Shown one piece after another: positions 1 through 64,000 of a stretch of DNA of 64,000 nt. The notes below the pieces were generated by a model. That model was given only the letters and a program-made list of their open reading frames with translations. It made no database searches and had not been told where the DNA came from. How positions within the stretch are numbered: the stretch's first letter is position 1; every line of letters starts with the position of its first letter. This DNA comes from Nitrospirota bacterium. GTDB taxonomy: Bacteria > Nitrospirota > Thermodesulfovibrionia > Thermodesulfovibrionales > JdFR-85. The position numbers and the translations under genes are program-made. The stretch is taken from assembly GCA_035873375.1 (NCBI GenBank), contig JAYWMQ010000041.1, forward strand, positions 1 through 64,000, read 5' to 3'.

Positions 1-2
1 TT

Positions 3-339
3 CTGGGACGTTCAGGTATGGAGAACGGGCTGGTAACGGTCTTTTGTCCCGGCTCGACCGGGGCTGTTACAACTATAGAATACGAATCCGGTGTGCTCAT
101 GGACCTGCGGGATGCCATCGAGAGGATTGTTCCATCCGGCCCTGACCTACGAGCATGACAGGCGCTGGGGTGACGGCAACGGCTTCTCACACGTAAGGGC
201 TGCACTCATGAAACCGTCGCTCACCATTCCCCTCATCAAGGGAAGCCTTACCCTGGGAACATGGCAACAGATAGTCTTTATTGATTTTGATAACAGGGGA
301 AGGAAGAGGGATATAATTGTACATGTTACAGGGGAGTAG
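3..339 (+). pseudogene. yjbQ: YjbQ/UPF0047 family protein, 5'-truncated by the window edge and frameshifted
   Basis: Two overlapping reading frames together give the C-terminal part of a YjbQ (UPF0047) protein. Positions 3 to about 150 read [15 protein letters not shown] in one frame. From about 147 to the stop at 337-339 another frame gives [20 protein letters not shown] and then the family's GTWQQIVFIDFD motif. The switch is explained by one extra base near 145-152, in the run CCTGACCTACGAG. Either the gene is a pseudogene or the assembly has a one-base error. The family is linked to thiamin phosphate synthase-like activity, but its cellular role is poorly defined. Confidence 0.75.
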
Positions 340-464
340 TTATGATAGAGGGGCAACTGAAACTGCCTTTCAGACAGGATTAACAGGATTAAGGAAGGAT
401 AGGTTTGAAAATTTTCTCCTGAATCAAGTTATCAACTGGGCAACGACATTTTTAAAACAATTTC

Positions 465-493
465 TTGACAGCTCCCATTTTATGTGCTACCTT
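465..493 (+). promoter_or_regulatory. possible sigma70 promoter for the hydrogenase operon
   Basis: TTGACA at 465-470 is followed after 17 bp by an extended -10 (TGC then TACCTT at 488-493). It lies about 50 bp before the hydrogenase small-subunit start, which has AAGGAGAA just upstream. The -10 is weak, so this is only a candidate. The rest of 340-546 holds no gene; a fragment like the common 'aggattaacaggatt' dispersed sequence lies at about 370-395. Confidence 0.35.
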
Positions 494-546
494 ATAAACT
501 GATACACCAGTGTTTAAACCTTTAACCAAAAAAGGAGAACGTATTT

Positions 547-1641
547 ATGGGGATAGTGTCAAAAAGAGACGGCTCATCTGAGGATACGATTTATGAGGCC
601 CTGAAGAAAAAGGGGGTTTCGCGAAGGGATTTTATGAAATTCTGTACCCTGATGACAGCCACGCTTGCACTGCCTGTTACATTTGTCTCCCAGATAGCCG
701 AAGCCCTTGAGCAGAAAAAGAAACCATATATGCTGTGGCTTGAGTTTCAGGACTGTGCAGGTGACACAGAGGCCCTGCTGAGGGCAAGCAAGCCAACGGT
801 TGCTGAAATCCTCCTGGATATACTCGCTGTGGAGTATCATGAGACAATCATGGCCGCTGCAGGATTTCAGGCAGAGAAATCCCTGATGGATGTTGTCAGA
901 GAGCAGAAGGGCAAGTATATCGCAGTGGTAGAAGGCTCTATTCCCTTAAAGGATGGTGGTGTTTATTGCTGCATCGGTGGTAAGGCAGCAAGTGATATAG
1001 TCAAAGAGGTCTGTACTGATGCTATGGCCACAATAGCCGTGGGAACATGTGCAACCTACGGTGGCCTACCTGCGGCAAATCCTAACCCTACGGGGGCAGT
1101 AAGTGTAACAAAGGCTGTTCCGGGCATACCTGTATTAAACCTTCCCGGTTGCCCTGCAAACGCAGAAAACATAACTGCAACAATAGTGCACTTCCTTACA
1201 TTCGGCTCCCTGCCGCCCCTTGACAGCATTGGCAGACCCCTGTTTGCCTACGGCAAGAGGATTCACGACAACTGTGAACGAAGGGCCTCATTTGATGCCG
1301 GACAGCTTGTAAGGCAGTGGGGAGATGAAGGACACAGGAAAGGGTGGTGCCTCTACGAGATGGGATGTAAGGGGCCCGAGTCGTTCCAGAACTGTCCCAT
1401 AGTAAAATACAACGAAGGTACAAGCTGGCCTGTGCAGGCAGGACACGGCTGTATAGGTTGTGCTGAACCGGCCTTCTGGGACAAGATGACCCCGTTCTAC
1501 AGGCGGCTCCCTCCGCCGCCGGGATTCGGAGTGGAGTCCACGGCAGACAAGGTCGGCGCAGGACTTGCCGCTGCAACAGGTGTAGCGCTTGTGGCACACG
1601 GGATTGGACGAATGCTGTCAGGAAGAAAAAAAGACGATTGA
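547..1641 (+). CDS. hyaA: [NiFe] hydrogenase small subunit, Tat-exported, membrane-anchored
   Basis: Carries electrons from the Ni-Fe site to the membrane cytochrome through three Fe-S clusters. The N-terminus holds a twin-arginine signal (SRRDFMKFC, about residues 25-33) followed by a hydrophobic stretch. The body has EYHETIMAAAGFQAE, GTCATYGG and NLPGCPANAENITA. The C-terminal part has the distal and medial cluster cysteines (WCLYEMGCKGPESFQNCP and GHGCIGCAEPAFWD). A hydrophobic C-terminal segment ending in SGRKKDD looks like the group 1 anchor. The proximal-cluster motif is odd: group 1 enzymes normally have CxxC near the start of the mature protein, but here it reads DCAGDTEALLR (CxxD, codons at 752-763), so one ligand cysteine is an aspartate. 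It is followed by the large subunit, cytochrome b, protease and hypC on the same strand. Confidence 0.95.
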   Translation: MGIVSKRDGSSEDTIYEALKKKGVSRRDFMKFCTLMTATLALPVTFVSQIAEALEQKKKPYMLWLEFQDCAGDTEALLRASKPTVAEILLDILAVEYHETIMAAAGFQAEKSLMDVVREQKGKYIAVVEGSIPLKDGGVYCCIGGKAASDIVKEVCTDAMATIAVGTCATYGGLPAANPNPTGAVSVTKAVPGIPVLNLPGCPANAENITATIVHFLTFGSLPPLDSIGRPLFAYGKRIHDNCERRASFDAGQLVRQWGDEGHRKGWCLYEMGCKGPESFQNCPIVKYNEGTSWPVQAGHGCIGCAEPAFWDKMTPFYRRLPPPPGFGVESTADKVGAGLAAATGVALVAHGIGRMLSGRKKDD

Positions 1642-1734
1642 CAATTTATCATTTATGATCTGACATTTATCATTGAATATCGAGTATTGAAAAAAATCAA
1701 AAACAGTCAATAATACCTGGGAGGTGTAGAATAA

Positions 1735-3444
1735 ATGGCCAAGATAGTTGTTGACCCGATTACACGGATCGAAGGGCATCTGAGGATTGAAGCAAAGGTG
1801 GAAAACGGCAGGGTTGTTGATGCCTGGTCCTCAAGCACCATGTTTCGCGGTATAGAGATTATCCTCAAGGACCGTGACCCGAGGGATGCCTGGGCCTTCA
1901 CCCAGAGGATATGAGGCGTCTGAACAACGGTTCACGCAACCGCCTCGGTGAGAGCGGTCGAAAATGCCCTGGATATAACCATACCTGATAATGCAAGGAT
2001 TATCAGGAACCTGATTACCGGTATACAGTACGTACAGGACCATGTAATCCACTTCTATCACCTCCATGCCCTTGACTGGGTTGATATTGTAAGTGCCCTC
2101 AGCGCTGACCCTGCAAAGACCGCATCCCTTGCCCAGTCCTTATCTGACTGGCCGGAATCTTCTGTAACCTATTTTAAAGGGATGCAGGAAAAGCTGAAGG
2201 CCTTTGTTGAGCGTGGCCAACTCGGTCCGTTCTCAAATGCCTATTGGGGTCATCCGGCCTACAAACTGCCTCCGGAGGCAAACCTGATGGCAGTTGCCCA
2301 TTATCTTGAGGCACTTGACTGGCAGAGAGAGGTTATAAAGATTCAGGCCCTGCTTGGGGCAAAGAATCCTCATGCCCAGACATACCTTGTGGGCGGGATG
2401 TCCATCCCCGTTGACCCCAACAGTCAGAATGCCCTTAATGCAGGCAGTATTGCCTTTATCTCAGGTCTTGCAAAGAAGGCCCATGAGTTTGTGGAAAAGG
2501 TCTACATTCCTGATCTCCTCGCTGTTGCCTCCTTTTATAAGGAATGGGCAGCATATGGCGAGGGAGTAGGCAACTTCCTTGTCTACGGAGAATTCCCCAG
2601 AGACAACATCAGCAACACCGATAACCTCTGGCTGCCACGGGGCATTATACTCAATAAGGACCTTGGCACAGTACATCCTGTTGACCACAACAAGATCACC
2701 GAATATGTCACCCACTCGTGGTATGAATACCCTGACGGCGATAACAGTGCAAGACATCCATGGGATGGTGTAACGGATTACAAGTATACAGGCCCAAAAC
2801 CGCCGTATAAATTCCTTGATACCGACAATAAATACAGTTGGCTCAAGGCACCAAGGTATGACGACAAGCCCATGGAGGTCGGCCCCCTGGCCAGGATGCT
2901 CGTGGCCTATGCAAGCGGACACAAGAGGGTTCAGGAGGTGGTAAACCATGTCCTCAAGACCCTTGGAGTAGGTCCGGAGGCATTGTTTTCAACCCTTGGA
3001 AGGGTTGCCGCACGCGGGGTCGAGACACTTGTAACAGCAGAGATGCTCCCGGTCTGGCTTGATGAGCTTACAGCCAACATGAAGAAAGGCGACTTCAGAA
3101 TCCATAATGGCGAGAAATGGGACCCTGACACATGGCCAAAAGAGGCCCGGGGCTATGGCTGGCAGGAAGCACCAAGGGGTGCACTCGGTCACTGGTTAAA
3201 GATAAAGGATGGAAAGATAGCCAATTATCAGTGTGTGGTCCCCAGCACATGGAACGGCTCTCCGAGGGATGCAAAGGGACAGCGCGGACCCTATGAAGCT
3301 GCCCTGATAGGCACCCCCGTAGCCAACCCTGAGCAGCCTTTGGAGATACTCAGGACAGTCCATTCCTTTGACCCATGCATGGCCTGTGCCGTTCATGTTG
3401 TTGACCCTGACGGCAGAGAGGTCACGAGGATAAAGGTCGTATGA
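1735..3444 (+). CDS. hyaB: [NiFe] hydrogenase large subunit with two in-frame UGA (selenocysteine) codons at the Ni-binding motif
   Basis: Catalytic subunit of a group 1 membrane-bound hydrogenase. The true start is ATG at 1735 ([15 protein letters not shown]), after GGGAGGTG. A plain ORF call would begin only at 1948. Codons 60 (1912-1914) and 63 (1921-1923) are both TGA. They fall exactly where the L1 motif RxCGxCxxxH needs its two Ni ligands: [19 protein letters not shown]. The second ligand pair near the C-terminus is ordinary cysteine (DPCMACAVH). It is followed by a 15-residue tail starting VVDPDG, the piece expected to be removed by the HyaD-type protease. Characterised [NiFeSe] enzymes have one Sec, in the C-terminal motif, so this layout differs. 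Other genes here end normally with TGA (rubrerythrin, cas7), which argues against a changed genetic code. A SECIS-like hairpin lies at 1939-1958. Length with both UGAs read through is 569 residues, normal for the family. Confidence 0.93.
1939..1958 (+). promoter_or_regulatory. predicted bacterial SECIS hairpin inside the hydrogenase large-subunit gene
   Basis: ACCGC (1939-1943) pairs with GCGGT (1954-1958), and CTC (1944-1946) pairs with GAG (1950-1952). A1953 is bulged and the apical loop is GGT (1947-1949). The loop starts 32 nt after the first UGA and 23 nt after the second. Both distances lie in the 16-37 nt window commonly used for bacterial SECIS elements, and the loop begins with G as the model requires. 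SelB binding is inferred. Confidence 0.65.
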
Positions 3445-3456
3445 TGAGAAAAGATA

Positions 3457-3540
3457 TCTCGCAAAGGCGCAAGGGCGCAAAGGAAAGAAAAAGCTCTAAT
3501 AGTTCAAAGAAAACTTTGCGAACCTTGCGCCTTTGCGAGA
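3457..3540. repeat. perfect 18-bp inverted repeat between hydrogenase genes
   Basis: The arm at 3457-3474 (TCTCGCAAAGGCGCAAGG) is the exact reverse complement of 3523-3540, with a 48-nt spacer. It lies between the large-subunit stop (3444) and the cytochrome b start (3562). It resembles the dispersed 'cgcaaaggcgcaagg' elements seen in many genomes. As RNA it could form a long hairpin that lowers or protects distal operon expression. Confidence 0.8.
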
Positions 3541-3561
3541 AAATAAAGTCAGGAGACAGTT

Positions 3562-4227
3562 ATGCAACAAGCTGAAAGGATAAGAGTTTATGCATGGGAG
3601 TTTCCGGTCAGACTCACACACTGGATAAATGCGCTCTGCATAGTCGCCCTTTCCATCACCGGATTCTATATCGGCAATCCCTTCATGTATGCCGTATCTT
3701 CAAAAGAGTATATCATGGGCTGGATGAGATTTATTCATTTTGTAACAGCCTATACATTAATGATGAGTATTATTATAAGGATATACTGGGCCTTTGCAGG
3801 AAACAGGTATGCAAACTGGAGGGTCTGGCTGCCGCTGACAGGCAAACAGTGGAGAGAGATCGGGGCAGCCCTGAAGTTTTATTTATTCCTAAGTAAAAAA
3901 TCACCCAAAGCAGTCGGCCATACAGCCCTTGCAGGAGTAGTCTATCTCTTTCTGTTCGGTCTCTTTATCTTTCAGATAGTCTCCGGATTTGCCCTCTACT
4001 CAGTTAACCATCAGGGCGCTTTATGGACAATCCTCGGTGGCTGGCTTACAGGGATAATGCATCTTCAGACAATAAGGCTCTACCACCACCTCGTCATGTA
4101 CGTAATTGCCGTCTTTATCATTGCACATGTATACATTGCCTGGTATCTTGACCTCAGTGAACGCAACGGCCTGGTGGGCTCCATCTTCAGCGGGGACAAG
4201 TTTGTTTCAGGGAAAGAATGGGAGTAG
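3562..4227 (+). CDS. hyaC: [NiFe] hydrogenase b-type cytochrome subunit
   Basis: A 221-residue integral membrane diheme cytochrome b of the HyaC/HoxZ family, which passes electrons from the small subunit to the quinone pool. It has four predicted membrane segments. Histidines near or within them fit heme ligands: LTHWINALCIVALSITGFYIG, RFIHFVTAY, and RLYHHLVMYVIAVFIIAHVYIAW. The Arg/His-rich start (YAWEFPVRLTHW) is typical of the family. Its 3' end overlaps the maturation protease gene by 10 nt, so the two are probably translationally coupled. Confidence 0.93.
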   Translation: MQQAERIRVYAWEFPVRLTHWINALCIVALSITGFYIGNPFMYAVSSKEYIMGWMRFIHFVTAYTLMMSIIIRIYWAFAGNRYANWRVWLPLTGKQWREIGAALKFYLFLSKKSPKAVGHTALAGVVYLFLFGLFIFQIVSGFALYSVNHQGALWTILGGWLTGIMHLQTIRLYHHLVMYVIAVFIIAHVYIAWYLDLSERNGLVGSIFSGDKFVSGKEWE

Positions 4228-4694
4228 AGACTGCTGTAGTCGGTATCGGAAACATACTCCTCAGTGACGATGGAGTGGGGGTTTTCGTACTTAACGAATT
4301 AAAGAGAAGAAGTGAGCTTCCCGGCAATGTTGAGTTGATCGACGGCGGGACAATGGGACTCGACCTCCTGCCCTTTATTGAAGGAAAAGAGCGGGTTATC
4401 TTCATAGATGCCGTAGACTTCAAGGCAGAACCAGGCACTGTCGGAGAGCTCAACAACAATGAGATACCCCATTACTTTTCATCAAAACTATCTGTTCACC
4501 AGATAGCCCTTCCTGATATGATAGCTGCAGGACAGTTGCTGGGAATAATGCCCGAGGAGATGTGCCTGATAGGAATACAACCCCGCACCATTGAAACAGG
4601 TTACGGCCTCAGTCCTGAAATAGAGAGGCAGGTTGACACTTTAATTGAAAAGGTCATAAACAAGCTCTCCGGGTGGGGAACTGTTTTGAATTGA
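4218..4694 (+). CDS. hyaD: hydrogenase maturation endopeptidase
   Basis: A 158-residue protein of the HyaD/HoxM/HybD peptidase family (M52), which clips the C-terminal tail of the large subunit after Ni is inserted. It starts with GIGNILLSDDGVGV, where the acidic Glu/Asp that binds Ni is expected. It continues with IDGGTMGLDLLPFIEG and FIDAVDF, and has a conserved His in SVHQIALPDM. Overlap with the upstream cytochrome gene places it in the operon. Its substrate is presumably the neighbouring UxxU large subunit, which keeps the usual DPCMACAVH cleavage context. Confidence 0.93.
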   Translation: MGVETAVVGIGNILLSDDGVGVFVLNELKRRSELPGNVELIDGGTMGLDLLPFIEGKERVIFIDAVDFKAEPGTVGELNNNEIPHYFSSKLSVHQIALPDMIAAGQLLGIMPEEMCLIGIQPRTIETGYGLSPEIERQVDTLIEKVINKLSGWGTVLN

Positions 4695-4792
4695 CGATTG
4701 ACAATTGACGATATCTTGAAATTATTTATTGATCTTAATCCGAGAAATCTGCGTAATCTGCGGATATGACTTTCTGATACAGGAGACCCCAC

Positions 4793-5026
4793 ATGTGCCT
4801 TGCAGTTCCATCAAAAATAATCAGGATCAACGACCTCATGGCCACAATTGATGTCATGGGTGCAAGGCGCGAGATAAGCCTTATGATATTGCCTGAAGAG
4901 GTGAAGATAGGAGACTATGTCCTGGTCCATGCGGGATTTGCAATCCAGAAGGTTCAGGAAGATGTGGCCCTTGATTCACTGGGCCTCATCAACGAGATAG
5001 TCTGGCAGATGGAAGAGGAGCGCTAA
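4793..5026 (+). CDS. hypC: hydrogenase assembly chaperone HypC/HupF
   Basis: A 77-residue protein with the diagnostic N-terminus MCLAVPSKI; Cys2 is the residue that carries the Fe(CN)2CO precursor with HypD. The rest follows the family: VMGARREISLMILPEEVKIGDYVLVHAGFAI, a small beta-barrel. It starts 98 nt after the protease gene; that gap holds dispersed-repeat sequence ('attgacaattgacga', 'aatctgcgtaatctgcgg'). Its stop codon overlaps that of the convergent peptidase gene. The other hyp genes are not in the window. Confidence 0.95.
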   Translation: MCLAVPSKIIRINDLMATIDVMGARREISLMILPEEVKIGDYVLVHAGFAIQKVQEDVALDSLGLINEIVWQMEEER

Positions 5027-5865
5027 AATCCCTCTACAGTATGAATCAGGGCCTCTGCCACCTGGGCCATAAAATCCGGTGAAAGTGTTTCAGTGGTATC
5101 AGACGGTGTATGGTAGTTGGGATTGCGGAACATTGCGGTATCCGTTATCATAACGGCCGGATATCCGGCATCCCAGAAGGGTGCATGGTCACTGAACCGG
5201 GTCTCGGGAAGCAGAAAACCCCTTGCAGGCGCCCTGTAGGTTACGACCTTGAGTTCAGGTACATACCGTTCGGCTGACTCCTTAAATCCCTTCATAATCC
5301 TGTCGGCTTTCTTATTCCCCACAACAGCAATAAAGTCACCCACATGCGGTGCCCTGACAAGGGGCGGCAGCAACTGACTTTCAGGTTCATGGCTGATATA
5401 TCCAACTGATTCGAGGATCAGGACAGCCCTGTAAATCTGCCCCATGGACTTCATCCTGTTCACAAAGTGTTTACTTCCTATAAGGAAATGAATGGTATGC
5501 GGCTGTGGTTCTTCAAGGGTAAAGGCCACAAACTTCAGACCCCTCCGCGGTCCCAGACTCCTTGCAGCCTCAAGCATGACAGCCACGCCGGATGCGTTGT
5601 CATCTGCTCCGGGACTATCCACCACTGCATCATAGTGGGCTCCTGTCAGCACCCACTCCTCTTTGCTCTCCATGCCAAAGGGTGTTGCTATGATATTGCG
5701 GTATGACTTTCCATTAAAAACAAGCTCATCCCGCTGGACCGTAAAGCCGGCTGATACGAACTCTCTCTCGATATATGACGCCCTCTCTTGAAGGACATCA
5801 TAATGATAGCAACCATCCCTCAAGCCCTCCAGTGCCCTGATTGTCTCAAGAATCCTGTTCTTCAT
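5023..5865 (-). CDS. M28 family zinc aminopeptidase
   Basis: A 280-residue M28 metallopeptidase. The two-zinc ligand set can be read in order: GAHYDAV (His), PGADDNASGVAVMLE (bridging Asp), TLEEPQ (catalytic Glu then a ligand acid), LESVGY (Glu/Asp region) and PNYHTPSDT (final His). No clear signal peptide is seen at the N-terminus, so it is probably cytoplasmic or secreted by another route. It converges with hypC, sharing 4 nt at the stops. The family covers aminopeptidases and related amidohydrolases; the substrate cannot be told from sequence. Confidence 0.88.
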   Translation of the reverse strand: MKNRILETIRALEGLRDGCYHYDVLQERASYIEREFVSAGFTVQRDELVFNGKSYRNIIATPFGMESKEEWVLTGAHYDAVVDSPGADDNASGVAVMLEAARSLGPRRGLKFVAFTLEEPQPHTIHFLIGSKHFVNRMKSMGQIYRAVLILESVGYISHEPESQLLPPLVRAPHVGDFIAVVGNKKADRIMKGFKESAERYVPELKVVTYRAPARGFLLPETRFSDHAPFWDAGYPAVMITDTAMFRNPNYHTPSDTTETLSPDFMAQVAEALIHTVEGF

Positions 5866-5972
5866 TCACTCTCTCACAATTGCCATGACAATCTCTATCA
5901 CCCGGCAAGCTCCAGGAGTTCCAGCATAGCCGAACTGCCTGCTGATGGAAAGCATACTCCCGTCTAAAAAAG

Positions 5973-6010
5973 AAAAAGGGCTGGAAAGGTAAACCCTGCC
6001 AGCCCTTTTT
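5973..6010 (-). terminator. Rho-independent terminator after the FKBP gene (bidirectional in form)
   Basis: AAAAAGGGCTGG (5973-5984) pairs with CCAGCCCTTTTT (5999-6010) around a 14-nt loop. It lies 18 nt past the FKBP stop on the minus strand, where the transcript continues into a T-rich run. The structure would also work on the plus strand. Confidence 0.85.
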
Positions 6011-6027
6011 ACACGATACCGTGTTTT

Positions 6028-6456
6028 CTAAACTATCTCCACAAGTTTGATCTCAAAGATAAGATCTTTCCCGGCAAGTGGGTGATTAGCATCAAGGGTA
6101 ATGGAGTTCTCGTCTATCTCGGTGATGGTGACATTGGTAACTGTTCCCTCAGGTGTGCGTATCTGAAGTTCCATGCCTACATCAGGCTCGATATTGGGTG
6201 GCACCTGTGACCTTTCAACAGCAACCAGCAGTTCATCCCTGTATGGACCATAGGCCTGATCCGTTGGGATATTAACGGTCTTTGTATCACCGACATCCAT
6301 CCCGACAACAGCATCTTCAAAACCGGGAATTACCATCCCCTGCCCCAGGGTAAGCTCAAAAGGTTCCCTCTCCAGAGAGGAATCAAAGACCGTACCATCG
6401 TCTAAAAAGCCGCTATAGTGAACCCTTACCGTATCTCCTGCCTTTACCTGAACCAT
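6028..6456 (-). CDS. FKBP-type peptidyl-prolyl cis-trans isomerase, SlyD-like
   Basis: A 142-residue FKBP with an inserted IF (insert-in-flap) domain, as in SlyD. FKBP elements: DTVRVHYSGFLDDGTVFDSS, LGQGMVIPGFEDAVVGM, and AYGPYRDELLVAV leading into the IF domain. The C-terminus returns with HPLAGKDLIFEIKLVEI. It lacks the long His-rich, metal-binding tail of E. coli SlyD. Some SlyD homologs assist hydrogenase nickel insertion, and the hydrogenase operon is close by, but without that tail such a role is speculative. Confidence 0.93.
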   Translation of the reverse strand: MVQVKAGDTVRVHYSGFLDDGTVFDSSLEREPFELTLGQGMVIPGFEDAVVGMDVGDTKTVNIPTDQAYGPYRDELLVAVERSQVPPNIEPDVGMELQIRTPEGTVTNVTITEIDENSITLDANHPLAGKDLIFEIKLVEIV

Positions 6457-6646
6457 TCTTTTCTCCTTTCGTGAATCATGCAGTAAATTGATTTATACAC
6501 AATTAATTTAGCGTACCATAAATTAATGTCCCTGTACAACTAAAATATAAACTAAATGATGAGTTTTGCAGGGCATGGTTGTTTTATCTGAAATATTTTA
6601 AGGACGGATATAGTAGAATAGTTTAATACAACAAAAGAGGTGAAGC

Positions 6647-8047
6647 ATGACGGATATAGTATTTTTTATTATCGGCCTCCTCTCGGGCGGAGTGATTGTC
6701 TGGCTCCTCATGAGGGGCAAACTCTCAAAAGAGACAGCCGCTTTACAGTCAGAACATTTCAATGAGCTGGCCGGAATAAGAGAGGGGCTTAAGGCCTCAG
6801 AGGCAAGGATTGAAGAGCTGAGGAGCGGAATACTTGAAAAGGATAGACTAATTGATGAGATCAGGAATGAATTAACTGCAGAGAGGACCCAGAGGGTGGA
6901 GGCCGCAACAAAACTTGAGTCATCGGAGAAAAGCCTCACAGAACAGAAAAACCTGCTTGAGACAATGAAGAAAGAGCTTACCGATACATTCAATGCCCTT
7001 TCCTCGGCAGCGCTGAAGAGCAGCAGCGAAGATTTCCTGAGGCTTGCCACTGAACAACTTGGAAAGGTTGCAGCAGAGACAAAGGGGAAGTTGGGAGAGC
7101 ACCAGGCTTCAATAAACGGACTCGTTAAACCACTGCATGAAGCCCTCAGGAAATATGAAGCGCATATCCACTCCCTTGAGTCCAGCAGGCGGCAGGATTA
7201 CGGCAGCCTGAACCAGCAGATAAAGACACTCATGACCACTCATCAACAACTGCAGCAGGAAACAAGCAAGCTGGTCACTGCATTGAGAAAACCGCAGGTC
7301 AGCGGTTCATGGGGACAGTTGTCCCTCAAAAGGACAGCAGAACTCGCAGGCATGTCCGCCAACTGTGACTTCTTTGAGCAGGAATCCGTAAGCACTGAAA
7401 CCGGCAAGCTGAGGCCTGACATGATCGTAAGACTGCCGAATGAAAGAGAGATTGTGGTTGATGCAAAGGCGCCTGTGGATGCATACCTGAAGGTTATATC
7501 GAGCACTACGGAGGCGGAAAGAGAGACGGCTTTAACAAACTATGTAAGCCAGGTGCGTGCCCACATGAACGCACTCGGTTCAAAGTCCTACTGGGACCAG
7601 TTCAAAAAATCACCAGAGATGGTTGTAATGTTCCTGCCGGGTGAATCCTTCTTCAGCGCGGCCCTCGAACATGACCCGGCACTCATAGAGGACGGCAGCA
7701 TCAAGAAGGTCATCCTTGCAACCCCGACCACATTCATCGCCCTGCTGAAGGCAATAGCCTATGGATGGCAACAGGCGGAACTCACAAAACATGCACAGGA
7801 AATCAGCAAACTCGGCAAGGAGCTCTACGAGAGGTTTGCCGTGGCAATGGAGCATTTCTCAAAGACAGGAACACACCTTGAAAAGGCGGTCGAGAGTTAT
7901 AACTACGGGGTCAGGTCAGTGGAGTCAAGGCTGCTTCACTCTGTCCGGAGGTTCAAGGAACTCGGCATCTCCAGCAGGAAGGAAGTGCCGGTACTCGAAG
8001 AGATCGATGAACGGCCCAGGGGGATTGATATACCTGAATCGGTGTAG
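6647..8047 (+). CDS. rmuC: DNA recombination protein RmuC
   Basis: A 466-residue RmuC family protein. There is one membrane segment at the N-terminus (VFFIIGLLSGGVIVWLLM), a coiled coil over about residues 30-190, and the conserved RmuC core. The core includes SGSWGQLSLKRTAELAGM, RPDMIVRLPNEREIVVDAKAP and MFLPGESFFSAAL. The core is a predicted PD-(D/E)xK nuclease-like fold (IVVDAKAP). The family limits rearrangements at short inverted repeats. It stands alone between convergent or divergent neighbours. Confidence 0.95.
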   Translation: MTDIVFFIIGLLSGGVIVWLLMRGKLSKETAALQSEHFNELAGIREGLKASEARIEELRSGILEKDRLIDEIRNELTAERTQRVEAATKLESSEKSLTEQKNLLETMKKELTDTFNALSSAALKSSSEDFLRLATEQLGKVAAETKGKLGEHQASINGLVKPLHEALRKYEAHIHSLESSRRQDYGSLNQQIKTLMTTHQQLQQETSKLVTALRKPQVSGSWGQLSLKRTAELAGMSANCDFFEQESVSTETGKLRPDMIVRLPNEREIVVDAKAPVDAYLKVISSTTEAERETALTNYVSQVRAHMNALGSKSYWDQFKKSPEMVVMFLPGESFFSAALEHDPALIEDGSIKKVILATPTTFIALLKAIAYGWQQAELTKHAQEISKLGKELYERFAVAMEHFSKTGTHLEKAVESYNYGVRSVESRLLHSVRRFKELGISSRKEVPVLEEIDERPRGIDIPESV

Positions 8048-8079
8048 TAGCCCTTCATACACCTTAAATATTCCACACA

Positions 8080-8802
8080 TCACCAGACCATATTCCCTGT
8101 AACAAACCTGCGCGTCAGATCCTGACCAGGGCTGGAAAAGATTTTTTCACTCTCTGCCTCTTCAATAATACAACCTCCATAAATAAAGGCAACCCTGTCT
8201 GCAAGCCTCCTTGCCTGAAACATATTGTGGGTTATCATTATAATGGTCATTCCATTACCGGCCTTGATCTCCTTCAGTGCGGTTTCAATAATCTCCGTAT
8301 TAACAGGGTCAAGCGAGGCCGTGGGCTCATCAAGGAAGAGATACGCAGGATTTATGACCAGCGCCCTTGCTACCCCAGTACGCTGTGCCTCACCTGATGA
8401 CAGGGTTCGCACGTTTTTATATATCTTGTCTGAAAGTTTAAACCTCTCCAGGATGTTATGAACCCTGTCCCTGACAACATGCCTGTCCATACCCCTGATA
8501 CGCAGGCCGTAGGCAACATTACTGAAAACCGTATCATTAAAAAGTGAGTCCCCCGGCAGCACAACAGCTATCTTTCTCTTCAGGGAAATATCCTTTTTTA
8601 CAGCCCCCCTGTTATCGCTGTATATGACCTCTCCTTTATCCGGAGCCTCCAGGAGCGAGGCTATCCTGAGCAGAGTGGACTTTCCGCTTCCGTTTGGACC
8701 GATGATTGCGTTAAAAGAGCCTGCATTAACAGAAAAGCTGCAATCTCTCAAGGCAACGTGACTGTCATAGGTCCTGGATATATTTTTCAGTATCAGGTTC
8801 AT
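8080..8802 (-). CDS. tupC: tungstate ABC transporter, ATP-binding protein
   Basis: A 240-residue ABC ATPase. Walker A is GPNGSGKST, the signature is LSSGEAQRTGVARAL, Walker B is YLFLDEPTASLD, and the switch His is in MITHNMFQARRLADR. It is the third gene of a minus-strand tupA-tupB-tupC set and energises tungstate import. Specificity rests on TupA, not on this subunit. The stop lies 33 nt from the convergent rmuC stop. Confidence 0.9.
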   Translation of the reverse strand: MNLILKNISRTYDSHVALRDCSFSVNAGSFNAIIGPNGSGKSTLLRIASLLEAPDKGEVIYSDNRGAVKKDISLKRKIAVVLPGDSLFNDTVFSNVAYGLRIRGMDRHVVRDRVHNILERFKLSDKIYKNVRTLSSGEAQRTGVARALVINPAYLFLDEPTASLDPVNTEIIETALKEIKAGNGMTIIMITHNMFQARRLADRVAFIYGGCIIEEAESEKIFSSPGQDLTRRFVTGNMVW

Positions 8803-8867
8803 CCGTTATATTCATGTACAGAAAATTACCGGCAAACAGATATGTCTGCGGATTAATCAGAGTCTGT

Positions 8868-9563
8868 TTACCTGTACACCCTCCTCTGGAACAGATACAT
8901 GGCAGAGTTAATCCCCAGGGAGATCAAGAGCAGGATTATCCCGAGCGCTATTGCAAGATCAAAATTACCCTTGTCGTACTCAAGGGCTATGGTTGTTGTC
9001 ATCACCCGCGTATACCCGGCAATGTTTCCACCTACAATCAGAACCGCTCCAACCTCTGCCATCACCCTGCCGAGACCTGCCATTACAGATGATATAATCC
9101 CGTATCTTGCATCCTTCACTACAGCTACTGATGCCTGTATCTCCGTGGCCCCGAGACCAAGGGCTGCCAGCCTTATATTCGGCCTGACAGATGTAATGGA
9201 TGAATAACTCATCGCCGCTATTATGGGAAAGGCCAGCACTGTCTGGGCGACAATCATTGCCGATGGCGTATAGAGGAGCCCCATAAAACCAAGCGGCCCA
9301 CTTCTTGAAAGCATCAGATACAGGAACAACCCGACCACAACCGGCGGCAGGCCCATAAAAGTATTCAGTATATTTATAAAAGCCCCCTTAACGGGAAACT
9401 CCCTGAATGACAGAACATAAGCACAAACAATCCCTGCAATGGATGCAATGGCAATGGCCACGCCGGAGACATAAAGCGACAGAAATATAATCTCCATCAG
9501 CTCTCTATCCAGAGAGGCTATCAGGTGAAAGGCCTTTATGAAAGAAGATAGTATTTCGTTCAT
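8868..9563 (-). CDS. tupB: tungstate ABC transporter, permease
   Basis: A 231-residue permease with about five or six membrane segments. It carries the binding-protein-dependent transport EAA-like loop (AALGLGATEIQASVAVVKDARYG). MAEVGAVLIVGGNIAGYTRVMTT follows the TupB consensus closely. It sits between tupA and tupC on the same strand. The 65-nt gap to tupC holds nothing notable. The gap to tupA (9564-9648) contains a dispersed-repeat piece ('aaatctgcggatat'). Confidence 0.9.
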   Translation of the reverse strand: MNEILSSFIKAFHLIASLDRELMEIIFLSLYVSGVAIAIASIAGIVCAYVLSFREFPVKGAFINILNTFMGLPPVVVGLFLYLMLSRSGPLGFMGLLYTPSAMIVAQTVLAFPIIAAMSYSSITSVRPNIRLAALGLGATEIQASVAVVKDARYGIISSVMAGLGRVMAEVGAVLIVGGNIAGYTRVMTTTIALEYDKGNFDLAIALGIILLLISLGINSAMYLFQRRVYR

Positions 9564-9648
9564 TGGATATCAGGAGCATCTAATGTTTGAACAACAGAAG
9601 TTTTTTATCTGCGCAAATCCGTGAAATCTGCGGATATAATTCCCCGGC

Positions 9649-10470
9649 TCACCTTGCATTCGGATGAAAGAGCTGATTCCCACGGGAGTCCCTGAAAGCA
9701 GCTATTGCCTTCTGCCCCTTCTCTGAAACAAGAAAATCAATAAACTTCATTGCTTCACTGTACTTCACATACGGGTGTCTTTCCGGATTGACCGCCATTA
9801 CACCATACTGGTTAAAGAGCATCCTGTCCCCCTCCACCAGTATCTTTAAATCAAGCCGTTCCCTGTCCTTCAGTGCAAGCCATGTCCCCCTGTCAGTAAG
9901 CGTATACGCCCTCTTCTCATTGGCGATCCTCAAGGTCTTCCCCATCCCCTGACCAACCTCAAGATACCACCTGCCGCCCTTTGGGGTCATACCCGCCTTT
10001 TTCCATATCTTCATCTCCTTCTTGTTGGTCCCCGAGTTATCTCCCCTTGAGACAAAAGGCACTTTGGCCGCACTTATCTTTCCGAACGCCTCAACAGCAG
10101 ACTTGACTCCCATAATCCCGGCCGGGTCGTCAGGAGGGCCGACAATAATAAAATCGTTGTACATAACATCGTGACGATTTACGAAATAGCCCTCCTTTAC
10201 GAGTTTCAGCTCATCATCCTTTGCGTGCACAAGCAGTACATCGGCATCTCCCCTTTTGCCGATCTCCAGTGCAGCCCCTGTGCCGACAGCCACAACATCC
10301 ACCTTTATACCCGTCTCCTTCTCCACAATCGGCAGGAGATAATCAAAGAGTCCTGAGTTCTGGGTGCTTGTGGTGGATGCACAGCGTATCCTTGTCCCGG
10401 CAGCAACTGTGCTCACGCATAACACAGACAACATAAAGACCAGCAACATGGCATTTCTGAATAATCTCAT
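9649..10470 (-). CDS. tupA: tungstate ABC transporter, substrate-binding protein
   Basis: A 273-residue periplasmic binding protein with a cleavable signal peptide (hydrophobic to about residue 24, VAAGTRI). The TupA anion-site motif STTSTQNSGLFDYLLP is present, as is GTGAALEIGKRGDADVLLVH. This is the tungstate-type (TupA) rather than the molybdate-type (ModA) signature. Tungsten supply fits tungsten enzymes such as formate dehydrogenase or aldehyde:ferredoxin oxidoreductase, none of which is in the window. Confidence 0.92.
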   Translation of the reverse strand: MRLFRNAMLLVFMLSVLCVSTVAAGTRIRCASTTSTQNSGLFDYLLPIVEKETGIKVDVVAVGTGAALEIGKRGDADVLLVHAKDDELKLVKEGYFVNRHDVMYNDFIIVGPPDDPAGIMGVKSAVEAFGKISAAKVPFVSRGDNSGTNKKEMKIWKKAGMTPKGGRWYLEVGQGMGKTLRIANEKRAYTLTDRGTWLALKDRERLDLKILVEGDRMLFNQYGVMAVNPERHPYVKYSEAMKFIDFLVSEKGQKAIAAFRDSRGNQLFHPNAR

Positions 10471-10528
10471 ACTGTAAAATCTCCTTTTGTTGTTTTATAT
10501 TGCAAACGTACAGATATATCAAGTTTTT

Positions 10529-10558
10529 ATTATACTCAAAATGAGTGATTCTTTTTAA
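10529..10558 (-). promoter_or_regulatory. likely tupA promoter with a palindrome in the spacer
   Basis: On the minus strand a perfect TATAAT (10529-10534) lies 18 bp from TTAAAA (10553-10558). ACTCAAAATGAGT (10534-10546), a 5-bp-arm palindrome, covers the spacer edge and could be a metal-oxyanion regulator site. The regulator is not identified. Confidence 0.5.
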
Positions 10559-10602
10559 CCGGACAGAAGCATCCAAAACAGACGGTGCAGGAAGAAAACA
10601 GG

Positions 10603-10632
10603 TTGCATTTGATACTGGTAATACCCTACAAT
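10603..10632 (+). promoter_or_regulatory. likely rubrerythrin promoter
   Basis: TTGCAT (10603-10608) and TACAAT (10627-10632) are spaced by 18 bp, upstream of the rubrerythrin start at 10701. CCCT...AGGG (10624-10638) surrounds the -10 and may be an operator. The evidence is sequence pattern only. Confidence 0.4.
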
Positions 10633-10700
10633 TCAGGGTGCAGCACAAGCATGTTGTCGGGCATCGTTTAAACAACTTAATTTATACCGGAGGTGAAGAG

Positions 10701-11276
10701 ATGGCAAGTTTAAAAGGAACCAGAACAGAAAAGAATCTTCTGACATCCTTTGCAGGTGAATCACAGGCAAGGAACCGCTATACTTATTTTGCGTCAAAGG
10801 CTAAAAAGGAAGGATACGAACAGATATCAGCCATATTCCTGGAGACAGCGGAGAACGAAAAGGAGCACGCAAAGAGATTCTTCAAGTTCCTCGAAGGCGG
10901 TGAAGTAGAGATAACAGCAGCATTCCCGGCAGGCGTAATCGGAAGCACAAGGGAAAACCTCAAGGCATCGGCTGAGGGGGAAAACTTTGAGCATACAAAG
11001 ATGTATCCCGAGTATGCCCGCATTGCTGATGAAGAGGGTTTCCCGGCAATTGCTGCAGCGTTCAGGGCGATAGCGGCTGTTGAGAGCCAACACGAGAAAC
11101 GCTACCTGTCGCTACTTGAAAACATTGAGAAGGACAGGGTTTTTAAGCGGGACACCTCTGAAAAGTGGAAATGCAGGAACTGCGGCTACATACACGAAGG
11201 CACCGAGGCACCGGAAATATGCCCGGCATGTGAACATCCAAGGTCATACTATGAATTATTCGAAGAGAATTACTGA
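10701..11276 (+). CDS. rbr: rubrerythrin
   Basis: A 191-residue peroxide-scavenging rubrerythrin. The ferritin-like diiron domain has NLLTSFAGESQARNRYTYFA, ETAENEKEHAKRFFKFL and AAVESQHEKRYLSLL. The C-terminal rubredoxin centre is WKCRNCGYIHEG followed by CPACEHPRSYYEL. The ORF is open from 10545, but the family start (MASLKGTRTEKN) has GGAGGTGA just upstream at 10689-10696, so the ATG at 10701 is chosen. Typical of anaerobes that must remove peroxide. Confidence 0.96.
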   Translation: MASLKGTRTEKNLLTSFAGESQARNRYTYFASKAKKEGYEQISAIFLETAENEKEHAKRFFKFLEGGEVEITAAFPAGVIGSTRENLKASAEGENFEHTKMYPEYARIADEEGFPAIAAAFRAIAAVESQHEKRYLSLLENIEKDRVFKRDTSEKWKCRNCGYIHEGTEAPEICPACEHPRSYYELFEENY

Positions 11277-11317
11277 TACCAACACCAGTATCCAGAGATA
11301 AAAAAGCCACAACCATG

Positions 11318-11455
11318 GGAAAGAAGCGATATGATTGACTCTGAACGGTTTTAATTATCACTCTTGTCTCACCCGGACGGTGAGGCGTGATAATTACCTC
11401 GGAGACAGACAGGATGTCTGTTGAGAATGAGTGAAGGGTCTGTCATATCGCTTCC
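11318..11455. other. highly structured intergenic element (multi-hairpin)
   Basis: This lies in the gap between the convergent rubrerythrin and purL genes. AAGCGATATGA (11324-11334) pairs with TCATATCGCTT (11443-11453) as a closing 11-bp stem. Inside are two hairpins. One is TAATTATCAC (11352-11361) with GTGATAATTA (11387-11396), capped by CTCACC/GGTGAG (11368-11373 and 11379-11384). The other is ACAGACA/TGTCTGT (11405-11411 and 11415-11421) with loop GGA. The fold is a three-way junction. It could be a structured RNA, a REP/MITE-like element or an elaborate terminator; I do not recognise a family. Confidence 0.6.
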
Positions 11456-11534
11456 AACAACCATATCACTTCCGGATTCGGGGTAATAGTGAGCAAAACC
11501 TTACAAACCTTGACTGCAAAGGCATAATCGAACC

Positions 11535-14500
11535 CTACATTCCTTCACACCACTGCCTGGCATTCTGAAACATCTTCAGCCAGGGAGAGGCATCCAAATC
11601 CCGTCTCCATTCTTCCGGCATCCACGCCCACTGCCATTTGAGGAACGTCCTCTCAGGATGGGGCATCATTGCAAGGTGCCGTCCGTCAGGGGAGCAGAGC
11701 GCTGCAATACCGTGAGGAGAGCCGTTAGGGTTAAATGGATAGACCCCGGTTACCTCACCATTGTCATCGGCATACCTGATGGGGGCCAACCCCTTTTCCA
11801 GAACCTCTTTCTCTATCCTGCTGTCAGGAAAATAGGCCCGTCCTTCACCGTGGGCAACCCAGACACCAAGAACCGAGCCCTCCATGTTCCGGAGCATTAT
11901 TGCCTGGTCTGAAAAGACCCTGACTGTTGAAAACCGCGATTCAAACCTGTCCGAGCGATTCCGGATAAACCTCGGCTGCTCCCTGTCGTCTATCCCCCTC
12001 CAGGGGACCCATCCAAGCAGTGCCATCAACTGGCAGCCGTTACATACACCAAGGCTGAATGTGTCCTCACGCGTATAAAACCTCTCAAACTCATCAAAAA
12101 TCCTTGAATTAAACCGTATGGCACCGGCCCAGCCCTTGGCAGAGTCAAGCACATCAGCGTAGCTGAAACCGCCGACAAAGGCTATGCCCCTGAATCCATC
12201 AAGGGTAACCTTTCCGCTCAGGAGGTCGGTCATGGTGACATCCCATGTATCAAACCCTGCCTGATGAAAGGCAGACGCCATCTCCCTGTCGCCGTTGCTG
12301 CCCTCCTCACGGATAATGGCCACCCCTGGTTTGTTCTCCCTTTCGAGCAAGTCAGGAGCGGTCGTCTCCGGCGTAAAGGTCAGGTGGTATGACGGTCCCA
12401 CTCTTTCACGGGAAACCCTCTTCTCCTCATCAACACAGAGGGGGTCGGCCTGGAGCCTGTCAAGATTATAGCTGGTCTCCTCCCACATCCCCCTCAGCAG
12501 GGGCATCGACTCTTTTATTTTCTCTTTTCCGTTAACCTTTATCCGTACCGTCTTTTCAGCGAGGGTCTTTCCTATTACCTGACAGGGCACACCACTGTCT
12601 GTCAGGACCTTTAAAACTGCCTCCTCTTTCTCAGGCATATACTCCATCACAAGGCCGAGCTCCTCTGAGAACAGTACCCTCAGCGGGTCAATGTCTGCTG
12701 CGAGGTCTATCTCAAGACCGGAATTACCGCCAAAGGCCATCTCAAGCAGGGTGGTGACAAGGCCGCCGTCACTGCGGTCATGGCCTGAAAGTATAAGGCC
12801 GTCTGCCAACAGTTGCTGTACTGCATTAAAGGTGCGTTTTAAAAGCCCGGGGGTTTCTACATCAGGGGAGTTATCTCCAACCTGACCATAGACATTGGCA
12901 AGTGCTGATCCGCCAGGCCTGTATCTTCCTTCTCCAAGGTCGATATATATAAGCCTGCTTCTGCCGGGCATCTTTATATCAGGGGTAACCCCCATGGTTA
13001 TATCAGGGGAGGTGACATAGGCTGAGATAACCAGGGTTCCGGATGACTTGACCACCTCCGTGCCATTATCAGGGTCTTTTACAACAGCAGCCATGGAGAG
13101 GCTGTCCTTGCCCCCATCTATTGCAATCCCCAGATCAAGGAGTATATCCCTCAAGGCAACGGCTGCATCATAAAGCCTTGCCCCTTCACCCGGCAACTTT
13201 GCCGCCCACATCCAGTTGGCGGAACATTTTATATCCTCAAGTGCTGAAACCCTTGCCCAGACTATATTTGTCAGCGCCTCCCCCACACTCAGCCTCGCCA
13301 TTGCCGCAGGGCTTATAAGACCCTTGACCGGCTGTTCCCCGATAGAGATAGCAGCACCTGTAAGGCCAAGATGGCTCTGTGCCACTACTGCCGCATCAGC
13401 AAGGGTGAGCTGCAGGGGACCGGTACACTGCTGCTGTGCAATGAGGCCTGTAACGCTCCTGTCTACCTTGTTTGCAAGGAACCTCTTTGAACCGACTGAC
13501 AGGAGTCTCAAAACCCTCTCAAGGGCATCCCTCACAGTAAGCCCTTCGGGCAGTCTCAACGGCTGAAGCCCTGTATTTATATGTTCGAGTCTGAACGTCT
13601 TCTGCGGCATCTTGCCCAGGATTTTTGAGAGGTCAAGATTTACGGGTGTGGTGTCATCAAACGCATCATGCAGGACAATGTACCCATCGCCTGTAATCCC
13701 GCCAATCACGGAAAAGGGCACCTTCTCCCTCTCACAGAGTGATTTAAAAACATCTATCCTGTCAGGCCCTATGAGAAGGGCATCATTCTCCTGATACTCC
13801 GCACCCCATATCTCGAGCACAGAGAGTGTATTATCTCCAACAAGGACATCTCTTATCTCAATCCTCGCACCGGCCGGATAAATAATCTCCTTGACAACAT
13901 TGCAGTTTCCGCCTGCACCCTGATCGTGAATGCTTATGACCGGATTATCCTCAGCCATCTCAACGCAGGCACGGATTACCCGGTTGAGTTTTTGTTCCAT
14001 CTCGGCATCACCACGCTGCACAGCGCTGAAGTCGAGTTCCTCAACATTCTCTCCCTGTATCATACTCGAGGCTGCACCACCACCTATACCGATACGGTAT
14101 GCCGGCCCTCCAACCTTTACAACAAGCATTCCCTTTTCAGGCTCGCCCTTCTCTATATGCCTTGCATCTATCTGACCGACTCCTCCGGTAAACATGATGG
14201 GCTTTATCCACTCCCGCCTCTCACCGTCAGGGAGTCTCAGCCCAAAAGAGCGTGTAAAACCCTGTATCAGCGGCTCACCAAACTTGTTGCCGTAATCTGA
14301 GGCCCCGTTGCTCGCCTCTATCTCTATCTCAAGGGGAGTGGCAAGATTGGATGGATAAACAAATGTCTCATCCTCCCAGGGCAGAGGGTAACCGGGAATA
14401 TTCAGGTTACCCACACAGTACGCTGCAGTCCCTGCCACAACAAGGCTGCCCCTGCCGGTGGCATGGCCATCCCTTATCCTCCCCCCTGTACCTGTCTCTG

Positions 14501-15482
14501 CCCCGGGAAATGGGGCAACACCTGTGGGAAAGTTGTGTGTCTCTGCTGTAAAGATGATGTGGTACTTCAGTTGTTCCGGGGAGTAGGGGGAAGGATTTCC
14601 AGGATTCCGGGGCATAAGGCCCATAATCCCGTATCCAGCTATGGCGCTTGAATTGTCCTTAAAGGCGATAACACTGTTGCCCGGCCTGGCAAGAAGGGGT
14701 ACCGTTACAATATCCATGAGGGTATCGGGAACCTCTCTGCCGTCAATTACCAGTCTCCCTTTAAAAAACCAGTGCCGGGAGTGCTCACTGTTGGACTGGC
14801 CCAGGTCAAAACACTCGACATTGGTCGGGTTACGTCCTATCTCCTTAACAAAGAGGTTGTAGTAGTAATCAATATCCCAGTCGTCAAGACCAAGGCCCAA
14901 TTTCCTGTTTATCCTCTGCAGGGCCTCAGGCCCCTCTTCGATAAGGGGAACCACATAGACAGGCTCAGGCTTTATACCGGTCTCAAAGGTCGTCAGCCTT
15001 TCAGGGTAGTAACACTCGGTCATCCTGTCATGCACGAGCGGCAGGAAGAGTGATAGTAAACGGTCAAGCGTTTCACGGTCATGCGGGGAATTCAGCAGTA
15101 CGCGGTATCTGCGTGAACGTTCTATGCGTGTGACACCCGTCAAACCGCAGGAGCGGCATACGGAGACCGCATTAGTCGACCAGGAGGTCGTGAAATTCAT
15201 CCTCGGACCGACCTCCGCAAGAAAGGCTGAAAAATTTTCTGTGCTGCCCTGCTCTAAAAAAGACTCTGAGGAAAGGTTTTCAGGCTCAAAAGTCTCGGAG
15301 AGGAGCCATTGCAGTGTCTCCAGCTCCTCAGTTGCAAGCGGGGCAGCGGCCTCAACATAAAAACAGAACTCCGTCTCTATATCGTCCACATCAGGAGACA
15401 CCCCTTCCCTGACACGTGTAAGGAGGTTCTCTTTCCTGGTCTCTGCAAGTGCTGGTTTTCTGTAAAAGTATGTAAGTTTCAA
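11535..15482 (-). CDS. purL: phosphoribosylformylglycinamidine synthase, large single-chain form
   Basis: ATP- and glutamine-dependent step four of purine synthesis. The chain is about 1315 residues and fuses all parts. An N-terminal PurS-like region is followed by synthetase domains (GQSNSEHSRHWFFKG, FTAETHNFPTGVAPFPGAETG, HDQGAGGNCNVVKEI, DGGKDSLSMA, SGHDRSDGGLVTTLLEMAF). A C-terminal glutaminase follows (SLGVCNGCQLMALLGW nucleophile Cys, MMPHPERTFL His/Glu). The frame stays open to 15779, but that would overlap the divergent barrel gene. I place the start at TTG 15482 (KLTYFYRKPALAE), which gives the family length; no good Shine-Dalgarno is visible, so the start is uncertain. Confidence 0.93.
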   Translation of the reverse strand: MKLTYFYRKPALAETRKENLLTRVREGVSPDVDDIETEFCFYVEAAAPLATEELETLQWLLSETFEPENLSSESFLEQGSTENFSAFLAEVGPRMNFTTSWSTNAVSVCRSCGLTGVTRIERSRRYRVLLNSPHDRETLDRLLSLFLPLVHDRMTECYYPERLTTFETGIKPEPVYVVPLIEEGPEALQRINRKLGLGLDDWDIDYYYNLFVKEIGRNPTNVECFDLGQSNSEHSRHWFFKGRLVIDGREVPDTLMDIVTVPLLARPGNSVIAFKDNSSAIAGYGIMGLMPRNPGNPSPYSPEQLKYHIIFTAETHNFPTGVAPFPGAETGTGGRIRDGHATGRGSLVVAGTAAYCVGNLNIPGYPLPWEDETFVYPSNLATPLEIEIEASNGASDYGNKFGEPLIQGFTRSFGLRLPDGERREWIKPIMFTGGVGQIDARHIEKGEPEKGMLVVKVGGPAYRIGIGGGAASSMIQGENVEELDFSAVQRGDAEMEQKLNRVIRACVEMAEDNPVISIHDQGAGGNCNVVKEIIYPAGARIEIRDVLVGDNTLSVLEIWGAEYQENDALLIGPDRIDVFKSLCEREKVPFSVIGGITGDGYIVLHDAFDDTTPVNLDLSKILGKMPQKTFRLEHINTGLQPLRLPEGLTVRDALERVLRLLSVGSKRFLANKVDRSVTGLIAQQQCTGPLQLTLADAAVVAQSHLGLTGAAISIGEQPVKGLISPAAMARLSVGEALTNIVWARVSALEDIKCSANWMWAAKLPGEGARLYDAAVALRDILLDLGIAIDGGKDSLSMAAVVKDPDNGTEVVKSSGTLVISAYVTSPDITMGVTPDIKMPGRSRLIYIDLGEGRYRPGGSALANVYGQVGDNSPDVETPGLLKRTFNAVQQLLADGLILSGHDRSDGGLVTTLLEMAFGGNSGLEIDLAADIDPLRVLFSEELGLVMEYMPEKEEAVLKVLTDSGVPCQVIGKTLAEKTVRIKVNGKEKIKESMPLLRGMWEETSYNLDRLQADPLCVDEEKRVSRERVGPSYHLTFTPETTAPDLLERENKPGVAIIREEGSNGDREMASAFHQAGFDTWDVTMTDLLSGKVTLDGFRGIAFVGGFSYADVLDSAKGWAGAIRFNSRIFDEFERFYTREDTFSLGVCNGCQLMALLGWVPWRGIDDREQPRFIRNRSDRFESRFSTVRVFSDQAIMLRNMEGSVLGVWVAHGEGRAYFPDSRIEKEVLEKGLAPIRYADDNGEVTGVYPFNPNGSPHGIAALCSPDGRHLAMMPHPERTFLKWQWAWMPEEWRRDLDASPWLKMFQNARQWCEGM

Positions 15483-15636
15483 TTGAAATATACCATTGGA
15501 TGAGTTTGACGTGGAGTATTGTAACCAAAATCCCGTAATTTTTAAAACCGGCGCAGATTCAGTACCGAAATTGCTCAAGTTTAGGTTATAATATTCGGCA
15601 AACAACGACCTGAATAAAGTATTCCGGAGACACATA

Positions 15637-16377
15637 ATGAAAAAAACCATCTTCATCTTCATTATATTAGCCTGCCTTGTCATACCCATATCTTCAAAAG
15701 CCGGCACAGAGGAGCAGGAAAGTAAAATAAAGACACGGACCGAGTTATCTTTTGTGCAGACATCCGGCAATACAGACACTCAGACATTCTCTATAAAATC
15801 AGAGGCAAAAAAAGAGGGTATCAAGAACAGATACTTTTTGACTGCAAATGCACTGTATGCAAAAGAGGACGGCAGGGAAACCTCGAATAAATTATCAATA
15901 GACGGCAGGTGGGAACGGGTGCTCTCGGAAAGATTATTCGGCCTCCTGACATCAGGTTTTTCAATGGATAAATTCTCGGGTTATGAATACAGGTTATACG
16001 GCGGGCCGGGTCTGGGTTATGACCTTATAAAGACCGACCGGCACGTGCTGCAGTCACTCCTCTCTCTCATATACAGTTATGATGAGTTTTCAGTAGGGGA
16101 TGTGAGCTCTGACAGCTACATGACAGGAAAGCTTACTGTCAAATATGAGTGGAAAATACTTGAAAACCTGAAACTCAAGGAAAAGCTGGATTATTCCGTC
16201 TCATTCAAGGATACGGATAACTTCTTTATAGATTCGGCAACCTCTGTAGAGGCAAAGATCAACCGCGCACTCTCGCTTGGTCTCAGTTACGTTGTAAACT
16301 ATCAAAACCTGCTGCCCTCCCCGGAAATTCAACATACTGACACAACATTCCTGACCACCCTGATTATTGATTTTTAG
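15637..16377 (+). CDS. DUF481 (YdiY-like) outer-membrane beta-barrel protein
   Basis: A 246-residue protein with a signal peptide (hydrophobic residues 4-20, then SKAGTEE). It has DUF481-type alternating strands: TRTELSFVQTSGNTDTQTFS, FSGYEYRLYGGPGLGYDLI, KLTVKYEWKILENLKLKEKLDYS. It ends in a short strand with terminal Phe (TLIIDF), a typical barrel insertion signal. Function is unknown beyond outer-membrane location. It diverges from purL and converges with the next barrel-like gene. Confidence 0.85.
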   Translation: MKKTIFIFIILACLVIPISSKAGTEEQESKIKTRTELSFVQTSGNTDTQTFSIKSEAKKEGIKNRYFLTANALYAKEDGRETSNKLSIDGRWERVLSERLFGLLTSGFSMDKFSGYEYRLYGGPGLGYDLIKTDRHVLQSLLSLIYSYDEFSVGDVSSDSYMTGKLTVKYEWKILENLKLKEKLDYSVSFKDTDNFFIDSATSVEAKINRALSLGLSYVVNYQNLLPSPEIQHTDTTFLTTLIIDF

Positions 16378-16399
16378 CGCATAAAGGAGAGGCCTTTGC

Positions 16400-17443
16400 C
16401 TAATATTTCCCGATAATAGCTTCGAGTTTCAGCGCTATCCCCGGAATCGATGAAAATCCCTCATTCCTTGGGAAGGAGACCCGGGGGGAGACCTCATAGA
16501 ATATCCAGTTTCGCCATATCCTCTGGCGGTACCTCATCTGCAGTACAGTCTCTTCCAGCCTGTTGTTCGGCCGCGTCTGAAAATCGTTGATCCATTCATA
16601 GCTGAGTACGCGCCGGGAACTCAGGTACTGGAAAAAATACATATTCAGGTTATAAAAAAAGCCGTCCCTGTGTTCAAACCATGACCCGTCAGCAGTGGTG
16701 CGGAAAAAGAACCTGTTGGAGACAGGCCTTTCCAGGTCGATAAGGGTCCTGGTTTCAAGGCCTTCATCAGCAAGCCATTTCAGGGACTGTGTGAACCGGA
16801 AGATCCACGCATCAAGTTTGACCTGATGCCTGTAACGGCCTTCTGCATAAAAGACGGGCGTAACACGGCTGAACCGCAATCCGATATTTGCCGAGATGTT
16901 ACGCCTCAAAGTCTCTTTTAATTTGTACTGAAGAGATAGAAGCAGGTTTTGTTTGTCGGTGCTCTCGAACTTCTCCCTCCTGTCCTCTGTTGGCGTGTTA
17001 TCCGGGCTGAGGGAATTATCCGGCTCTCCCGAAATCATAAGGTTCAGCCTTTGTTGCAATTTTGGAAGGGAGAGCCTGAAGTTGGTCTTGATATCAAAGG
17101 CAGGTTTTGCTCCTTCTTCCACAAGGGAGTAAAGTTTGATCCTTAATCGTGTCCTGTTCTCTTCGGCAACCGTTCTGTCATTATCAAAGAATGAATCGAG
17201 CCAGTCTGCAATGCCGAGGATATCTTCCGACAAATTCCTGTGATACCGGTCTATTATGGTGTCGCCTTCAGATGTAGCCTCAGGGAGTTCAGGTCCTTCT
17301 GAGCCCCCTGTTTGTGCGCTGGCTTCTGAAAGGATTAGTTGATTAACGACCGGAAAGCCGGTCCCGAACGGGATAAGGACCATGATTACAGTCACCGCAC
17401 AGATGGTTGCAACAGAAATGCATCTCCTGCCCGAAGAATACAA
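16400..17443 (-). CDS. predicted outer-membrane protein of unknown function
   Basis: A 347-residue protein that I do not assign to a named family. There is a signal-like N-terminus (GRRCISVATICAVTVIMVLI, probable cleavage after SEASA). A charged helical linker (about residues 55-120) is followed by many alternating aromatic strands to the end (FFYNLNMYFFQYLSSRR, WIFYEVSPRVSF), which suggests a beta-barrel. The start appears to be TTG directly after the stop of the ADP-ribosylglycohydrolase gene, so it is the last gene of that operon. The TTG start is tentative. Confidence 0.65.
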   Translation of the reverse strand: MYSSGRRCISVATICAVTVIMVLIPFGTGFPVVNQLILSEASAQTGGSEGPELPEATSEGDTIIDRYHRNLSEDILGIADWLDSFFDNDRTVAEENRTRLRIKLYSLVEEGAKPAFDIKTNFRLSLPKLQQRLNLMISGEPDNSLSPDNTPTEDRREKFESTDKQNLLLSLQYKLKETLRRNISANIGLRFSRVTPVFYAEGRYRHQVKLDAWIFRFTQSLKWLADEGLETRTLIDLERPVSNRFFFRTTADGSWFEHRDGFFYNLNMYFFQYLSSRRVLSYEWINDFQTRPNNRLEETVLQMRYRQRIWRNWIFYEVSPRVSFPRNEGFSSIPGIALKLEAIIGKY

Positions 17444-18367
17444 CTAAAAAAGCCCCTTCTGAGAAGACATAGCGGTCTCCCATATCCTCATTCCGAGCCC
17501 TTCCATATAATCCCGGTTTTCAAGATTCTCTTTCCACTCAGGGGGAATACTGTCAATCCCCCACCAGGCACCGGCAATTGCCCCGGTCATGGCCCCGATA
17601 GTATCCGTATCTCCTCCAAGGCTTACTGCATAAATCAGTGCCTCTTTAAAACTGGAGTTGGCCAAAAAGGAAAAGATGGCCGTGGGCACTGAATTGAATG
17701 CCTCAATGCCGTTTCCCAGCTCTCTCACCACCTGTTCCCTGTCCTCCAATTTATCCAGTAATTCTTTCAGAGCATCCATCTTCTTCCTGTAAATATCAAC
17801 CCTTGTAAATTCCTTTAATTTTTCAGGAAAATCCCGTTCCTCCCTTATGGCCAGACTCACGGCATAGGCCTGAAGTGCCGCCCCCTCCATCCCAAGGGGA
17901 TGGCTGTGTGTGATCCGGCTTGATTGACAGGATATCTCCCTCAGTTTTTCAGGGTCGTTATAATAAAACAAGCCGACAGGTGCTACCCTCATGGCTGATC
18001 CATTTCCAAAGGATCCCCCGTCATATAATTCCCTGTCCGGATTCTCATCCCATTTACGGCCTGATTTTATCATCTCAAATATCCTCGGAGGACCAGCCCC
18101 ATAGCCGCGCAGGGGCTCCCTCTCAAAACTGCTCACAAAGAGCCGTGCCATGTGCGCTCCGTCAAAGCCGTTACACTCGATCAGCGATTCAGCCACTGCA
18201 ATCATCATTGCAGTATCGTCGGTATACACCGGACCGGGTTCTGTTACTTCCTTAAAACCATAAGTCCCTTCCCTCTGTGCACCGAGTGAGTCTCCAATGG
18301 CTGAACCGATCAGGCTGCCGATAAATTTTGAAGGTCCCAATTTCTTATCCCTCCATTTACGCATCAT
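17444..18367 (-). CDS. ADP-ribosylglycohydrolase (DraG family)
   Basis: A 307-residue ADP-ribosylglycohydrolase fold protein. Metal-binding motifs are GSAIGDSLGA near the N-terminus, YTDDTAMMIAVAESL (the di-Asp Mg site), GSFGNGSAMRVAPVG, and SLGGDTDTIGAMTGAIAGAWWG near the C-terminus. Such enzymes remove ADP-ribose from proteins or nucleic acids, or hydrolyse related metabolites. Its ATG overlaps the stop of the upstream GNAT toxin gene (ATGA), so the two are coupled. The coupling to a toxin-antitoxin pair hints at a role in reversing or modulating toxicity, but no dedicated ADP-ribosyltransferase is visible. Confidence 0.88.
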   Translation of the reverse strand: MMRKWRDKKLGPSKFIGSLIGSAIGDSLGAQREGTYGFKEVTEPGPVYTDDTAMMIAVAESLIECNGFDGAHMARLFVSSFEREPLRGYGAGPPRIFEMIKSGRKWDENPDRELYDGGSFGNGSAMRVAPVGLFYYNDPEKLREISCQSSRITHSHPLGMEGAALQAYAVSLAIREERDFPEKLKEFTRVDIYRKKMDALKELLDKLEDREQVVRELGNGIEAFNSVPTAIFSFLANSSFKEALIYAVSLGGDTDTIGAMTGAIAGAWWGIDSIPPEWKENLENRDYMEGLGMRIWETAMSSQKGLF

Positions 18368-18879
18368 ACATGCCCAAGAACTGTATCGTAGGCTTTACGG
18401 AGAGTTGCAAGTGGCAGGAAAAGCTCTAACGGCCTGTCAGGCAGTGGTATGAAACCGAATTGCTCGTAATACGCTTTTGCATCATTATTCTTTGCATCTA
18501 CAAAGAACCCGATAATTCCCACGTTGCTGGAAACATTGATGATCCGTTCTATTGCATTAACCAGCATATGCATTCCCAATCCCTGACGCTGTCGTTCTTT
18601 GGCTACAGCAAGGCGGGCAAGCTTGGCTGCCGGAGCCTTATGAGGATATTTTTTTACATACTCGCGAGGAAGCTTTTCAACGAAAACTTCACAAAAAGCT
18701 AATGTAAAAAATCCTGTTATTTCAGTTGGCACTGCATCATCGACGAGGACAAATGTTCTGGAGATTCCTTTGTTGAGATGCTGGCGGGCTATATTCTTTA
18801 AATATTGGTTTAATTCAGGAACACCGCAGTCAAAATCTGACCTGTTGTGCTCTTTGCTAAGCGTTTTTATTCTTAGCAT
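18364..18879 (-). CDS. GNAT-family acetyltransferase toxin (TacT/AtaT-like)
   Basis: A 171-residue GNAT protein of the type paired with DUF1778 antitoxins; known members acetylate aminoacyl-tRNA. It has DFDCGVPELNQYLKNIARQH near the start (typical of toxin GNATs), the acetyl-CoA loop VAKERQRQGLGMHML, and the C-terminal catalytic Tyr context AKAYYEQFGFIPLP. It overlaps the antitoxin gene by 23 nt upstream and the ADP-ribosylglycohydrolase gene by 4 nt downstream. Confidence 0.87.
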   Translation of the reverse strand: MLRIKTLSKEHNRSDFDCGVPELNQYLKNIARQHLNKGISRTFVLVDDAVPTEITGFFTLAFCEVFVEKLPREYVKKYPHKAPAAKLARLAVAKERQRQGLGMHMLVNAIERIINVSSNVGIIGFFVDAKNNDAKAYYEQFGFIPLPDRPLELFLPLATLRKAYDTVLGHV

Positions 18880-19153
18880 CAGGGAATGACTTTTTATACG
18901 ATTTTACAGCACTCTTTAACCTGCGATTGGGCTTTGGCGGGTTCTCAACAGCATCAAGGAATACACTTGCGGAGCGCTTAGACATTCTGATAACCCGTTC
19001 TTTTTCAATAATCTCTTCTGCTTTCTCAAGTGCTGACTGTACAAGAAACTGGTTCAGCGTAGCACCCGTAAACTCGGCAGCTTGAGTTAGCGTTTCATAC
19101 ACATTGGCCGGTATCCGCGCTGAAACCCTTTCACTTTTTTTACATACCGACAT
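18857..19153 (-). CDS. DUF1778 antitoxin (TacA-like, ribbon-helix-helix)
   Basis: A 98-residue partner of the GNAT toxin. The N-terminus RVSARIPANVYETLTQAAEF is a ribbon-helix-helix DNA-binding region, followed by the DUF1778 helix ATLNQFLVQSALEKAEEII and a basic toxin-neutralising tail. The frame is open to 19282, but ATG 19153 has AAGGAG just upstream and gives the family's usual length, so that start is used. It should repress its own promoter at 19180-19209. Confidence 0.88.
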   Translation of the reverse strand: MSVCKKSERVSARIPANVYETLTQAAEFTGATLNQFLVQSALEKAEEIIEKERVIRMSKRSASVFLDAVENPPKPNRRLKSAVKSYKKSFPDAKNKNA

Positions 19154-19179
19154 TTTAACTCCTTTCTGTCTCACACATA

Positions 19180-19209
19180 ATAGTATGCAAACTACCATAT
19201 TTAGCTTAA
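19180..19209 (-). promoter_or_regulatory. promoter/operator of the DUF1778-GNAT operon
   Basis: On the minus strand TTAAGC (19204-19209) and TACTAT (19180-19185) are spaced by 18 bp. The small palindrome TAGTATGCAAACTA (about 19181-19194) overlaps the -10 and could be the antitoxin operator. Confidence 0.4.
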
Positions 19210-19271
19210 CATTATGGAGCCAAAATGGCAACAACCTGTCGGTATGTCTATCGAAGATAAGGAAAAAAAAC

Positions 19272-20762
19272 TCAGGAAACAAGTCTCTTTATAAACTCTA
19301 TATCGAGATTCTCCCTGAGCAAATCCGCCCAGCGGTCAAGGGCCTTATCCCGGAGGGCCGCATACTCAATAACCGTATCAAGGGGTTCAAAACCCTTTCT
19401 GATTCTCAGGCCGTTTATAAGTGATCTCCTGAAGGAGTCATTGTCAAATATACCGTGAATATATGTGCCCCACACATCACCGTTTGATGCCCCGTCAGGG
19501 ATGATCCGGCCTTCACCCCGGGTTATCCTGAAGAGCCCGGAAGTCACAGGGGTCCTGCCCACATGGATCTCATACCCTCTCAGTCCTTTGAGCCCCTTGT
19601 CAATAAGGGGAATGCCAACACCCTCTGCCATCACCTGAAAGGTGCTCTTCTCCGTATCAAGCACTGTCTCGGTATCAAGAAAACAGAGCCCTCTAACCTC
19701 CTGCTCGGCACTCTCAACCCCGTAGGGGTCCCTGATAACCCTGCCAAGCATCTGATATCCGCCGCATATGCCTATCAGCGGGATCTCTTTTGATACAGCA
19801 TTTCTGAGGAGGTCTTCAATGCCTGATTCTCTCAGGTAAAGCAGGTCCCTGACAGTATTTTTTGAACCCGGAATGATTACAAGGTCGGAGTTAAGGATAT
19901 CCTCCTCTCTCAGACTGTATTGCAGCTCCACGTCAGGCTCATAGAGAAACGGGTCAAAGTCGGTAAAGTTTGATATATACCTCAACCTCAGTACCGTTAT
20001 CCTTATGGGCCTTACCCCGGCAGACGGCCTGATTCTCTCAATGGCAAGGCCATCTTCCTCGTGAAGACCGAGGTCTCCAACATAGGGAAGCACACCTATC
20101 ACAGGCACACCGGTCTTTTCTTCAATCAATCTGTTGCCGGGCGTGAGGATATCCATGTCTCCCCTGAATTTGTTTATTATAAAGGCCTTGATATAGTCTG
20201 CATCACCGTCAAGAAGTGCAACTGTGCCGTAAAGGGAGGCAAAAACTCCCCCCCTGTCAATATCACCAACAAGGATTACCGGAGAGCCGGTATGCCTTGC
20301 CACTGCCATATTTACAATCTCCTCCTTCACAAGATTAATCTCTGCAGGGCTCCCGGCACCCTCGATCACAATAAGCTCATATTCCCTGCTCATCCGCTCC
20401 CAGGCATCCCTCACAGCCTCCCACGCCACTTTCCTGAATTTGTAATAATCTATTGCCTTCATGGTGGAGTGCACCTTGCCAAGGAGTATAACCTGTGCAC
20501 CTGACTCACCTGTAGCCTTAAGCAGGATGGGATTCATATAAACAGACGGCTCCACACCTGCGGCCTCTGCCTGTAGTACCTGTGCCCTGCCTATCTCACC
20601 ACCCTCTTTTGTAACAAAGGAGTTGAGGGCCATGTTCTGCGACTTAAAGGGCGCCACCTTTATCCCCATATCCCTGAATATGCGGCAAAGCCCTGCCACA
20701 ATAAAGCTCTTCCCAACACCGGAGCCCGTCCCCTGTATCATCAATGACCTGCTCATATTCAT
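19272..20762 (-). CDS. cobQ: cobyric acid synthase
   Basis: A 496-residue glutamine amidotransferase that amidates four side chains of adenosylcobyrinic a,c-diamide in cobalamin synthesis. The N-terminal P-loop-like domain has QGTGSGVGKSFIVAGLCR and VAPFKSQNMALNSFVT. VILVGDIDRGGVFASLYGT is diagnostic of the family. The C-terminal class I amidotransferase has LIGICGGYQMLG (nucleophile Cys) and the His in GTYIHGIFDN. It lies just downstream of aroB on the same strand. No cobalamin riboswitch is visible in the 79-nt gap, which contains a 'ttcatcctgttcatcctgtc' dispersed repeat. Confidence 0.96.
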   Translation of the reverse strand: MNMSRSLMIQGTGSGVGKSFIVAGLCRIFRDMGIKVAPFKSQNMALNSFVTKEGGEIGRAQVLQAEAAGVEPSVYMNPILLKATGESGAQVILLGKVHSTMKAIDYYKFRKVAWEAVRDAWERMSREYELIVIEGAGSPAEINLVKEEIVNMAVARHTGSPVILVGDIDRGGVFASLYGTVALLDGDADYIKAFIINKFRGDMDILTPGNRLIEEKTGVPVIGVLPYVGDLGLHEEDGLAIERIRPSAGVRPIRITVLRLRYISNFTDFDPFLYEPDVELQYSLREEDILNSDLVIIPGSKNTVRDLLYLRESGIEDLLRNAVSKEIPLIGICGGYQMLGRVIRDPYGVESAEQEVRGLCFLDTETVLDTEKSTFQVMAEGVGIPLIDKGLKGLRGYEIHVGRTPVTSGLFRITRGEGRIIPDGASNGDVWGTYIHGIFDNDSFRRSLINGLRIRKGFEPLDTVIEYAALRDKALDRWADLLRENLDIEFIKRLVS

Positions 20763-20841
20763 TACTCCATCACTCTTTTTTCATCTTTCATCCTGTTCAT
20801 CCTGTCTAAAATTTTCTCCCTGCCAATCTGCTACAAAAAAT

Positions 20842-21921
20842 CTATCTTCCGATAACATCCCTAATAGCACCCTCTTCCACCCCGGTCTCTATCCTCACCC
20901 TGCCGATATCCTCGGGCAGTACAAACCTGAGCCGGCCAGCAACTGTTTTTTTATCTATCGCCATTGCCGCAAGCATCGGTGCAGGATCAAGCGTTGTATC
21001 TGCAGACACGGGCAACCCGTATGAATCTATCAGGGCCTTTATCTCCGCAGCCTTTCCCTTCTCCAGAAAACCGAGAGCCTCTGACAGCTCAGCCTCGTAA
21101 ACCATGCCTATTGCCACTGCCTCGCCATGCAGATACCGCCTGTAGCCGGTCACTGTCTCAATGGCATGACCGATGGTATGGCCGTAATTAAGTATGGCCC
21201 TCAACCCTTCCTCGCGCTCGTCCCTTGATACCACATCTGCCTTTATCTCACAGGAACGTCCGATTATAAGGGCAAGGCATTCGGGATCAAGAGCCAATAT
21301 CCTCTCCCTTTCCGTCCTGAGATAATTAAAGAATTCCACATCCCAGATAACGCCGTATTTTATCACCTCAGCCATGCCGGCAAGGAACTCCTTTTTGGGC
21401 AGGGTCTTCAGCGTGTCTACATCAATCCATACCAGCCGTGGCTGGTAGAAGGTCCCTATCATATTTTTGCCAAGGTAATGATTAACTCCGGTCTTCCCGC
21501 CTACAGAGCTGTCCACCTGAGCAAGGAGGGTTGTGGGGAGCTGCATATATGCAATACCACGCATGTAGGTTGATGCAGCAAACCCGGTTATATCTCCGAT
21601 TACCCCGCCTCCAAGGGCAAGGATTGCCGATTTCCTGTCAAGCCCCACCTTCAACAGTTCACTCAGGATATGATAAGCCCAGAGAAAATCCTTGTACTCC
21701 TCACCATCAGGAATCAGGATGGTAGAGACATCATATCCTTCACTCCTCAGCGAGTTGACCACAACATCACCATAGAGCCCAAATACTTTGGGATTACTCA
21801 CAAGGGCTGTCTTTGGAGAGAACTCATATTTCCTGAACTTCTCACCAATCCTCTCAAGTATCCCGCTGCCTATGGAAATTCCGTAGCTCCTCTCATCAAG
21901 CTCAACCCTTATCTCCTTCAT
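20842..21921 (-). CDS. aroB: 3-dehydroquinate synthase
   Basis: A 359-residue NAD-dependent enzyme for the second step of the shikimate pathway. Motifs: ALGGGVIGDITGFAASTYMR, QLPTTLLAQVDSSVGGKTGV (substrate and NAD contacts), GMAEVIKYGVIWD, and the metal-binding NYGHTIGHAIE followed by HGEAVAIGM. The length is normal. It diverges from hisF across about 98 nt that must hold both promoters. Confidence 0.97.
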   Translation of the reverse strand: MKEIRVELDERSYGISIGSGILERIGEKFRKYEFSPKTALVSNPKVFGLYGDVVVNSLRSEGYDVSTILIPDGEEYKDFLWAYHILSELLKVGLDRKSAILALGGGVIGDITGFAASTYMRGIAYMQLPTTLLAQVDSSVGGKTGVNHYLGKNMIGTFYQPRLVWIDVDTLKTLPKKEFLAGMAEVIKYGVIWDVEFFNYLRTERERILALDPECLALIIGRSCEIKADVVSRDEREEGLRAILNYGHTIGHAIETVTGYRRYLHGEAVAIGMVYEAELSEALGFLEKGKAAEIKALIDSYGLPVSADTTLDPAPMLAAMAIDKKTVAGRLRFVLPEDIGRVRIETGVEEGAIRDVIGR

Positions 21922-22019
21922 CCTCTCTCCTCTGTCCGCATTGATAAAATCAAGTCTTTGTTCTGGATTTTAGCCCTAATCTGTCCATTTTTTCAACTAG
22001 ACTGTTATAATACTCAACT

Positions 22020-22865
22020 ATGCTTGCAAAAAGGATTATACCATGCCTTGACGTAAGAGACGGCCGCGTGGTAAAGGGTGTAAATTTTGTAAACATCCGT
22101 GATGCCGGCGACCCTGTTGAAAACGCCTTGTACTATGATGAACAGGGAGCGGACGAGCTGGTCTTCCTCGACATCACGGCCTCACACGAAAAACGTAATA
22201 TCATCCTTGACGTGGTTGAGAAGACGGCTAACGATGTCTTCATGCCTCTGACAGTCGGAGGTGGAATAAGGAACCTCGACGATATACGCGACCTGCTGAA
22301 CGCAGGTTGCGACAAAGTCGCAATAAATACCACCGCAATCAGAAATCCCGGCTTTATCAGGGAGGCATCCGAAAAGTTCGGCAGTCAATGCATAGTGGTC
22401 GCTATAGATGCCAGGAGATGCAGCAGGGCATCAGGAGAACCTCCGGACTGGCTGTTGCAGAACGAATCCCTCGAATTCCTGAATCTCAAATCGTCAATCG
22501 TCAAACGCCAATCCCCCATCTGGGAGGTCTACACACACGGTGGAAGGAAACCGAGGGGGCTTGATGCTGTCAGATGGGCTCAATATATGGAAGAGCTTGG
22601 CGCTGGAGAGATATTGCTCACCTCAATGGACAGGGACGGGACAAAGGACGGCTATGACATAGAACTCACAAGTACTGTAGCTGAGGCAGTGGGCATACCT
22701 GTTATTGCATCCGGCGGAGCAGGAAACCTTGAACACCTCTACGAGGCCCTGACCGATGGCAAGGCAGACGCTGTGCTCGCTGCATCCATATTCCATTACA
22801 GGGAATACACTATAAGGGAAGCAAAGGAATATTTAAGATCAAAGGGCGTGGTTGTAAGGCTATGA
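22020..22865 (+). CDS. hisF: imidazole glycerol phosphate synthase cyclase subunit, with an in-frame loop insertion
   Basis: Makes imidazole glycerol phosphate and AICAR from PRFAR together with HisH. The (beta/alpha)8 barrel is complete: [20 protein letters not shown] (catalytic Asp), [19 protein letters not shown] (second catalytic Asp), [13 protein letters not shown], and [15 protein letters not shown]. At 281 residues it is about 25-30 longer than usual. The excess lies between VVAIDARR and [11 protein letters not shown] (about 22419-22520), where homologs have roughly ten residues. The inserted DNA includes 'aatcgtcaatcgtcaa', which resembles the dispersed repeat seen between genes at 4690-4712. 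The frame and both catalytic aspartates are preserved, so the enzyme is probably active. Confidence 0.95.
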
Positions 22866-22932
22866 GTTTTCTAAAAATAGCAACTATTCAGAATATTACA
22901 AGAAATTTTTACCCCCCTGGAGGAAAGAAAGA

Positions 22933-24927
22933 ATGAATATTGATGAACTCTGTATTAACACTATCCGCTTTCTTGCGGTGGATGCGGTTGAAAAGGCACA
23001 GTCCGGTCATCCGGGCATGCCAATGGGTGATGCTGCAATGGCATATGTCCTCTGGAGCAAGGCCCTCAAGCATAATCCGAAAAACCCTCAGTGGTCCAAC
23101 AGGGACAGGTTTGTACTTTCGGCAGGACACGGTTCCATACTCCTTTACAGTCTCCTCTACCTGAGTGGTTATCCTCTTGGGCTTAAAGACATAAAGAACT
23201 TCCGCCAGTGGGGGAGCAAGACACCCGGACACCCCGAATATGACCCGAAGACCGGAATAGAGACAACCACTGGTCCGCTTGGCCAGGGCTTTGCCACCGG
23301 TGTCGGTATGGCAATTGCCGAAAGATATCTGCGGGAATATTTCAATAAACCGGGCTTCCCGATTGTTGACTACAATATCTACTCAATCTGCAGTGACGGC
23401 GACCTCATGGAGGGAGTCTCCTCAGAAGCGGCCTCACTTGCAGGACACCTGAAACTGGGAAAACTCGTCTATCTGTACTCGGACAACAGGATTACCATTG
23501 AGGGATCCACCGACCTCTCTTTTTCTGAAAATGTGACGGCCCGCTTCAAGGCCTACGGCTGGCATGTCCAGCGGGTTGACGGCAATGACCTGAAAGGGGT
23601 TGAAACCGCCCTCAGTGAGGCAAAAAGAGAAGAAGACAAACCCTCACTCATCATTGCAAGGACGCATATCGCCTTCGGCAGCCCCAACATGGAGGGCACT
23701 TCCGAATCACATGGCGCTCCGCTTGGAAAGGAAGAGGTACGGCTGACAAGGATGAATGCCAACTGGCCGCTGAGCCCGAAATTCATGGTTCCGCAAAAGG
23801 CACTGAAACACATGCGAAAGGCTGTTGACAGAGGGAAAAAAGCAGAGGGTAAATGGAAGAACCGCTTAAAGGTATACAGGAAAAAATATCCCGGGCTTTA
23901 TATAAAGTGGAGGGAATTCAACAACGGCATTCTGCCTGACGAATGGGATGCCGGGCTGCCCGAATTTAATCCGGGGGATGGAGCAATAGCCACGCGTTCT
24001 GCATCAGGAAAAGTGCTCAATGCACTTGCCGACAGAATGCATAATATCATCGGTGGTTCTGCAGACCTTGCACCCTCCAATAATACATATCTGAAAAAAT
24101 ATGCTGATTTCGGGATAAAGAAAGGCGGCAGGAACCTCCATTTTGGCGTAAGGGAACATGCCATGGCAGCAGCCATGAACGGAATGGCCCTCTCAGGACG
24201 CATCATTCCCTATGGCGGAACATTCCTGGTATTTTCAGATTACATGAAGCCGGCAATAAGACTCGCCGCCATGATGAAACTGCATGTCATCTACGTCTTT
24301 ACCCACGACTCCATCGGTCTTGGAGAAGACGGCCCGACTCATCAGCCGATAGAGCATCTTGCCTCACTAAGGTCGATCCCGAACCTTATAGAGATACGCC
24401 CCGCTGATGCCAACGAGGCAAGGGAGGCATGGAAAACAGCCCTCCGGCACAAAGGAGGCCCGGTTGCCCTTATACTTACAAGACAGAAACTGCCTGTAAT
24501 AGACAGGAAAAAATATGCCCCGGCAGATGGAACAGACAGGGGAGGATATATCATTGCAGATACAAGAGGGACACCGGACCTGATCCTTATGGCCTCAGGC
24601 TCTGAGGTTCATCTCGCCCTCTCGGTCTGGGAGAAGCTTAAGAAGGAAGGGAAAAAGGTGAGGGTCGTCAATATGGCATCCCTTAAACTCTTTGACAAAC
24701 AGCCCAATAAATACAGGGAACGCGTATTGCCCTCAGGATGCGAGAAAAGGCTTGCAATAGAGGCCGGCTGCTCATTGAGCTGGCACAAATATGTTGGATT
24801 AAAGGGAGACATCCTCGGGATTGACAGGTTTGGTGCATCTGCACCTCACAATGTGCTGCTTGAAAAGTTTGGCTTCACAGTTGAAAATATCCTTGAAAGG
24901 GCCGGGAAACTCCTGAGCTCAGGATAG
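22933..24927 (+). CDS. tkt: transketolase
   Basis: A 664-residue thiamin-diphosphate enzyme of the non-oxidative pentose phosphate pathway. Motifs in order: [51 protein letters not shown], and the ThDP/Mg motif [20 protein letters not shown]. Next come [20 protein letters not shown] and [20 protein letters not shown] in the pyrimidine domain, then the C-terminal domain ([14 protein letters not shown]). GAGGAAAGAAAG precedes the ATG. It is 67 nt after hisF, probably in the same transcript. Confidence 0.97.
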
Positions 24928-24938
24928 CGCGTTGTCTC

Positions 24939-25337
24939 ATGATGCAGACTAAAGAACCTCACATTGTCCCTAAACAGATTATCTACGGATTCTTTCTCAT
25001 TGGTCTGATTTCTGCTGTAGCCTTCAGGTCATTAATAGTATTTCAGCATTTAAATCCCCAATGGGTAAGACCTGTATGGTATACAGGTACGATAGGATAC
25101 TGCTTCTTCTTCCTCTACCGGTACGGAATCTCAAAGAAGAGGAAAAGGACGGTTGACGGGTTCCGGCTGATAGATAAACTGAAATCCGAGGCCCCTCTGT
25201 CGGATGAGGACAGGAAGGTCCTCCTGTACCTGCTCTCTTCCATCAAGGCCTCGCTTGAAGACATTAATTACGCTATCATATTCCTGCTATCCATAGCTGC
25301 AATTGTTGCAGATCTGATTCTCAGTGCAATGAGCTGA
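24939..25337 (+). CDS. hypothetical membrane protein
   Basis: A 132-residue protein that I do not recognise. It has two N-terminal hydrophobic segments (IIYGFFLIGLISAVAF and YTGTIGYCFFFLYRYGI), a charged middle (KKRKRTVDGFRLIDKLKSEA), and a C-terminal hydrophobic segment (AIIFLLSIAAIVADLILSAM). It begins 11 nt after the transketolase stop, so it is probably co-transcribed. Confidence 0.7.
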   Translation: MMQTKEPHIVPKQIIYGFFLIGLISAVAFRSLIVFQHLNPQWVRPVWYTGTIGYCFFFLYRYGISKKRKRTVDGFRLIDKLKSEAPLSDEDRKVLLYLLSSIKASLEDINYAIIFLLSIAAIVADLILSAMS

Positions 25338-25355
25338 ATAAAGACAAAACAGAAA

Positions 25356-25390
25356 GGGGCATGCGTGAAAGTTTATCCACTCCATGCCCC
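25356..25390 (-). terminator. Rho-independent terminator downstream of the HU gene
   Basis: GGGGCATG (25356-25363) pairs with CATGCCCC (25383-25390). On the minus strand a TTTCTGTTTTG run follows, so it best serves the HU gene ending at 25450. It may also slow plus-strand transcripts from the upstream membrane-protein gene. Confidence 0.6.
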
Positions 25391-25449
25391 TGATTTATAG
25401 ATTAAAGTAACGTTATGATTATGATTATCTGAAACAGGATGAACTACAG

Positions 25450-25734
25450 TTACTTCTTCTTACCGCCAACGGTCTCTTTTAACCCCTTACCGGCTTTAAA
25501 TTTAGGAGCCTTTCTGGCGCGTATCTTTATGCTTTCTCCTGTCCTTGGATTCTTCCCTTTTCTTGCCTTCTGTTTTACAACACTGAAGGTGCCGAACCCG
25601 GCAATTGTAACCTTCTGACCCTTTTTGAGTGTTGCGGTTATGGTGCTGAGCATAGCATTTACTGCCTTTGCAGCCTCTGTCTTTGTGGTCTCCAGTGCAA
25701 CGGACACCTTCTCAATTAATTCGGATTTGTTCAT
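25450..25734 (-). CDS. hup: HU family DNA-binding protein
   Basis: A 94-residue histone-like protein. It starts MNKSELIEKVSVALETTKTE, with VTIAGFGTFSVVKQKARKGKNP and GESIKIRARKAPKFKAGKGLK spanning the beta-arm and the C-terminal strand. The Pro of the intercalating arm (KNPRTG) is present. There is a clear GGAGG upstream (25740-25745). It is a single gene. Confidence 0.96.
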   Translation of the reverse strand: MNKSELIEKVSVALETTKTEAAKAVNAMLSTITATLKKGQKVTIAGFGTFSVVKQKARKGKNPRTGESIKIRARKAPKFKAGKGLKETVGGKKK

Positions 25735-25867
25735 AAATAAACCTCCTTATATTTTAATAATGCTACCATTTTACAGGATTTCTGCATATTAAGGCAAAAT
25801 TTTTTTGATTTACGCAGGTTTGGAGGATGATATCGGATGGAGCTGACCTGAAATAAGGGTAAAATGA

Positions 25868-25942
25868 TGGTAGGCGATGGTGGTTTCGAACCACCGACCT
25901 CTGCCGTGTGAAGGCAGCGCTCTCCCACTGAGCTAATCGCCC
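25868..25942 (-). tRNA. tRNA-Val (anticodon CAC), CCA encoded
   Basis: The minus strand folds into a full cloverleaf. Acceptor: GGGCGAT (25936-25942) with ATCGCCT, with a terminal G-U pair. D arm: GCTCAGTGGGAGAGC. Anticodon stem: CTGCC/GGCAG around loop TTCACAC with CAC at 34-36. T arm: GGTGGTTCGAAACCACC. The CCA (25868-25870) is in the genome. The anticodon reads GUG. Confidence 0.95.
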
Positions 25943-25973
25943 ACGTTGTACAAAAGATTAAAAAGACTTTTTT

Positions 25974-26067
25974 GCCGCAGATTTCGCAGATAAACACAGA
26001 TACATAAATTTTAAAGAACGTATTTAAATATCCTGAACATATGAGGACATCTGCATATATCTGCGGC
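25974..26067. repeat. dispersed inverted repeat of the 'GCCGCAGAT' type
   Basis: GCCGCAGAT (25974-25982) and ATCTGCGGC (26059-26067) are exact inverted arms. The left arm continues into 'ttcgcagataaacacagata'. The same sequence family shows up at about 4740-4766 and 9611-9640, always between genes. It occupies the gap between the tRNA and yedF; no gene is seen in 25943-26108. Confidence 0.6.
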
Positions 26068-26108
26068 TAAATAGCTGTTGAAATTATATAGAAATCAGTG
26101 GCAGGCTG

Positions 26109-26720
26109 TCAAATCCAGACTACTTTACCGAAGTCTTTTATTCCCTCTACAATATGATTTGTAGTCCCCCTGTAGCCTGCCTTCAGCTCTGATTCAAGGC
26201 CGTAGTGTTTAAGGCATGTGCCGCAGGAAAATATCTCTACCCCCATGGATTCAATATCCCGTATGCTCGGGATTATCTCCTCATTTATCGTGGTGAGTTT
26301 CACTCCTGCATTCAGGAAGAAAATCATGTCAGGCAAGTCGCGGGTCACTTTCATCGTCTCAAAAAACCCCTTCATAAGTATCTTTCCGAGCTCCTCGTCC
26401 TTGCCGAGGGTATCGGTGCCGATTATCATCAGGATATCCTTTCCGGTTTTCTCCTCTGCCGACTCTTCCTTGCTCACGGTCTCCTCAGGGGTAAAATCGC
26501 ATACATATCCCTTTGTAATCCTTACAGACCAATATCCGTTTTTCTTTTCGGTCTTTACATGCATGCCATTTTTTCTGGCAAACCTGCCAAGATTGCCCAC
26601 CGATGCCTCATTATCAACAAGCACCTCAACGGTTCCCTCTTCAATTGTATCAAGCACCTCTTCAGCCATCACAACCGGTTTGGGACATCCAAGTCCCCTG
26701 GCATCCACTCTCTTCATCAA
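26109..26720 (-). CDS. yedF: selenium metabolism protein YedF (TusA + DsrE-like fusion)
   Basis: A 203-residue protein in two parts. The N-terminal SirA/TusA domain has VDARGLGCPKPVVMAEEVL. A charged linker (about residues 75-92) leads to a C-terminal DsrE-like domain (DILMIIGTDTLGKDEELG, GVEIFSCGTCLKHYGLE). This layout matches the YedF family that co-occurs with selenocysteine and selenium-modification genes; its chemistry is not settled. Its presence supports selenium use in this genome, in line with the UGA-containing genes at 1735 and 58048. It lies 27 nt after the UPF0182 gene on the same strand. Confidence 0.88.
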   Translation of the reverse strand: MMKRVDARGLGCPKPVVMAEEVLDTIEEGTVEVLVDNEASVGNLGRFARKNGMHVKTEKKNGYWSVRITKGYVCDFTPEETVSKEESAEEKTGKDILMIIGTDTLGKDEELGKILMKGFFETMKVTRDLPDMIFFLNAGVKLTTINEEIIPSIRDIESMGVEIFSCGTCLKHYGLESELKAGYRGTTNHIVEGIKDFGKVVWI

Positions 26721-26747
26721 GACCTCCCTTTTCTGCAGATACTATAT

Positions 26748-29438
26748 TCAGCGTCCTGATTGCTTTGAAAACTCCCTGAGCAGCTCTTCCGTCTTCTTCA
26801 GATATTCACCAAATGCCGACCAATCCTCTTTCCTGAGGGCCTCACGTGCCTTTTCAAGACTCTCAAGGGCTTTTCTGCCGAGTTCCTTCTGCGAAAGCTC
26901 TGCTACAACCTTCTCCGGAATCTTCAACTCAGGCAATGAGCCCTTAAAAAGCTTTCTCAGGGCTGCCTCAAGATTGTCCTCCATGACAACCTTATTGCCA
27001 TAGGCCACTATGACCCGCCTCAACTCCGGCAACCCTACCCTGTCTGTAGCAACCAGGTAGAGCGGCTGGACGTAGATGAGAGACCGCTCTATGGGGATTA
27101 CGAGGAGACTGCCCCTGATCACATCAGAACCACTCTGTCCCCAAAGAGTAAGTTGTTGAGATATATAGGCGTTCTGGTCGATACGGGCATCCACCTGTCT
27201 GGGACCAAAGACCAACCTGTCTCTGGGAAACGTGTATACTACAACCTTTCCATAATTATCTCCATCACTCCTGGCCGCCATCCATGCAGCAAGGTTATCC
27301 CGTTTGGACGGGGTAAACGGCAACAGGAGTACAAACTCCTCTTCCTGACCGGCAGGAAGCTTCATTATTATATAGTAAGGTTCCATGGACTTGCCCTTAT
27401 AGACCGGTATTTCCCAGAGGTCTTCCTTGTTGTAGAAAACCCTTGGATCAGTCATATGAAAGAGTGAAAACATTTTGGCCTGAACCCTCAAAAGACTGCG
27501 GGGATAACGGATGTGTTTTCTGAGACCATCAGGCATCTCACTTAAGGGTTTAAAGAGTGTGGGAAAAATCTTTCCGTAAGTACGGGCAATGATATCCGCA
27601 TCATCATCAACAATATAAAAAGAGGTCGCACCATCATATGCGTCCACCACTACCTTAATGGGGTTGCGTATATAATTTATCCCCTGTTGCAGTGGCTTTG
27701 AATACGGGAGCCTGTCAGTGAATGTATAGGCATCTATAATCCAGTACAGCCTTCCTTTTTCAGAAACAACCATATAGGGGTCTGAATCATAGAGGAGAAA
27801 GGGTGCAATGGTGTTGACCCTCTCGATTATGTTTCTGTAATAGAGTATCCTGCTCTCCGAGGTTATATCGGTTGAGAGGAATATCTTGAAATTGCCGAAA
27901 TACGTGGCATACAGCATTCGCTTGATAAAGGATGAGAGCTTGATACCGCCTGAGCCTTCATAAATCGTATAGACATTCCCTTCTGTGGTCGGGTAGCTGA
28001 ACTCTTTTACCTTTGTCTTTACAATCACGTAATCATTGGGTTTCTCACCATAGTAAATCTCGGGACGTGTCACCTTGACATTGGTTGTTGATACAGGGGG
28101 AATGTCCTTTATAAAAAATTCCGGCAAACCCTCTCTTGTTATGCCGCTTACAGGCCCCATGGCAAGCCCTATGCCGTGGGTAAAGACGAGTCTTTCATTT
28201 ATCCATGACTTCCCGGGCAGGTCCTCATAGGAGAGTTCCCTTGGAGAGAGCATCACCTGTGTGTATTTGCCTTCTATATCGTACCGGTCATTGTCAACAT
28301 CAACAAACTTGTAGTAAGTCCTTATCTGCTGGAGCTGGCTGTATGTCTTCAGCAGTGGCCCCTCATCCCAGAGGCGTATGTTTCTGATGGTGGAGATATT
28401 CCTGTTGATGTCTGTAAATGTAAGCTTCTCACTCACATCAAAAGGTTCTGACTGAATCCTCTCAAGGTCATAGCCGTATCTGGTAAATTTTATATGCTGC
28501 TCAATGTAAGGCTTTTCAAGGACAATCTCATTGGGGGAGACCTTAAAATTCTGCAGCAGGGATGGATAGAGACCAATCCCCAGAAAGTAGGCGCCACCAA
28601 GAATGGCCAAAGGAAGGATGGCAGCATATTTGGACCTCCTTGTCACACCGACAAAAAACCCAACAGCAGTGGCAAGAGAGACCACAGTGAGCACATTCAA
28701 CATCAGGAGCCGTGCATTGACATCCGTGTATGAGGCCCCGTAAAGCACACCGTGTTCATTAAAGAGGAGTGCGTACCTGTCAAGATAGAATTTCAGGGCC
28801 AGATTGACAATCCAGATGGACACGAGAAGGGATAGGTGTCTCTTGACCCTCCTGTCAATGGTTATCAAACCCTCTATATAGGTAATACCGCCTCTGAGTA
28901 TATAATTCAGGGCAGTAAAGACAATGCCTGTCAAGAGCAGAATACTCAGAAAACTGTTTATGGAATCAATCAGTGGAAGTCTGAAGAGATAAAAGGAGAC
29001 ATCCCTGCTGAATACAGGGTCTGCCAGACCAGCGGGCTGAGCCCCCATAAACAGAAGCACCTCTTTCCAGTACCCACCTGCAGCAATGACTGCTACCAAA
29101 GAGGCAAGAACTGAAAGATACAGACCGAGGTGCTTGATCAGCCTGTTCATATCAAACTTTTTTAAGCCATAGAGCTCTTTCTCAATGCTGTAGATACGGC
29201 CCTGGGGAAATTCCTGCCTGTTTGCAATGAATATGTTTATCAAAAGAAACAGGGCTGCAATACCGCCTGCGGCCAGGCCGGTGAATACCTTTGCAAGAAA
29301 ACTCTTCCTGAATACCGCCTCATATCCAACTTCCTTAAAAAAGAGCCAGTCAGTGTAGAAGCTGAGGGAGGTGAAAAAACTCAGTATCAGGGCAAGCAGG
29401 GCTGAGACAAGCACAATGAAGAGGACATTTCTTTTCAT
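26748..29438 (-). CDS. UPF0182 family membrane protein
   Basis: An 896-residue protein. The first 310 residues or so hold about seven membrane segments (LLALILSFFTSLSFY, LAAGGIAALFLLINIFIA and others). A large soluble part outside the membrane follows, with family motifs NEIVLEKPYIEQHIKFTRYGYDL, ARLLMLNVLTVVS and FTHGIGLAMGPVSGI. The C-terminus is helical and charged. UPF0182 proteins are conserved but have no defined function. It is upstream of yedF. Confidence 0.9.
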   Translation of the reverse strand: MKRNVLFIVLVSALLALILSFFTSLSFYTDWLFFKEVGYEAVFRKSFLAKVFTGLAAGGIAALFLLINIFIANRQEFPQGRIYSIEKELYGLKKFDMNRLIKHLGLYLSVLASLVAVIAAGGYWKEVLLFMGAQPAGLADPVFSRDVSFYLFRLPLIDSINSFLSILLLTGIVFTALNYILRGGITYIEGLITIDRRVKRHLSLLVSIWIVNLALKFYLDRYALLFNEHGVLYGASYTDVNARLLMLNVLTVVSLATAVGFFVGVTRRSKYAAILPLAILGGAYFLGIGLYPSLLQNFKVSPNEIVLEKPYIEQHIKFTRYGYDLERIQSEPFDVSEKLTFTDINRNISTIRNIRLWDEGPLLKTYSQLQQIRTYYKFVDVDNDRYDIEGKYTQVMLSPRELSYEDLPGKSWINERLVFTHGIGLAMGPVSGITREGLPEFFIKDIPPVSTTNVKVTRPEIYYGEKPNDYVIVKTKVKEFSYPTTEGNVYTIYEGSGGIKLSSFIKRMLYATYFGNFKIFLSTDITSESRILYYRNIIERVNTIAPFLLYDSDPYMVVSEKGRLYWIIDAYTFTDRLPYSKPLQQGINYIRNPIKVVVDAYDGATSFYIVDDDADIIARTYGKIFPTLFKPLSEMPDGLRKHIRYPRSLLRVQAKMFSLFHMTDPRVFYNKEDLWEIPVYKGKSMEPYYIIMKLPAGQEEEFVLLLPFTPSKRDNLAAWMAARSDGDNYGKVVVYTFPRDRLVFGPRQVDARIDQNAYISQQLTLWGQSGSDVIRGSLLVIPIERSLIYVQPLYLVATDRVGLPELRRVIVAYGNKVVMEDNLEAALRKLFKGSLPELKIPEKVVAELSQKELGRKALESLEKAREALRKEDWSAFGEYLKKTEELLREFSKQSGR

Positions 29439-29626
29439 AGGCTATATTATAAAGGTGACCCGGCAGTTTAGTCCATCCCGGAAAATCAGAAAGACAATAC
29501 CCTCCGGAGTTGTTTTTTTCTCAACCCCTCTTTTCTCCGTTTTGATGGTTCAGCAAATGCTGTTTGCAATCCGTTGGAAGGTATTGTTATTCAGGGATTT
29601 CAAAAATTCGTTCATTGTACATTTTA

Positions 29627-29983
29627 TCATGATCGATCCGGTTTATTTCCAGCCTTAAATCTATCATTTTGATTGAAAAAGGTTAAGTCCTTGTAACGTG
29701 CCTTTATCCTTGCACTATGTGGAATGTCTTCAGGGATAAAATATGTATCACCTCTCCTGTAGATTTGTCTTTCCCCATCTATCGTCAATTCTATCTCTCC
29801 ATCCAGAACAACTCCCCATTGTGCTTCATGCGAATGCTCGGGTATTTCAATATCTTCTTCAAAGATCATGAAGGCAACCTGGTGATTTGTGCATTGAAGA
29901 AGATATGAAGTCAGTCCTTTTGCAGGAATGTCAGCCTGTGGAAGGCTTGTAATGATATCGGGGAAGAAGTCCCTGTTTTGCAT
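29627..29983 (-). CDS. small cupin-domain protein
   Basis: A 118-residue single-domain cupin. Metal-site motif 1 is IPEHSHEAQWGVVLDGE (two His and one Glu-type positions). Motif 2 is GDTYFIPEDIPHSARI (His). The ligands and substrate cannot be deduced. It stands alone; 29439-29626 upstream of the UPF0182 start shows nothing clear, and 29984-30092 is also empty. Confidence 0.88.
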   Translation of the reverse strand: MQNRDFFPDIITSLPQADIPAKGLTSYLLQCTNHQVAFMIFEEDIEIPEHSHEAQWGVVLDGEIELTIDGERQIYRRGDTYFIPEDIPHSARIKARYKDLTFFNQNDRFKAGNKPDRS

Positions 29984-30092
29984 TTATCCCCCCCGGACTG
30001 TTTTTTATTTAATCACTCTTTTGACTTTATGATTATTTTGTCACGATTCAAGGGCTGGTCCCGGTCAGATAACTGGATTTCGTTAGCGGATA

Positions 30093-30293
30093 TTATACTG
30101 TCTCGAATTGAAGGACTTTTAACTGCTCGGGGTTTATTCTGGCACTGAGATTGAGCATTTCAACACCCACTACTTTGCCATCTGCGTTGAAATCCAGAAT
30201 CACACCTGGCTGGACTTCTTCTGATTCTACGATGGACGACTCATCCAGTCGGAAATAAAGAGCATCGTTTTCTTTGTCAACTTTTAATCTCAT
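30093..30293 (-). CDS. DUF2283 family protein
   Basis: A 66-residue protein with the DUF2283 pattern: DKENDALYFRLDESSIVESEEVQPGVILDFNADGKVVGVEML. The family usually follows a DUF4258 gene, and the two are suspected to form a toxin-antitoxin-like pair. Here the upstream partner is present but shortened (30290-30433) and overlaps by 4 nt. Confidence 0.88.
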   Translation of the reverse strand: MRLKVDKENDALYFRLDESSIVESEEVQPGVILDFNADGKVVGVEMLNLSARINPEQLKVLQFETV

Positions 30294-30433
30294 TTTTGCC
30301 TCCTTGCTCTGCGGTCAAAAAATACTGTAACCACTTTCTTTGGTGAAACACGAGGGTTTACAACTACATGCAGAATTCTCCCCTCATGTTCTGAAATATT
30401 TTTGAAGTAATGAGTATTGTTATCTTCCCCCAT
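30290..30433 (-). CDS. DUF4258-like protein, probably N-terminally truncated
   Basis: A 47-residue frame beginning MGEDNNTHYFKNI. It contains GRILHVVVNPRVSPKKVVTV and ends FFDRRARRQK, similar to the C-terminal half of DUF4258 partners of DUF2283. It overlaps the DUF2283 start (ATGA). A stop sits in frame just upstream, so the usual N-terminal half (30-40 residues) is missing. It may be a remnant. Confidence 0.55.
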   Translation of the reverse strand: MGEDNNTHYFKNISEHEGRILHVVVNPRVSPKKVVTVFFDRRARRQK

Positions 30434-30436
30434 ATG

Positions 30437-30637
30437 CTATTCTAATCCTGATTCTTTTTTCGCCTCTTTTAAATCAACTGTGGGGGCATTTGCCTCTTCC
30501 TGTTTCGTTTTTCTGAGCTCCTTTAAATCTTCATAATCTTCTAATTCTTCTTGTATTTTCATAAACTCTTCATAGGTCAGAACCACAAACTCTTTCTTTC
30601 CATCCTTTTCAAGTATTTTAGGTCTTATTGTAATCAT
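30437..30637 (-). CDS. type II antitoxin-like protein (Phd/YefM-type N-terminus)
   Basis: A 66-residue acidic protein: PKILEKDGKKEFVVLTYEEF, then MKIQEELEDYEDLKELRKTK, then an acidic and basic tail. This is the pattern of antitoxins that accompany RelE/ParE toxins. Directly upstream on the same strand is only the tail of such a toxin (30648-30740), so it is probably an orphan antitoxin. Confidence 0.7.
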   Translation of the reverse strand: MITIRPKILEKDGKKEFVVLTYEEFMKIQEELEDYEDLKELRKTKQEEANAPTVDLKEAKKESGLE

Positions 30638-30647
30638 CTTCCTCTCC

Positions 30648-30740
30648 TTACTTATATGCTTCTTTTCTATGACTTATTCTATATATTATTATCTTCTCAT
30701 CTTCAAGTTCAAACAATACCCTTGACCTACTCTCCCTGCC
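30648..30740 (-). pseudogene. remnant of a RelE/ParE-type toxin gene (C-terminus only)
   Basis: A 30-codon frame reads SRVLFELEDEKIIIYRISHR and ends KEAYK, the classic C-terminal end of RelE/HigB-like toxins. An in-frame TGA (30744-30746) interrupts it upstream, and no N-terminal part is seen. It ends 10 nt before the antitoxin start. 30744-31103 holds no gene; it contains a hairpin of the dispersed type TCCCCTC-TATCAA-GAGGGGA (30821-30840). Confidence 0.65.
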
Positions 30741-31103
30741 TTCTCAAGACTGTTTTTTTACCTGCCTTCCACCTTACCTCGTTCCGCTCTTACCCGTAAA
30801 AACATGAATGACAAGAACTCTCCCCTCTATCAAGAGGGGATTAAGGGGTGTGTTCCTCTTCTCTTTTCCTTCTATTACCACGGCTCTTATTCAGAAAAAC
30901 CTGCGTGTCTGTAATATCTACCCCTTAACCAGCTAAAAAACGCTGTTTTTATTTGCCGGGTTAATAAGGTGCAGTGTTCCCGGTGCATCAAGCCTTGTCA
31001 GCCGTGGCATTTTTTTCTCCGTGTTGTAGTCGTTTTTTTTGTAATTACGTTCCCCTGACTGCATTACTATAACATAGTTAGTCAACGTAGTCAATAACGT
31101 CCC

Positions 31104-32307
31104 CTAAGTCTTATACGTTAACAGCGGCTCTTTTCAACTTATGTCAATTAAGTTGACTGATGGTGAGTACGGAAATGATGTTTCAGTTGCCTCTTAACAG
31201 CGGCTCTTTTCAACCTGGCTACTTTCACGTCGAATCAGTTATTAAGGATGCTGAAGTTTCAGTTGCCTCTTAACAGCGGCTCTTTTCAACAAGCATTGCA
31301 GTTGCTCGGAAAAGATAACTGCGTGTTTCAGTTGCCTCTTAACAGCGGCTCTTTTCAACGCGAGGATTGCAGTATCACCTTTGCCAATGGTGGTTTCAGT
31401 TGCCTCTTAACAGCGGCTCTTTTCAACACGATTCATCAAGTTTTATGGAATTTCCCGACTGGGAGTTTCAGTTGCCTCTTAACATCGGCTCTTTTGAACA
31501 CGCGAAAGACGGGGTTAACATTGCGGAAGGAGATTCATGTTTCAGTTGCCTCTTAACATCGGCTCTTTTGAACGATCCGCAATGGCGGAGATGAGCGAAG
31601 AAGAAATAGAGTTTCAGTTGCCTCTTAACATCGGCTCTTTTGAACGGTGAAGTCATTGCGGCATTAGGCACGACTGGTTACTCAGTTTCAGTTGCCTCTT
31701 AACATCGGCTCTTTTGAACGCAGTTTCCAGCCGTGAGCTAACAGCAGTTGTTCAGGATGTTTCAGTTGCCTCTTAACATCGGCTCTTTTGAACCAATGGA
31801 GTCTTGCCTACGGATCCGGAGGAGGCCTTTAGTTTCAGTTGCCTCTTAACATCGGCTCTTTTGAACCCCTCCACCCCGACTGGACTAACTGCGGTCGCTA
31901 TTTGTTTCAGTTGCCTCTTAACATCGGCTCTTTTGAACTCGTCCCAGAGATGGGAGGTTCCCGGAGGGGAAGCATTCCGTTTCAGTTGCCTCTTAACATC
32001 GGCTCTTTTGAACTTAAGAAGGAGCTTGTAACAGCAAAAAGAACTACAGGCAGTTTCAGTTGCCTCTTAACATCGGCTCTTTTGAACGTTCAGTTTCGAC
32101 TGGGTTGTCCGAGAAGTCAGGGAGGGTTTCAGTTGCCTCTTAACATCGGCTCTTTTGAACAACAGAAGGAGGTTTTATGTCTGACGCGCAAGCTCAAGGT
32201 TTCAGTTGCCTCTTAACATCGGCTCTTTTGAACAGTTGAGATCGTGGACTGGTCTAGTGTTAAAATAATCAAGTTTCAGTTGCCTCTTAACATCGGCTCT
32301 TTTGAAC
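31104..32307 (-). CRISPR. CRISPR array 1 (16 repeats plus one degenerate terminal repeat)
   Basis: The repeat is 35 nt; as written on the plus strand it begins GTTTCAGTTGCCTCTTAAC and ends GGCTCTTTTGAAC. Full repeats start at 31180, 31256, 31325, 31393, 31465, 31539, 31611, 31685, 31759, 31832, 31904, 31979, 32053, 32126, 32199 and 32273. A degenerate repeat lies at 31104-31138. Spacers are 33-41 nt. The shared leader is on the right and the reverse complement ends in ACTGAAAC (a typical 8-nt crRNA handle), so transcription runs on the minus strand. The four leader-distal repeats (31180-31427) carry AGCGG and TTTTCAAC; the twelve leader-proximal ones carry ATCGG and TTTTGAAC. Confidence 0.98.
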
Positions 32308-32507
32308 CCACCCTCTGTAAACCCTTGATACATAAGCCTCTACAGGGCAATTCCCGCCTGTCTAAATTTTCTCTCTCCATTTTCCTCAAAATTGTACCAA
32401 AAACAGCCTTAAAGTTGTCAAAGAGCCAGTGTTTGCAACGCCCGCCTGAGAGATTTTATAAAAAACACTCTTTTTCTCTTTAAAATTCCCCTGTTACTCG
32501 CCTTCTG
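32308..32507 (-). promoter_or_regulatory. leader of CRISPR array 1
   Basis: The sequence from 'ccctctgtaaacccttgata' to about 32490 is repeated almost unchanged beside arrays 2 (44276-44430) and 3 (46453-46640). On the minus strand it contains TTGACA (32416-32421) and TACAAT (32391-32396) spaced by 19 bp, a plausible array promoter. It fills the gap between the array and the cas6 stop; no gene is in it. Confidence 0.85.
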
Positions 32508-33473
32508 TTAAACTCTTACCTTATATTCCTGTTTCTCAGGCGGCAACAAGCGGTATCTTCCGAATCCGCTTGTTGTATGCTGCCCGACTCCGAGCACCTC
32601 TCCCATCTTAAGATATGGATAAAACCGGCCTATTTCTCCATTATACCTTATTATCCCTAATTGTCCACCTATTTTCAGGGATTTATGCTGTCTTGAGGAA
32701 AATCTGTTAAAATCCCGCCATTCTGTATATGCTTTTGTTTCAATCTTACCGGCCAAGGTTAAAAGGTCCTGTTTTTCGGGTTCGATCCGCTCCTTGTCAA
32801 AACTCCTGCCATTGCAGTAAAGGTTGTTAAGGTTTATAATCCTCTTTATTAAAAGTCTGAACAGGGTTTCAAAAGATACCTCTGTATAATAAATACCCTT
32901 TTCTTCATCCTTTATTTTTAAGGGGGTTAGGAGTTCAATTGTAAGTTCTTCCATTGATTGAACCTCTGAGTGAAAAAACCCTCTGAAACTCACGGGTTTT
33001 CTTACCTCTACATCTTTTATCCTGAATCTTCCTCTTCTTGTTCCGATACCTGTCCTGCCAAGCTCCTCAATAGTTTTAATAAACTTATCCGCATGTCCAG
33101 TTGCTTCACCTATCAGAACAATTTCAAGTGACATATCTTCCCCTGAATTATACACCCTTTTTGAATCGAGCTTGGGACGCATTATGTATGGATGGGGTCT
33201 GTTTGTAGCAAAGTATAAGAAGTAGAAACAATCTGGTGTAAGGTTACACTGAGTGCACTCGGTCTCCTCCCACCTATAAAAACATGCCAGATTCCTCAGT
33301 GCCTCCCCGAATCCGCCACGCCATCTGTCGCCCTTAACCTCGTCAGGGCCGAGATGGATTTTTTCAAGAGGGGAGAGTGTAAATTCAAGTGGTGTTAAAG
33401 TAAAACCGCTCAGTGACTGGATTATGTTGGAAGTATTGCATAAATTTAAATCTGCCTTATCCATGGTATTCAT
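32508..33473 (-). CDS. cas6: Cas6 pre-crRNA endoribonuclease
   Basis: A 321-residue RAMP protein of the Cas6 C-terminal-domain family often attached to type III systems. The N-terminal part has GDRWRGGFGEALRNLACFYR and a cysteine cluster (ECTQCNLTPDCFYF). The C-terminal glycine-rich loop is GVGQHTTSGFGRYRLLPP. It should cut array transcripts in the repeat and leave the ACTGAAAC handle. It is the last gene of the operon; two starts are possible (33473 or 33464), both overlapping the CARF-HD gene. A decayed copy of its 3' end lies beside array 3 (46654-46753). Confidence 0.92.
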   Translation of the reverse strand: MNTMDKADLNLCNTSNIIQSLSGFTLTPLEFTLSPLEKIHLGPDEVKGDRWRGGFGEALRNLACFYRWEETECTQCNLTPDCFYFLYFATNRPHPYIMRPKLDSKRVYNSGEDMSLEIVLIGEATGHADKFIKTIEELGRTGIGTRRGRFRIKDVEVRKPVSFRGFFHSEVQSMEELTIELLTPLKIKDEEKGIYYTEVSFETLFRLLIKRIINLNNLYCNGRSFDKERIEPEKQDLLTLAGKIETKAYTEWRDFNRFSSRQHKSLKIGGQLGIIRYNGEIGRFYPYLKMGEVLGVGQHTTSGFGRYRLLPPEKQEYKVRV

Positions 33474-35634
33474 AAAAAGGCTGTCCCCCGTTACTCATTT
33501 CCTTATATCCTTCTTCCCACCAGTATCTGATCCTGAGCTTGCATTCATTTAATAGGTATTCCTCAATTGCACTATACTCGGATTTCAGTTCATCTTCGAT
33601 GAATCCTTTCCTTTCATTACCAAGATATTCTTCAGCAATTTCATCGTTTTTGTATAACACAATATTAAATTCAAAATTATCATTACTATTAAAATTTCCT
33701 GAAGGGATCACCATTACCCTTTCTACACACTGATGTTTCAGATAGTGCTCATCTTGCTTATGCTTCATGTCTGCCCTGTCTACCAGTTCAGCAGCAGCAA
33801 GCCATAGACGGGCAAGGGTCTTATCTCCGTCGTTTTTAGTGTTTTTCAGTGTTTCAAGACATTTAATGCGGAAGTCCATGTATTCATCCTTAAGTTTCAT
33901 ATTTATATAGTCTATATAATTACAGCCTTCTTTTAGCTCATCATCGGTATTGTCTTTTATGGCAATGCATACATGCTTATAAGCCTCAAGGGTTTCTTCT
34001 GCTCGTTTGTGTGTGGATTCGTAATCCTTCTTCAGCAATTCAAGGGTTATTTCTACATCCTCTTTAGTGCCCGTCCTGCTGGCCTGATTGTCACATCCGT
34101 CAATGAGGCGTATCATGGCCGCAACCTTCATGATGTCAACACCGATATCTTTAAAAGTATTCCTATATTTAATCAAAGGTGGAAAGGTTTCTCCAGTAAA
34201 GGGATTGTTAAACTCCTCTTCATCTTCATTGAAAGGCGTGCTCCTTCTATGGTAACGGCATACCGTCATGACGGCGTCATGGAGCTTCTCATCTATCCCT
34301 GTTTCTTTTGGATATTCTTTTTTCACCCATCCTATTGTTTTCCCCAGATCGGGATCCTCAAGCCGCCTGGGGGCAAGCAGATGATGATACTTCCGTATTT
34401 CGCCGGGAAAGAGAGGGACAAGACCGAACCTATTCATTCCAGTATCCATATAATCAATACTGTGCCCGCAGTCATGCAGAAGGATGGCAGCTATCAGACA
34501 GAATCTTTCCTTTATGTTGAGGAATGTGTTATTTTCTGCAAATATAGGGGTGAGAAACATCTCGGCAAATTCAAGAAGGTTGTGGTGATGCCTCCTTGCA
34601 TGTTCAACCATCTCTGGAATCTTGTCGCCTGTCCAGATGTTGACGCCTGCTTTGTTGATGATACCCTCAAGTATCTCTATGTATTCGGAAGCATTGGAAT
34701 CATCACACAAGATGATTCTGACTATCTCTTTTGAATAGACCTCGAGAGGCTGTTCTTTTGATTGTTTAATGTATTTTTGTTCAAGTTGCTTTCCAAGTGC
34801 GTCGAGGTTATTATCCTTTATAAGCTCCTTTAACTTAGGATCAAGATTCTTTTCCTTGAAGCACGCTATCCCGTGCTCGCAAACCATCTTCAATCTCACG
34901 GCATTTCTGTGCCAGAGCTGAAAGTCAACCCCTATAGGGTAGGAAGGGATTTTTATAATTTCCTGTGAACTCTCAAAAAGGTAGCAGATTGTCACCTTTT
35001 CCGAGGGATGCAGCATTCCCTGAAGTGTGGTATAAGGCACTATTCCCTTATATCCACCTGTTATATTCAGGTAAATTGTATCTTTATCTGAATATAAGTT
35101 AATCAGCTTATAAATAACCTCAAAAAGATTTTTGACACCCTGGTCTCTAAATTGTATGCCCTCAAAGGCATTTATGCCTTCTACAGGACAGATGTCGACT
35201 GCTTTGAAGTAGTTGCTAAGTTCAACATGTTTATTTATATAACTTTTTATAACTTCTGCACAGAACATGGAATCGGGTGTGCCTGATGGAAGGAGATAAA
35301 CCAATTCGGGAAATTCAGGTTGCGTCCTTAATTCATCCCTTTTTCTTATCCATAGATAGCTTAACTCCTGTGGGAGCCTGTCAGTTCCTCTAGGTTGTCT
35401 GAGGTCAGGAGGTCTTAAATTGATCTCATCTTCCGGGTTTAACTGAGATAGAAGATCTCGCACTTCATTAATATCATGCTCTGTAGGTGGTTGCCCGTTA
35501 ATGATTGCTTCCTCAATCTTGTTACACTTGTCATTTAGTTTTTTAACTTTATCTGTCTGGTTGCTTCTTTTATTTCTTAGATAGCCAGTATTCGTTAATA
35601 GAGAGGTGCCAACTGTAATGATGTGGATTTCCAT
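33457..35634 (-). CDS. CARF-HD fusion protein, predicted cyclic-oligoadenylate effector of the type III system
   Basis: About 725 residues. The N-terminus is a CARF domain of the Csm6/APE2256 type: MEIHIITVGTSLLTNTGYL at strand 1, LVYLLPSGTPDSMFCAEV, and the ligand loop LNITGGYKGIVPYTTLQG (about residue 200). From about residue 340 follows an HD phosphohydrolase-like domain: HARRHHHNLLEFAEMFL, LIAAILLHDCGHSID (the HD pair), KYHHLLAPRRLE, TVCRYHRRSTPF and MIRLIDGCDNQ (final Asp). No HEPN RxxxxH site of Csm6 or Csx1 is apparent. The start is set at ATG 35634, with AAGGA upstream. It should bind cOA made by Cas10 and either degrade nucleic acid or nucleotides, or hydrolyse cOA itself; which one is unknown. 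Confidence 0.85.
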   Translation of the reverse strand: MEIHIITVGTSLLTNTGYLRNKRSNQTDKVKKLNDKCNKIEEAIINGQPPTEHDINEVRDLLSQLNPEDEINLRPPDLRQPRGTDRLPQELSYLWIRKRDELRTQPEFPELVYLLPSGTPDSMFCAEVIKSYINKHVELSNYFKAVDICPVEGINAFEGIQFRDQGVKNLFEVIYKLINLYSDKDTIYLNITGGYKGIVPYTTLQGMLHPSEKVTICYLFESSQEIIKIPSYPIGVDFQLWHRNAVRLKMVCEHGIACFKEKNLDPKLKELIKDNNLDALGKQLEQKYIKQSKEQPLEVYSKEIVRIILCDDSNASEYIEILEGIINKAGVNIWTGDKIPEMVEHARRHHHNLLEFAEMFLTPIFAENNTFLNIKERFCLIAAILLHDCGHSIDYMDTGMNRFGLVPLFPGEIRKYHHLLAPRRLEDPDLGKTIGWVKKEYPKETGIDEKLHDAVMTVCRYHRRSTPFNEDEEEFNNPFTGETFPPLIKYRNTFKDIGVDIMKVAAMIRLIDGCDNQASRTGTKEDVEITLELLKKDYESTHKRAEETLEAYKHVCIAIKDNTDDELKEGCNYIDYINMKLKDEYMDFRIKCLETLKNTKNDGDKTLARLWLAAAELVDRADMKHKQDEHYLKHQCVERVMVIPSGNFNSNDNFEFNIVLYKNDEIAEEYLGNERKGFIEDELKSEYSAIEEYLLNECKLRIRYWWEEGYKEMSNGGQPFYEYHG

Positions 35635-35635
35635 A

Positions 35636-37573
35636 TTATCCTTTCTGATGATTCCCACTCTTTATTGCTGCTGGGGTTTTAAGGGGTTCCTCATTATTTT
35701 GCAGCCTTTTTGCCCTTTGTTTCATAAAATATTCAAATCCTTTATCAGCGTAAGTTCCAGGCGGATAATATTGAACAGGTGTATCACCTGCAAGGTTTTT
35801 CTCGAATATCAAAAGAAGATTTTTTATGAATGGTAACTCTTTAAAGTTGTTGCTTCGATCCTCTCCTTCAGGAGAACCTGTTACCAGCCATGCCTTGAAT
35901 TTTCTGACATATTCCTGTAAATTGCTTTCTGTTACAGGGTTAGTATCAATAGAGTCAAGTTCTACTTCAGTGCTTTCCATGTCAAACCAGCTCTTTTCAG
36001 GTCTTTCAATAACAACAGTTTCAATATTAAACTGAACACTTCCCATTCCTATTCCCTTCCCCATGCCAAGTTTATGTGCAAAGTCTTGTGAAGCCTTAAG
36101 AGGATTGTCTGATAATGTCAAACACCAGAGAAGCATACCAAGCTCATATTCATCAAGGGACTCAAACTCAATAGTTCCCTTGAACTCAGCATTTGGTGGT
36201 AAAACAGCACAGGTTGAGTTCTGGTTGATATGTGGCTGTGTAGGCTCTTTTTTCCCTTCTTCTGAAAGATGTTCATGTTCGTAGCTTATGTGTGTTTGCC
36301 AGTCATCTTTCATTGCTGCAGGGTGGTGAAGATAGAACTTCCTACCTCTTATGGTCCCCGGTATTTTAGCCCACTCTTTTTCGGACTTTGTGTAATAGGC
36401 AGCCTTTTCGTTGGGATCGATGTTGTTGTCTTTTGGCTTAAGATAGAAAGGATAATATTTTGGCTTTGGGCTGGCAAGTATCTTCAGTGGTATAAGTATG
36501 GTATTTTCAAGCTTTTTATCAGACCACGCCGTCTTAAATCTGACACGGCCAGCTATGCCCTGTTCAGACCCTTCCTTTTCCGGAACCCAACCAAGAAGCC
36601 TTGTTGCGGGACAGAGCCGTTCTGGAGTTTTTGGATAAAGGGCAGATCGTGTGGAATGTTTTATTAGATCTTCTACAGAACACTCCTCTACCATTTTATG
36701 TGCTAATACTCTTCCAATTGTAGGTTTATCGCATGTCTCTTCATTACTAAAATGAAATCTTTTCATGAAAAATAGTATAGAATGTTTTTTTAACTTCCAC
36801 TCTGGATATGCCTCTTTATACTGTTTAATCATTCTATTAGAAATGTCGGTTCTCTTTGCAACTTTTGAAAAGTCTAAATCAGCTGTGTTATTCTCTCCAT
36901 CAAAATGACAGATTATCTTAAACAATTTCGGCTGATCCTCTATTGGTTTAACGGGCCTGTAAAGCAAACCTTTTCCGTATATATCACCTTCTGTTTTATT
37001 TCCCTTCTCTATACTTTTACCTTCATTTTCATATTTTAGATAAACAACTTTTCTACCTGATGATCTGAATTCTATTTCAGCACAATATGGTATGTAATTG
37101 CTGTCTCCTTCACTCTCTCCACACCAATCTTTATTTACTTTAAAAGCATCGGCCTCCTTAAATTCCCACCCGTTTCCATTGTCTTTTCCTTCCTTTGTAA
37201 CAACAAGAGGTTCAGCTTGATCAGGTGGCTTTCTAACCGTAGGATATGGATAAGATGATAGTACTCCAAAACTACTATTCGTTGCTGCCTCCACCACATT
37301 GCGCACCATTCCCTTTATTGATGTCGGGGGCAGACATAGGCGGTCATTAACATTAAAGAAGTCCATAACTTTATGGGTTTTTTTCTTTTCAGCTTCATTT
37401 GCCAGTTGGTAAACTGTGGTTCCTTCAGGGTCAGGAATAAAAAGGGGAGTTAAAGTTTTAAGTCTATATTCTATACGTCCGGATAGCCCATTATATAGAT
37501 GAGTTGGTTTGAATTTATCCCTCTTTGTTTCATCTTCGCAGGGGACAAAGTTATATGGATAAATGAATTTCAT
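35636..37573 (-). CDS. TIGR03986-type RAMP protein (large Cas7-like)
   Basis: A 645-residue CRISPR RAMP. It starts FIYPYNFVPCED, and this PYNFVP opening is characteristic of the TIGR03986 family. The first RAMP motifs are LKTLTPLFIPDPEG and LCLPPTSIKGMVRNVVEAAT, the Cas7 thumb/helix signature. The C-terminal glycine-rich segment is HKLGMGKGIGMGSVQF (about residues 515-530). A long insertion separates them. It is probably an additional backbone subunit of the III-D complex. It is 2 nt from the csx19-like gene upstream. Confidence 0.85.
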   Translation of the reverse strand: MKFIYPYNFVPCEDETKRDKFKPTHLYNGLSGRIEYRLKTLTPLFIPDPEGTTVYQLANEAEKKKTHKVMDFFNVNDRLCLPPTSIKGMVRNVVEAATNSSFGVLSSYPYPTVRKPPDQAEPLVVTKEGKDNGNGWEFKEADAFKVNKDWCGESEGDSNYIPYCAEIEFRSSGRKVVYLKYENEGKSIEKGNKTEGDIYGKGLLYRPVKPIEDQPKLFKIICHFDGENNTADLDFSKVAKRTDISNRMIKQYKEAYPEWKLKKHSILFFMKRFHFSNEETCDKPTIGRVLAHKMVEECSVEDLIKHSTRSALYPKTPERLCPATRLLGWVPEKEGSEQGIAGRVRFKTAWSDKKLENTILIPLKILASPKPKYYPFYLKPKDNNIDPNEKAAYYTKSEKEWAKIPGTIRGRKFYLHHPAAMKDDWQTHISYEHEHLSEEGKKEPTQPHINQNSTCAVLPPNAEFKGTIEFESLDEYELGMLLWCLTLSDNPLKASQDFAHKLGMGKGIGMGSVQFNIETVVIERPEKSWFDMESTEVELDSIDTNPVTESNLQEYVRKFKAWLVTGSPEGEDRSNNFKELPFIKNLLLIFEKNLAGDTPVQYYPPGTYADKGFEYFMKQRAKRLQNNEEPLKTPAAIKSGNHQKG

Positions 37574-37574
37574 T

Positions 37575-38177
37575 TTAATCCTCCACGGTTTTTTCCTTTA
37601 ATTTAAGCTCTTCGATATCCTTAGCCTCAGGGTATAAGAACCTCCAGAGGACGGGCTCTTTTTGCTTATTGAAATATTCCCTTATCTTTAATACTGGATA
37701 TTTTTTTTGAAGTTTCATTATGGCATCAGGGTATTCAATCGGTCTTGAACCAGCGACCCTGAGTTCGTAGTAGGCTTTCTCCTTGTCATTATATGTTCCC
37801 CAGAGCATCAGGTTTCTGTCTTTAAAAGAAGCTATATCTTTATCAAAGTCTTGCTCTGGCTTAAATGCTTCTGGGAATTCATCCCAATTACCATCTTCTA
37901 TCAATATTAAGAGTGAAAATTTACCTTCATAAAGCCTTCTCCATTCAAGCTGTCCTTTATCCCAGAATATCCTTCCTTTAAGCCCATATTCTGCAATCTG
38001 CTCACAGTTTAAGTCAGCAAATAATCTTCCAAGGTCGGCAAAATTATAGCGGTGAACATATTCAATAAGGGCATGGATATTATCTGCCTGTTTAAGCCGT
38101 TCTTTTGTAGGTTCACTATATAGCCAAGATTGAAGTGAGCTTCCATCAACTATTCCTGCTATTACAGTTAAATTCAC
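37575..38177 (-). CDS. csx19: Csx19-like CRISPR-associated protein
   Basis: A 200-residue protein with no RAMP glycine loop. The patterns YGLKGRIFWDKGQLEWRRL and DRNLMLWGTYNDKEKAYYEL resemble the Csx19 (TIGR03984) family, where short LW-rich repeats of this kind are common. Type III-D loci often carry csx19. Its position between the Cas7-Cas7 fusion (4-nt overlap) and the TIGR03986 RAMP fits. I am less sure of the family than of the context. Confidence 0.6.
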   Translation of the reverse strand: MNLTVIAGIVDGSSLQSWLYSEPTKERLKQADNIHALIEYVHRYNFADLGRLFADLNCEQIAEYGLKGRIFWDKGQLEWRRLYEGKFSLLILIEDGNWDEFPEAFKPEQDFDKDIASFKDRNLMLWGTYNDKEKAYYELRVAGSRPIEYPDAIMKLQKKYPVLKIREYFNKQKEPVLWRFLYPEAKDIEELKLKEKTVED

Positions 38178-39991
38178 TTTATCTCAGCCTCCGGGATTAT
38201 ATTTTCAGGGGTCCATTCTAAGACTTTTTCTCTGAATGAAGAGACTGCATTCTTAACGACCTCATACAATATCCCGTTTTCAGGTGAAATCCAGAAATAC
38301 CTATCTGGTTTTATTGTTGCAGAGACATACCGAAATCCTCCAACCTTTGAAGTAGGAGTAGTAGCCATTTCAGAAAGCACACCGTTACCATGTGTAATCG
38401 CTTCCATCCTTGTACTCCCCGGAAGGAGTTTTACTCTACCGAAGCCTTTATTCTTCCCAAAACCTACCGAAATCCTGGCATTATGGAGGTCTTTAAGCAA
38501 TAATGATACAAGCCCGAAGTGCCACAATTTAAAGTCATGGATTTCTATCTTAAAACAGATATCTCCTGAATCATCCGGCAGGTCATCATTTTCAGGGAAT
38601 CTACCCACTTCATAGAATGGGTAGAAAGGTCTTGAATTAAATTTCTTGCCGTGAGCCGCACCACCAGTGAACCTGTCAATTGCCACATGGTCAAGGAGTT
38701 TGAGCCTATTTTTAAATTTATTTGCATCTATCGGGACGGCATCAGAAAAATATATCCTTCCACCCATTGCAGGAAAACCGAATAATTTACTGATAATACA
38801 GGCATTATCATATACATCATTAAAACCTGCTTTTTTAAACTCTTTACCTTTGTCTCTAAGTCTTTTCAAATCCCAGATGGCATTCAGAGTAAATCTGCCG
38901 TCCCTGTCATTTTTAAAAGGATCATTATTCTTAAATCTTTCGAAGATCATTGTTCGTACCATCCGCTCTGCATGGGAACGGAGGCAACCTCTAATTGAAG
39001 AACCCGGAAGATATGGTATCCCTTCTTCATTAAGGCAGAAAGCTGAATCAACCGATATTAGATCATTAAGGGGTGGAAAATCTTGCAACTTATCAATTGG
39101 CTGTCCTTCCTCCTTTTTAGATCCTTTATAACTGACTGATTCAAGAGAATAACCTGTCTTTACCATAATCGGATCAATGGGTCTGAGCACACCTTCTATA
39201 ATGAGAACCTCTGGCCCAGGATACTTATCACCTGAGTGATTGCTTGTTCTTAAGGGATTGGTTTTTAAATTGTCTCTTAAATTTATTAAATTAATCTGTT
39301 CCAAGGCGTCTACTCCATCGAGCACAAACCTTAAGACATCTTCAGGGTTGGAACTATCGAATACGGAACATTTTAAATTCTCAATCGTAAATTCTCCATG
39401 ACCTGTGCCTGTCTTTCCCCCGATAGAAGCCCAGCCCTTTTCCATTAATTCAAGCAGGTCAAGGAATAAATGGAATGCTTCTTTATCTGGTCCCCTGCCA
39501 TGGTCTTGAAGAGCTTTTTCTTCCTCAATAACATTCTTTTCTCTAAATACACAGGAAAAACTGAATCTGCTTTTTGAAGAAATAACTTCATCATGGAAAA
39601 GATGCTGCTCCTCAGCGCTACCCCTCTCCCGGTTGATGGAAGTTCTATCCTGTATAAATGACGTGCCCATTGAAGCAGGAATTAACTGTGCGTCATGCAC
39701 AATAAGTCTTGATTCTCTACCTTCGTTTCTGCCATTCCTTTCTTCTGCTGCTGACCCAAAGAGCGCCTTAAAAACAGGTTCAGCATCAATATTCTCTGTT
39801 GGCACTTTTTCAAGTCTCAGTCTTTTCTTTGCAAGGGATGCCATTATGCCACAGATGGACGTTCCGGAAATTACAGGAACTCCATCCATTTCTCGTAAGA
39901 CAAGACTATCAATATAATCATCTTTTTCACCAGAGCCAAGATGAAGTGGACTTTGAAGAACAAGCTCACCTTTAAAATAATGACTCTTCAT
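38174..39991 (-). CDS. Cas7-Cas7 fusion (Cas7-2x), type III-D backbone subunit
   Basis: 605 residues with two Csm3-like RAMP units. Unit 1 (about 1-215): SPLHLGSGEKDDYIDSLVL, GVPVISGTSICGIMASLA, ASIGGKTGTGHGEFTIENL. Unit 2 (about 265-530): VKTGYSLESVSYKG, LISVDSAFCLNEEGIPYLPG, SSIRGCLRSHAERM, SVGFGKNKGFGRVKLL. Each unit keeps an Asp just before the SGTS/PGSS loop (YID in unit 1, SVD in unit 2), in the position of the target-RNA-cutting Asp of Csm3; activity is inferred. The two-unit fusion is known from III-D2 complexes. It overlaps its neighbours by 4 nt on each side. Confidence 0.85.
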   Translation of the reverse strand: MKSHYFKGELVLQSPLHLGSGEKDDYIDSLVLREMDGVPVISGTSICGIMASLAKKRLRLEKVPTENIDAEPVFKALFGSAAEERNGRNEGRESRLIVHDAQLIPASMGTSFIQDRTSINRERGSAEEQHLFHDEVISSKSRFSFSCVFREKNVIEEEKALQDHGRGPDKEAFHLFLDLLELMEKGWASIGGKTGTGHGEFTIENLKCSVFDSSNPEDVLRFVLDGVDALEQINLINLRDNLKTNPLRTSNHSGDKYPGPEVLIIEGVLRPIDPIMVKTGYSLESVSYKGSKKEEGQPIDKLQDFPPLNDLISVDSAFCLNEEGIPYLPGSSIRGCLRSHAERMVRTMIFERFKNNDPFKNDRDGRFTLNAIWDLKRLRDKGKEFKKAGFNDVYDNACIISKLFGFPAMGGRIYFSDAVPIDANKFKNRLKLLDHVAIDRFTGGAAHGKKFNSRPFYPFYEVGRFPENDDLPDDSGDICFKIEIHDFKLWHFGLVSLLLKDLHNARISVGFGKNKGFGRVKLLPGSTRMEAITHGNGVLSEMATTPTSKVGGFRYVSATIKPDRYFWISPENGILYEVVKNAVSSFREKVLEWTPENIIPEAEIK

Positions 39992-40482
39992 GAAGCAATA
40001 CCCTTTAAAATATCTCTAATAATACTTCGCAAAATATCCCTTCTCCATTCCATAAAATCATTTCGACGTAATTCAAAAGAATTTATATCAATATCACTTG
40101 TTTCCTTAATAAAACTCCCGAGATTATCTTCCAATCTGCTATCAGTATATTCATTTCTTTCTTTTTTAGACCATGATGGAAGTTTATCGGCTAACTCTTT
40201 AACAATATTACTCTTCCAGGCACTTTCCTCCTTTTGATTTTCATGTGCAAAAAACATGGCCCAGTTTTTAACCTCATCGTCTCTGAAAATAAGTTCTATG
40301 AATTGCTCATTCTGGGTTTTAGTTTCAGCCCCCTTAAACTTTGATAAAAAGTATTTAATTTCTTCCCCTTTTGCTCTGTTATTATCAAGAATCTCTGCAA
40401 ATATTGAGACGTGGTCAATTGCCTTTCTTGCTCCCAGCTTTACGGCTTCTTTTATTAGTCTCTTACGGAAGCGTTCATTCAT
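39988..40482 (-). CDS. small alpha-helical CRISPR protein, probable Cas11-like subunit
   Basis: A 164-residue, highly charged, helical protein (FRKRLIKEAVKLGARKAID, FAHENQKEESAWKSNIVKEL) with no RAMP motifs. The size and position between csx10 and the Cas7 fusion fit the small subunit (Csm2/Cmr5/Cas11) of type III complexes. The assignment rests on context, since these subunits diverge quickly. It starts inside the csx10 stop (TAATG). Confidence 0.6.
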   Translation of the reverse strand: MNERFRKRLIKEAVKLGARKAIDHVSIFAEILDNNRAKGEEIKYFLSKFKGAETKTQNEQFIELIFRDDEVKNWAMFFAHENQKEESAWKSNIVKELADKLPSWSKKERNEYTDSRLEDNLGSFIKETSDIDINSFELRRNDFMEWRRDILRSIIRDILKGIAS

Positions 40483-41585
40483 TACATAACCCCTGATTGA
40501 AAATGAAATGGGTCATTAATCCTTATTTCTCCAAATCCTTCCTGTCTTCTTAATCCCAATCCATGAGCCTGTAGTTCTTTAAAAGCCCCTATCAAATCAC
40601 TTTGGTTCTTATCCCTCTTAAGTTCAAATCGAAAGAGAAAAGAACTCCCCATTGAAATGGCAATCTCTGCCTCCAAGGGTCTCTGATAGGCGCCATTCCA
40701 GCCATGAACAACTTTCTTAGATGAAAAAAATCGTTCAAGCTTGCAAAATTCAACCGTATCCCTGACAATATCCGATATAATTGTTTCAGGCACATAAGTC
40801 AGATACCTATGGAATGAATCAGGTAATATGGTGTCTGAATAACAGCTAATACTGAAGTATTCTGGATAAAAATTTATATTTTCATTCAGAACCTTGGTAA
40901 CATCATCCTCTTTCTTCAAAAAAATCCTGCCGGGACTTCTACCAATGGGAATTTCAATGCCATCTATTATACCCATTTTTTTAAGTGTATCCTCTAACGT
41001 CTTATCTAAATCATTTATATTTGACTTTATATATCCAATAAAGACAGTGCCTCTTGGTATCGTTATTCTTGAAAAGAGCCTTCCTGCTTTGGTAACTCCC
41101 CTTATATTGTCCCGTTCATGTTGTGTAAGCTGGTTGAAAGATAGATGAAATGTATTGCACGCAGGGGGATTCCCTGAGTAAAACCCCTGATGTTTTACGT
41201 AATCCTCATATTCAACGTTCTCGGGAATACCCCTTAAAAGCCAGTCATCAACACCATCTGCATAACCGTTTTGTGAATAGTCAACCCCGTCACTTTTAAA
41301 CCCAGGGGCACTTTTGAATGTCCTTGCAGATAGAGGTGCTGGTTTTGTCCTATAGCCGCCTTTGTCTTCAGGATAAAGATTGGAGAATACTACATTGCCG
41401 GAGTAAAAAATGTTCATGAAATTTTTATCAGGTTTGTCCCCAGGCCTGATACCTGTTAATGAGGCTACAGTTCCCCATAGAATCCTGCCGGGGATAAAAG
41501 GAAGAGTTTCATACTGATTTCCAAATCCCTGCCTCTGTGAAAGGCAGATTTCTTCAGTAACTTCAGCCCTGACAGGATAAATCAT
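40482..41585 (-). CDS. csx10: Csx10-like Cas5 RAMP protein
   Basis: About 367 residues. The glycine-rich loop near the C-terminus is LQAHGLGLRRQEGFGEIRI, typical of Csx10. LPFIPGRILWGTVASLTG at the N-terminus is a RAMP helix motif. VTKAGRLFSRITIPRGTVFIGYI is also Csx10-like. The frame is open to 41621, but ATG 41585 overlaps the upstream stop as ATGA, so coupled translation from there is preferred. Csx10 is the marker of subtype III-D and caps the crRNA 5' handle. Confidence 0.85.
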   Translation of the reverse strand: MIYPVRAEVTEEICLSQRQGFGNQYETLPFIPGRILWGTVASLTGIRPGDKPDKNFMNIFYSGNVVFSNLYPEDKGGYRTKPAPLSARTFKSAPGFKSDGVDYSQNGYADGVDDWLLRGIPENVEYEDYVKHQGFYSGNPPACNTFHLSFNQLTQHERDNIRGVTKAGRLFSRITIPRGTVFIGYIKSNINDLDKTLEDTLKKMGIIDGIEIPIGRSPGRIFLKKEDDVTKVLNENINFYPEYFSISCYSDTILPDSFHRYLTYVPETIISDIVRDTVEFCKLERFFSSKKVVHGWNGAYQRPLEAEIAISMGSSFLFRFELKRDKNQSDLIGAFKELQAHGLGLRRQEGFGEIRINDPFHFQSGVM

Positions 41586-42328
41586 AACACTCTCTCTGCC
41601 TGTCTTATAGCATTCTTCCAATCGGCTATATGTTTATTGATATGTGATTTCCAACCGTTTTCAGGGATAACCCGGCATTGACCGAGCCCCCTGTTTCTAT
41701 TCCCACCAATTTCAGTTATCAGTCTAAGGCAGAGTAAAGCCAATGAATAATCAAAGTAACGTATATCATCAGAATATCGTTTATGGTCAGGCATTTCTAA
41801 TATGTTCCCCACAAGACCAACCGGCATATCAATCAGTCCTGATGAAAAAAGTGCATCCTCTCTCGCTCTTCTCAGTAAGGGATCGATACTGTTCCGTGCA
41901 CGTCGTGTATAAATATCTCCGGTAGACTCGAATAAGTTCTTGAAAATTTGATCATATGGTTTCGTAACATAAGCTCCTGAGAAGTCAAAACTCCTTTTTA
42001 TTTCGCCTCCAGGTATCCCAAATATGCGACAAAGAGGGCAAAGACTGAAGTTATCCTTTCCGTAATCAGGCTGACAGTACTTACCTTCTCCTTTGGATTG
42101 AGCATCGCAGAGATCATAGCTCCCCCAGTATTTATTTTCATAACAATGTTGCCAGATGGATGCCTTAACCCTTCCCCTTACACTTGAGGCAGGGATATAG
42201 GGAACTCCGTCTGAAAGGAGAGAAACCATATCATACTTCCCAGGATCTGTTACTGAAGAAGCTATAATAAAGGGAGAAGAGAATTCAATCTTGTATTGAA
42301 TGTTATACAGTTTATCCTCCTTCCTCAA
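41582..42328 (-). CDS. csm3: Cas7/Csm3-like RAMP protein
   Basis: 248 residues: IEFSSPFIIASSVTDPGKYD, then VSLLSDGVPYIPASSVRGR (RAMP motif with an Asp in the catalytic position), a cysteine-rich insertion (FSLCPLCRIFGIPGG), RNSIDPLLRRAREDALF, and the glycine loop ITEIGGNRNRGLGQCRV. It forms the backbone of the effector complex with the Cas7-Cas7 fusion and the TIGR03986 protein. Its start overlaps the cas10 end by 17 nt. Confidence 0.9.
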   Translation of the reverse strand: MRKEDKLYNIQYKIEFSSPFIIASSVTDPGKYDMVSLLSDGVPYIPASSVRGRVKASIWQHCYENKYWGSYDLCDAQSKGEGKYCQPDYGKDNFSLCPLCRIFGIPGGEIKRSFDFSGAYVTKPYDQIFKNLFESTGDIYTRRARNSIDPLLRRAREDALFSSGLIDMPVGLVGNILEMPDHKRYSDDIRYFDYSLALLCLRLITEIGGNRNRGLGQCRVIPENGWKSHINKHIADWKNAIRQAERVL

Positions 42329-43889
42329 TCAGACCGAAAATTTCCATCATCTCTATGATGTCTACTATCGGGGTAGAGTCCCCGATGATATTCGGTTTCA
42401 CCGGAAGATCATTATTTAATGAAAATCTTCCAGTCAGGGTATCTATATAATCTTTATTTTTGTCGCTCAAACGTTCGTACCATAGTTTATAGTCCTTTTT
42501 TGCTTCATCTCTTTTCTGCGCCAGCAGAATCGCCAGATCTTTCAGTTTGTTCATGGGAAATTCATCACTAATAAGCTCAAGAGATGTTTCCGTAAGTTTA
42601 ATAATCTCATCAGGTGTGTATGGCCCCCCATAGAGCATAAGATCTACATTTCCAGAATCGGTTTTTGTCATCCTACGTATTCTTATGGAATTTAAGTCAC
42701 CGGATGTCTGGTTTTTTATAAGACAGAAGTCAATAAGGGAAGGCTTGATACTATCGGAACTGACTCTGCTATAAACCTTTGCTCTTGTCTCAAGCTCTTT
42801 TCCTATGTGGTTAAAGTTCTGGATTGGATAGTTATATGGAGCAAGAACTACACCTGCGGACATGGTAAGGTATTCAGGAAGATCATTATCTGACTCTTGA
42901 ATATCCTTAAACGTTTCCATAAGTTTCTTTGATTTTTTTTCAAAAGTATTAAGAAGAGAAGATGCCACATCCAGTGCAAAACACCCCTGTATAGCCACAG
43001 CAAGGTCATCGCCCCCAATATATAGGACCCTTACAGGTAGTGCAGTAATACCAGGAGAAGGTAGCTTCGCTTTAATCGCAGGTTCGATTACAACCTTAAA
43101 AGATTCAAACAGAGAGTCTTTTATTATTTTTGTAAGTTCAGGGGAGAAAAGCTCATAAAGGTCTTTGTTTTTTCCTACATTTTTTGTTAACTTACCGAGT
43201 CCGTTCACATCTGCATAGATAATCCCCATTATCCTCTTCTCAGAAGTGCCGGCTTCTTTTATCTGTATATCTTCCCTATTGTTCCAACTTACAATACCGC
43301 CAAAATCTTTCGGAAGGGAATATTTAAAATAATCAATGAGTTGCTTTTCTACTTCAGAATACTTGTTATCAGGATTTTTCTTGTCAAATATGAACTTCTC
43401 TGCTTCAGATGTATTGAATCTTCTCTCTTTATTGCCTGGAAGAACTACAACGTTTTCAGCGTTTCCAATGCCTGAACTTTCACAGGGTACCGATAAGATA
43501 GATGAGATGATTAGCTCATTATCACATGGCTGGCTCTTCCTCACCTGCATCTCCCTAAACATCGGCATTAGTACTTCTCTATAAAAGTCCGCAGGTGAGC
43601 TTGATAAATGAGGAAAGATTTGTGAGGTTACAGAGATTCCATATTCTCTGTATGAATTGATAGCCTTAATTTCAAAGTCCTTTGCGTTCTGATAACTATC
43701 ACATTCAGCTATAACCACTCCACCGCCAGCACGGATGATTTTGCATCTGGAGCGTTTAGCTATATCCCGAATATTTTCATCCTCTATCCAGGAAAGTAAT
43801 AACGAGGCATTGCATATCTCTTTCAGACGTCTGGAAGCAAAGACGTATTCCTGTATGCGGTTACAGTCTATGAAGACATATTCAGACAT
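42312..43889 (-). CDS. cas10: Cas10 large subunit lacking the HD domain, GGDD intact
   Basis: About 525 residues. The N-terminus goes straight into a palm-like region (MSEYVFIDCNRIQEYVFASR). No HD nuclease motif is found. The second palm has IYADVNGLGKLTKN and RVLYIGGDDLAVAIQG; the GGDD pair is the cyclic-oligoadenylate synthase site. A C-terminal helical domain follows. An HD-less Cas10 is typical of subtype III-D. The open frame reaches 43970, but a consensus promoter lies at 43927-43955, inside that stretch. The real start is therefore most likely ATG 43889, with GAGAGGGC upstream. Confidence 0.93.
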   Translation of the reverse strand: MSEYVFIDCNRIQEYVFASRRLKEICNASLLLSWIEDENIRDIAKRSRCKIIRAGGGVVIAECDSYQNAKDFEIKAINSYREYGISVTSQIFPHLSSSPADFYREVLMPMFREMQVRKSQPCDNELIISSILSVPCESSGIGNAENVVVLPGNKERRFNTSEAEKFIFDKKNPDNKYSEVEKQLIDYFKYSLPKDFGGIVSWNNREDIQIKEAGTSEKRIMGIIYADVNGLGKLTKNVGKNKDLYELFSPELTKIIKDSLFESFKVVIEPAIKAKLPSPGITALPVRVLYIGGDDLAVAIQGCFALDVASSLLNTFEKKSKKLMETFKDIQESDNDLPEYLTMSAGVVLAPYNYPIQNFNHIGKELETRAKVYSRVSSDSIKPSLIDFCLIKNQTSGDLNSIRIRRMTKTDSGNVDLMLYGGPYTPDEIIKLTETSLELISDEFPMNKLKDLAILLAQKRDEAKKDYKLWYERLSDKNKDYIDTLTGRFSLNNDLPVKPNIIGDSTPIVDIIEMMEIFGLIEEGG

Positions 43890-43926
43890 TGCCCTCTCTA
43901 TTTTTGTTTCATGTAGTCGTGTTGAA

Positions 43927-43955
43927 ATTATAGTTGTTCCGTCTCTGAATGTCAA
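43927..43955 (-). promoter_or_regulatory. consensus sigma70 promoter of the cas operon
   Basis: On the minus strand TTGACA (43950-43955) and TATAAT (43927-43932) are both perfect and 17 bp apart. The predicted transcript starts near 43920, about 30 nt before the cas10 ATG at 43889. Confidence 0.85.
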
Positions 43956-43985
43956 CACACACGCACGCACAGTATCCGAATCATG

Positions 43986-44167
43986 TCAAATGAAAATATA
44001 CCGTCCATAGCTGGCAAACCCTTTACATGCGCCCCGGAAGTGTCATTTCAGGGCGTACATATCTGGCTGGATTACCCGGAAATATTGACTTCTGGCAGGC
44101 AGGAATAAAGCTGACAACAGGCAAAATGCTTTCCCGCATATTCACCCTGTAACTGGACCGATTCAAG
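43986..44167. repeat. array-distal flank, copy A of a duplicated segment
   Basis: About 180 nt ('aaaatataccgtccatagct' through 'aactggaccgattcaagg') that recur with scattered mismatches at 45581-45763. In both places they sit at the leader-distal end of an array. Copy A lies directly upstream of the cas10 promoter. It contains no believable gene. Confidence 0.85.
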
Positions 44168-44275
44168 GTTTTAAGTCGCCTCTTACTTACGGCTCTTTTG
44201 AACGGTATATTATGGGTTTTCAGGTAGTAAGGGGAGGAATGTTTCAGTTGCCTCTTAACAACGGCTCTTTTGAAC
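44168..44275 (-). CRISPR. CRISPR array 2 (minimal: one degenerate repeat, one spacer, one repeat)
   Basis: A degenerate 36-nt repeat (44168-44203), a 37-nt spacer (44204-44240), and a full repeat (44241-44275) with the variant AACAACGG in the middle. It has the same repeat family and orientation as arrays 1 and 3, with the leader on the right. It is either a nearly emptied array or a duplicate that has not grown. Confidence 0.9.
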
Positions 44276-44430
44276 CCTCCCTCTGTAAACCCTTGATACA
44301 TAAGCCTCTACAGGGCAATTCCCGCCTGTCTAAATTTTCTCTCTCCATTTTCCTCAAAATTGCACCACAAACAGCCTTGAAGTTGTCAAAGAGCCGGTGT
44401 TTGCAACGCCCGCTTGAGAGATTTTATAAA
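44276..44430 (-). promoter_or_regulatory. leader of CRISPR array 2
   Basis: A near-copy of the array 1 leader. The minus-strand -10 is TGCAAT here instead of TACAAT, so this array may be weakly expressed. Similarity to the other leaders ends at about 44430, and no cas6 tail follows. 44431-44512 has nothing recognisable. Confidence 0.8.
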
Positions 44431-44512
44431 AAAAACGGACCGAACTCTTTTCTGAGCTTAATTTTTTTAGGTTGCTAAAGAACTCTAAGTTTGACTTTGA
44501 AAGTCTCGTTTC

Positions 44513-44968
44513 TCAATTCCTCATCGTATTTTCTTTTACCTTATAATCCTTTATAAACCTTCCAATTTCCAGAATAAAATGCTCTATATCTTTCAGGTCG
44601 TTCTGAAGTATTTCATATAATTCTTCATCCGTGATTTCATGATAAAAGTGGACAATCCTGTTACGATAACCTGCCATCTCCATGAGTTTATACATGAGTG
44701 GTTTTGATATAATCCCGCTTTCTCCAAGTCCCTTTGCTATGTTTTTGTATTCATGTGTCAACCTGACCTTGCCTGTTTTAGCAAGAACATGTCTTCCGAT
44801 ATCAAATATTGCCTCAAGACAATGCCGGATAAACGTCTCAGCAGAGGCAGGGTTTTTATAGTCTTCAAGAAACTCTTCCCTTGACAGTTCACTCAGTTCT
44901 CTTAAACGTGAAAGCGCAACTCTTATGGCGTCGATTCTCCCTGTCAGCATCTCCATATTCAACTTCAT
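44513..44968 (-). CDS. hepT: HepT-like HEPN toxin
   Basis: A 151-residue HEPN protein (DUF86-type). The RNase/active motif is AGYRNRIVHFYHEI (Rx4-6H form, RNxxxH), and the N-terminal helices are MLTGRIDAIRVALSRLRELS and ETFIRHCLEAIFDIGRHVL. It is the toxin of the MntA-HepT pair and overlaps the nucleotidyltransferase gene by 4 nt. It sits between CRISPR arrays 2 and 3. Confidence 0.9.
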   Translation of the reverse strand: MKLNMEMLTGRIDAIRVALSRLRELSELSREEFLEDYKNPASAETFIRHCLEAIFDIGRHVLAKTGKVRLTHEYKNIAKGLGESGIISKPLMYKLMEMAGYRNRIVHFYHEITDEELYEILQNDLKDIEHFILEIGRFIKDYKVKENTMRN

Positions 44969-45399
44969 CCGCTTATAGCCTCCAGCACTTCTTTTGTGTA
45001 CCGGTCGTAATCAGGCTTCCAGTCCTGATAGAGCTTTATTACCATCTCTTCATATTCAAGCCTCCGGTCTTCGTCACAACTGTAGACCACCAAACCGCTG
45101 ATCGCCTCAAACTGAAGAATAACGCCGGTCTCCTGCAGGAAGATAAGATCCAGCGTAAAAGGCGAGAGTATTTCGTTCAGTTCTGAATAGAGCCTTCCGT
45201 AGGTCCTTATCCTCTCTTTTGGACTCAACGGTCTTTCAAGGAACACAACGCCCATGTCTATATCAGCAAGAGGATCCTCCGTCTTTTCGTATTCCTTGCC
45301 TTCGAGAAAGGCAGCACCCTCCTCAGCCCTGGAGCCGAAAATATAGGCCGCAAGTATCCCGTAGTCCTTACAAATCCTGTCAAACCTTTCCTTCCTCAT
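44965..45399 (-). CDS. mntA: MntA-like minimal nucleotidyltransferase antitoxin
   Basis: A 144-residue nucleotidyltransferase: AAYIFGSRAEEGAA, then DPLADIDMGVVF, which gives the GSx(n)DxD site; the third acid is likely in FTLDLIFL. Compared with typical MNTs there is an insertion of about ten residues between GSR and DID (FLEGKEYEKTED). Known partners AMPylate HepT to silence it. It is the first gene of the pair. Confidence 0.9.
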   Translation of the reverse strand: MRKERFDRICKDYGILAAYIFGSRAEEGAAFLEGKEYEKTEDPLADIDMGVVFLERPLSPKERIRTYGRLYSELNEILSPFTLDLIFLQETGVILQFEAISGLVVYSCDEDRRLEYEEMVIKLYQDWKPDYDRYTKEVLEAISG

Positions 45400-45580
45400 C
45401 TTCTCCTCTTTTCCTCAGTCACCTGAACCTGGCCAGAAGATCATTCGGGCTGAACAATATTGAATTCGTCAAACACAACATCCCAGGGTATAGCTTCTAT
45501 CTTTTTTAATTTCAAGCCCCACTTTTACCCTCCTGCTTTGAAGTGCAACTTTCAGCATATAGCAAAATGCTACCATTTCT
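45400..45580 (-). other. upstream region of mntA-hepT with a possible broken micro-ORF
   Basis: No intact gene is seen. On the minus strand a TTG-started frame reads KLKKIEAIPWDVVFDEFNI. After a one-base shift it continues SPNDLLARFR and stops. This looks like a frameshifted small protein or the end of a lost gene. The promoter of mntA-hepT should also lie here. Confidence 0.25.
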
Positions 45581-45763
45581 GTCAACAAAAAATATACCGT
45601 CTATAGCTGGTAAACCCTTTACCTGCACCCGGGAAGTGTAATTTCAGGGCGTACATATCTGGCTGGATTGCCCGGAAACATTGACTTCTGACAGGCAGGA
45701 ATAAATCTGACAACAGTCAAAATGCTTTTCCGCATATTCAACCTGTAACTGGACCGATGCAAG
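45581..45763. repeat. array-distal flank, copy B of a duplicated segment
   Basis: The counterpart of 43986-44167, in the same orientation and the same position relative to its array. Differences are scattered substitutions ('gtctatagctggtaaaccct' versus 'gtccatagctggcaaaccct'). It supports duplication of the whole flank-array-leader unit. Confidence 0.85.
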
Positions 45764-46452
45764 GTTTTAAGTCGCCCTTACTTACGACTCTTTTGAACAA
45801 TGCAATTTTTCATTTTTCGGGGAGGAGGATCGGATGTTTCAGTTGCCTCTTAACAGCGGCTCTTTTGAACAAAAATGAGTCAAAGATGAACAATCAAGAG
45901 GATGAAGACGTTTCAGTTGCCTCTTAACAGCGGCTCTTTTGAACGCAGTCTGGTCACTCAGCGCGGAAGACAAGATCCCGTTTCAGTTGCCTCTTAACAG
46001 CGGCTCTTTTGAACATATCTTGAGCAGAACGCCCCCAAGATAGCTCAGGAGCAGAGTTTCAGTTGCCTCTTAACAGCGGCTCTTTTGAACGCGATGCTGG
46101 GGAACTTGTCCTCAGATACCGCCACCGGGTTTCAGTTGCCTCTTAACAGCGGCTCTTTTGAACTTTCTCCTGTTATGGTGGATATTACTCAAAAAATGGT
46201 TTCAGTTGCCTCTTAACAGCGGCTCTTTTGAACGACAGGGTTCGTCCACAGAGTGGAAGGTTTTCGGAGAAGTTTCAGTTGCCTCTTAACAGCGGCTCTT
46301 TTGAACTCTCGGGTTGTTTCCGAAGAGGAGTTTGAAACTAAGTTTCAGTTGCCTCTTAACAGCGGCTCTTTTGAACACATGAAATAACTTCCACGCCAAA
46401 CAAGAGAGAAATGGATAGTTTCAGTTGCCTCTTAACAGCGGCTCTTTTGAAC
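45764..46452 (-). CRISPR. CRISPR array 3 (9 repeats plus one degenerate terminal repeat)
   Basis: A degenerate repeat lies at 45764-45798. Full 35-nt repeats start at 45836, 45910, 45978, 46056, 46129, 46199, 46272, 46342 and 46418, all with AACAGCGG and TTTTGAAC. Spacers are 33-43 nt and none is seen to be shared with array 1. The leader is on the right, so the transcript is on the minus strand. The degenerate repeat matches the one in array 2 more than the consensus. Confidence 0.98.
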
Positions 46453-46640
46453 CCTCCCTCTGTAAACCCTTGATACATAAGCCTCTACAGAGCAATTCCC
46501 GCCTGTCTAAATTTTCTCTTTCCATTTCCCTTAAAATTGTACCAAAAACAGCCTTAAAGTTGTCAAAGAACCAGTGTTTGCAACGCCCGCCTGAGAGATT
46601 TTATAAAAAACACTCTTTTTCTCTTTAAAATTCCCCAGGT
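46453..46640 (-). promoter_or_regulatory. leader of CRISPR array 3
   Basis: A close copy of the array 1 leader, including the TACAAT and TTGACA promoter elements on the minus strand. The match to the array 1 side continues past the leader into the end of cas6 (next entry). Confidence 0.85.
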
Positions 46641-46653
46641 TACTCGCCTTTTG

Positions 46654-46753
46654 TTAAACTGTTACCTTATATTCGTATTTCTCAGGCGGTACTCAAGCGG
46701 TATCTGCCGAATCCGCTTGTTGTATAACTATCTCTCCATTATACACTATAATA
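46654..46753 (-). pseudogene. decayed duplicate of the cas6 3' end
   Basis: The minus strand carries YNGEI, then a deletion, then TTSGFGRYRL, then (after a one-base insertion) PPEKYEYKVTV and TAA. This matches the C-terminus of the intact Cas6 at 32508 (TTSGFGRYRLLPPEKQEYKV). It sits at the same distance from the leader as the real gene does from leader 1. It is a fragment and cannot be functional. Confidence 0.85.
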
Positions 46754-46798
46754 GTGGATACAGGGGCAGACCGAAGACAGTAAATGCACTTGCCTTGA

Positions 46799-47125
46799 AT
46801 GCAATTTATAGGGGTCTCAACATTCAACATAACGAAACCCGCATCCCCTGTTTTTACTTCTTATGTCAAATGTTTCGACCCCAAATTCCTTCCCTTTACA
46901 GATAACGTGCTGGTCACCAGATGGAAGGGACTCATGCCTCTCAACCAGGACCGCCAACCCTTCCGGTCTGGTGCACTGTCTGGTTGGGTATTTTTATTCG
47001 ATAACCATAATGGGGATGTGCTTATTGTGCACATCCCTGAAAAAGCATTACTCTCTGCGGTTAAATACCGGGAAATCTCCAGGATTCGACATATCATGAG
47101 AGACCCTGAATCAAGTTCAGGGTGA
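46799..47125 (+). CDS. doubtful ORF of unknown nature
   Basis: A 108-codon frame (FDPKFLPFTDNVLVTRWKGL, GDVLIVHIPEKALLSAVKYR) with no family I recognise and no clear ribosome site. Its end runs into a dispersed repeat ('accctgaatcaagttcaggg', about 47103-47124), which argues against a normal gene. It may be a fragment of a lost gene. Confidence 0.2.
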   Translation: MQFIGVSTFNITKPASPVFTSYVKCFDPKFLPFTDNVLVTRWKGLMPLNQDRQPFRSGALSGWVFLFDNHNGDVLIVHIPEKALLSAVKYREISRIRHIMRDPESSSG

Positions 47126-47142
47126 CAGTCTTTATTGATGAT

Positions 47143-47556
47143 TCAATAATCCAAAACATTTTTTATCATTTCTTTTTTTATGGTTCTGTAAATATAATAA
47201 TCGTTATCTATTGTTAGTATTTCCTTTATTCCAGCTTCTTCTGAAACTATAATTAAACTGGCATCAGCAAGGTCCATTGGTATATCCTTATACTTATTAG
47301 TAATTTCTATTATTCTTTTTATTTTGTTAACCGATATTTCAAATACTTCAACTCCACCTCTATTTATCCATTCCAAAAATGCAATTTGTGCATTTACGTT
47401 AAAATCCAGCATATGACTTGCTTCCGTTATAACAGGCCATGTAGTAATTAATTTCCCTGCATATCTTTTTAGGTATTCTGTTACTCTATTGTGATATTTG
47501 TCTTTTCTGTTAAACAATGCGATTATTGGGCCAGCATCAATGAGAACCTTTTTCAA
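47143..47556 (-). CDS. vapC: PIN-domain toxin (VapC-like)
   Basis: A 137-residue PIN nuclease. Acidic residues are in place: VLIDAGPIIALFN (Asp), TTWPVITEASHML (Glu), DIPMDLADASLIIVSEE (Asp pair) and ILTIDNDYYIYR (final Asp). It overlaps the ribbon-helix-helix antitoxin gene by 20 nt. Confidence 0.9.
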   Translation of the reverse strand: MKKVLIDAGPIIALFNRKDKYHNRVTEYLKRYAGKLITTWPVITEASHMLDFNVNAQIAFLEWINRGGVEVFEISVNKIKRIIEITNKYKDIPMDLADASLIIVSEEAGIKEILTIDNDYYIYRTIKKEMIKNVLDY

Positions 47557-47785
47557 TTAATTTATCCTTTAATTTCTTTTTATAATTCTGTGAAAGTTCT
47601 GTATCTTTAAATTCATACTTTCCGAATAAATCCACTCCAAGTTCATATGGGGTCTTTTCCATTTTCCTTGTTTTTATATATGCTTTTAAAGCTTCTTTTA
47701 TTATCTGGGATTTTGTGGCCTTTTCTAAAGCAGCTATTCTGTCTATTTCATCTTCCATTTCTTTTGGTAATCTGACAGTTAACAT
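47537..47785 (-). CDS. ribbon-helix-helix antitoxin
   Basis: An 82-residue protein. LTVRLPKEMEDEIDRIAAL and SQIIKEALKAYIKTRK form a CopG/RHH DNA-binding domain, followed by a charged toxin-binding tail. Its Shine-Dalgarno is part of the large palindrome at 47792-47832, so self-regulation by protein or RNA structure is likely. Confidence 0.88.
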   Translation of the reverse strand: MLTVRLPKEMEDEIDRIAALEKATKSQIIKEALKAYIKTRKMEKTPYELGVDLFGKYEFKDTELSQNYKKKLKDKLIEKGSH

Positions 47786-47791
47786 AGTAAT

Positions 47792-47832
47792 CTCACCTCC
47801 TTGTATTACATATTGTAATACAAGGAGGTGAG
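47792..47832 (-). promoter_or_regulatory. 19-bp-arm palindrome over the antitoxin ribosome-binding site
   Basis: The arms 47792-47810 (CTCACCTCCTTGTATTACA) and 47814-47832 are exact inverse copies around TAT. On the minus strand the 3' arm carries AAGGAGGTGAG, a few nt before the antitoxin ATG. It could be the RHH operator, or an RNA hairpin hiding the Shine-Dalgarno, or both. Confidence 0.85.
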
Positions 47833-47961
47833 AAAGTCAATTGTCGTTTTTTCCCTGTTGATTTTTAGTCTTTTCTATGCTATGGTGAGGTGTGTGAGGA
47901 TTAGCTGACGGTGAGGACAGATGTTATGACAAATCAGGTCAGGGGTAATTGTTGCTGAGCT

Positions 47962-49092
47962 ATGAAAAAGATGGACACCTACTTCGCCCCTGCAGAACGG
48001 GCCAATGAAAAAGAGCTTATTGAGGAAATTGAGACAGTAAACAGAAACCCTGTAATGTCCGGGTTGCTCCATTCAATCAGCGGATTACTCGCCATCCTGG
48101 ATGAACACCGGCAGATTATTACCCTGAACGATTCATTTCTGAAAATGCTTGGCATTAAGGATCCGGCTGAAGCCCTGGGATTGCGGACAGGGGAAGCGCT
48201 GCAGTGTATTCATGCCCAGGACGAACCTGCCGGATGCGGCACCACCAAATTCTGTTCAACCTGCGGGGCCGCAATAGCAATAGTCTCCAGCCTTAGCCAG
48301 GACAAGCCTGTTGAAAGAATCTGCGCGCTAACGGCAAACAGAGGGGGCCGGACAGTTGATATTGCACTGCTGGTTAGATCTCACCCGATAAATATCTCCG
48401 GAACAAGATTCCTTTTACTCTTCCTGCAGGATATCAGCATCCAGCAGCAAAGGGCAGCACTGGAAAGAACGTTTTTTCATGATGTCAACAACATGCTGAC
48501 AGGACTTGTTGGGGCAAGTGAAATGCTTTCACTTGAAGATAACAAGGAGAATCTGATCAAAATCATTCACCAGTCATCGTTACGTCTGAAAAAAGAAGTG
48601 GAGATACAAAGAAGCCTTTCACAAAGCGAAACCTATACATATCATCCCCTGATACACGAAACCTCAACAGGACAGATACTGGAAGAACTTCAATCATTTT
48701 TCGTCAACCACCCGGTAGCCCGCAACAAAAACCTGCAATTTCCAACATCTTACCCTGCCCTGTCAATCAATACAGATATGTCATTATTGTTGCGTGTCCT
48801 TTATAACATGCTCACGAATGCCCTTGAGTCCGCTGGGGAGAACGGTACGGTAAAAGTATGGCTGGACCACAACGACAATCTTCTCTCCTTTTACGTATGG
48901 AACAGGCAACTGATTCCACAGGATATCGCTCAAAGGGTATTTCAACGCAATTTTACCACCAAAGAGGGTGCAGGAAGGGGAATCGGCACATATTCCATGA
49001 AATTATTCGGGGAACAAATCCTTGGCGGACAGGTGAGTTTTACAACATCCGAGGAAGAAGGAACGGTATTCACGTTTTCCGTGCCCTTATGA
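47962..49092 (+). CDS. PAS-domain sensor histidine kinase
   Basis: A 376-residue soluble kinase. The PAS domain (about residues 38-165) contains a cysteine cluster (ALQCIHAQDEPAGCGTTKFC followed by STCGAA), which may bind metal or a cofactor. H-box: RTFFHDVNNMLTGLVGASEM. ATP-binding domain: LLRVLYNMLTNALESAGENG (N-box) and KEGAGRGIGTYSMKLFGEQI (G-box). No membrane segment and no receiver domain. No response regulator is adjacent. Confidence 0.9.
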   Translation: MKKMDTYFAPAERANEKELIEEIETVNRNPVMSGLLHSISGLLAILDEHRQIITLNDSFLKMLGIKDPAEALGLRTGEALQCIHAQDEPAGCGTTKFCSTCGAAIAIVSSLSQDKPVERICALTANRGGRTVDIALLVRSHPINISGTRFLLLFLQDISIQQQRAALERTFFHDVNNMLTGLVGASEMLSLEDNKENLIKIIHQSSLRLKKEVEIQRSLSQSETYTYHPLIHETSTGQILEELQSFFVNHPVARNKNLQFPTSYPALSINTDMSLLLRVLYNMLTNALESAGENGTVKVWLDHNDNLLSFYVWNRQLIPQDIAQRVFQRNFTTKEGAGRGIGTYSMKLFGEQILGGQVSFTTSEEEGTVFTFSVPL

Positions 49093-49134
49093 AAGGACAG
49101 ACAGGGTTTACAGTTTTACTTTCATGTTTCTGTT

Positions 49135-49917
49135 TTACTGTTTCCGGCGAAGAGACTTTGCCATGAGTGATATTGCAATATCCAGATACTCAACAGGGTT
49201 GAATAAAGGCCCTAATATCTGAGCCTGTGCTGACCTGTTCAAAAGAGAGTCACTATAGGACGCATCAGGACACCGGCGCTTCAGCTCAGCAGTAATAAAT
49301 GCAAAGTTTGCTGATCGGGTGGGCTTCAGCATGGAACCAAGGGATGAATAGACCAGGGAATTTTCCCGAAATGCGATTATGTGTTTCATTCCGGCATATA
49401 AATTAAGAAAACCTTCGCGGTTTTCCAAAGTATCCACGTGATGCTTTTCCGTAGACTTGCTCATTACAAGCCCGCCGGAAATTACGGCACGGCCCAGACT
49501 TAATTTCTTCTCCTTTTCAATCGTGGTCCTGGTGAACTGCTCTATGCAGGTGCCACGCAATATGATCCCTATTCGGCTGTAATCAACAACAAGACTCTCA
49601 CCCTCTCTCGATTCAACACGCAGTTGCATATCATCAAGGAAAAAGCTTCGTACGATAAAACGGCTCGTATCAGACTCAATCTCCTCCGGGTCCAAAACAA
49701 CCGTTTCAAAGCCTGCAGACCTGAGTTTGGCTGCTGTTTCATCTGCAGATGCAGGTTCTGCATACACGGCAACAATAACAGGAAACTTTCCGGCAACACG
49801 TAAACGGGAGCCTGCCTCGTACAGTGTTGTACCAATAATCTCACCAAGAATTGCTGCAGCGTTATTTTTATTCTCAGGTGTATTACGAATAGCAACGATA
49901 TTCAAGGAATGGACCAT
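49135..49917 (-). CDS. hypothetical protein
   Basis: A 260-residue protein that I do not recognise. No signal or membrane segment. An N-terminal alpha/beta-looking part (VIVAVYAEPASADETAAKLR) is followed by YSRIGIILRGTCIEQFTRTT and a helical C-terminus. It converges with the kinase gene (43 nt). It might belong to the same signalling unit, but nothing proves it. Confidence 0.6.
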   Translation of the reverse strand: MVHSLNIVAIRNTPENKNNAAAILGEIIGTTLYEAGSRLRVAGKFPVIVAVYAEPASADETAAKLRSAGFETVVLDPEEIESDTSRFIVRSFFLDDMQLRVESREGESLVVDYSRIGIILRGTCIEQFTRTTIEKEKKLSLGRAVISGGLVMSKSTEKHHVDTLENREGFLNLYAGMKHIIAFRENSLVYSSLGSMLKPTRSANFAFITAELKRRCPDASYSDSLLNRSAQAQILGPLFNPVEYLDIAISLMAKSLRRKQ

Positions 49918-50112
49918 ATGTTTTTATATCTCCCTATCAGGTTTCCCTAATCCGACCATAAACATATCATAAGCGATTACGCCTTTATTAGCAACAGGTC
50001 GAATTGCCTTCCTGTGCTCTGTACGTGTACAGTTTGAACGATATGTTTTATAATAGATATTGTCCTGACAGGAATTTTATTTATATAAACACAGGGGAGA
50101 AACGAAAATACT

Positions 50113-50550
50113 ATGGGCAATGCCTCGTATTATATATGGTTAATAGTCCTGATTATCTATATTATCAGCCCTCTGGACCTTTTCCCGGGCTTCTTTGACG
50201 ATCTTATCGCCATTGGGTTGTTATATTACTTATCTTACAGGAAGACGGCCCGGCAAAAACAGGGGACCTATTCACACAGCAATAACCGAGATAATGCCGG
50301 CAGTCAATCCCGTCAGCAGGATACCAGGCTCCTAAGCCTGGAGGAAGCATACAGGACCCTGGGGGTCTCACCTGATGCTTCATGGGTGGAGATAAAAAAG
50401 GCATACAAAGAGAAAATCTCCAAATGTCACCCTGATAAGGTCAGTCACCTGAACGAAGAACTCCAGGAGAAGGCTGAGGAGTTGACACTCAGACTTAATA
50501 ATACCCTTGAAGTTATCAGAAAGAGTAATGGAAACAGGTCTCAGCACTAA
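50113..50550 (+). CDS. membrane-anchored J-domain protein
   Basis: 145 residues. A hydrophobic N-terminus resembles DUF1232-type membrane proteins (IVLIIYIISPLDLFPGFFDD and IAIGLLYYLSY). A Gln/Ser/Asn linker leads to a C-terminal J domain (LSLEEAYRTLGVSPDASW, then KCHPDKVSHLNEE). The HPD motif needed to stimulate DnaK is intact. Its role is probably to recruit Hsp70 at the membrane. 49918-50112 upstream holds no gene. Confidence 0.8.
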   Translation: MGNASYYIWLIVLIIYIISPLDLFPGFFDDLIAIGLLYYLSYRKTARQKQGTYSHSNNRDNAGSQSRQQDTRLLSLEEAYRTLGVSPDASWVEIKKAYKEKISKCHPDKVSHLNEELQEKAEELTLRLNNTLEVIRKSNGNRSQH

Positions 50551-50590
50551 ACATTCCTCACGGAGAGTTTCAAAATACAATCAAAAGAGC

Positions 50591-50715
50591 CTCTTGCAAA
50601 AGTCTGAAAACATAGCAAAATGTCATTCTGAACTTGTTTCAGAATCTAATAAAAACAATAAGTTAAGAGACCCTGAAACAAGTTCAGGGTGACAAATAGA
50701 AGACTTTTGCAAGAG
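50591..50715. repeat. small palindromic (MITE-like) element
   Basis: Terminal inverted repeats CTCTTGCAAAAGTCT (50591-50605) and AGACTTTTGCAAGAG (50701-50715) are exact. Inside is a second long inverted pair, TGTCATTCTGAACTTGTTTC and its imperfect mirror ending GTTCAGGGTGACA. The inner half also occurs at 47099-47126. No transposase is present, so it would be moved in trans. Confidence 0.75.
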
Positions 50716-50733
50716 CCTCAAAAGGTATAGTTA

Positions 50734-51354
50734 ATGAACAGAATGAGAACTGACTTTGATGAGCGGTACAGGAAAGGAGACCTGCCATGGGATACCGGAA
50801 GACATGACAAAAACCTTGAGCTTGTTATAAGAGAAGAGCAAATAGCCCCCTGCCCTGCCCTGGAACTTGGTGCAGGAACCGGCAGTGATGCTATCTGGCT
50901 GGCACAGCAGGGTTTTAGAGTAACTGCATTGGACATGTCGCCGACTGCAATCGGGATAGCCCGCAAAAAGGCCGCAGCAGCCGGTGTAGAGATTGAATTC
51001 ATTGTTGCAGATATTCTCAGAGACGAAATACCTTCAGGTCCTTTTGGTTTCGTATTTGATCGTGGCTGTTTTCATACTTTTGATCTCCCGGAAGAAAGAT
51101 CACGTTTGGCTGAAATCGTATGGAGACACCTGAATCCCGGAGGTTACTGGTTCAGCCTCATTGCCAGCAGCGACGGACCCAAACGGGAATCCGGACCACC
51201 AACACGGTCTGCCCTTGATATTGTATCGGCAGTGGAATCATGGTTTGAGATCATCTCCCTGAAGACCACATCTTTTGACTCTAAACTTCCTGAGGCACCC
51301 CGCTCCTGGGCATGCCTGATGCGAAGACGCGACAAGGCCTCAACAGAGCACTGA
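50734..51354 (+). CDS. SAM-dependent methyltransferase
   Basis: A 206-residue class I methyltransferase. Motif I is ALELGAGTGSDAIWLAQQGF; then VTALDMSPTAIGIARKKAA (acidic ribose contact) and FGFVFDRGCFHTFD. The opening FDERYRKGDLPWDTGRH resembles the thiopurine methyltransferase/TehB-like group. The substrate is unknown. Confidence 0.85.
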   Translation: MNRMRTDFDERYRKGDLPWDTGRHDKNLELVIREEQIAPCPALELGAGTGSDAIWLAQQGFRVTALDMSPTAIGIARKKAAAAGVEIEFIVADILRDEIPSGPFGFVFDRGCFHTFDLPEERSRLAEIVWRHLNPGGYWFSLIASSDGPKRESGPPTRSALDIVSAVESWFEIISLKTTSFDSKLPEAPRSWACLMRRRDKASTEH

Positions 51355-51436
51355 AGAGCAAGGCCGGTAGTGATATCACGGTCTGAAACAGGGTCTCTGA
51401 TTGACTTGGAATCCTCTGTATGGTTAATATTAATCC

Positions 51437-54400
51437 ATGCAACATGCAGATTATGTACCACTCCATGTACACACAGAGTACAGCCTCCTGGACGGAGCAA
51501 TAAAGATAAAGGAACTGATCGAGACGGCTACTGCATACAGGATGCCCGCAGTAGCCATAACGGATCATGGCAATATCTTTGGGGCTGTTAAGTTCTACAG
51601 CGCTGCCATAAAGGCCGGGATCAAGCCCATAATCGGCTGCGAGGTCTATGTTGCCCCTGACGGCAGACTAAACAAAAAATCCTCGTCCTCCGGAGAAAAT
51701 GCCTTTCACCTCATACTCCTTGCAAGGAACATGGACGGTTACAGAAACCTCGTCACGCTCGTGAGCAAGGCGTATCTTGAGGGTTTTTACTACAAACCAA
51801 GGATTGACGCAGACCTGCTCTCACAGTACAGCGGAGGTCTCATTGCACTCAGTTCCTGCCTGCACGGCGAGATACCGTATTATCTCTCCCAGGGCATGAT
51901 TGATGAGGCAAGGGAGGTTGCACTTCGGTACAAAAACATCCTTGGCCCTGAAAACTTCTATCTGGAGATACAGGACAACGGAATTGAGGTCCAGTATGAA
52001 ATAAACAAAAAACTCCAGGAACTCTCAAAAGAACTCCATATAGGCCTGGTAGCCACCAACGACTGTCACTATCTCAAAAAAGAGGACTCAAAGGCCCACG
52101 ACATCCTCCTGTGCATACAGACAGGAAAGACCATTAATGCCCGTGAAAGGCTCAGGTTTGAAACCGACCAGCTCTATTTCAAAAGCCCTGAGGAGATGAA
52201 AGCATCATTCAGTGAAACACCTGAGGCCGTACTGAATACACGGAAGATAGCGGAACGGTGCAATCTTGAATTTCAGCTTGACCGGTTTCTCCTGCCGAGG
52301 TTTGAGGTTGAAAGCGGGGATACACCTGAGGATTACCTCAAAAGGCTTTCAGTGGAAGGCCTGCAGAGAAAGATTGGCTCAGAACCTGAGGAGGTCTATC
52401 TTAAAAGACTGGATTATGAGCTGAAGACGATCGAGAAGATGGGTTTTGCATCCTATTTTCTTATTGTCTGGGACTTTATAAACTTTGCCCGTAACAGGGG
52501 AATACCCGTTGGCCCGGGCAGGGGCTCTGCAGCAGGCAGTCTCGTGGCCTATTGTCTGGACATTACCGAGATTGATCCGATTAAATACAACCTGCTCTTT
52601 GAACGTTTTTTAAACCCCGACCGCATCAGCATGCCTGACATTGATGTGGATTTCTGTAAGGACCGCAGACCCGAGGTCATAAACTATGTAGCTGAAAAAT
52701 ACGGCTCTGAACACGTTGCCCAGATAATAACCTTTGGATCCATGGCTGCAAGGGCGGCTATCAGGGATGTCGGCAGGGCACTTGATATCCCCTATGCAGA
52801 GGTGGACAGGATTGCAAAGCTCATCTCTGGCGGCCCAGGCGTTACTATTGACAGTGCAATGGCAGCAGAGCCAAAGCTCAGGGATGTATACAAGACCAAG
52901 CCCGAGATAAAGGAGCTGATAGACATTGCCAAAAGGCTGGAGGGTCTTTCAAGACATGCCTCTACCCATGCCGCCGGTGTGGTCATATCCCCTACCCCGC
53001 TGACTGACTACACTCCCCTGTATAAATCCCCTTCAGATGAGACCGTCACTACTCAGTTTGACATGAAATCCATTGAGGCCATTGGGTTACTGAAGTTCGA
53101 CTTCCTTGGACTGAAAACCCTTACAGTGATAGAAGAAACACTGAAATACCTGCAGGGCACTGATAAGGCGCTCGATATCAAATCAATCCCCTTTGATGAC
53201 CTGAAGACTTACAAGCTCCTCTCCGACGGACATACCACCGGGGTGTTCCAGCTTGAAAGCTCGGGAATGAAGGAGATACTGGTAAAGATGCAGCCCAACA
53301 GGTTTGAAGACCTGATTGCACTTGTAGCCCTCTATCGTCCCGGCCCTATAGGCAGTGGAATGATAGATGACTTCATCAGTAGAAAAAAGGGACTGACAAT
53401 GACTGAATATGAGCTCCCTCAACTGAAGGAAGTCCTTGACGAGACTTATGGAGTAATACTCTATCAGGAACAGGTTATGCGGATCGCCAACAAGCTGGCA
53501 GGCTTCAGCATGGGCCAGGCGGATGTACTGAGAAAGGCTATGGGAAAAAAGGACAGGGAAAAGATGGACAAACTCCTTGAGGAGTTTGTCAGGGGGGCCA
53601 TGGCAAACGGTATTATAGAGGCAAAGGCACGGAAGGTTTTTGACCTCATGGCCTTCTTTGCAGAGTATGGATTTAACAAGTCTCATTCTGCCGCCTATGC
53701 CTATCTCTCATATCAGACCGCCTACCTTAAGGCCCACTTTCCTGTTGAGTTCATGGCCGCCAACCTCTCGCAAGAGGACTCGACCGACAAGATCGTGCGG
53801 CTTATTAATGAGTGCAGGACTATGGGAGTAGAGATTCTTCCGCCTGACATAAACCTGAGCGAAAGCCGGTTCACTGTGGTGGAAAACTCAATAAGGTTTG
53901 GTCTCGATGCCGTTAAGGGTGTAGGTGAGGCCGCTGTAGAGCAGATACTGATGGCAAGAGAGGACGGACAATTTGAGTCAATCGAGGATTTAATAAAACG
54001 GATCGCCACGAGAAAGGTTAACCGCAAGGTAATGGAGAGTCTTGTAAAGGCAGGCGCACTGGACAGCCTGATACCCGTTGTGGATTCCGAGCCACAGAAT
54101 GGGGACTCCAAAAAATCAGAAATCAATATGGTACGGGCCATGGCCATGAAGAGGACAATCAGATTGATGGACGGCAAAAACAACCTCTCCCTCTTCGGTC
54201 AGCAGAGTTTCTTCGGCAGTGACGACGCAGAAGAAGTGCAGCCGTGGAGTGATGAAGAGCTCCTGAACGCCGAAAAGGAAGCCCTTGGTTTCTATATAAC
54301 AGGACACCCCATAAATAAATATAAAAAGCTTCTTAAACTCATGGGCATTTTAAAGACATCAAGGCTCGAAGAGCTCGGTGATACCACTGAGGTAGCAGTT

Positions 54401-54943
54401 TCAGGTATAATAAATACACTTAAAAAAACCCTTACCAAGGGGAAATCAGAGCCCATGGCAGTGTATGTGCTTGAGGATGACGAGGGCACGGTTGAATGCA
54501 TCGCCTTCCCGGAAATATACAGAAACTATTCCGATCTGATAGTAAAAAACAACCTTATCCTGGTCAGGGGAACGATTGATAAGAGCGAAAAGGGGATAAA
54601 AATACTCACCAGGGAGATAACCACCCCGGAGGATGCCTTTCTGAACCAGGAGTTCAAACTTGAAATGAGGCTCGATAAAGATATCATGGAGGAGAGTACA
54701 CTGAAAGAGATCAAGGATTTGTTATATAAACACAGCGGTAATTGTCCTGTATATATAAAGCTTAACTCGGGTGATTATGAAACAACACTGCTTACTGAAT
54801 ACAACATAAAACCCGATGTTGAAATTATTGATACCCTGGAAGGCATTACAGGTATCGGAACTGTAAAACTCCTCAGGCTGAACGGGCATAAGGAAACACA
54901 CCATGCCAACAATAACCACTCCTTCAGGAGAACCCGTAAATGA
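51437..54943 (+). CDS. dnaE: DNA polymerase III alpha subunit
   Basis: 1168 residues, full length. The PHP domain begins [20 protein letters not shown]. The polymerase has [20 protein letters not shown] and the catalytic [16 protein letters not shown], then [34 protein letters not shown], and [20 protein letters not shown]. An OB fold near residue 990 ([20 protein letters not shown]) and a weakly conserved C-terminus complete it. It overlaps accA by 4 nt. Confidence 0.97.
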
Positions 54944-55920
54944 TGCGATACTATCTTGACTTTGAAAAACCCATCCAGGAGCTTGAACTGAAAATCGAAG
55001 AGCTTAAGCGCCTCAGCAACGGACAGGACCTCAATATAACGGCCGAACTTGAAAAACTTGAACAAAAGGCCGGGGAGATGAGGGATGACATATTCTCAAG
55101 ACTCACCCCCTGGCAGAAGACACAGATCGCAAGACATCCCGACAGGCCCTATACCCTTGATTACATAAATATGCTTACTGATGATTTTATGGAACTCCAT
55201 GGTGACAGAAGATACTCGGATGACCCGGCCATTGTCGGCGGCATTGGAAGTATTGGAGGAACAAGCATGGTGATTATCGGCCACCAGAAGGGCAGAGGGA
55301 CAAAGGAGAGGATTAACAGAAACTTCGGCCAGCCCCAACCAGAGGGTTACAGAAAGGCACTCAGACTTATGAAGTTTGCAGAGCGCTTTAACAAACCCCT
55401 TTTGACCTTTGTAGACACCCCAGGGGCTTTCCCGGGAATTGGCGCTGAGGAGCGGGGGCAGGCTGAGGCAATAGCGGTAAATCTCATGGAGATGTCAAGA
55501 CTGCGAATCCCTGTAATCTCAATTGTCATCGGTGAAGGTGGCAGCGGCGGAGCCCTTGCAATCTCCGTGGCAGACAGACTCTATATGTTTGAACACTCTG
55601 TTTACTCGGTAATATCACCGGAAGGGTGTGCAGCAATACTGTGGAGGAAAAACGGAGATATTGACACAGGGGAGTTCGAAAGGGCCGCAGAAGCACTGAA
55701 ACTCACAGCACAGGACCTTTTGAATTTCAGGATTATTGATGACATTATTCCCGAACCACCCGGCGGTATCCATAGAGACCCAAAGAGCGCTGCTGCAAAA
55801 ATAAAAGAGACCGTCCTTACAACGATTGAAGAACTCAGAAACAAAAACATCGAAAAGCTCATTGAAGAGAGATACAAAAAGTTAAGACGTATAGGTAAGT
55901 TCTCCAAACAGGAATACTAA
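54940..55920 (+). CDS. accA: acetyl-CoA carboxylase carboxyltransferase subunit alpha
   Basis: 326 residues: the coiled N-terminus [19 protein letters not shown], then [51 protein letters not shown], and the oxyanion region [20 protein letters not shown] followed by [11 protein letters not shown]. It works with AccD (not in the window) in malonyl-CoA formation. The start overlaps the dnaE stop (ATGA). Confidence 0.97.
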
Positions 55921-55961
55921 CCACTATTCACTGCTCAACTCATATCAATTATAAGATATAT

Positions 55962-55990
55962 TTACAATGCTCCTGTATTTTTCTTATAAC
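55962..55990 (+). promoter_or_regulatory. possible promoter of the PilZ-DUF4388-J-TPR gene
   Basis: TTACAA (55962-55967) and TATAAC (55985-55990) are 17 bp apart, upstream of the gene starting at 56102. The 55921-56101 gap is A+T rich with no other feature. Confidence 0.35.
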
Positions 55991-56101
55991 ATTTCTTTAT
56001 AATATAATTACATAAATTGAAAACATGCACTATAAAAACGTCTCCCTTGATAAGAATTTTTTGCTTAAAAGGCTATCCCGCTTGAGAATGGAGATTAAAT
56101 A

Positions 56102-57832
56102 TTGAAAGACGATAAGGATAAAAGGAACTTCAAGAGATACAAAAAAGAGGCTGAACTGATACTTAAGGCCAACACAGGAGCATATAAAGGCAGAATTATT
56201 GATTATTCAGACGGTATCTGCGCCGTCATCAAAGATGCCTCTTCTATCATATCTGGTACCACGGTCAACATAAAGAGTCATGAACTTGGAATAGAGTTTC
56301 TTGGTGAAGTTGTATGGGCAAAAAAAGTGATCCCTGATTTACAGGTCGGCATCAGGAGAGTTGATAACCTTAGAGGTTCGTTAAAGGATTTCAGACTGCC
56401 GGATGTACTGAAGGGGCTTCAGAAAACCACAAGTACAGGAACCCTTGAAATCCACAACGACTCAATACAAAAAAAGATTTATATCAAAAATGGAGACCTG
56501 ATCTTTGCTTCCTCTAACCAGGCACAAGAGAGCCTTGCAAAAGCCCTCTTAACAGCAGGCAAGCTTACCATAGACCAGTATAAAAAAACCGTTGAGATAT
56601 CAGAGCTAACAGGAAAAAATCAGAGCATAATCCTGACTGAACTTGGTTATCTCTCCCCACAGGAATTCGTCTGGGCATTAAAAAACCAGGTCGAAATGAT
56701 TATCCTGAGCAGCTTTAATGTTACAGATGCCGATTTTGAATTTCAGGAGGGTCCACTTGATGCAAATGAGTCGATCCCCCTCAGAATTAACGCCACCAAT
56801 CTTCTATTTCATGGTTATAAAAAGGTCAATGACCTCCTGTATTTAAAAGAGGAGTGCCCCCCGCCGGATATTGAATTGCGTCTGTCAAAAGACCTGGAGG
56901 AAGTCGTTCAACACCTTTCCATGAGTGACACCGACAGGAGGATCCTGTCTTATTTAGACGGCAAGCACTCAATAAAGGAGATACCGTCACTCGCTCAAAC
57001 CAGTGACATAGAGACACTCAAGACCATATATGCCCTTTTGAATATTGGAGCTATTGAATTAACAGAAAGTCCGGTCCCGGCAGCAGAGGAGCTGGAGATA
57101 GATAACGAAATCATGGAAAAGATAGAAAATATGAACAACAACTATAAGACCCTCGGATATTATGGAATCCTGGGCATAAATGAGGGGGCATCTGAAGAGG
57201 AGATAAGGGAGGCATATTACAGGGTAGCAAAAGAGTTTCACCCGGACAAATATTTTTCCCTGCCCTCAGACGATATTAAGGAAAAAATAAACACAATCTT
57301 TTCATTCGCTACCGAGGCATACGAAACCCTTTCCAACGAGGCAAAGAAAAGGGAATACGACGGGTCTCTTTCCGTCAAACCGGAAAAACCTGCTTCAAAG
57401 GCTGAAATGGCTAAAGCCAGGTTTAATCAGGGAAGGACGTTGCTGATGATGAGAAATTACTCCGATGCAGTAACCCTGTTCGCCCAGGCAGTATATTTTG
57501 ACAGCTCCACCGCAAGTTATCACTACTATCACGGCCTTACACTCAGCAAACTGAACAGGTTCAAGGAAGCAGCAAAGGCTATTAATGAAGCCGTTAAACT
57601 TAACCCGCAAAAAGCCGATTATGTCGCTGAACTCGGTCATGTTTTTCTGATGCTTGGTTTTAAGGCAAGGGCACAGAACTCCTTTAAAAAGGCCCTTGAA
57701 CTCTCACCGTCAAATGAAAGGGCACTTGAGGGAATAATAAAAACAGAAGACAACAAGAAATCTTTTTTTGGATCTTCAGAGAATATCCTGCTGAGAATTT
57801 CCAAAAAATATGGTCTTAAGAGAAAAAAGTAG
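56102..57832 (+). CDS. PilZ - DUF4388 - J-domain - TPR multidomain protein
   Basis: 576 residues in four parts. A PilZ-like N-terminus (RNFKRYKKEAELILKAN, SHELGIEFLGEVVWAK), a possible c-di-GMP domain. DUF4388 at about residues 90-240 (SLKDFRLPDVLKGLQKTTST, KKIYIKNGDLIFASSNQ), common in delta-type signalling proteins. A J domain at about 350-420 with intact HPD (AKEFHPDKYFS). TPR repeats to the end (SDAVTLFAQAVYFDSSTA, KALELSPSNERALEGI). TTG start with GGAG upstream. It may link a second messenger to Hsp70 or a surface machine. Confidence 0.88.
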   Translation: MKDDKDKRNFKRYKKEAELILKANTGAYKGRIIDYSDGICAVIKDASSIISGTTVNIKSHELGIEFLGEVVWAKKVIPDLQVGIRRVDNLRGSLKDFRLPDVLKGLQKTTSTGTLEIHNDSIQKKIYIKNGDLIFASSNQAQESLAKALLTAGKLTIDQYKKTVEISELTGKNQSIILTELGYLSPQEFVWALKNQVEMIILSSFNVTDADFEFQEGPLDANESIPLRINATNLLFHGYKKVNDLLYLKEECPPPDIELRLSKDLEEVVQHLSMSDTDRRILSYLDGKHSIKEIPSLAQTSDIETLKTIYALLNIGAIELTESPVPAAEELEIDNEIMEKIENMNNNYKTLGYYGILGINEGASEEEIREAYYRVAKEFHPDKYFSLPSDDIKEKINTIFSFATEAYETLSNEAKKREYDGSLSVKPEKPASKAEMAKARFNQGRTLLMMRNYSDAVTLFAQAVYFDSSTASYHYYHGLTLSKLNRFKEAAKAINEAVKLNPQKADYVAELGHVFLMLGFKARAQNSFKKALELSPSNERALEGIIKTEDNKKSFFGSSENILLRISKKYGLKRKK

Positions 57833-57877
57833 GACAAAACACTATTAACCCACAAGATTAACAGGTACTTCTGAATC

Positions 57878-58048
57878 CTATATTTCCTTTTCCACCTTCT
57901 CTTTACTCTCTTCAGAAGGGCTGGAAGGAGGAGAACACGTCTCCCTGGTGTCCGGTGCTCAAGTAGACAATCCGGTCTTTGGCAGGACGGTCTGAAGCAG
58001 AATCCATATAGCAAGAATAATTCCCAGGGTTAAAAGCAGATCACTCAT
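57878..58048 (-). CDS. candidate small membrane selenoprotein with in-frame UGA at codon 30
   Basis: Starts at ATG 58048, overlapping the rplQ stop as ATGA, so it is translationally coupled to the ribosomal operon. The first 29 codons give a membrane segment (LLLTLGIILAIWILLQTV) and LPKTGLST. Codon 30 is TGA (57959-57961). The frame then continues for 26 codons, APDTRETCSPP and a charged Ser/Glu/Lys tail ending KEKVEKEI, to TAG (57878-57880). A SECIS-like hairpin follows the TGA at the correct distance. With Sec the protein has 56 residues and a U...C pair seven residues apart in between. If UGA is a real stop, it is a 29-residue peptide. Function is unknown. Confidence 0.6.
57930..57944 (-). 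promoter_or_regulatory. predicted SECIS hairpin of the small selenoprotein
   Basis: On the minus strand GGAGA (57940-57944 read in reverse) pairs with TCTCC, around a CGTGT loop (57935-57939). The loop starts 20 nt after the UGA and has G as its second base, which meets the usual bacterial SECIS rules. The stem is only five to six base pairs, so support is moderate. Confidence 0.45.
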
Positions 58049-58449
58049 GACTTCTTGCCTTCTTTTGTGGTCTTTTGTTCGGCTTGTCTCTCTTCATAAT
58101 CTACAAATTCAAGCACTGCCAGAGGCGCCTGATCCTTAAGCCTCGTTCTTGTCTTGACAACTCTCAGATAGCCGCCGTTTCTTTTACTGAACCTCGGTGC
58201 TATCTCACTGAACAACTTTGCAATCGCAGCCCTGTTGGGCACATATGACAGTGCCATCCTCTTTGAATGGAGGTCTCCCTTCTTACCGAGGGTGACCACC
58301 TTTTCCGCCAGCGACTTTATTACCTTGGCCTTGGTTACTGTAGTCTCTATACGTTCATGCATGAAGAGACTGACCATCAGGTTTCTGAAGAGTGCCTTTC
58401 TCTGAAGTGTATTTCTACCGAAATTTTTCTTATGAACTCTGTGACGCAT
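58045..58449 (-). CDS. rplQ: 50S ribosomal protein L17
   Basis: 134 residues beginning [20 protein letters not shown], the bL17 signature, with NLMVSLFMHERIETTVTKAK and a Lys-rich tail. It overlaps rpoA by 20 nt. It is followed directly by the candidate selenoprotein. Confidence 0.98.
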   Translation of the reverse strand: MRHRVHKKNFGRNTLQRKALFRNLMVSLFMHERIETTVTKAKVIKSLAEKVVTLGKKGDLHSKRMALSYVPNRAAIAKLFSEIAPRFSKRNGGYLRVVKTRTRLKDQAPLAVLEFVDYEERQAEQKTTKEGKKS

Positions 58450-59473
58450 CTTTTACCGCACCTCCCTCTGTCTGATACTTTTCCAGAACGTCGGGATCGA
58501 TCTTCATCCCAAAATTAAGTCCCATAGTTCTAAGGATTTCCTTGATTTCATTAAGTGATTTTCTGCCGAAATTCTTTGTCTTCAGCATCTCCAGATCAGT
58601 CCTCTGCACCAGGTCGGCTATGGTCTTTATATTGGCATTCTTAAGACAATTATAAGACCGCACAGAGAGTTCAAGCTCATCCACGGGCCTCAGGAGGTTC
58701 CTGTTAAAGTCCGAACTGCCAACATCATACACATCACCTGCATCATGTGATATTTCCTCAGATGTCTCTTCCGACTCGTCAAAAATAAAGAGGTCGAGAT
58801 GGTCAATAAGCACACTTGAAGCCCTGGTTAAGGCATTCTTTGGAGAGAGACTTCCGTCTGTCCAGACCTCAAGCACGAGCCTGTCATAATCCGTTGCCCT
58901 GCCAACCCTTGCCTTTTCAACCCGGAAATTCACTTTCCGTATAGGACTGTAAACACTATCGATAGCAATGATATCTACAGGCTGCTCCTTCTCTTTATTC
59001 ATCTCTGAAAGGACATAACCCTTTCCCTTGGATACATAGAGTTCAGCATGAAACTCTGCATTCTTGTCAACTGTAGCAACAGGTAAATCAGTGGTGAGAA
59101 CTTCAAGATTTGCCTCACATTGAATATCTGCACCTGTAACATCCTTCGGCCCTGTAACGTCTATCCTTGCAACCTTCTTACCGTCACCATACTGCTTGAA
59201 TCTGATCTTCTTGAGGTTGAGTATAACGTCAACCATGTCTTCCTTAACGCCTTTAATCGTGGAAAATTCATGCAATACTCCCGGTATCCTCACCTGAGTA
59301 ATCGCTGAACCCTCAATAGAGGAAAGCAGCACTCTCCGCAGTGAATTACCAAGGGTAGTTCCATACCCACGCTCTAATGGTTCTGCTATAAGCTTACCGT
59401 ATGTATTGGTAAGTGTCTCTTCGTCGAAGGCTATCTTCTCAGGAAACTGAAAGCCTCTTATCTTCAAGCTCAT
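58430..59473 (-). CDS. rpoA: RNA polymerase alpha subunit
   Basis: 347 residues. The N-terminal dimerisation domain has [20 protein letters not shown] and [19 protein letters not shown]. The C-terminal domain has [20 protein letters not shown] and [19 protein letters not shown] for DNA and activator contacts. The 102-nt gap to rpsD contains a short dispersed repeat ('acgtgatacgttatacgg'). Confidence 0.98.
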
Positions 59474-59575
59474 TGGGCCTCCCTTTTCATTATACGTGAT
59501 ACGTTATACGGAAATATAAACGTGCTCTCGTATTTTCGTGATTTCAAATTATCGTATTTATCTTAAATATTGGTC

Positions 59576-60202
59576 TTATTTTGAATACAACTCTACAATC
59601 AGGTTTTCTTTAACATCAAGACCTATCGCTTCTCTCGACGGTATGCTGATCAGTTTACCCCTGAAGTTCTCGGCATCCAGTTCAAGCCACTCAGGTAATC
59701 CCCTGTGTTCAACCTTTGAAAGACTCTCCTCAATCAATGGAATACCCCGCCGTGACTCCTTTACTTCAATGACATCACCTACTTTCACCCTGAATGAAGC
59801 GATATCGGTGACCCTGCCGTTGACAAGAATATGCCTGTGATTGACTATCTGCCTTGCCTGCCGTCTGTTTGATGCAAAACCAAGACGGTAAACAATATTA
59901 TCAAGTCTCAGTTCAAGAAACTGCAACAGCAGCTCTCCCGTAACACCTCTTTTCCTCTGGGCCTCATGGAAGTAGTTCCTGAACTGTCTTTCAAGCACCC
60001 CGTATATCCTCTTAACCTTCTGCTTTTCTCTCAACTGAAGTCCGTAATCGCTTATCTTGGTCCTTCTCGTGCCATGCTGTCCCGGCACATATTTTCTCCT
60101 CTCAAAAGCACACTTGTCTGCAAAACATCGATCTCCCTTAAGAAAGAGCTTGTCTCCCTCCCTTCTGCATAAGCGACATAATGAATCAGTATACCTTGCC
60201 AT
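59576..60202 (-). CDS. rpsD: 30S ribosomal protein S4
   Basis: 208 residues from MARYTDSLCRLCRREGDK; the N-terminal four-cysteine (zinc-type) form is present (CRLC, then RCFADKC). The S4 RNA-binding domain is ELRLDNIVYRLGFASNRRQA followed by HILVNGRVTDI. The frame is open to 60259, but ATG 60202 is the family start. Confidence 0.98.
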   Translation of the reverse strand: MARYTDSLCRLCRREGDKLFLKGDRCFADKCAFERRKYVPGQHGTRRTKISDYGLQLREKQKVKRIYGVLERQFRNYFHEAQRKRGVTGELLLQFLELRLDNIVYRLGFASNRRQARQIVNHRHILVNGRVTDIASFRVKVGDVIEVKESRRGIPLIEESLSKVEHRGLPEWLELDAENFRGKLISIPSREAIGLDVKENLIVELYSK

Positions 60203-60203
60203 T

Positions 60204-60590
60204 TTATACCCTCCTCCTCTTGGGAGGTCTGCACCCATTATGAGGAACCGGGGTAACATCCTTTATGATATTAATCTCCAGTCCTGTTGCCTGTATCGCC
60301 CTGATGGCTGATTCCCTTCCGGCACCCGGACCCTTTATATAAACATCGATCTGTCTCATTCCCATGTCAATGGCCCTTCTTGTTGCATTCTCTGCCGCTA
60401 TCTGAGCAGCATAAGGAGTGCCCTTTCTTGATCCCTTAAACCCGATACTGCCGGCAGTTGCCCATGAAACAACGTTACCGCCTTTATCTGTAATGGTAAC
60501 AATCGTATTGTTAAAAGTTGTCTGGACATGAGCTACACCATAGGGTATATTTTTCTTTTCCTTCTTGGAGCCCTTTTTACGTTTTGCCAT
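60204..60590 (-). CDS. rpsK: 30S ribosomal protein S11
   Basis: 128 residues: [40 protein letters not shown], and the C-terminus [17 protein letters not shown], all diagnostic for uS11. The start overlaps the rpsM stop. Confidence 0.98.
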
Positions 60591-60967
60591 TATTTACCTC
60601 CCTTCTTTTTTCCAACCACGGTCTTCTTGGGTCCCTTTCTTGTACGGGCATTTGTCTTTGTCCGCTGACCCCTTACCGGTAATCCCATCCTGTGTCTGAT
60701 CCCACGGTAGCAACCAATGTCCATTAACCGCTTTATATTCATGGAAATCTCTTTCCTGAGTTCACCCTCAACCTTATAGTCTCGGTCTATAACTGAGCGG
60801 ATCTTTACTATCTCATCATCGCGGAGGGCTCTGACTCGCGTATCAGGGTTTATCCCGGTCTCTTCAAGTATCTTCCTGGATAGTGACCTCCCAATTCCCA
60901 TTATCCTTGTCAACCCTATCTCAACTCTCTCGTTCTTGGGTAAGTCTACCCCAGCAATCCTTGCCAT
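60590..60967 (-). CDS. rpsM: 30S ribosomal protein S13
   Basis: 125 residues: [40 protein letters not shown] and [19 protein letters not shown] match uS13 throughout. Confidence 0.98.
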
Positions 60968-60976
60968 CTTACCTCC

Positions 60977-61090
60977 TTATCCCTGTCTCTGCTTGTGCTT
61001 AGGATTTTCACAGATTATCCTGACAACACCTTTTCTCTTTATTATTTTACATTTAGCGCATATTGGTTTTACAGATGCCCTGACTTTCAT
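60977..61090 (-). CDS. rpmJ: 50S ribosomal protein L36
   Basis: 37 residues, [20 protein letters not shown] followed by [17 protein letters not shown]. The zinc-binding CxxC...C...H set is intact. ATG at 61090 with GGAGGATAC upstream. The gap to infA (61091-61187) shows no gene. Confidence 0.96.
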
Positions 61091-61187
61091 GTATCCTCCC
61101 AAAAAACATTACGAGGTACGGGTTACGTTTTGCGAACTTTACTTCTACTTTACTAACCCCGCAATCCATAACCTGAAACTCGCAACT

Positions 61188-61406
61188 TTATTTATATCTG
61201 TATGTAATTCTTCCTTTTGTAAGGTCATAGGGTGATAACTCCACCAGCACTTTATCACCAGGCAATATCTTTATATAATGTATCCTCATCTTGCCCGAAA
61301 TATAAGCAAGGATGGTCTGCCCATTATCAAGTTCTACCCTGAACGTGGCATTCGGAAGCGCTTCTACAACTGTCCCATGGACTTCTATGTTCTCTTCCTT
61401 TGGCAT
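61188..61406 (-). CDS. infA: translation initiation factor IF-1
   Basis: 72 residues: [40 protein letters not shown] and [20 protein letters not shown], the standard S1-fold IF-1. Confidence 0.98.
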
Positions 61407-61428
61407 TTAAACTTAAATTATACCCCCT

Positions 61429-62181
61429 TCAGGCCCATTTAGTCAATATTTTGGGATGATTTTTTGCTACAAGCACCGTATGTTCGAAATGTGCAGAAAG
61501 TTTACCATCCGCTGTCTTCGTTGTCCAGCCGTCTTCCAGTATATTCACCTTATAGCTCCCCACATTAACCATTGGTTCAATGGCAAGTGTCATTCCTTCT
61601 CTCAACACCGGCCCCTTGCCGGGAGGACCAAAATTCGGAATCTGGGGGTCTTCATGCAGAGACCTCCCGACACCATGACCCACAAAAGCCTTGACTACAG
61701 AATATCCGTTGGATTCCACAAATCTCTGTATGGCATTTGATATATCCGAAACGCGGTTATCGGGTATCGCCTTCTCTATACCCAAATAAAGTGCCTGCTC
61801 GGTTATCTTAAGCAACCTCTCGGTTTCAGCCGGGATTTGTCCGACAGGTACAGTGACTGCGGCATCACCGATGTATCCCTTGTAGATTACTCCAAGGTCA
61901 ATACTGACGATATCACCCTCTCTGAGCCTTACACTTACTGACGGTATTCCGTGCACAACCTCACTATTTACAGAGGTACAGATACTCGCAGGATATCCCC
62001 TGTAACCCTTAAAGGCCGGCTTTCCCCCCCGACTCTTTATAACCTCTTCGGCTATCTGCTCAAGTTCCCTGGTTGTAATATTGGGGGCTATAACCCCCTT
62101 GATTGCTAAAATGGCTTCGGCAACAATCTCGGAGGCCTTCACCATCTTCTTTATCTCATCCCTTGATTTTATAATAATCAC
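61429..62181 (-). CDS. map: methionine aminopeptidase type I
   Basis: 250 residues. Metal ligands are seen in GDIVSIDLGVIYKGYIGDAA (Asp), VGHGVGRSLHEDPQIPNFG (His), MTLAIEPMVNVG (Glu) and SAHFEHTVLV (Glu). It lies between secY and infA; the adk gene often found here is absent. Confidence 0.97.
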   Translation of the reverse strand: MIIIKSRDEIKKMVKASEIVAEAILAIKGVIAPNITTRELEQIAEEVIKSRGGKPAFKGYRGYPASICTSVNSEVVHGIPSVSVRLREGDIVSIDLGVIYKGYIGDAAVTVPVGQIPAETERLLKITEQALYLGIEKAIPDNRVSDISNAIQRFVESNGYSVVKAFVGHGVGRSLHEDPQIPNFGPPGKGPVLREGMTLAIEPMVNVGSYKVNILEDGWTTKTADGKLSAHFEHTVLVAKNHPKILTKWA

Positions 62182-62207
62182 TTAATAATCACACCCTGCA
62201 TACTGTA

Positions 62208-63515
62208 CTACCCCTTTCTGCCCCTCACCTTGCCTTTTCTGAGGAACCCTTCATACGAACGCGTTATCAGATGTGACTCTATCTGGGACACTGTATCAAG
62301 GGCCACTCCAACAACAATCAGGAGTGAGGTTCCCCCAAAATAAAAGGGAACATTAAACTGTTTTATCAAAATTGTCGGCAAGACACATACAACGGAAAGA
62401 TATATTGCACCAATAAAGGTCAACCTTGACAAAACCCTGTACAGATAATCAGCTGTCTTCTGCCCTGGTCTGATACCGGGAATGAACCCGCCATATTTTT
62501 TCAGATTGTCAGCCACATCAACCGGATTAAAGACTATGGCAGTGTAAAAATAACTGAAAAATATAATCATGCTAACAAATATAATCGTATAGGAAACAGT
62601 TCCCGGGGAAAGTTGTCTTGCAAATGACTGAACCCAGGGGATTGAAATAAATCCAGCAATTGTTGCCGGAAACATGATAATGGATGAGGCAAATATCGGC
62701 GGTATAACACCGGCAGTGTTTACCTTCAGCGGAAGGTGCGTTGACTGGCCTCCGTAAACCTTTCTGCCCACAACCCTCTTTGCATACTGCACAGGAATCT
62801 TCCTCTGACCCTTTTCTATGAAAATTATGGCCCCGACAACAAAAACCATCATAGACACCAGGATGATAAGGAATATTATGGAAAGCTCTCCCGCACTTAC
62901 AAGCCTTACAGTACTTACTATGGCATTTGGCAACTGTGCCACGATACCGGCAAAGATTATCAGAGATATTCCGTTACCTATCCCTCGCTCGGTTATCTGC
63001 TCACCAAGCCACATTATAAAAGCCGTGCCCGCAGTAAGAGTTATCATGGTCATTAACCTGAAACTCCAGCCAGGGGTCTGGATAAAGGCCCCCTGGGCCA
63101 TGCTCTCAAGCCCTACGGCTATACCAAAGGACTGAACAATACTGATAAGGACAGTACCGTATCTCGTATATTTTACTATCTTCTTTCTTCCCTCTTCCCC
63201 CTCCTTGGCAAGCTTGCCGATAGCGGGAATAACAACCGTAAGCAATTGAAGGATAATGGATGCGCTGATATAAGGCATGATACCAAGGGCAAATATAGTC
63301 ACCCTTGAGAGCGCACCACCGGAGAAGATATCAAAGAAATCCATAAGAGCCCCACCCCTTTCGGTCAGAAACTTGCTCAGTTCCTCACCATTGATTCCTG
63401 GCGTGGGGATATGAGCACCCATTCTGTATACTGCAAGAAGGACAAGGGTAAACAAAACCCTGTTTTTAAGTTCTTCGATCTTGAATATATTCTGAAAAGA
63501 AGAGAGTGCTCCCAA
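62208..63515 (-). CDS. secY: preprotein translocase subunit SecY
   Basis: 435 residues with about ten membrane segments. Signatures: YRMGAHIPTPGINGEELSKF, GIMPYISASIILQLLTVVIP, GERGIGNGISLIIFAGIVA-like (here ITERGIGNGISLIIFAGIV) and the C-terminal cytoplasmic loop PGQKTADYLYRVLSRLTFIG. It follows rplO directly. Confidence 0.98.
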   Translation of the reverse strand: MGALSSFQNIFKIEELKNRVLFTLVLLAVYRMGAHIPTPGINGEELSKFLTERGGALMDFFDIFSGGALSRVTIFALGIMPYISASIILQLLTVVIPAIGKLAKEGEEGRKKIVKYTRYGTVLISIVQSFGIAVGLESMAQGAFIQTPGWSFRLMTMITLTAGTAFIMWLGEQITERGIGNGISLIIFAGIVAQLPNAIVSTVRLVSAGELSIIFLIILVSMMVFVVGAIIFIEKGQRKIPVQYAKRVVGRKVYGGQSTHLPLKVNTAGVIPPIFASSIIMFPATIAGFISIPWVQSFARQLSPGTVSYTIIFVSMIIFFSYFYTAIVFNPVDVADNLKKYGGFIPGIRPGQKTADYLYRVLSRLTFIGAIYLSVVCVLPTILIKQFNVPFYFGGTSLLIVVGVALDTVSQIESHLITRSYEGFLRKGKVRGRKG

Positions 63516-63959
63516 CTATATCACCTCGGCCTTCCCGCCGGAAGCATTTATTTTCTGCATGGCAGAAGTGCTGAAAGCATGAGCCTTGATATTCAACGGC
63601 CTGGAGAGTTCACCGTCTCCGAGGATCTTTAATCCATCTTTAATATCCTTCAGAATTCCTCTCTCAAGCAGCAACTCCGGGGTTATAGTATCGGCATCCT
63701 CTATATTTGAAAGAACCTTGAGATTCGTTATGGCGAATTCCTTTCTGAACGGCTCATTACTGAAGCCACGTTTGGGAAGCCTCCGCTGCAAGGGCATCTG
63801 CCCTCCCTCAAACCCGGGCCCCTTCGTACCTCCAGAGCGGGCTTTTTGACCCTTGTGACCTTTGCACGAGGTCTTTCCGTGTCCTGAGCCTGGTCCTCTG
63901 CCGACTCTCTTGGCCTTCTTTTTGCTCCCTTCATCAGGCTTTAATTCATCTATTTTCAT
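63516..63959 (-). CDS. rplO: 50S ribosomal protein L15
   Basis: 147 residues: [40 protein letters not shown] and [18 protein letters not shown] are diagnostic for uL15. GGAGG lies upstream of ATG 63959. It is the first complete gene of the operon in the window. Confidence 0.98.
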
Positions 63960-64000
63960 TACAATACCTCCATTTTAAATCTACTGTCTTCAATCTTCAT
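63960..64000 (-). other. upstream edge of rplO, possibly the 3' end of rpmD
   Basis: Only 41 nt remain. The minus strand is open in one frame up to a TAA overlapping the rplO start (ending KMEVL), and another frame ends with GAA GAT TGA. Gene order predicts rpmD (L30) here, but too little sequence is left to say which frame is real. Confidence 0.2.

Follow-up and report, generated by a model that had tools for sequence, protein, structure and literature searches.

Arrays, leaders and cas genes

The window (the whole stretch of 64,000 nucleotides that was analysed, here contig C41) carries three CRISPR arrays with leaders, a III-D-like effector operon with its cas6 gene, and a toxin-antitoxin pair. 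In arrays 1 (31118-32307), 2 (44169-44275) and 3 (45764-46452) the leader lies on the right side, so that all three are read on the minus strand, which is also the strand of the cas operon. Repeats are 35 nt long and are regularly spaced by spacers of 31-42 nt, as expected of CRISPR arrays. Array 1 holds 16 spacers and is built of two blocks, an old, leader-distal one of five repeats with the outermost truncated (31118-31427; variant ...AACAGCGG...TTTTCAAC) and a new, leader-proximal one of 12 repeats (31465-32307; variant ...AACATCGG...TTTTGAAC). Array 2 consists of a degenerate terminal repeat, one spacer and one repeat of variant AACAACGG. Array 3 has a degenerate terminal repeat, nine repeats (AACAGCGG...GAAC) and nine spacers. 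Arrays 2 and 3 thus show a leader at one end and a degenerate distal repeat at the other, the configuration of a CRISPR with leader.

Leader 1 (32308-32507, minus strand) fills the interval between array 1 and the stop codon of cas6. Leader 2 (44276-44436, minus strand) is truncated on its cas6 side, ends without a cas6 tail and has four private substitutions in its core. Leader 3 (46453-46653, minus strand) could be aligned with the five other leaders of the genome. With repeat and leader aligned, leaders 1, 2 and 3 are 93-97% identical, in agreement with the preliminary description of this region, which had assigned the same leader to arrays 2 and 3. A scan of leaders 1 and 2 for sigma-70 promoters gave no match at 16-18 nt spacing. 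The leaders have an invariant TTGACA followed by TACAAT (arrays 1, 3, 4 and 5) or TGCAAT (arrays 2 and 6), at an off-standard spacing of about 19 nt.

Next to leader 1 lies cas6 (32508-33473, minus strand), which encodes a 321-aa protein recognized by the Pfam Cas6 profile. The III-D-like effector operon extends over 33457-43970 on the same strand and encodes a CARF (APE2256)-HD-CE fusion, a TIGR03986 RAMP, a Csx19-like protein, a fused Csx7-type RAMP, a small subunit, a Csx10-like protein, a Cas7-like RAMP and a Cas10 in which GGDD is present. The first of these combines its CARF (Cas_APE2256) and HD-CE domains in a single 733-aa protein (33457-35658) with a relative in the related genome G122; at the second operon of the genome, on contig C26, the counterpart is a set of separate CARF, SAVED and membrane-like proteins. 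At both loci Cas10 scored above the PF22335 cut-off and the palm-domain GGDD was read in the sequence. The III-D signatures of C41 scored below cut-off (Csx10, 81 bits with a cut-off of 177; Csx19, 26 bits with a cut-off of 35), and those of C26 above it for Csx19 (45.5 bits) and just below it for Csx10 (163 bits).

Arrays 2 and 3 are separated by a pair of the type VII HepT/MntA kind, that is, a HEPN toxin with an R-x4-6-H motif beside an MNT antitoxin. The HepT-like (HEPN) RNase toxin (44513-44968, minus strand; Pfam PF01934, 1.3e-23) has the R-x4-H motif RNRIVH. The nucleotidyltransferase antitoxin (44965-45399, minus strand) reached 50.1 bits, below the NCBIfam equivalog cut-off of 60, and is hence called MntA-like only. 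Farther along, at 47143-47833, a 137-aa minus-strand ORF and a small ORF, with a perfect 20-bp inverted repeat alongside (47791-47833), look like a second, putative toxin-antitoxin pair.

The three arrays of the window belong to a family of six, the other three of which (arrays 4, 5 and 6) lie on C26. Leader copies are likewise divided three and three between the two contigs, as are the repeats, and the six leaders are mutually 91-97% identical. The order on C26 is a Y1 transposase gene, array 4, leader 4, a cas6 remnant, cas2, cas2, RT-Cas1, array 5, leader 5, an intact cas6, the second III-D-like operon up to cas10, a truncated copy of the flank described below, array 6 and, beyond it, leader 6, which is cut short. 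Array 4 has 9-10 spacers and array 5 has 18; arrays 2 and 6 have one each. The RT-Cas1 fusion (L009:2989-5172 on C26) contains RVT_1 and Cas_Cas1 domains, is accompanied by two cas2 genes and is the only Cas1 detected in this 99%-complete genome. The C41 arrays would therefore presumably acquire spacers in trans through the RT-Cas1/Cas2 of C26, as their shared leaders and repeats suggest. The two tandem cas2 genes that adjoin RT-Cas1 (L009:2433-5172) differ from each other, and the arrangement is kept in G048, G122 and L037.

In the related genomes G048 and G122 there is a single array, in the layout cas10...cas6-leader-array-RTcas1-cas2-cas2, which is likely to be ancestral. The operon of G048 resembles that of C26, and the operon of G122 has the CARF-HD fusion of C41.

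Two origins of the cas6 gene beside array 1

The Cas6 proteins of the C41 and C26 loci are 68% identical, compared with about 24-38% over aligned segments for the other shared Cas proteins. This similarity is unevenly distributed. Among positions where C41 and C26 encode the same residue, identical codons make up 46 of 104 up to alignment column 200 but 101 of 113 beyond it (P = 6e-13), and the same test is flat for C26 versus G048 (P = 0.40) and for C41 versus G122 (P = 0.66). Quartet sites grouping C41 with G122 and C26 with G048 prevail in the 5' part (65:10:11), and no such signal is found in the 3' part (4:5:4). The best breakpoint is sharp and falls at aligned nucleotide 612 of 966, with 61% identity before it and 94% after it; its 2dLL is 142, whereas 1000 block permutations reached about 46 at most. 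The break at synonymous sites, the breakpoint scan and the quartet counts thus describe a chimeric gene, in which the 3' 37% (approximately 32508-32861) is of the C26/G048 type and the 5' 63% is native, of the C41/G122 type. A 3' part that is synonymously conserved in all lineages was also considered, and G122 argues against it. The preliminary description had used this cas6 as the intact reference for array 1; the gene itself has two origins. In the same-genus genome G002, a separately assembled MAG, the orthologous cas6 also passes from C41 type to C26 type, at another point than in C41, although this breakpoint lies at most about 80 nt from a contig end and could reflect a chimeric contig.

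The repeats of array 1 change on the other side of the same leader. Between repeats 5 and 6 (31427-31465) they switch from AGC...CAAC to ATC...GAAC, both sites together. According to work in E. coli, as cited in PMC3396285, a new repeat is a copy of the leader-proximal repeat. If repeats are copied in this way, a joint switch at two sites is the expected trace of a replaced leader end. The simplest reading of these data is that a C26-type locus supplied the cas6 3' end as well as the leader and leader-proximal repeat of array 1. A comparable switch, again at two sites together, occurs partway along array 5 (TTTTATC to CTCTTAAC; L009:5551-5585), whose old repeat is that of array 6 and whose new repeat is that of array 2. 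The repeat variant of array 3 is in turn that of array 4.

Flanks, remnants and the order of the copies

It was proposed in the preliminary description that arrays 2 and 3 share their leader-distal flank, and this was confirmed. Flank F2 (43984-44167), between cas10 and array 2, and flank F3 (45580-45763), on the distal side of array 3, together with the degenerate terminal repeats are 91% identical over 197 nt (43984-44180 versus 45580-45776; a 184-bp flank plus the repeat; E 5e-76). No other copy at that level of identity was found elsewhere in the genome. A partial homologue lies upstream of array 6, so that the distal flank of array 3 pairs with those of arrays 2 and 6, and F2 can be followed into G002 at 88% up to 44129. 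The distal flank of array 1 was rejected as a further homologue, its 44-45% identity being the level of unrelated sequence. A dispersed mobile repeat was rejected too: the genome has just two complete copies, and 150 relatives beyond G002 yielded none that is convincing.

On the far side of leader 3, the decayed cas6 3' end that had been noted earlier is present at 46654-46752 (minus strand). It comprises the last 72 nt or so of the gene, a deletion of about 50 nt and then some 25 nt more; 46654-46725 matches the cas6 3' end at 97% over 32 nt, and the match across the junction is 86%. Arrays 3 and 4 have in common this deletion junction and also, beyond the remnant, some 60 nt of non-cas6 DNA (46753-46812 in the window; L009, about 2245-2290, on C26). 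A 1-nt insertion, located in a short stretch of ambiguous alignment, occurs in the remnants of arrays 3, 4 and G002:C26 and in the cas6 of G048; the cas6 genes next to arrays 1 and 5 and that of G122 lack it. Contig L026 of G002 begins in a leader (L026:1-161) and continues into a cas6 remnant that is 100% identical to that of array 4 over about 77 nt, followed by unrelated sequence from the break position of array 4 onward. Judged by these comparisons, array 3 looks like a mosaic: its remnant side goes with array 4, its distal flank with arrays 2 and 6, and its stop-to-leader gap is nearest to that of array 1.

These pairings bear on the chain of copies suggested initially, in which an array-1-like junction gave rise to array 3, the cas6 of array 3 decayed, and a partial copy became array 2. 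The flank and terminal repeat common to arrays 2 and 3, as well as the cas6 remnant, fit such a chain. The stop-to-leader gap of array 3 differs at 3 of 56 positions from that of array 1 and at 8-9 of 56 from those of arrays 4 and 5 (9 for array 4), and the divergence of the flanks (9%) is close to that between leaders 2 and 3 (7%). However, the remnant of array 3 and its outside flank pair with array 4 on C26, the 1-nt insertion is not in the cas6 of array 1, the repeat variant of array 2 is that of the new repeats of array 5 and not that of array 3, and the 3' end of the cas6 of array 1 appears to be imported itself. We consider this chain unlikely. What stands of it is that array 3 once lay at a leader-cas6 junction, though descent from one like the current junction of array 1 is not supported, and that arrays 2 and 3 have common distal ancestry. 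Recombination likewise holds as the engine of array multiplication, in the form of a shuffling of ends across two loci instead of simple copying.

A tree of the leader copies, also suggested at that stage, could be built but does not give the copy order. The leader core has 19 variable columns and yields nine equally short trees, and forcing arrays 2 and 3 together costs one extra step in the core and three in the cas6-side half. The four-gamete test records 15 violating column pairs among nine informative columns, some of which homoplasy could produce given so few informative sites. A leader tree was rejected as a means to order the copies on this account. Leader 2 is no closer to the leader of array 3 (10/145 differences) than to that of array 1 (6/145), and array 2 may or may not have arisen from array 3 by truncation.

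Another possible origin is tandem duplication of an [array-leader-cas6...cas10-flank] unit with later loss of the extra operons, which would make arrays 2, 3, 4 and 6 scars. Every array is oriented alike relative to the cas genes, array 3 is flanked by a cas10-side flank and a cas6 remnant as at the junction of two tandem units, and the same flank accompanies arrays 2 and 6, both of which are located upstream of a cas10. Against this, no remnant of a second operon was found besides the cas6 tail, and the C41 and C26 operons, only about 25-30% identical, are not recent tandem copies. Such an origin seems improbable, although it would be compatible with later exchange. In the same scenario HepT/MntA would have filled a slot left empty on C41, and the adaptation module would have stayed behind in another on C26. 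In G002, HepT/MntA adjoins cas10 without an intervening array, which makes the slot history ambiguous.

G002 is collinear with C41 over 33043-44129 (93%) and 44549-45060 (96%). Between cas10 and HepT it has an unrelated stretch of 125 nt (L038:11070-11194) in place of array 2 and leader 2. The flank-array junction is common to array 3, so that loss of array 2 in G002 is a simpler reading than its gain in C41. No CRISPR repeats and no close RT-Cas1 homologue were found in the assembled contigs of G002. All compared genomes are draft, multi-contig assemblies, and the genome studied here is in 63 contigs, with repeats that exceed typical k-mers; the G002 contigs also break at these sites. Extra copies created by misassembled repeats would nevertheless have to differ by 3-9%, to contain private spacers and a homogeneous repeat variant of their own in each array (two blocks in array 1), and to agree with the collinearity of G002 over both intervals, which makes an assembly artefact highly improbable.

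Probable exchange of array ends between two loci

The reading that we favor, and consider probable, is homologous exchange of array and leader ends within a family of six arrays that a single RT-Cas1/Cas2 serves in trans. Exchange, by gene conversion or crossing-over, would be seeded by the near-identical repeats and leaders, and repeated swapping of array sides would transfer distal flanks, leaders and the cas6 3' part from one to the other of two otherwise divergent III-D-like loci. Directly visible in the sequence are the two-sided pairings of array 3, the chimeric cas6, the two-site repeat switches and the conflicting leader sites. As to mechanism and direction, we infer conversion of C41 by the C26 type, and shared use of one RT-Cas1 may select for uniform leaders. 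No spacer is common to any two of the six arrays, as would be expected if arrays had been duplicated when almost empty or had collapsed and then been refilled. Three spacers, taken singly from arrays 1, 2 and 3, were compared with viral contigs, and no protospacer was found for any of them.

Arrays 1, 3, 4 and 5 retain the full leader and a cas6 end; arrays 2 and 6 have truncated leaders without a cas6 end, and these leaders carry four and six private substitutions, respectively, compared with 0-2 in the other arrays. In the systems covered by PMC4390879 and PMC3396285, a leaderless array is inactive in acquisition. Although constrained by a sample of two arrays among six, this pattern is suggestive of arrays 2 and 6 being inactive, unable to add spacers and drifting. 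The TGCAAT that these two arrays share in place of TACAAT points the same way, but as a promoter reading it is weak, given the spacing of about 19 nt and the lack of any hit in the standard scan of leaders 1 and 2. The same pattern could be read differently, in that the cas6 3' end is kept as part of an extended leader and is not decaying, the arrays having spread as array-leader-cas6-tail cassettes that need the tail for the single RT-Cas1. We hold this only as a tentative, rather unlikely possibility. The stand-alone arrays with a cas6 tail (3 and 4) have 9 and about 10 spacers, and the tail-less arrays 2 and 6 one each. A third stand-alone copy of leader and cas6 tail, in G002, sits at a contig end, and its array lies outside the assembled sequence.

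Recombination between CRISPR loci within one cell, in which spacer-repeat segments move via the repeats, has been described in Sulfolobales (PMC4390879), and for mixed-repeat arrays of Pyrobaculum either homologous recombination or the copying of a repeat from another array was invoked (PMC3396285). The present family resembles these cases in inter-locus recombination through repeats and in arrays with two repeat variants, but differs in that the exchange extends to the leader and the cas6 3' part, leaving a chimeric gene and cas6 remnants on stand-alone arrays. Module exchange, in which adaptation and interference modules evolve separately, is the subject of work cited in PMC4390879, and RT-Cas1 modules are found in combination with a variety of type III effectors, possibly acting in trans (PMC5513706). 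One RT-Cas1/Cas2 apparently serving two divergent III-D-like operons is in line with this, whereas the boundary of the swap lies here inside cas6 and not between modules. Array collapse and repopulation is described in PMC8047081, which cites a Legionella study (PMC7056967). Arrays 2 and 3, with a common degenerate terminal repeat and no common spacers, are similar to what is described there, except that a duplicated array flank is combined with it here. Exchange of array ends is therefore a known process, of which this is a clear case, and the chimeric cas6 is the new element; a chimeric cas6 travelling with the leader was not found described in the literature searched.

A CRISPR array is usually taken as a chronological record kept within a single locus. 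In this family, a block made up of an array's leader end, its repeat variant and part of the adjacent cas gene appears to have been transferred between two effector systems. After such movement, array position, repeat type and cas6 phylogeny would no longer reveal the system in which an array originated. The family also illustrates how several arrays and two effector complexes could be kept compatible by a single adaptation module, and it leads to a testable prediction on the extent of upstream sequence that type III leaders need.

Two minor observations concern the surroundings of the arrays. The Y1 (IS200-like) transposase gene of C26 (L009:228-1240) abuts the distal end of array 4, the outermost repeat of which is truncated. 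In the window, a short repeat, AGAGACCCTGAA[A/T]CAAGTTCAGGGTGACA, occurs at 47099-47127 and at 50621-50694, one occurrence being an inverted pair.
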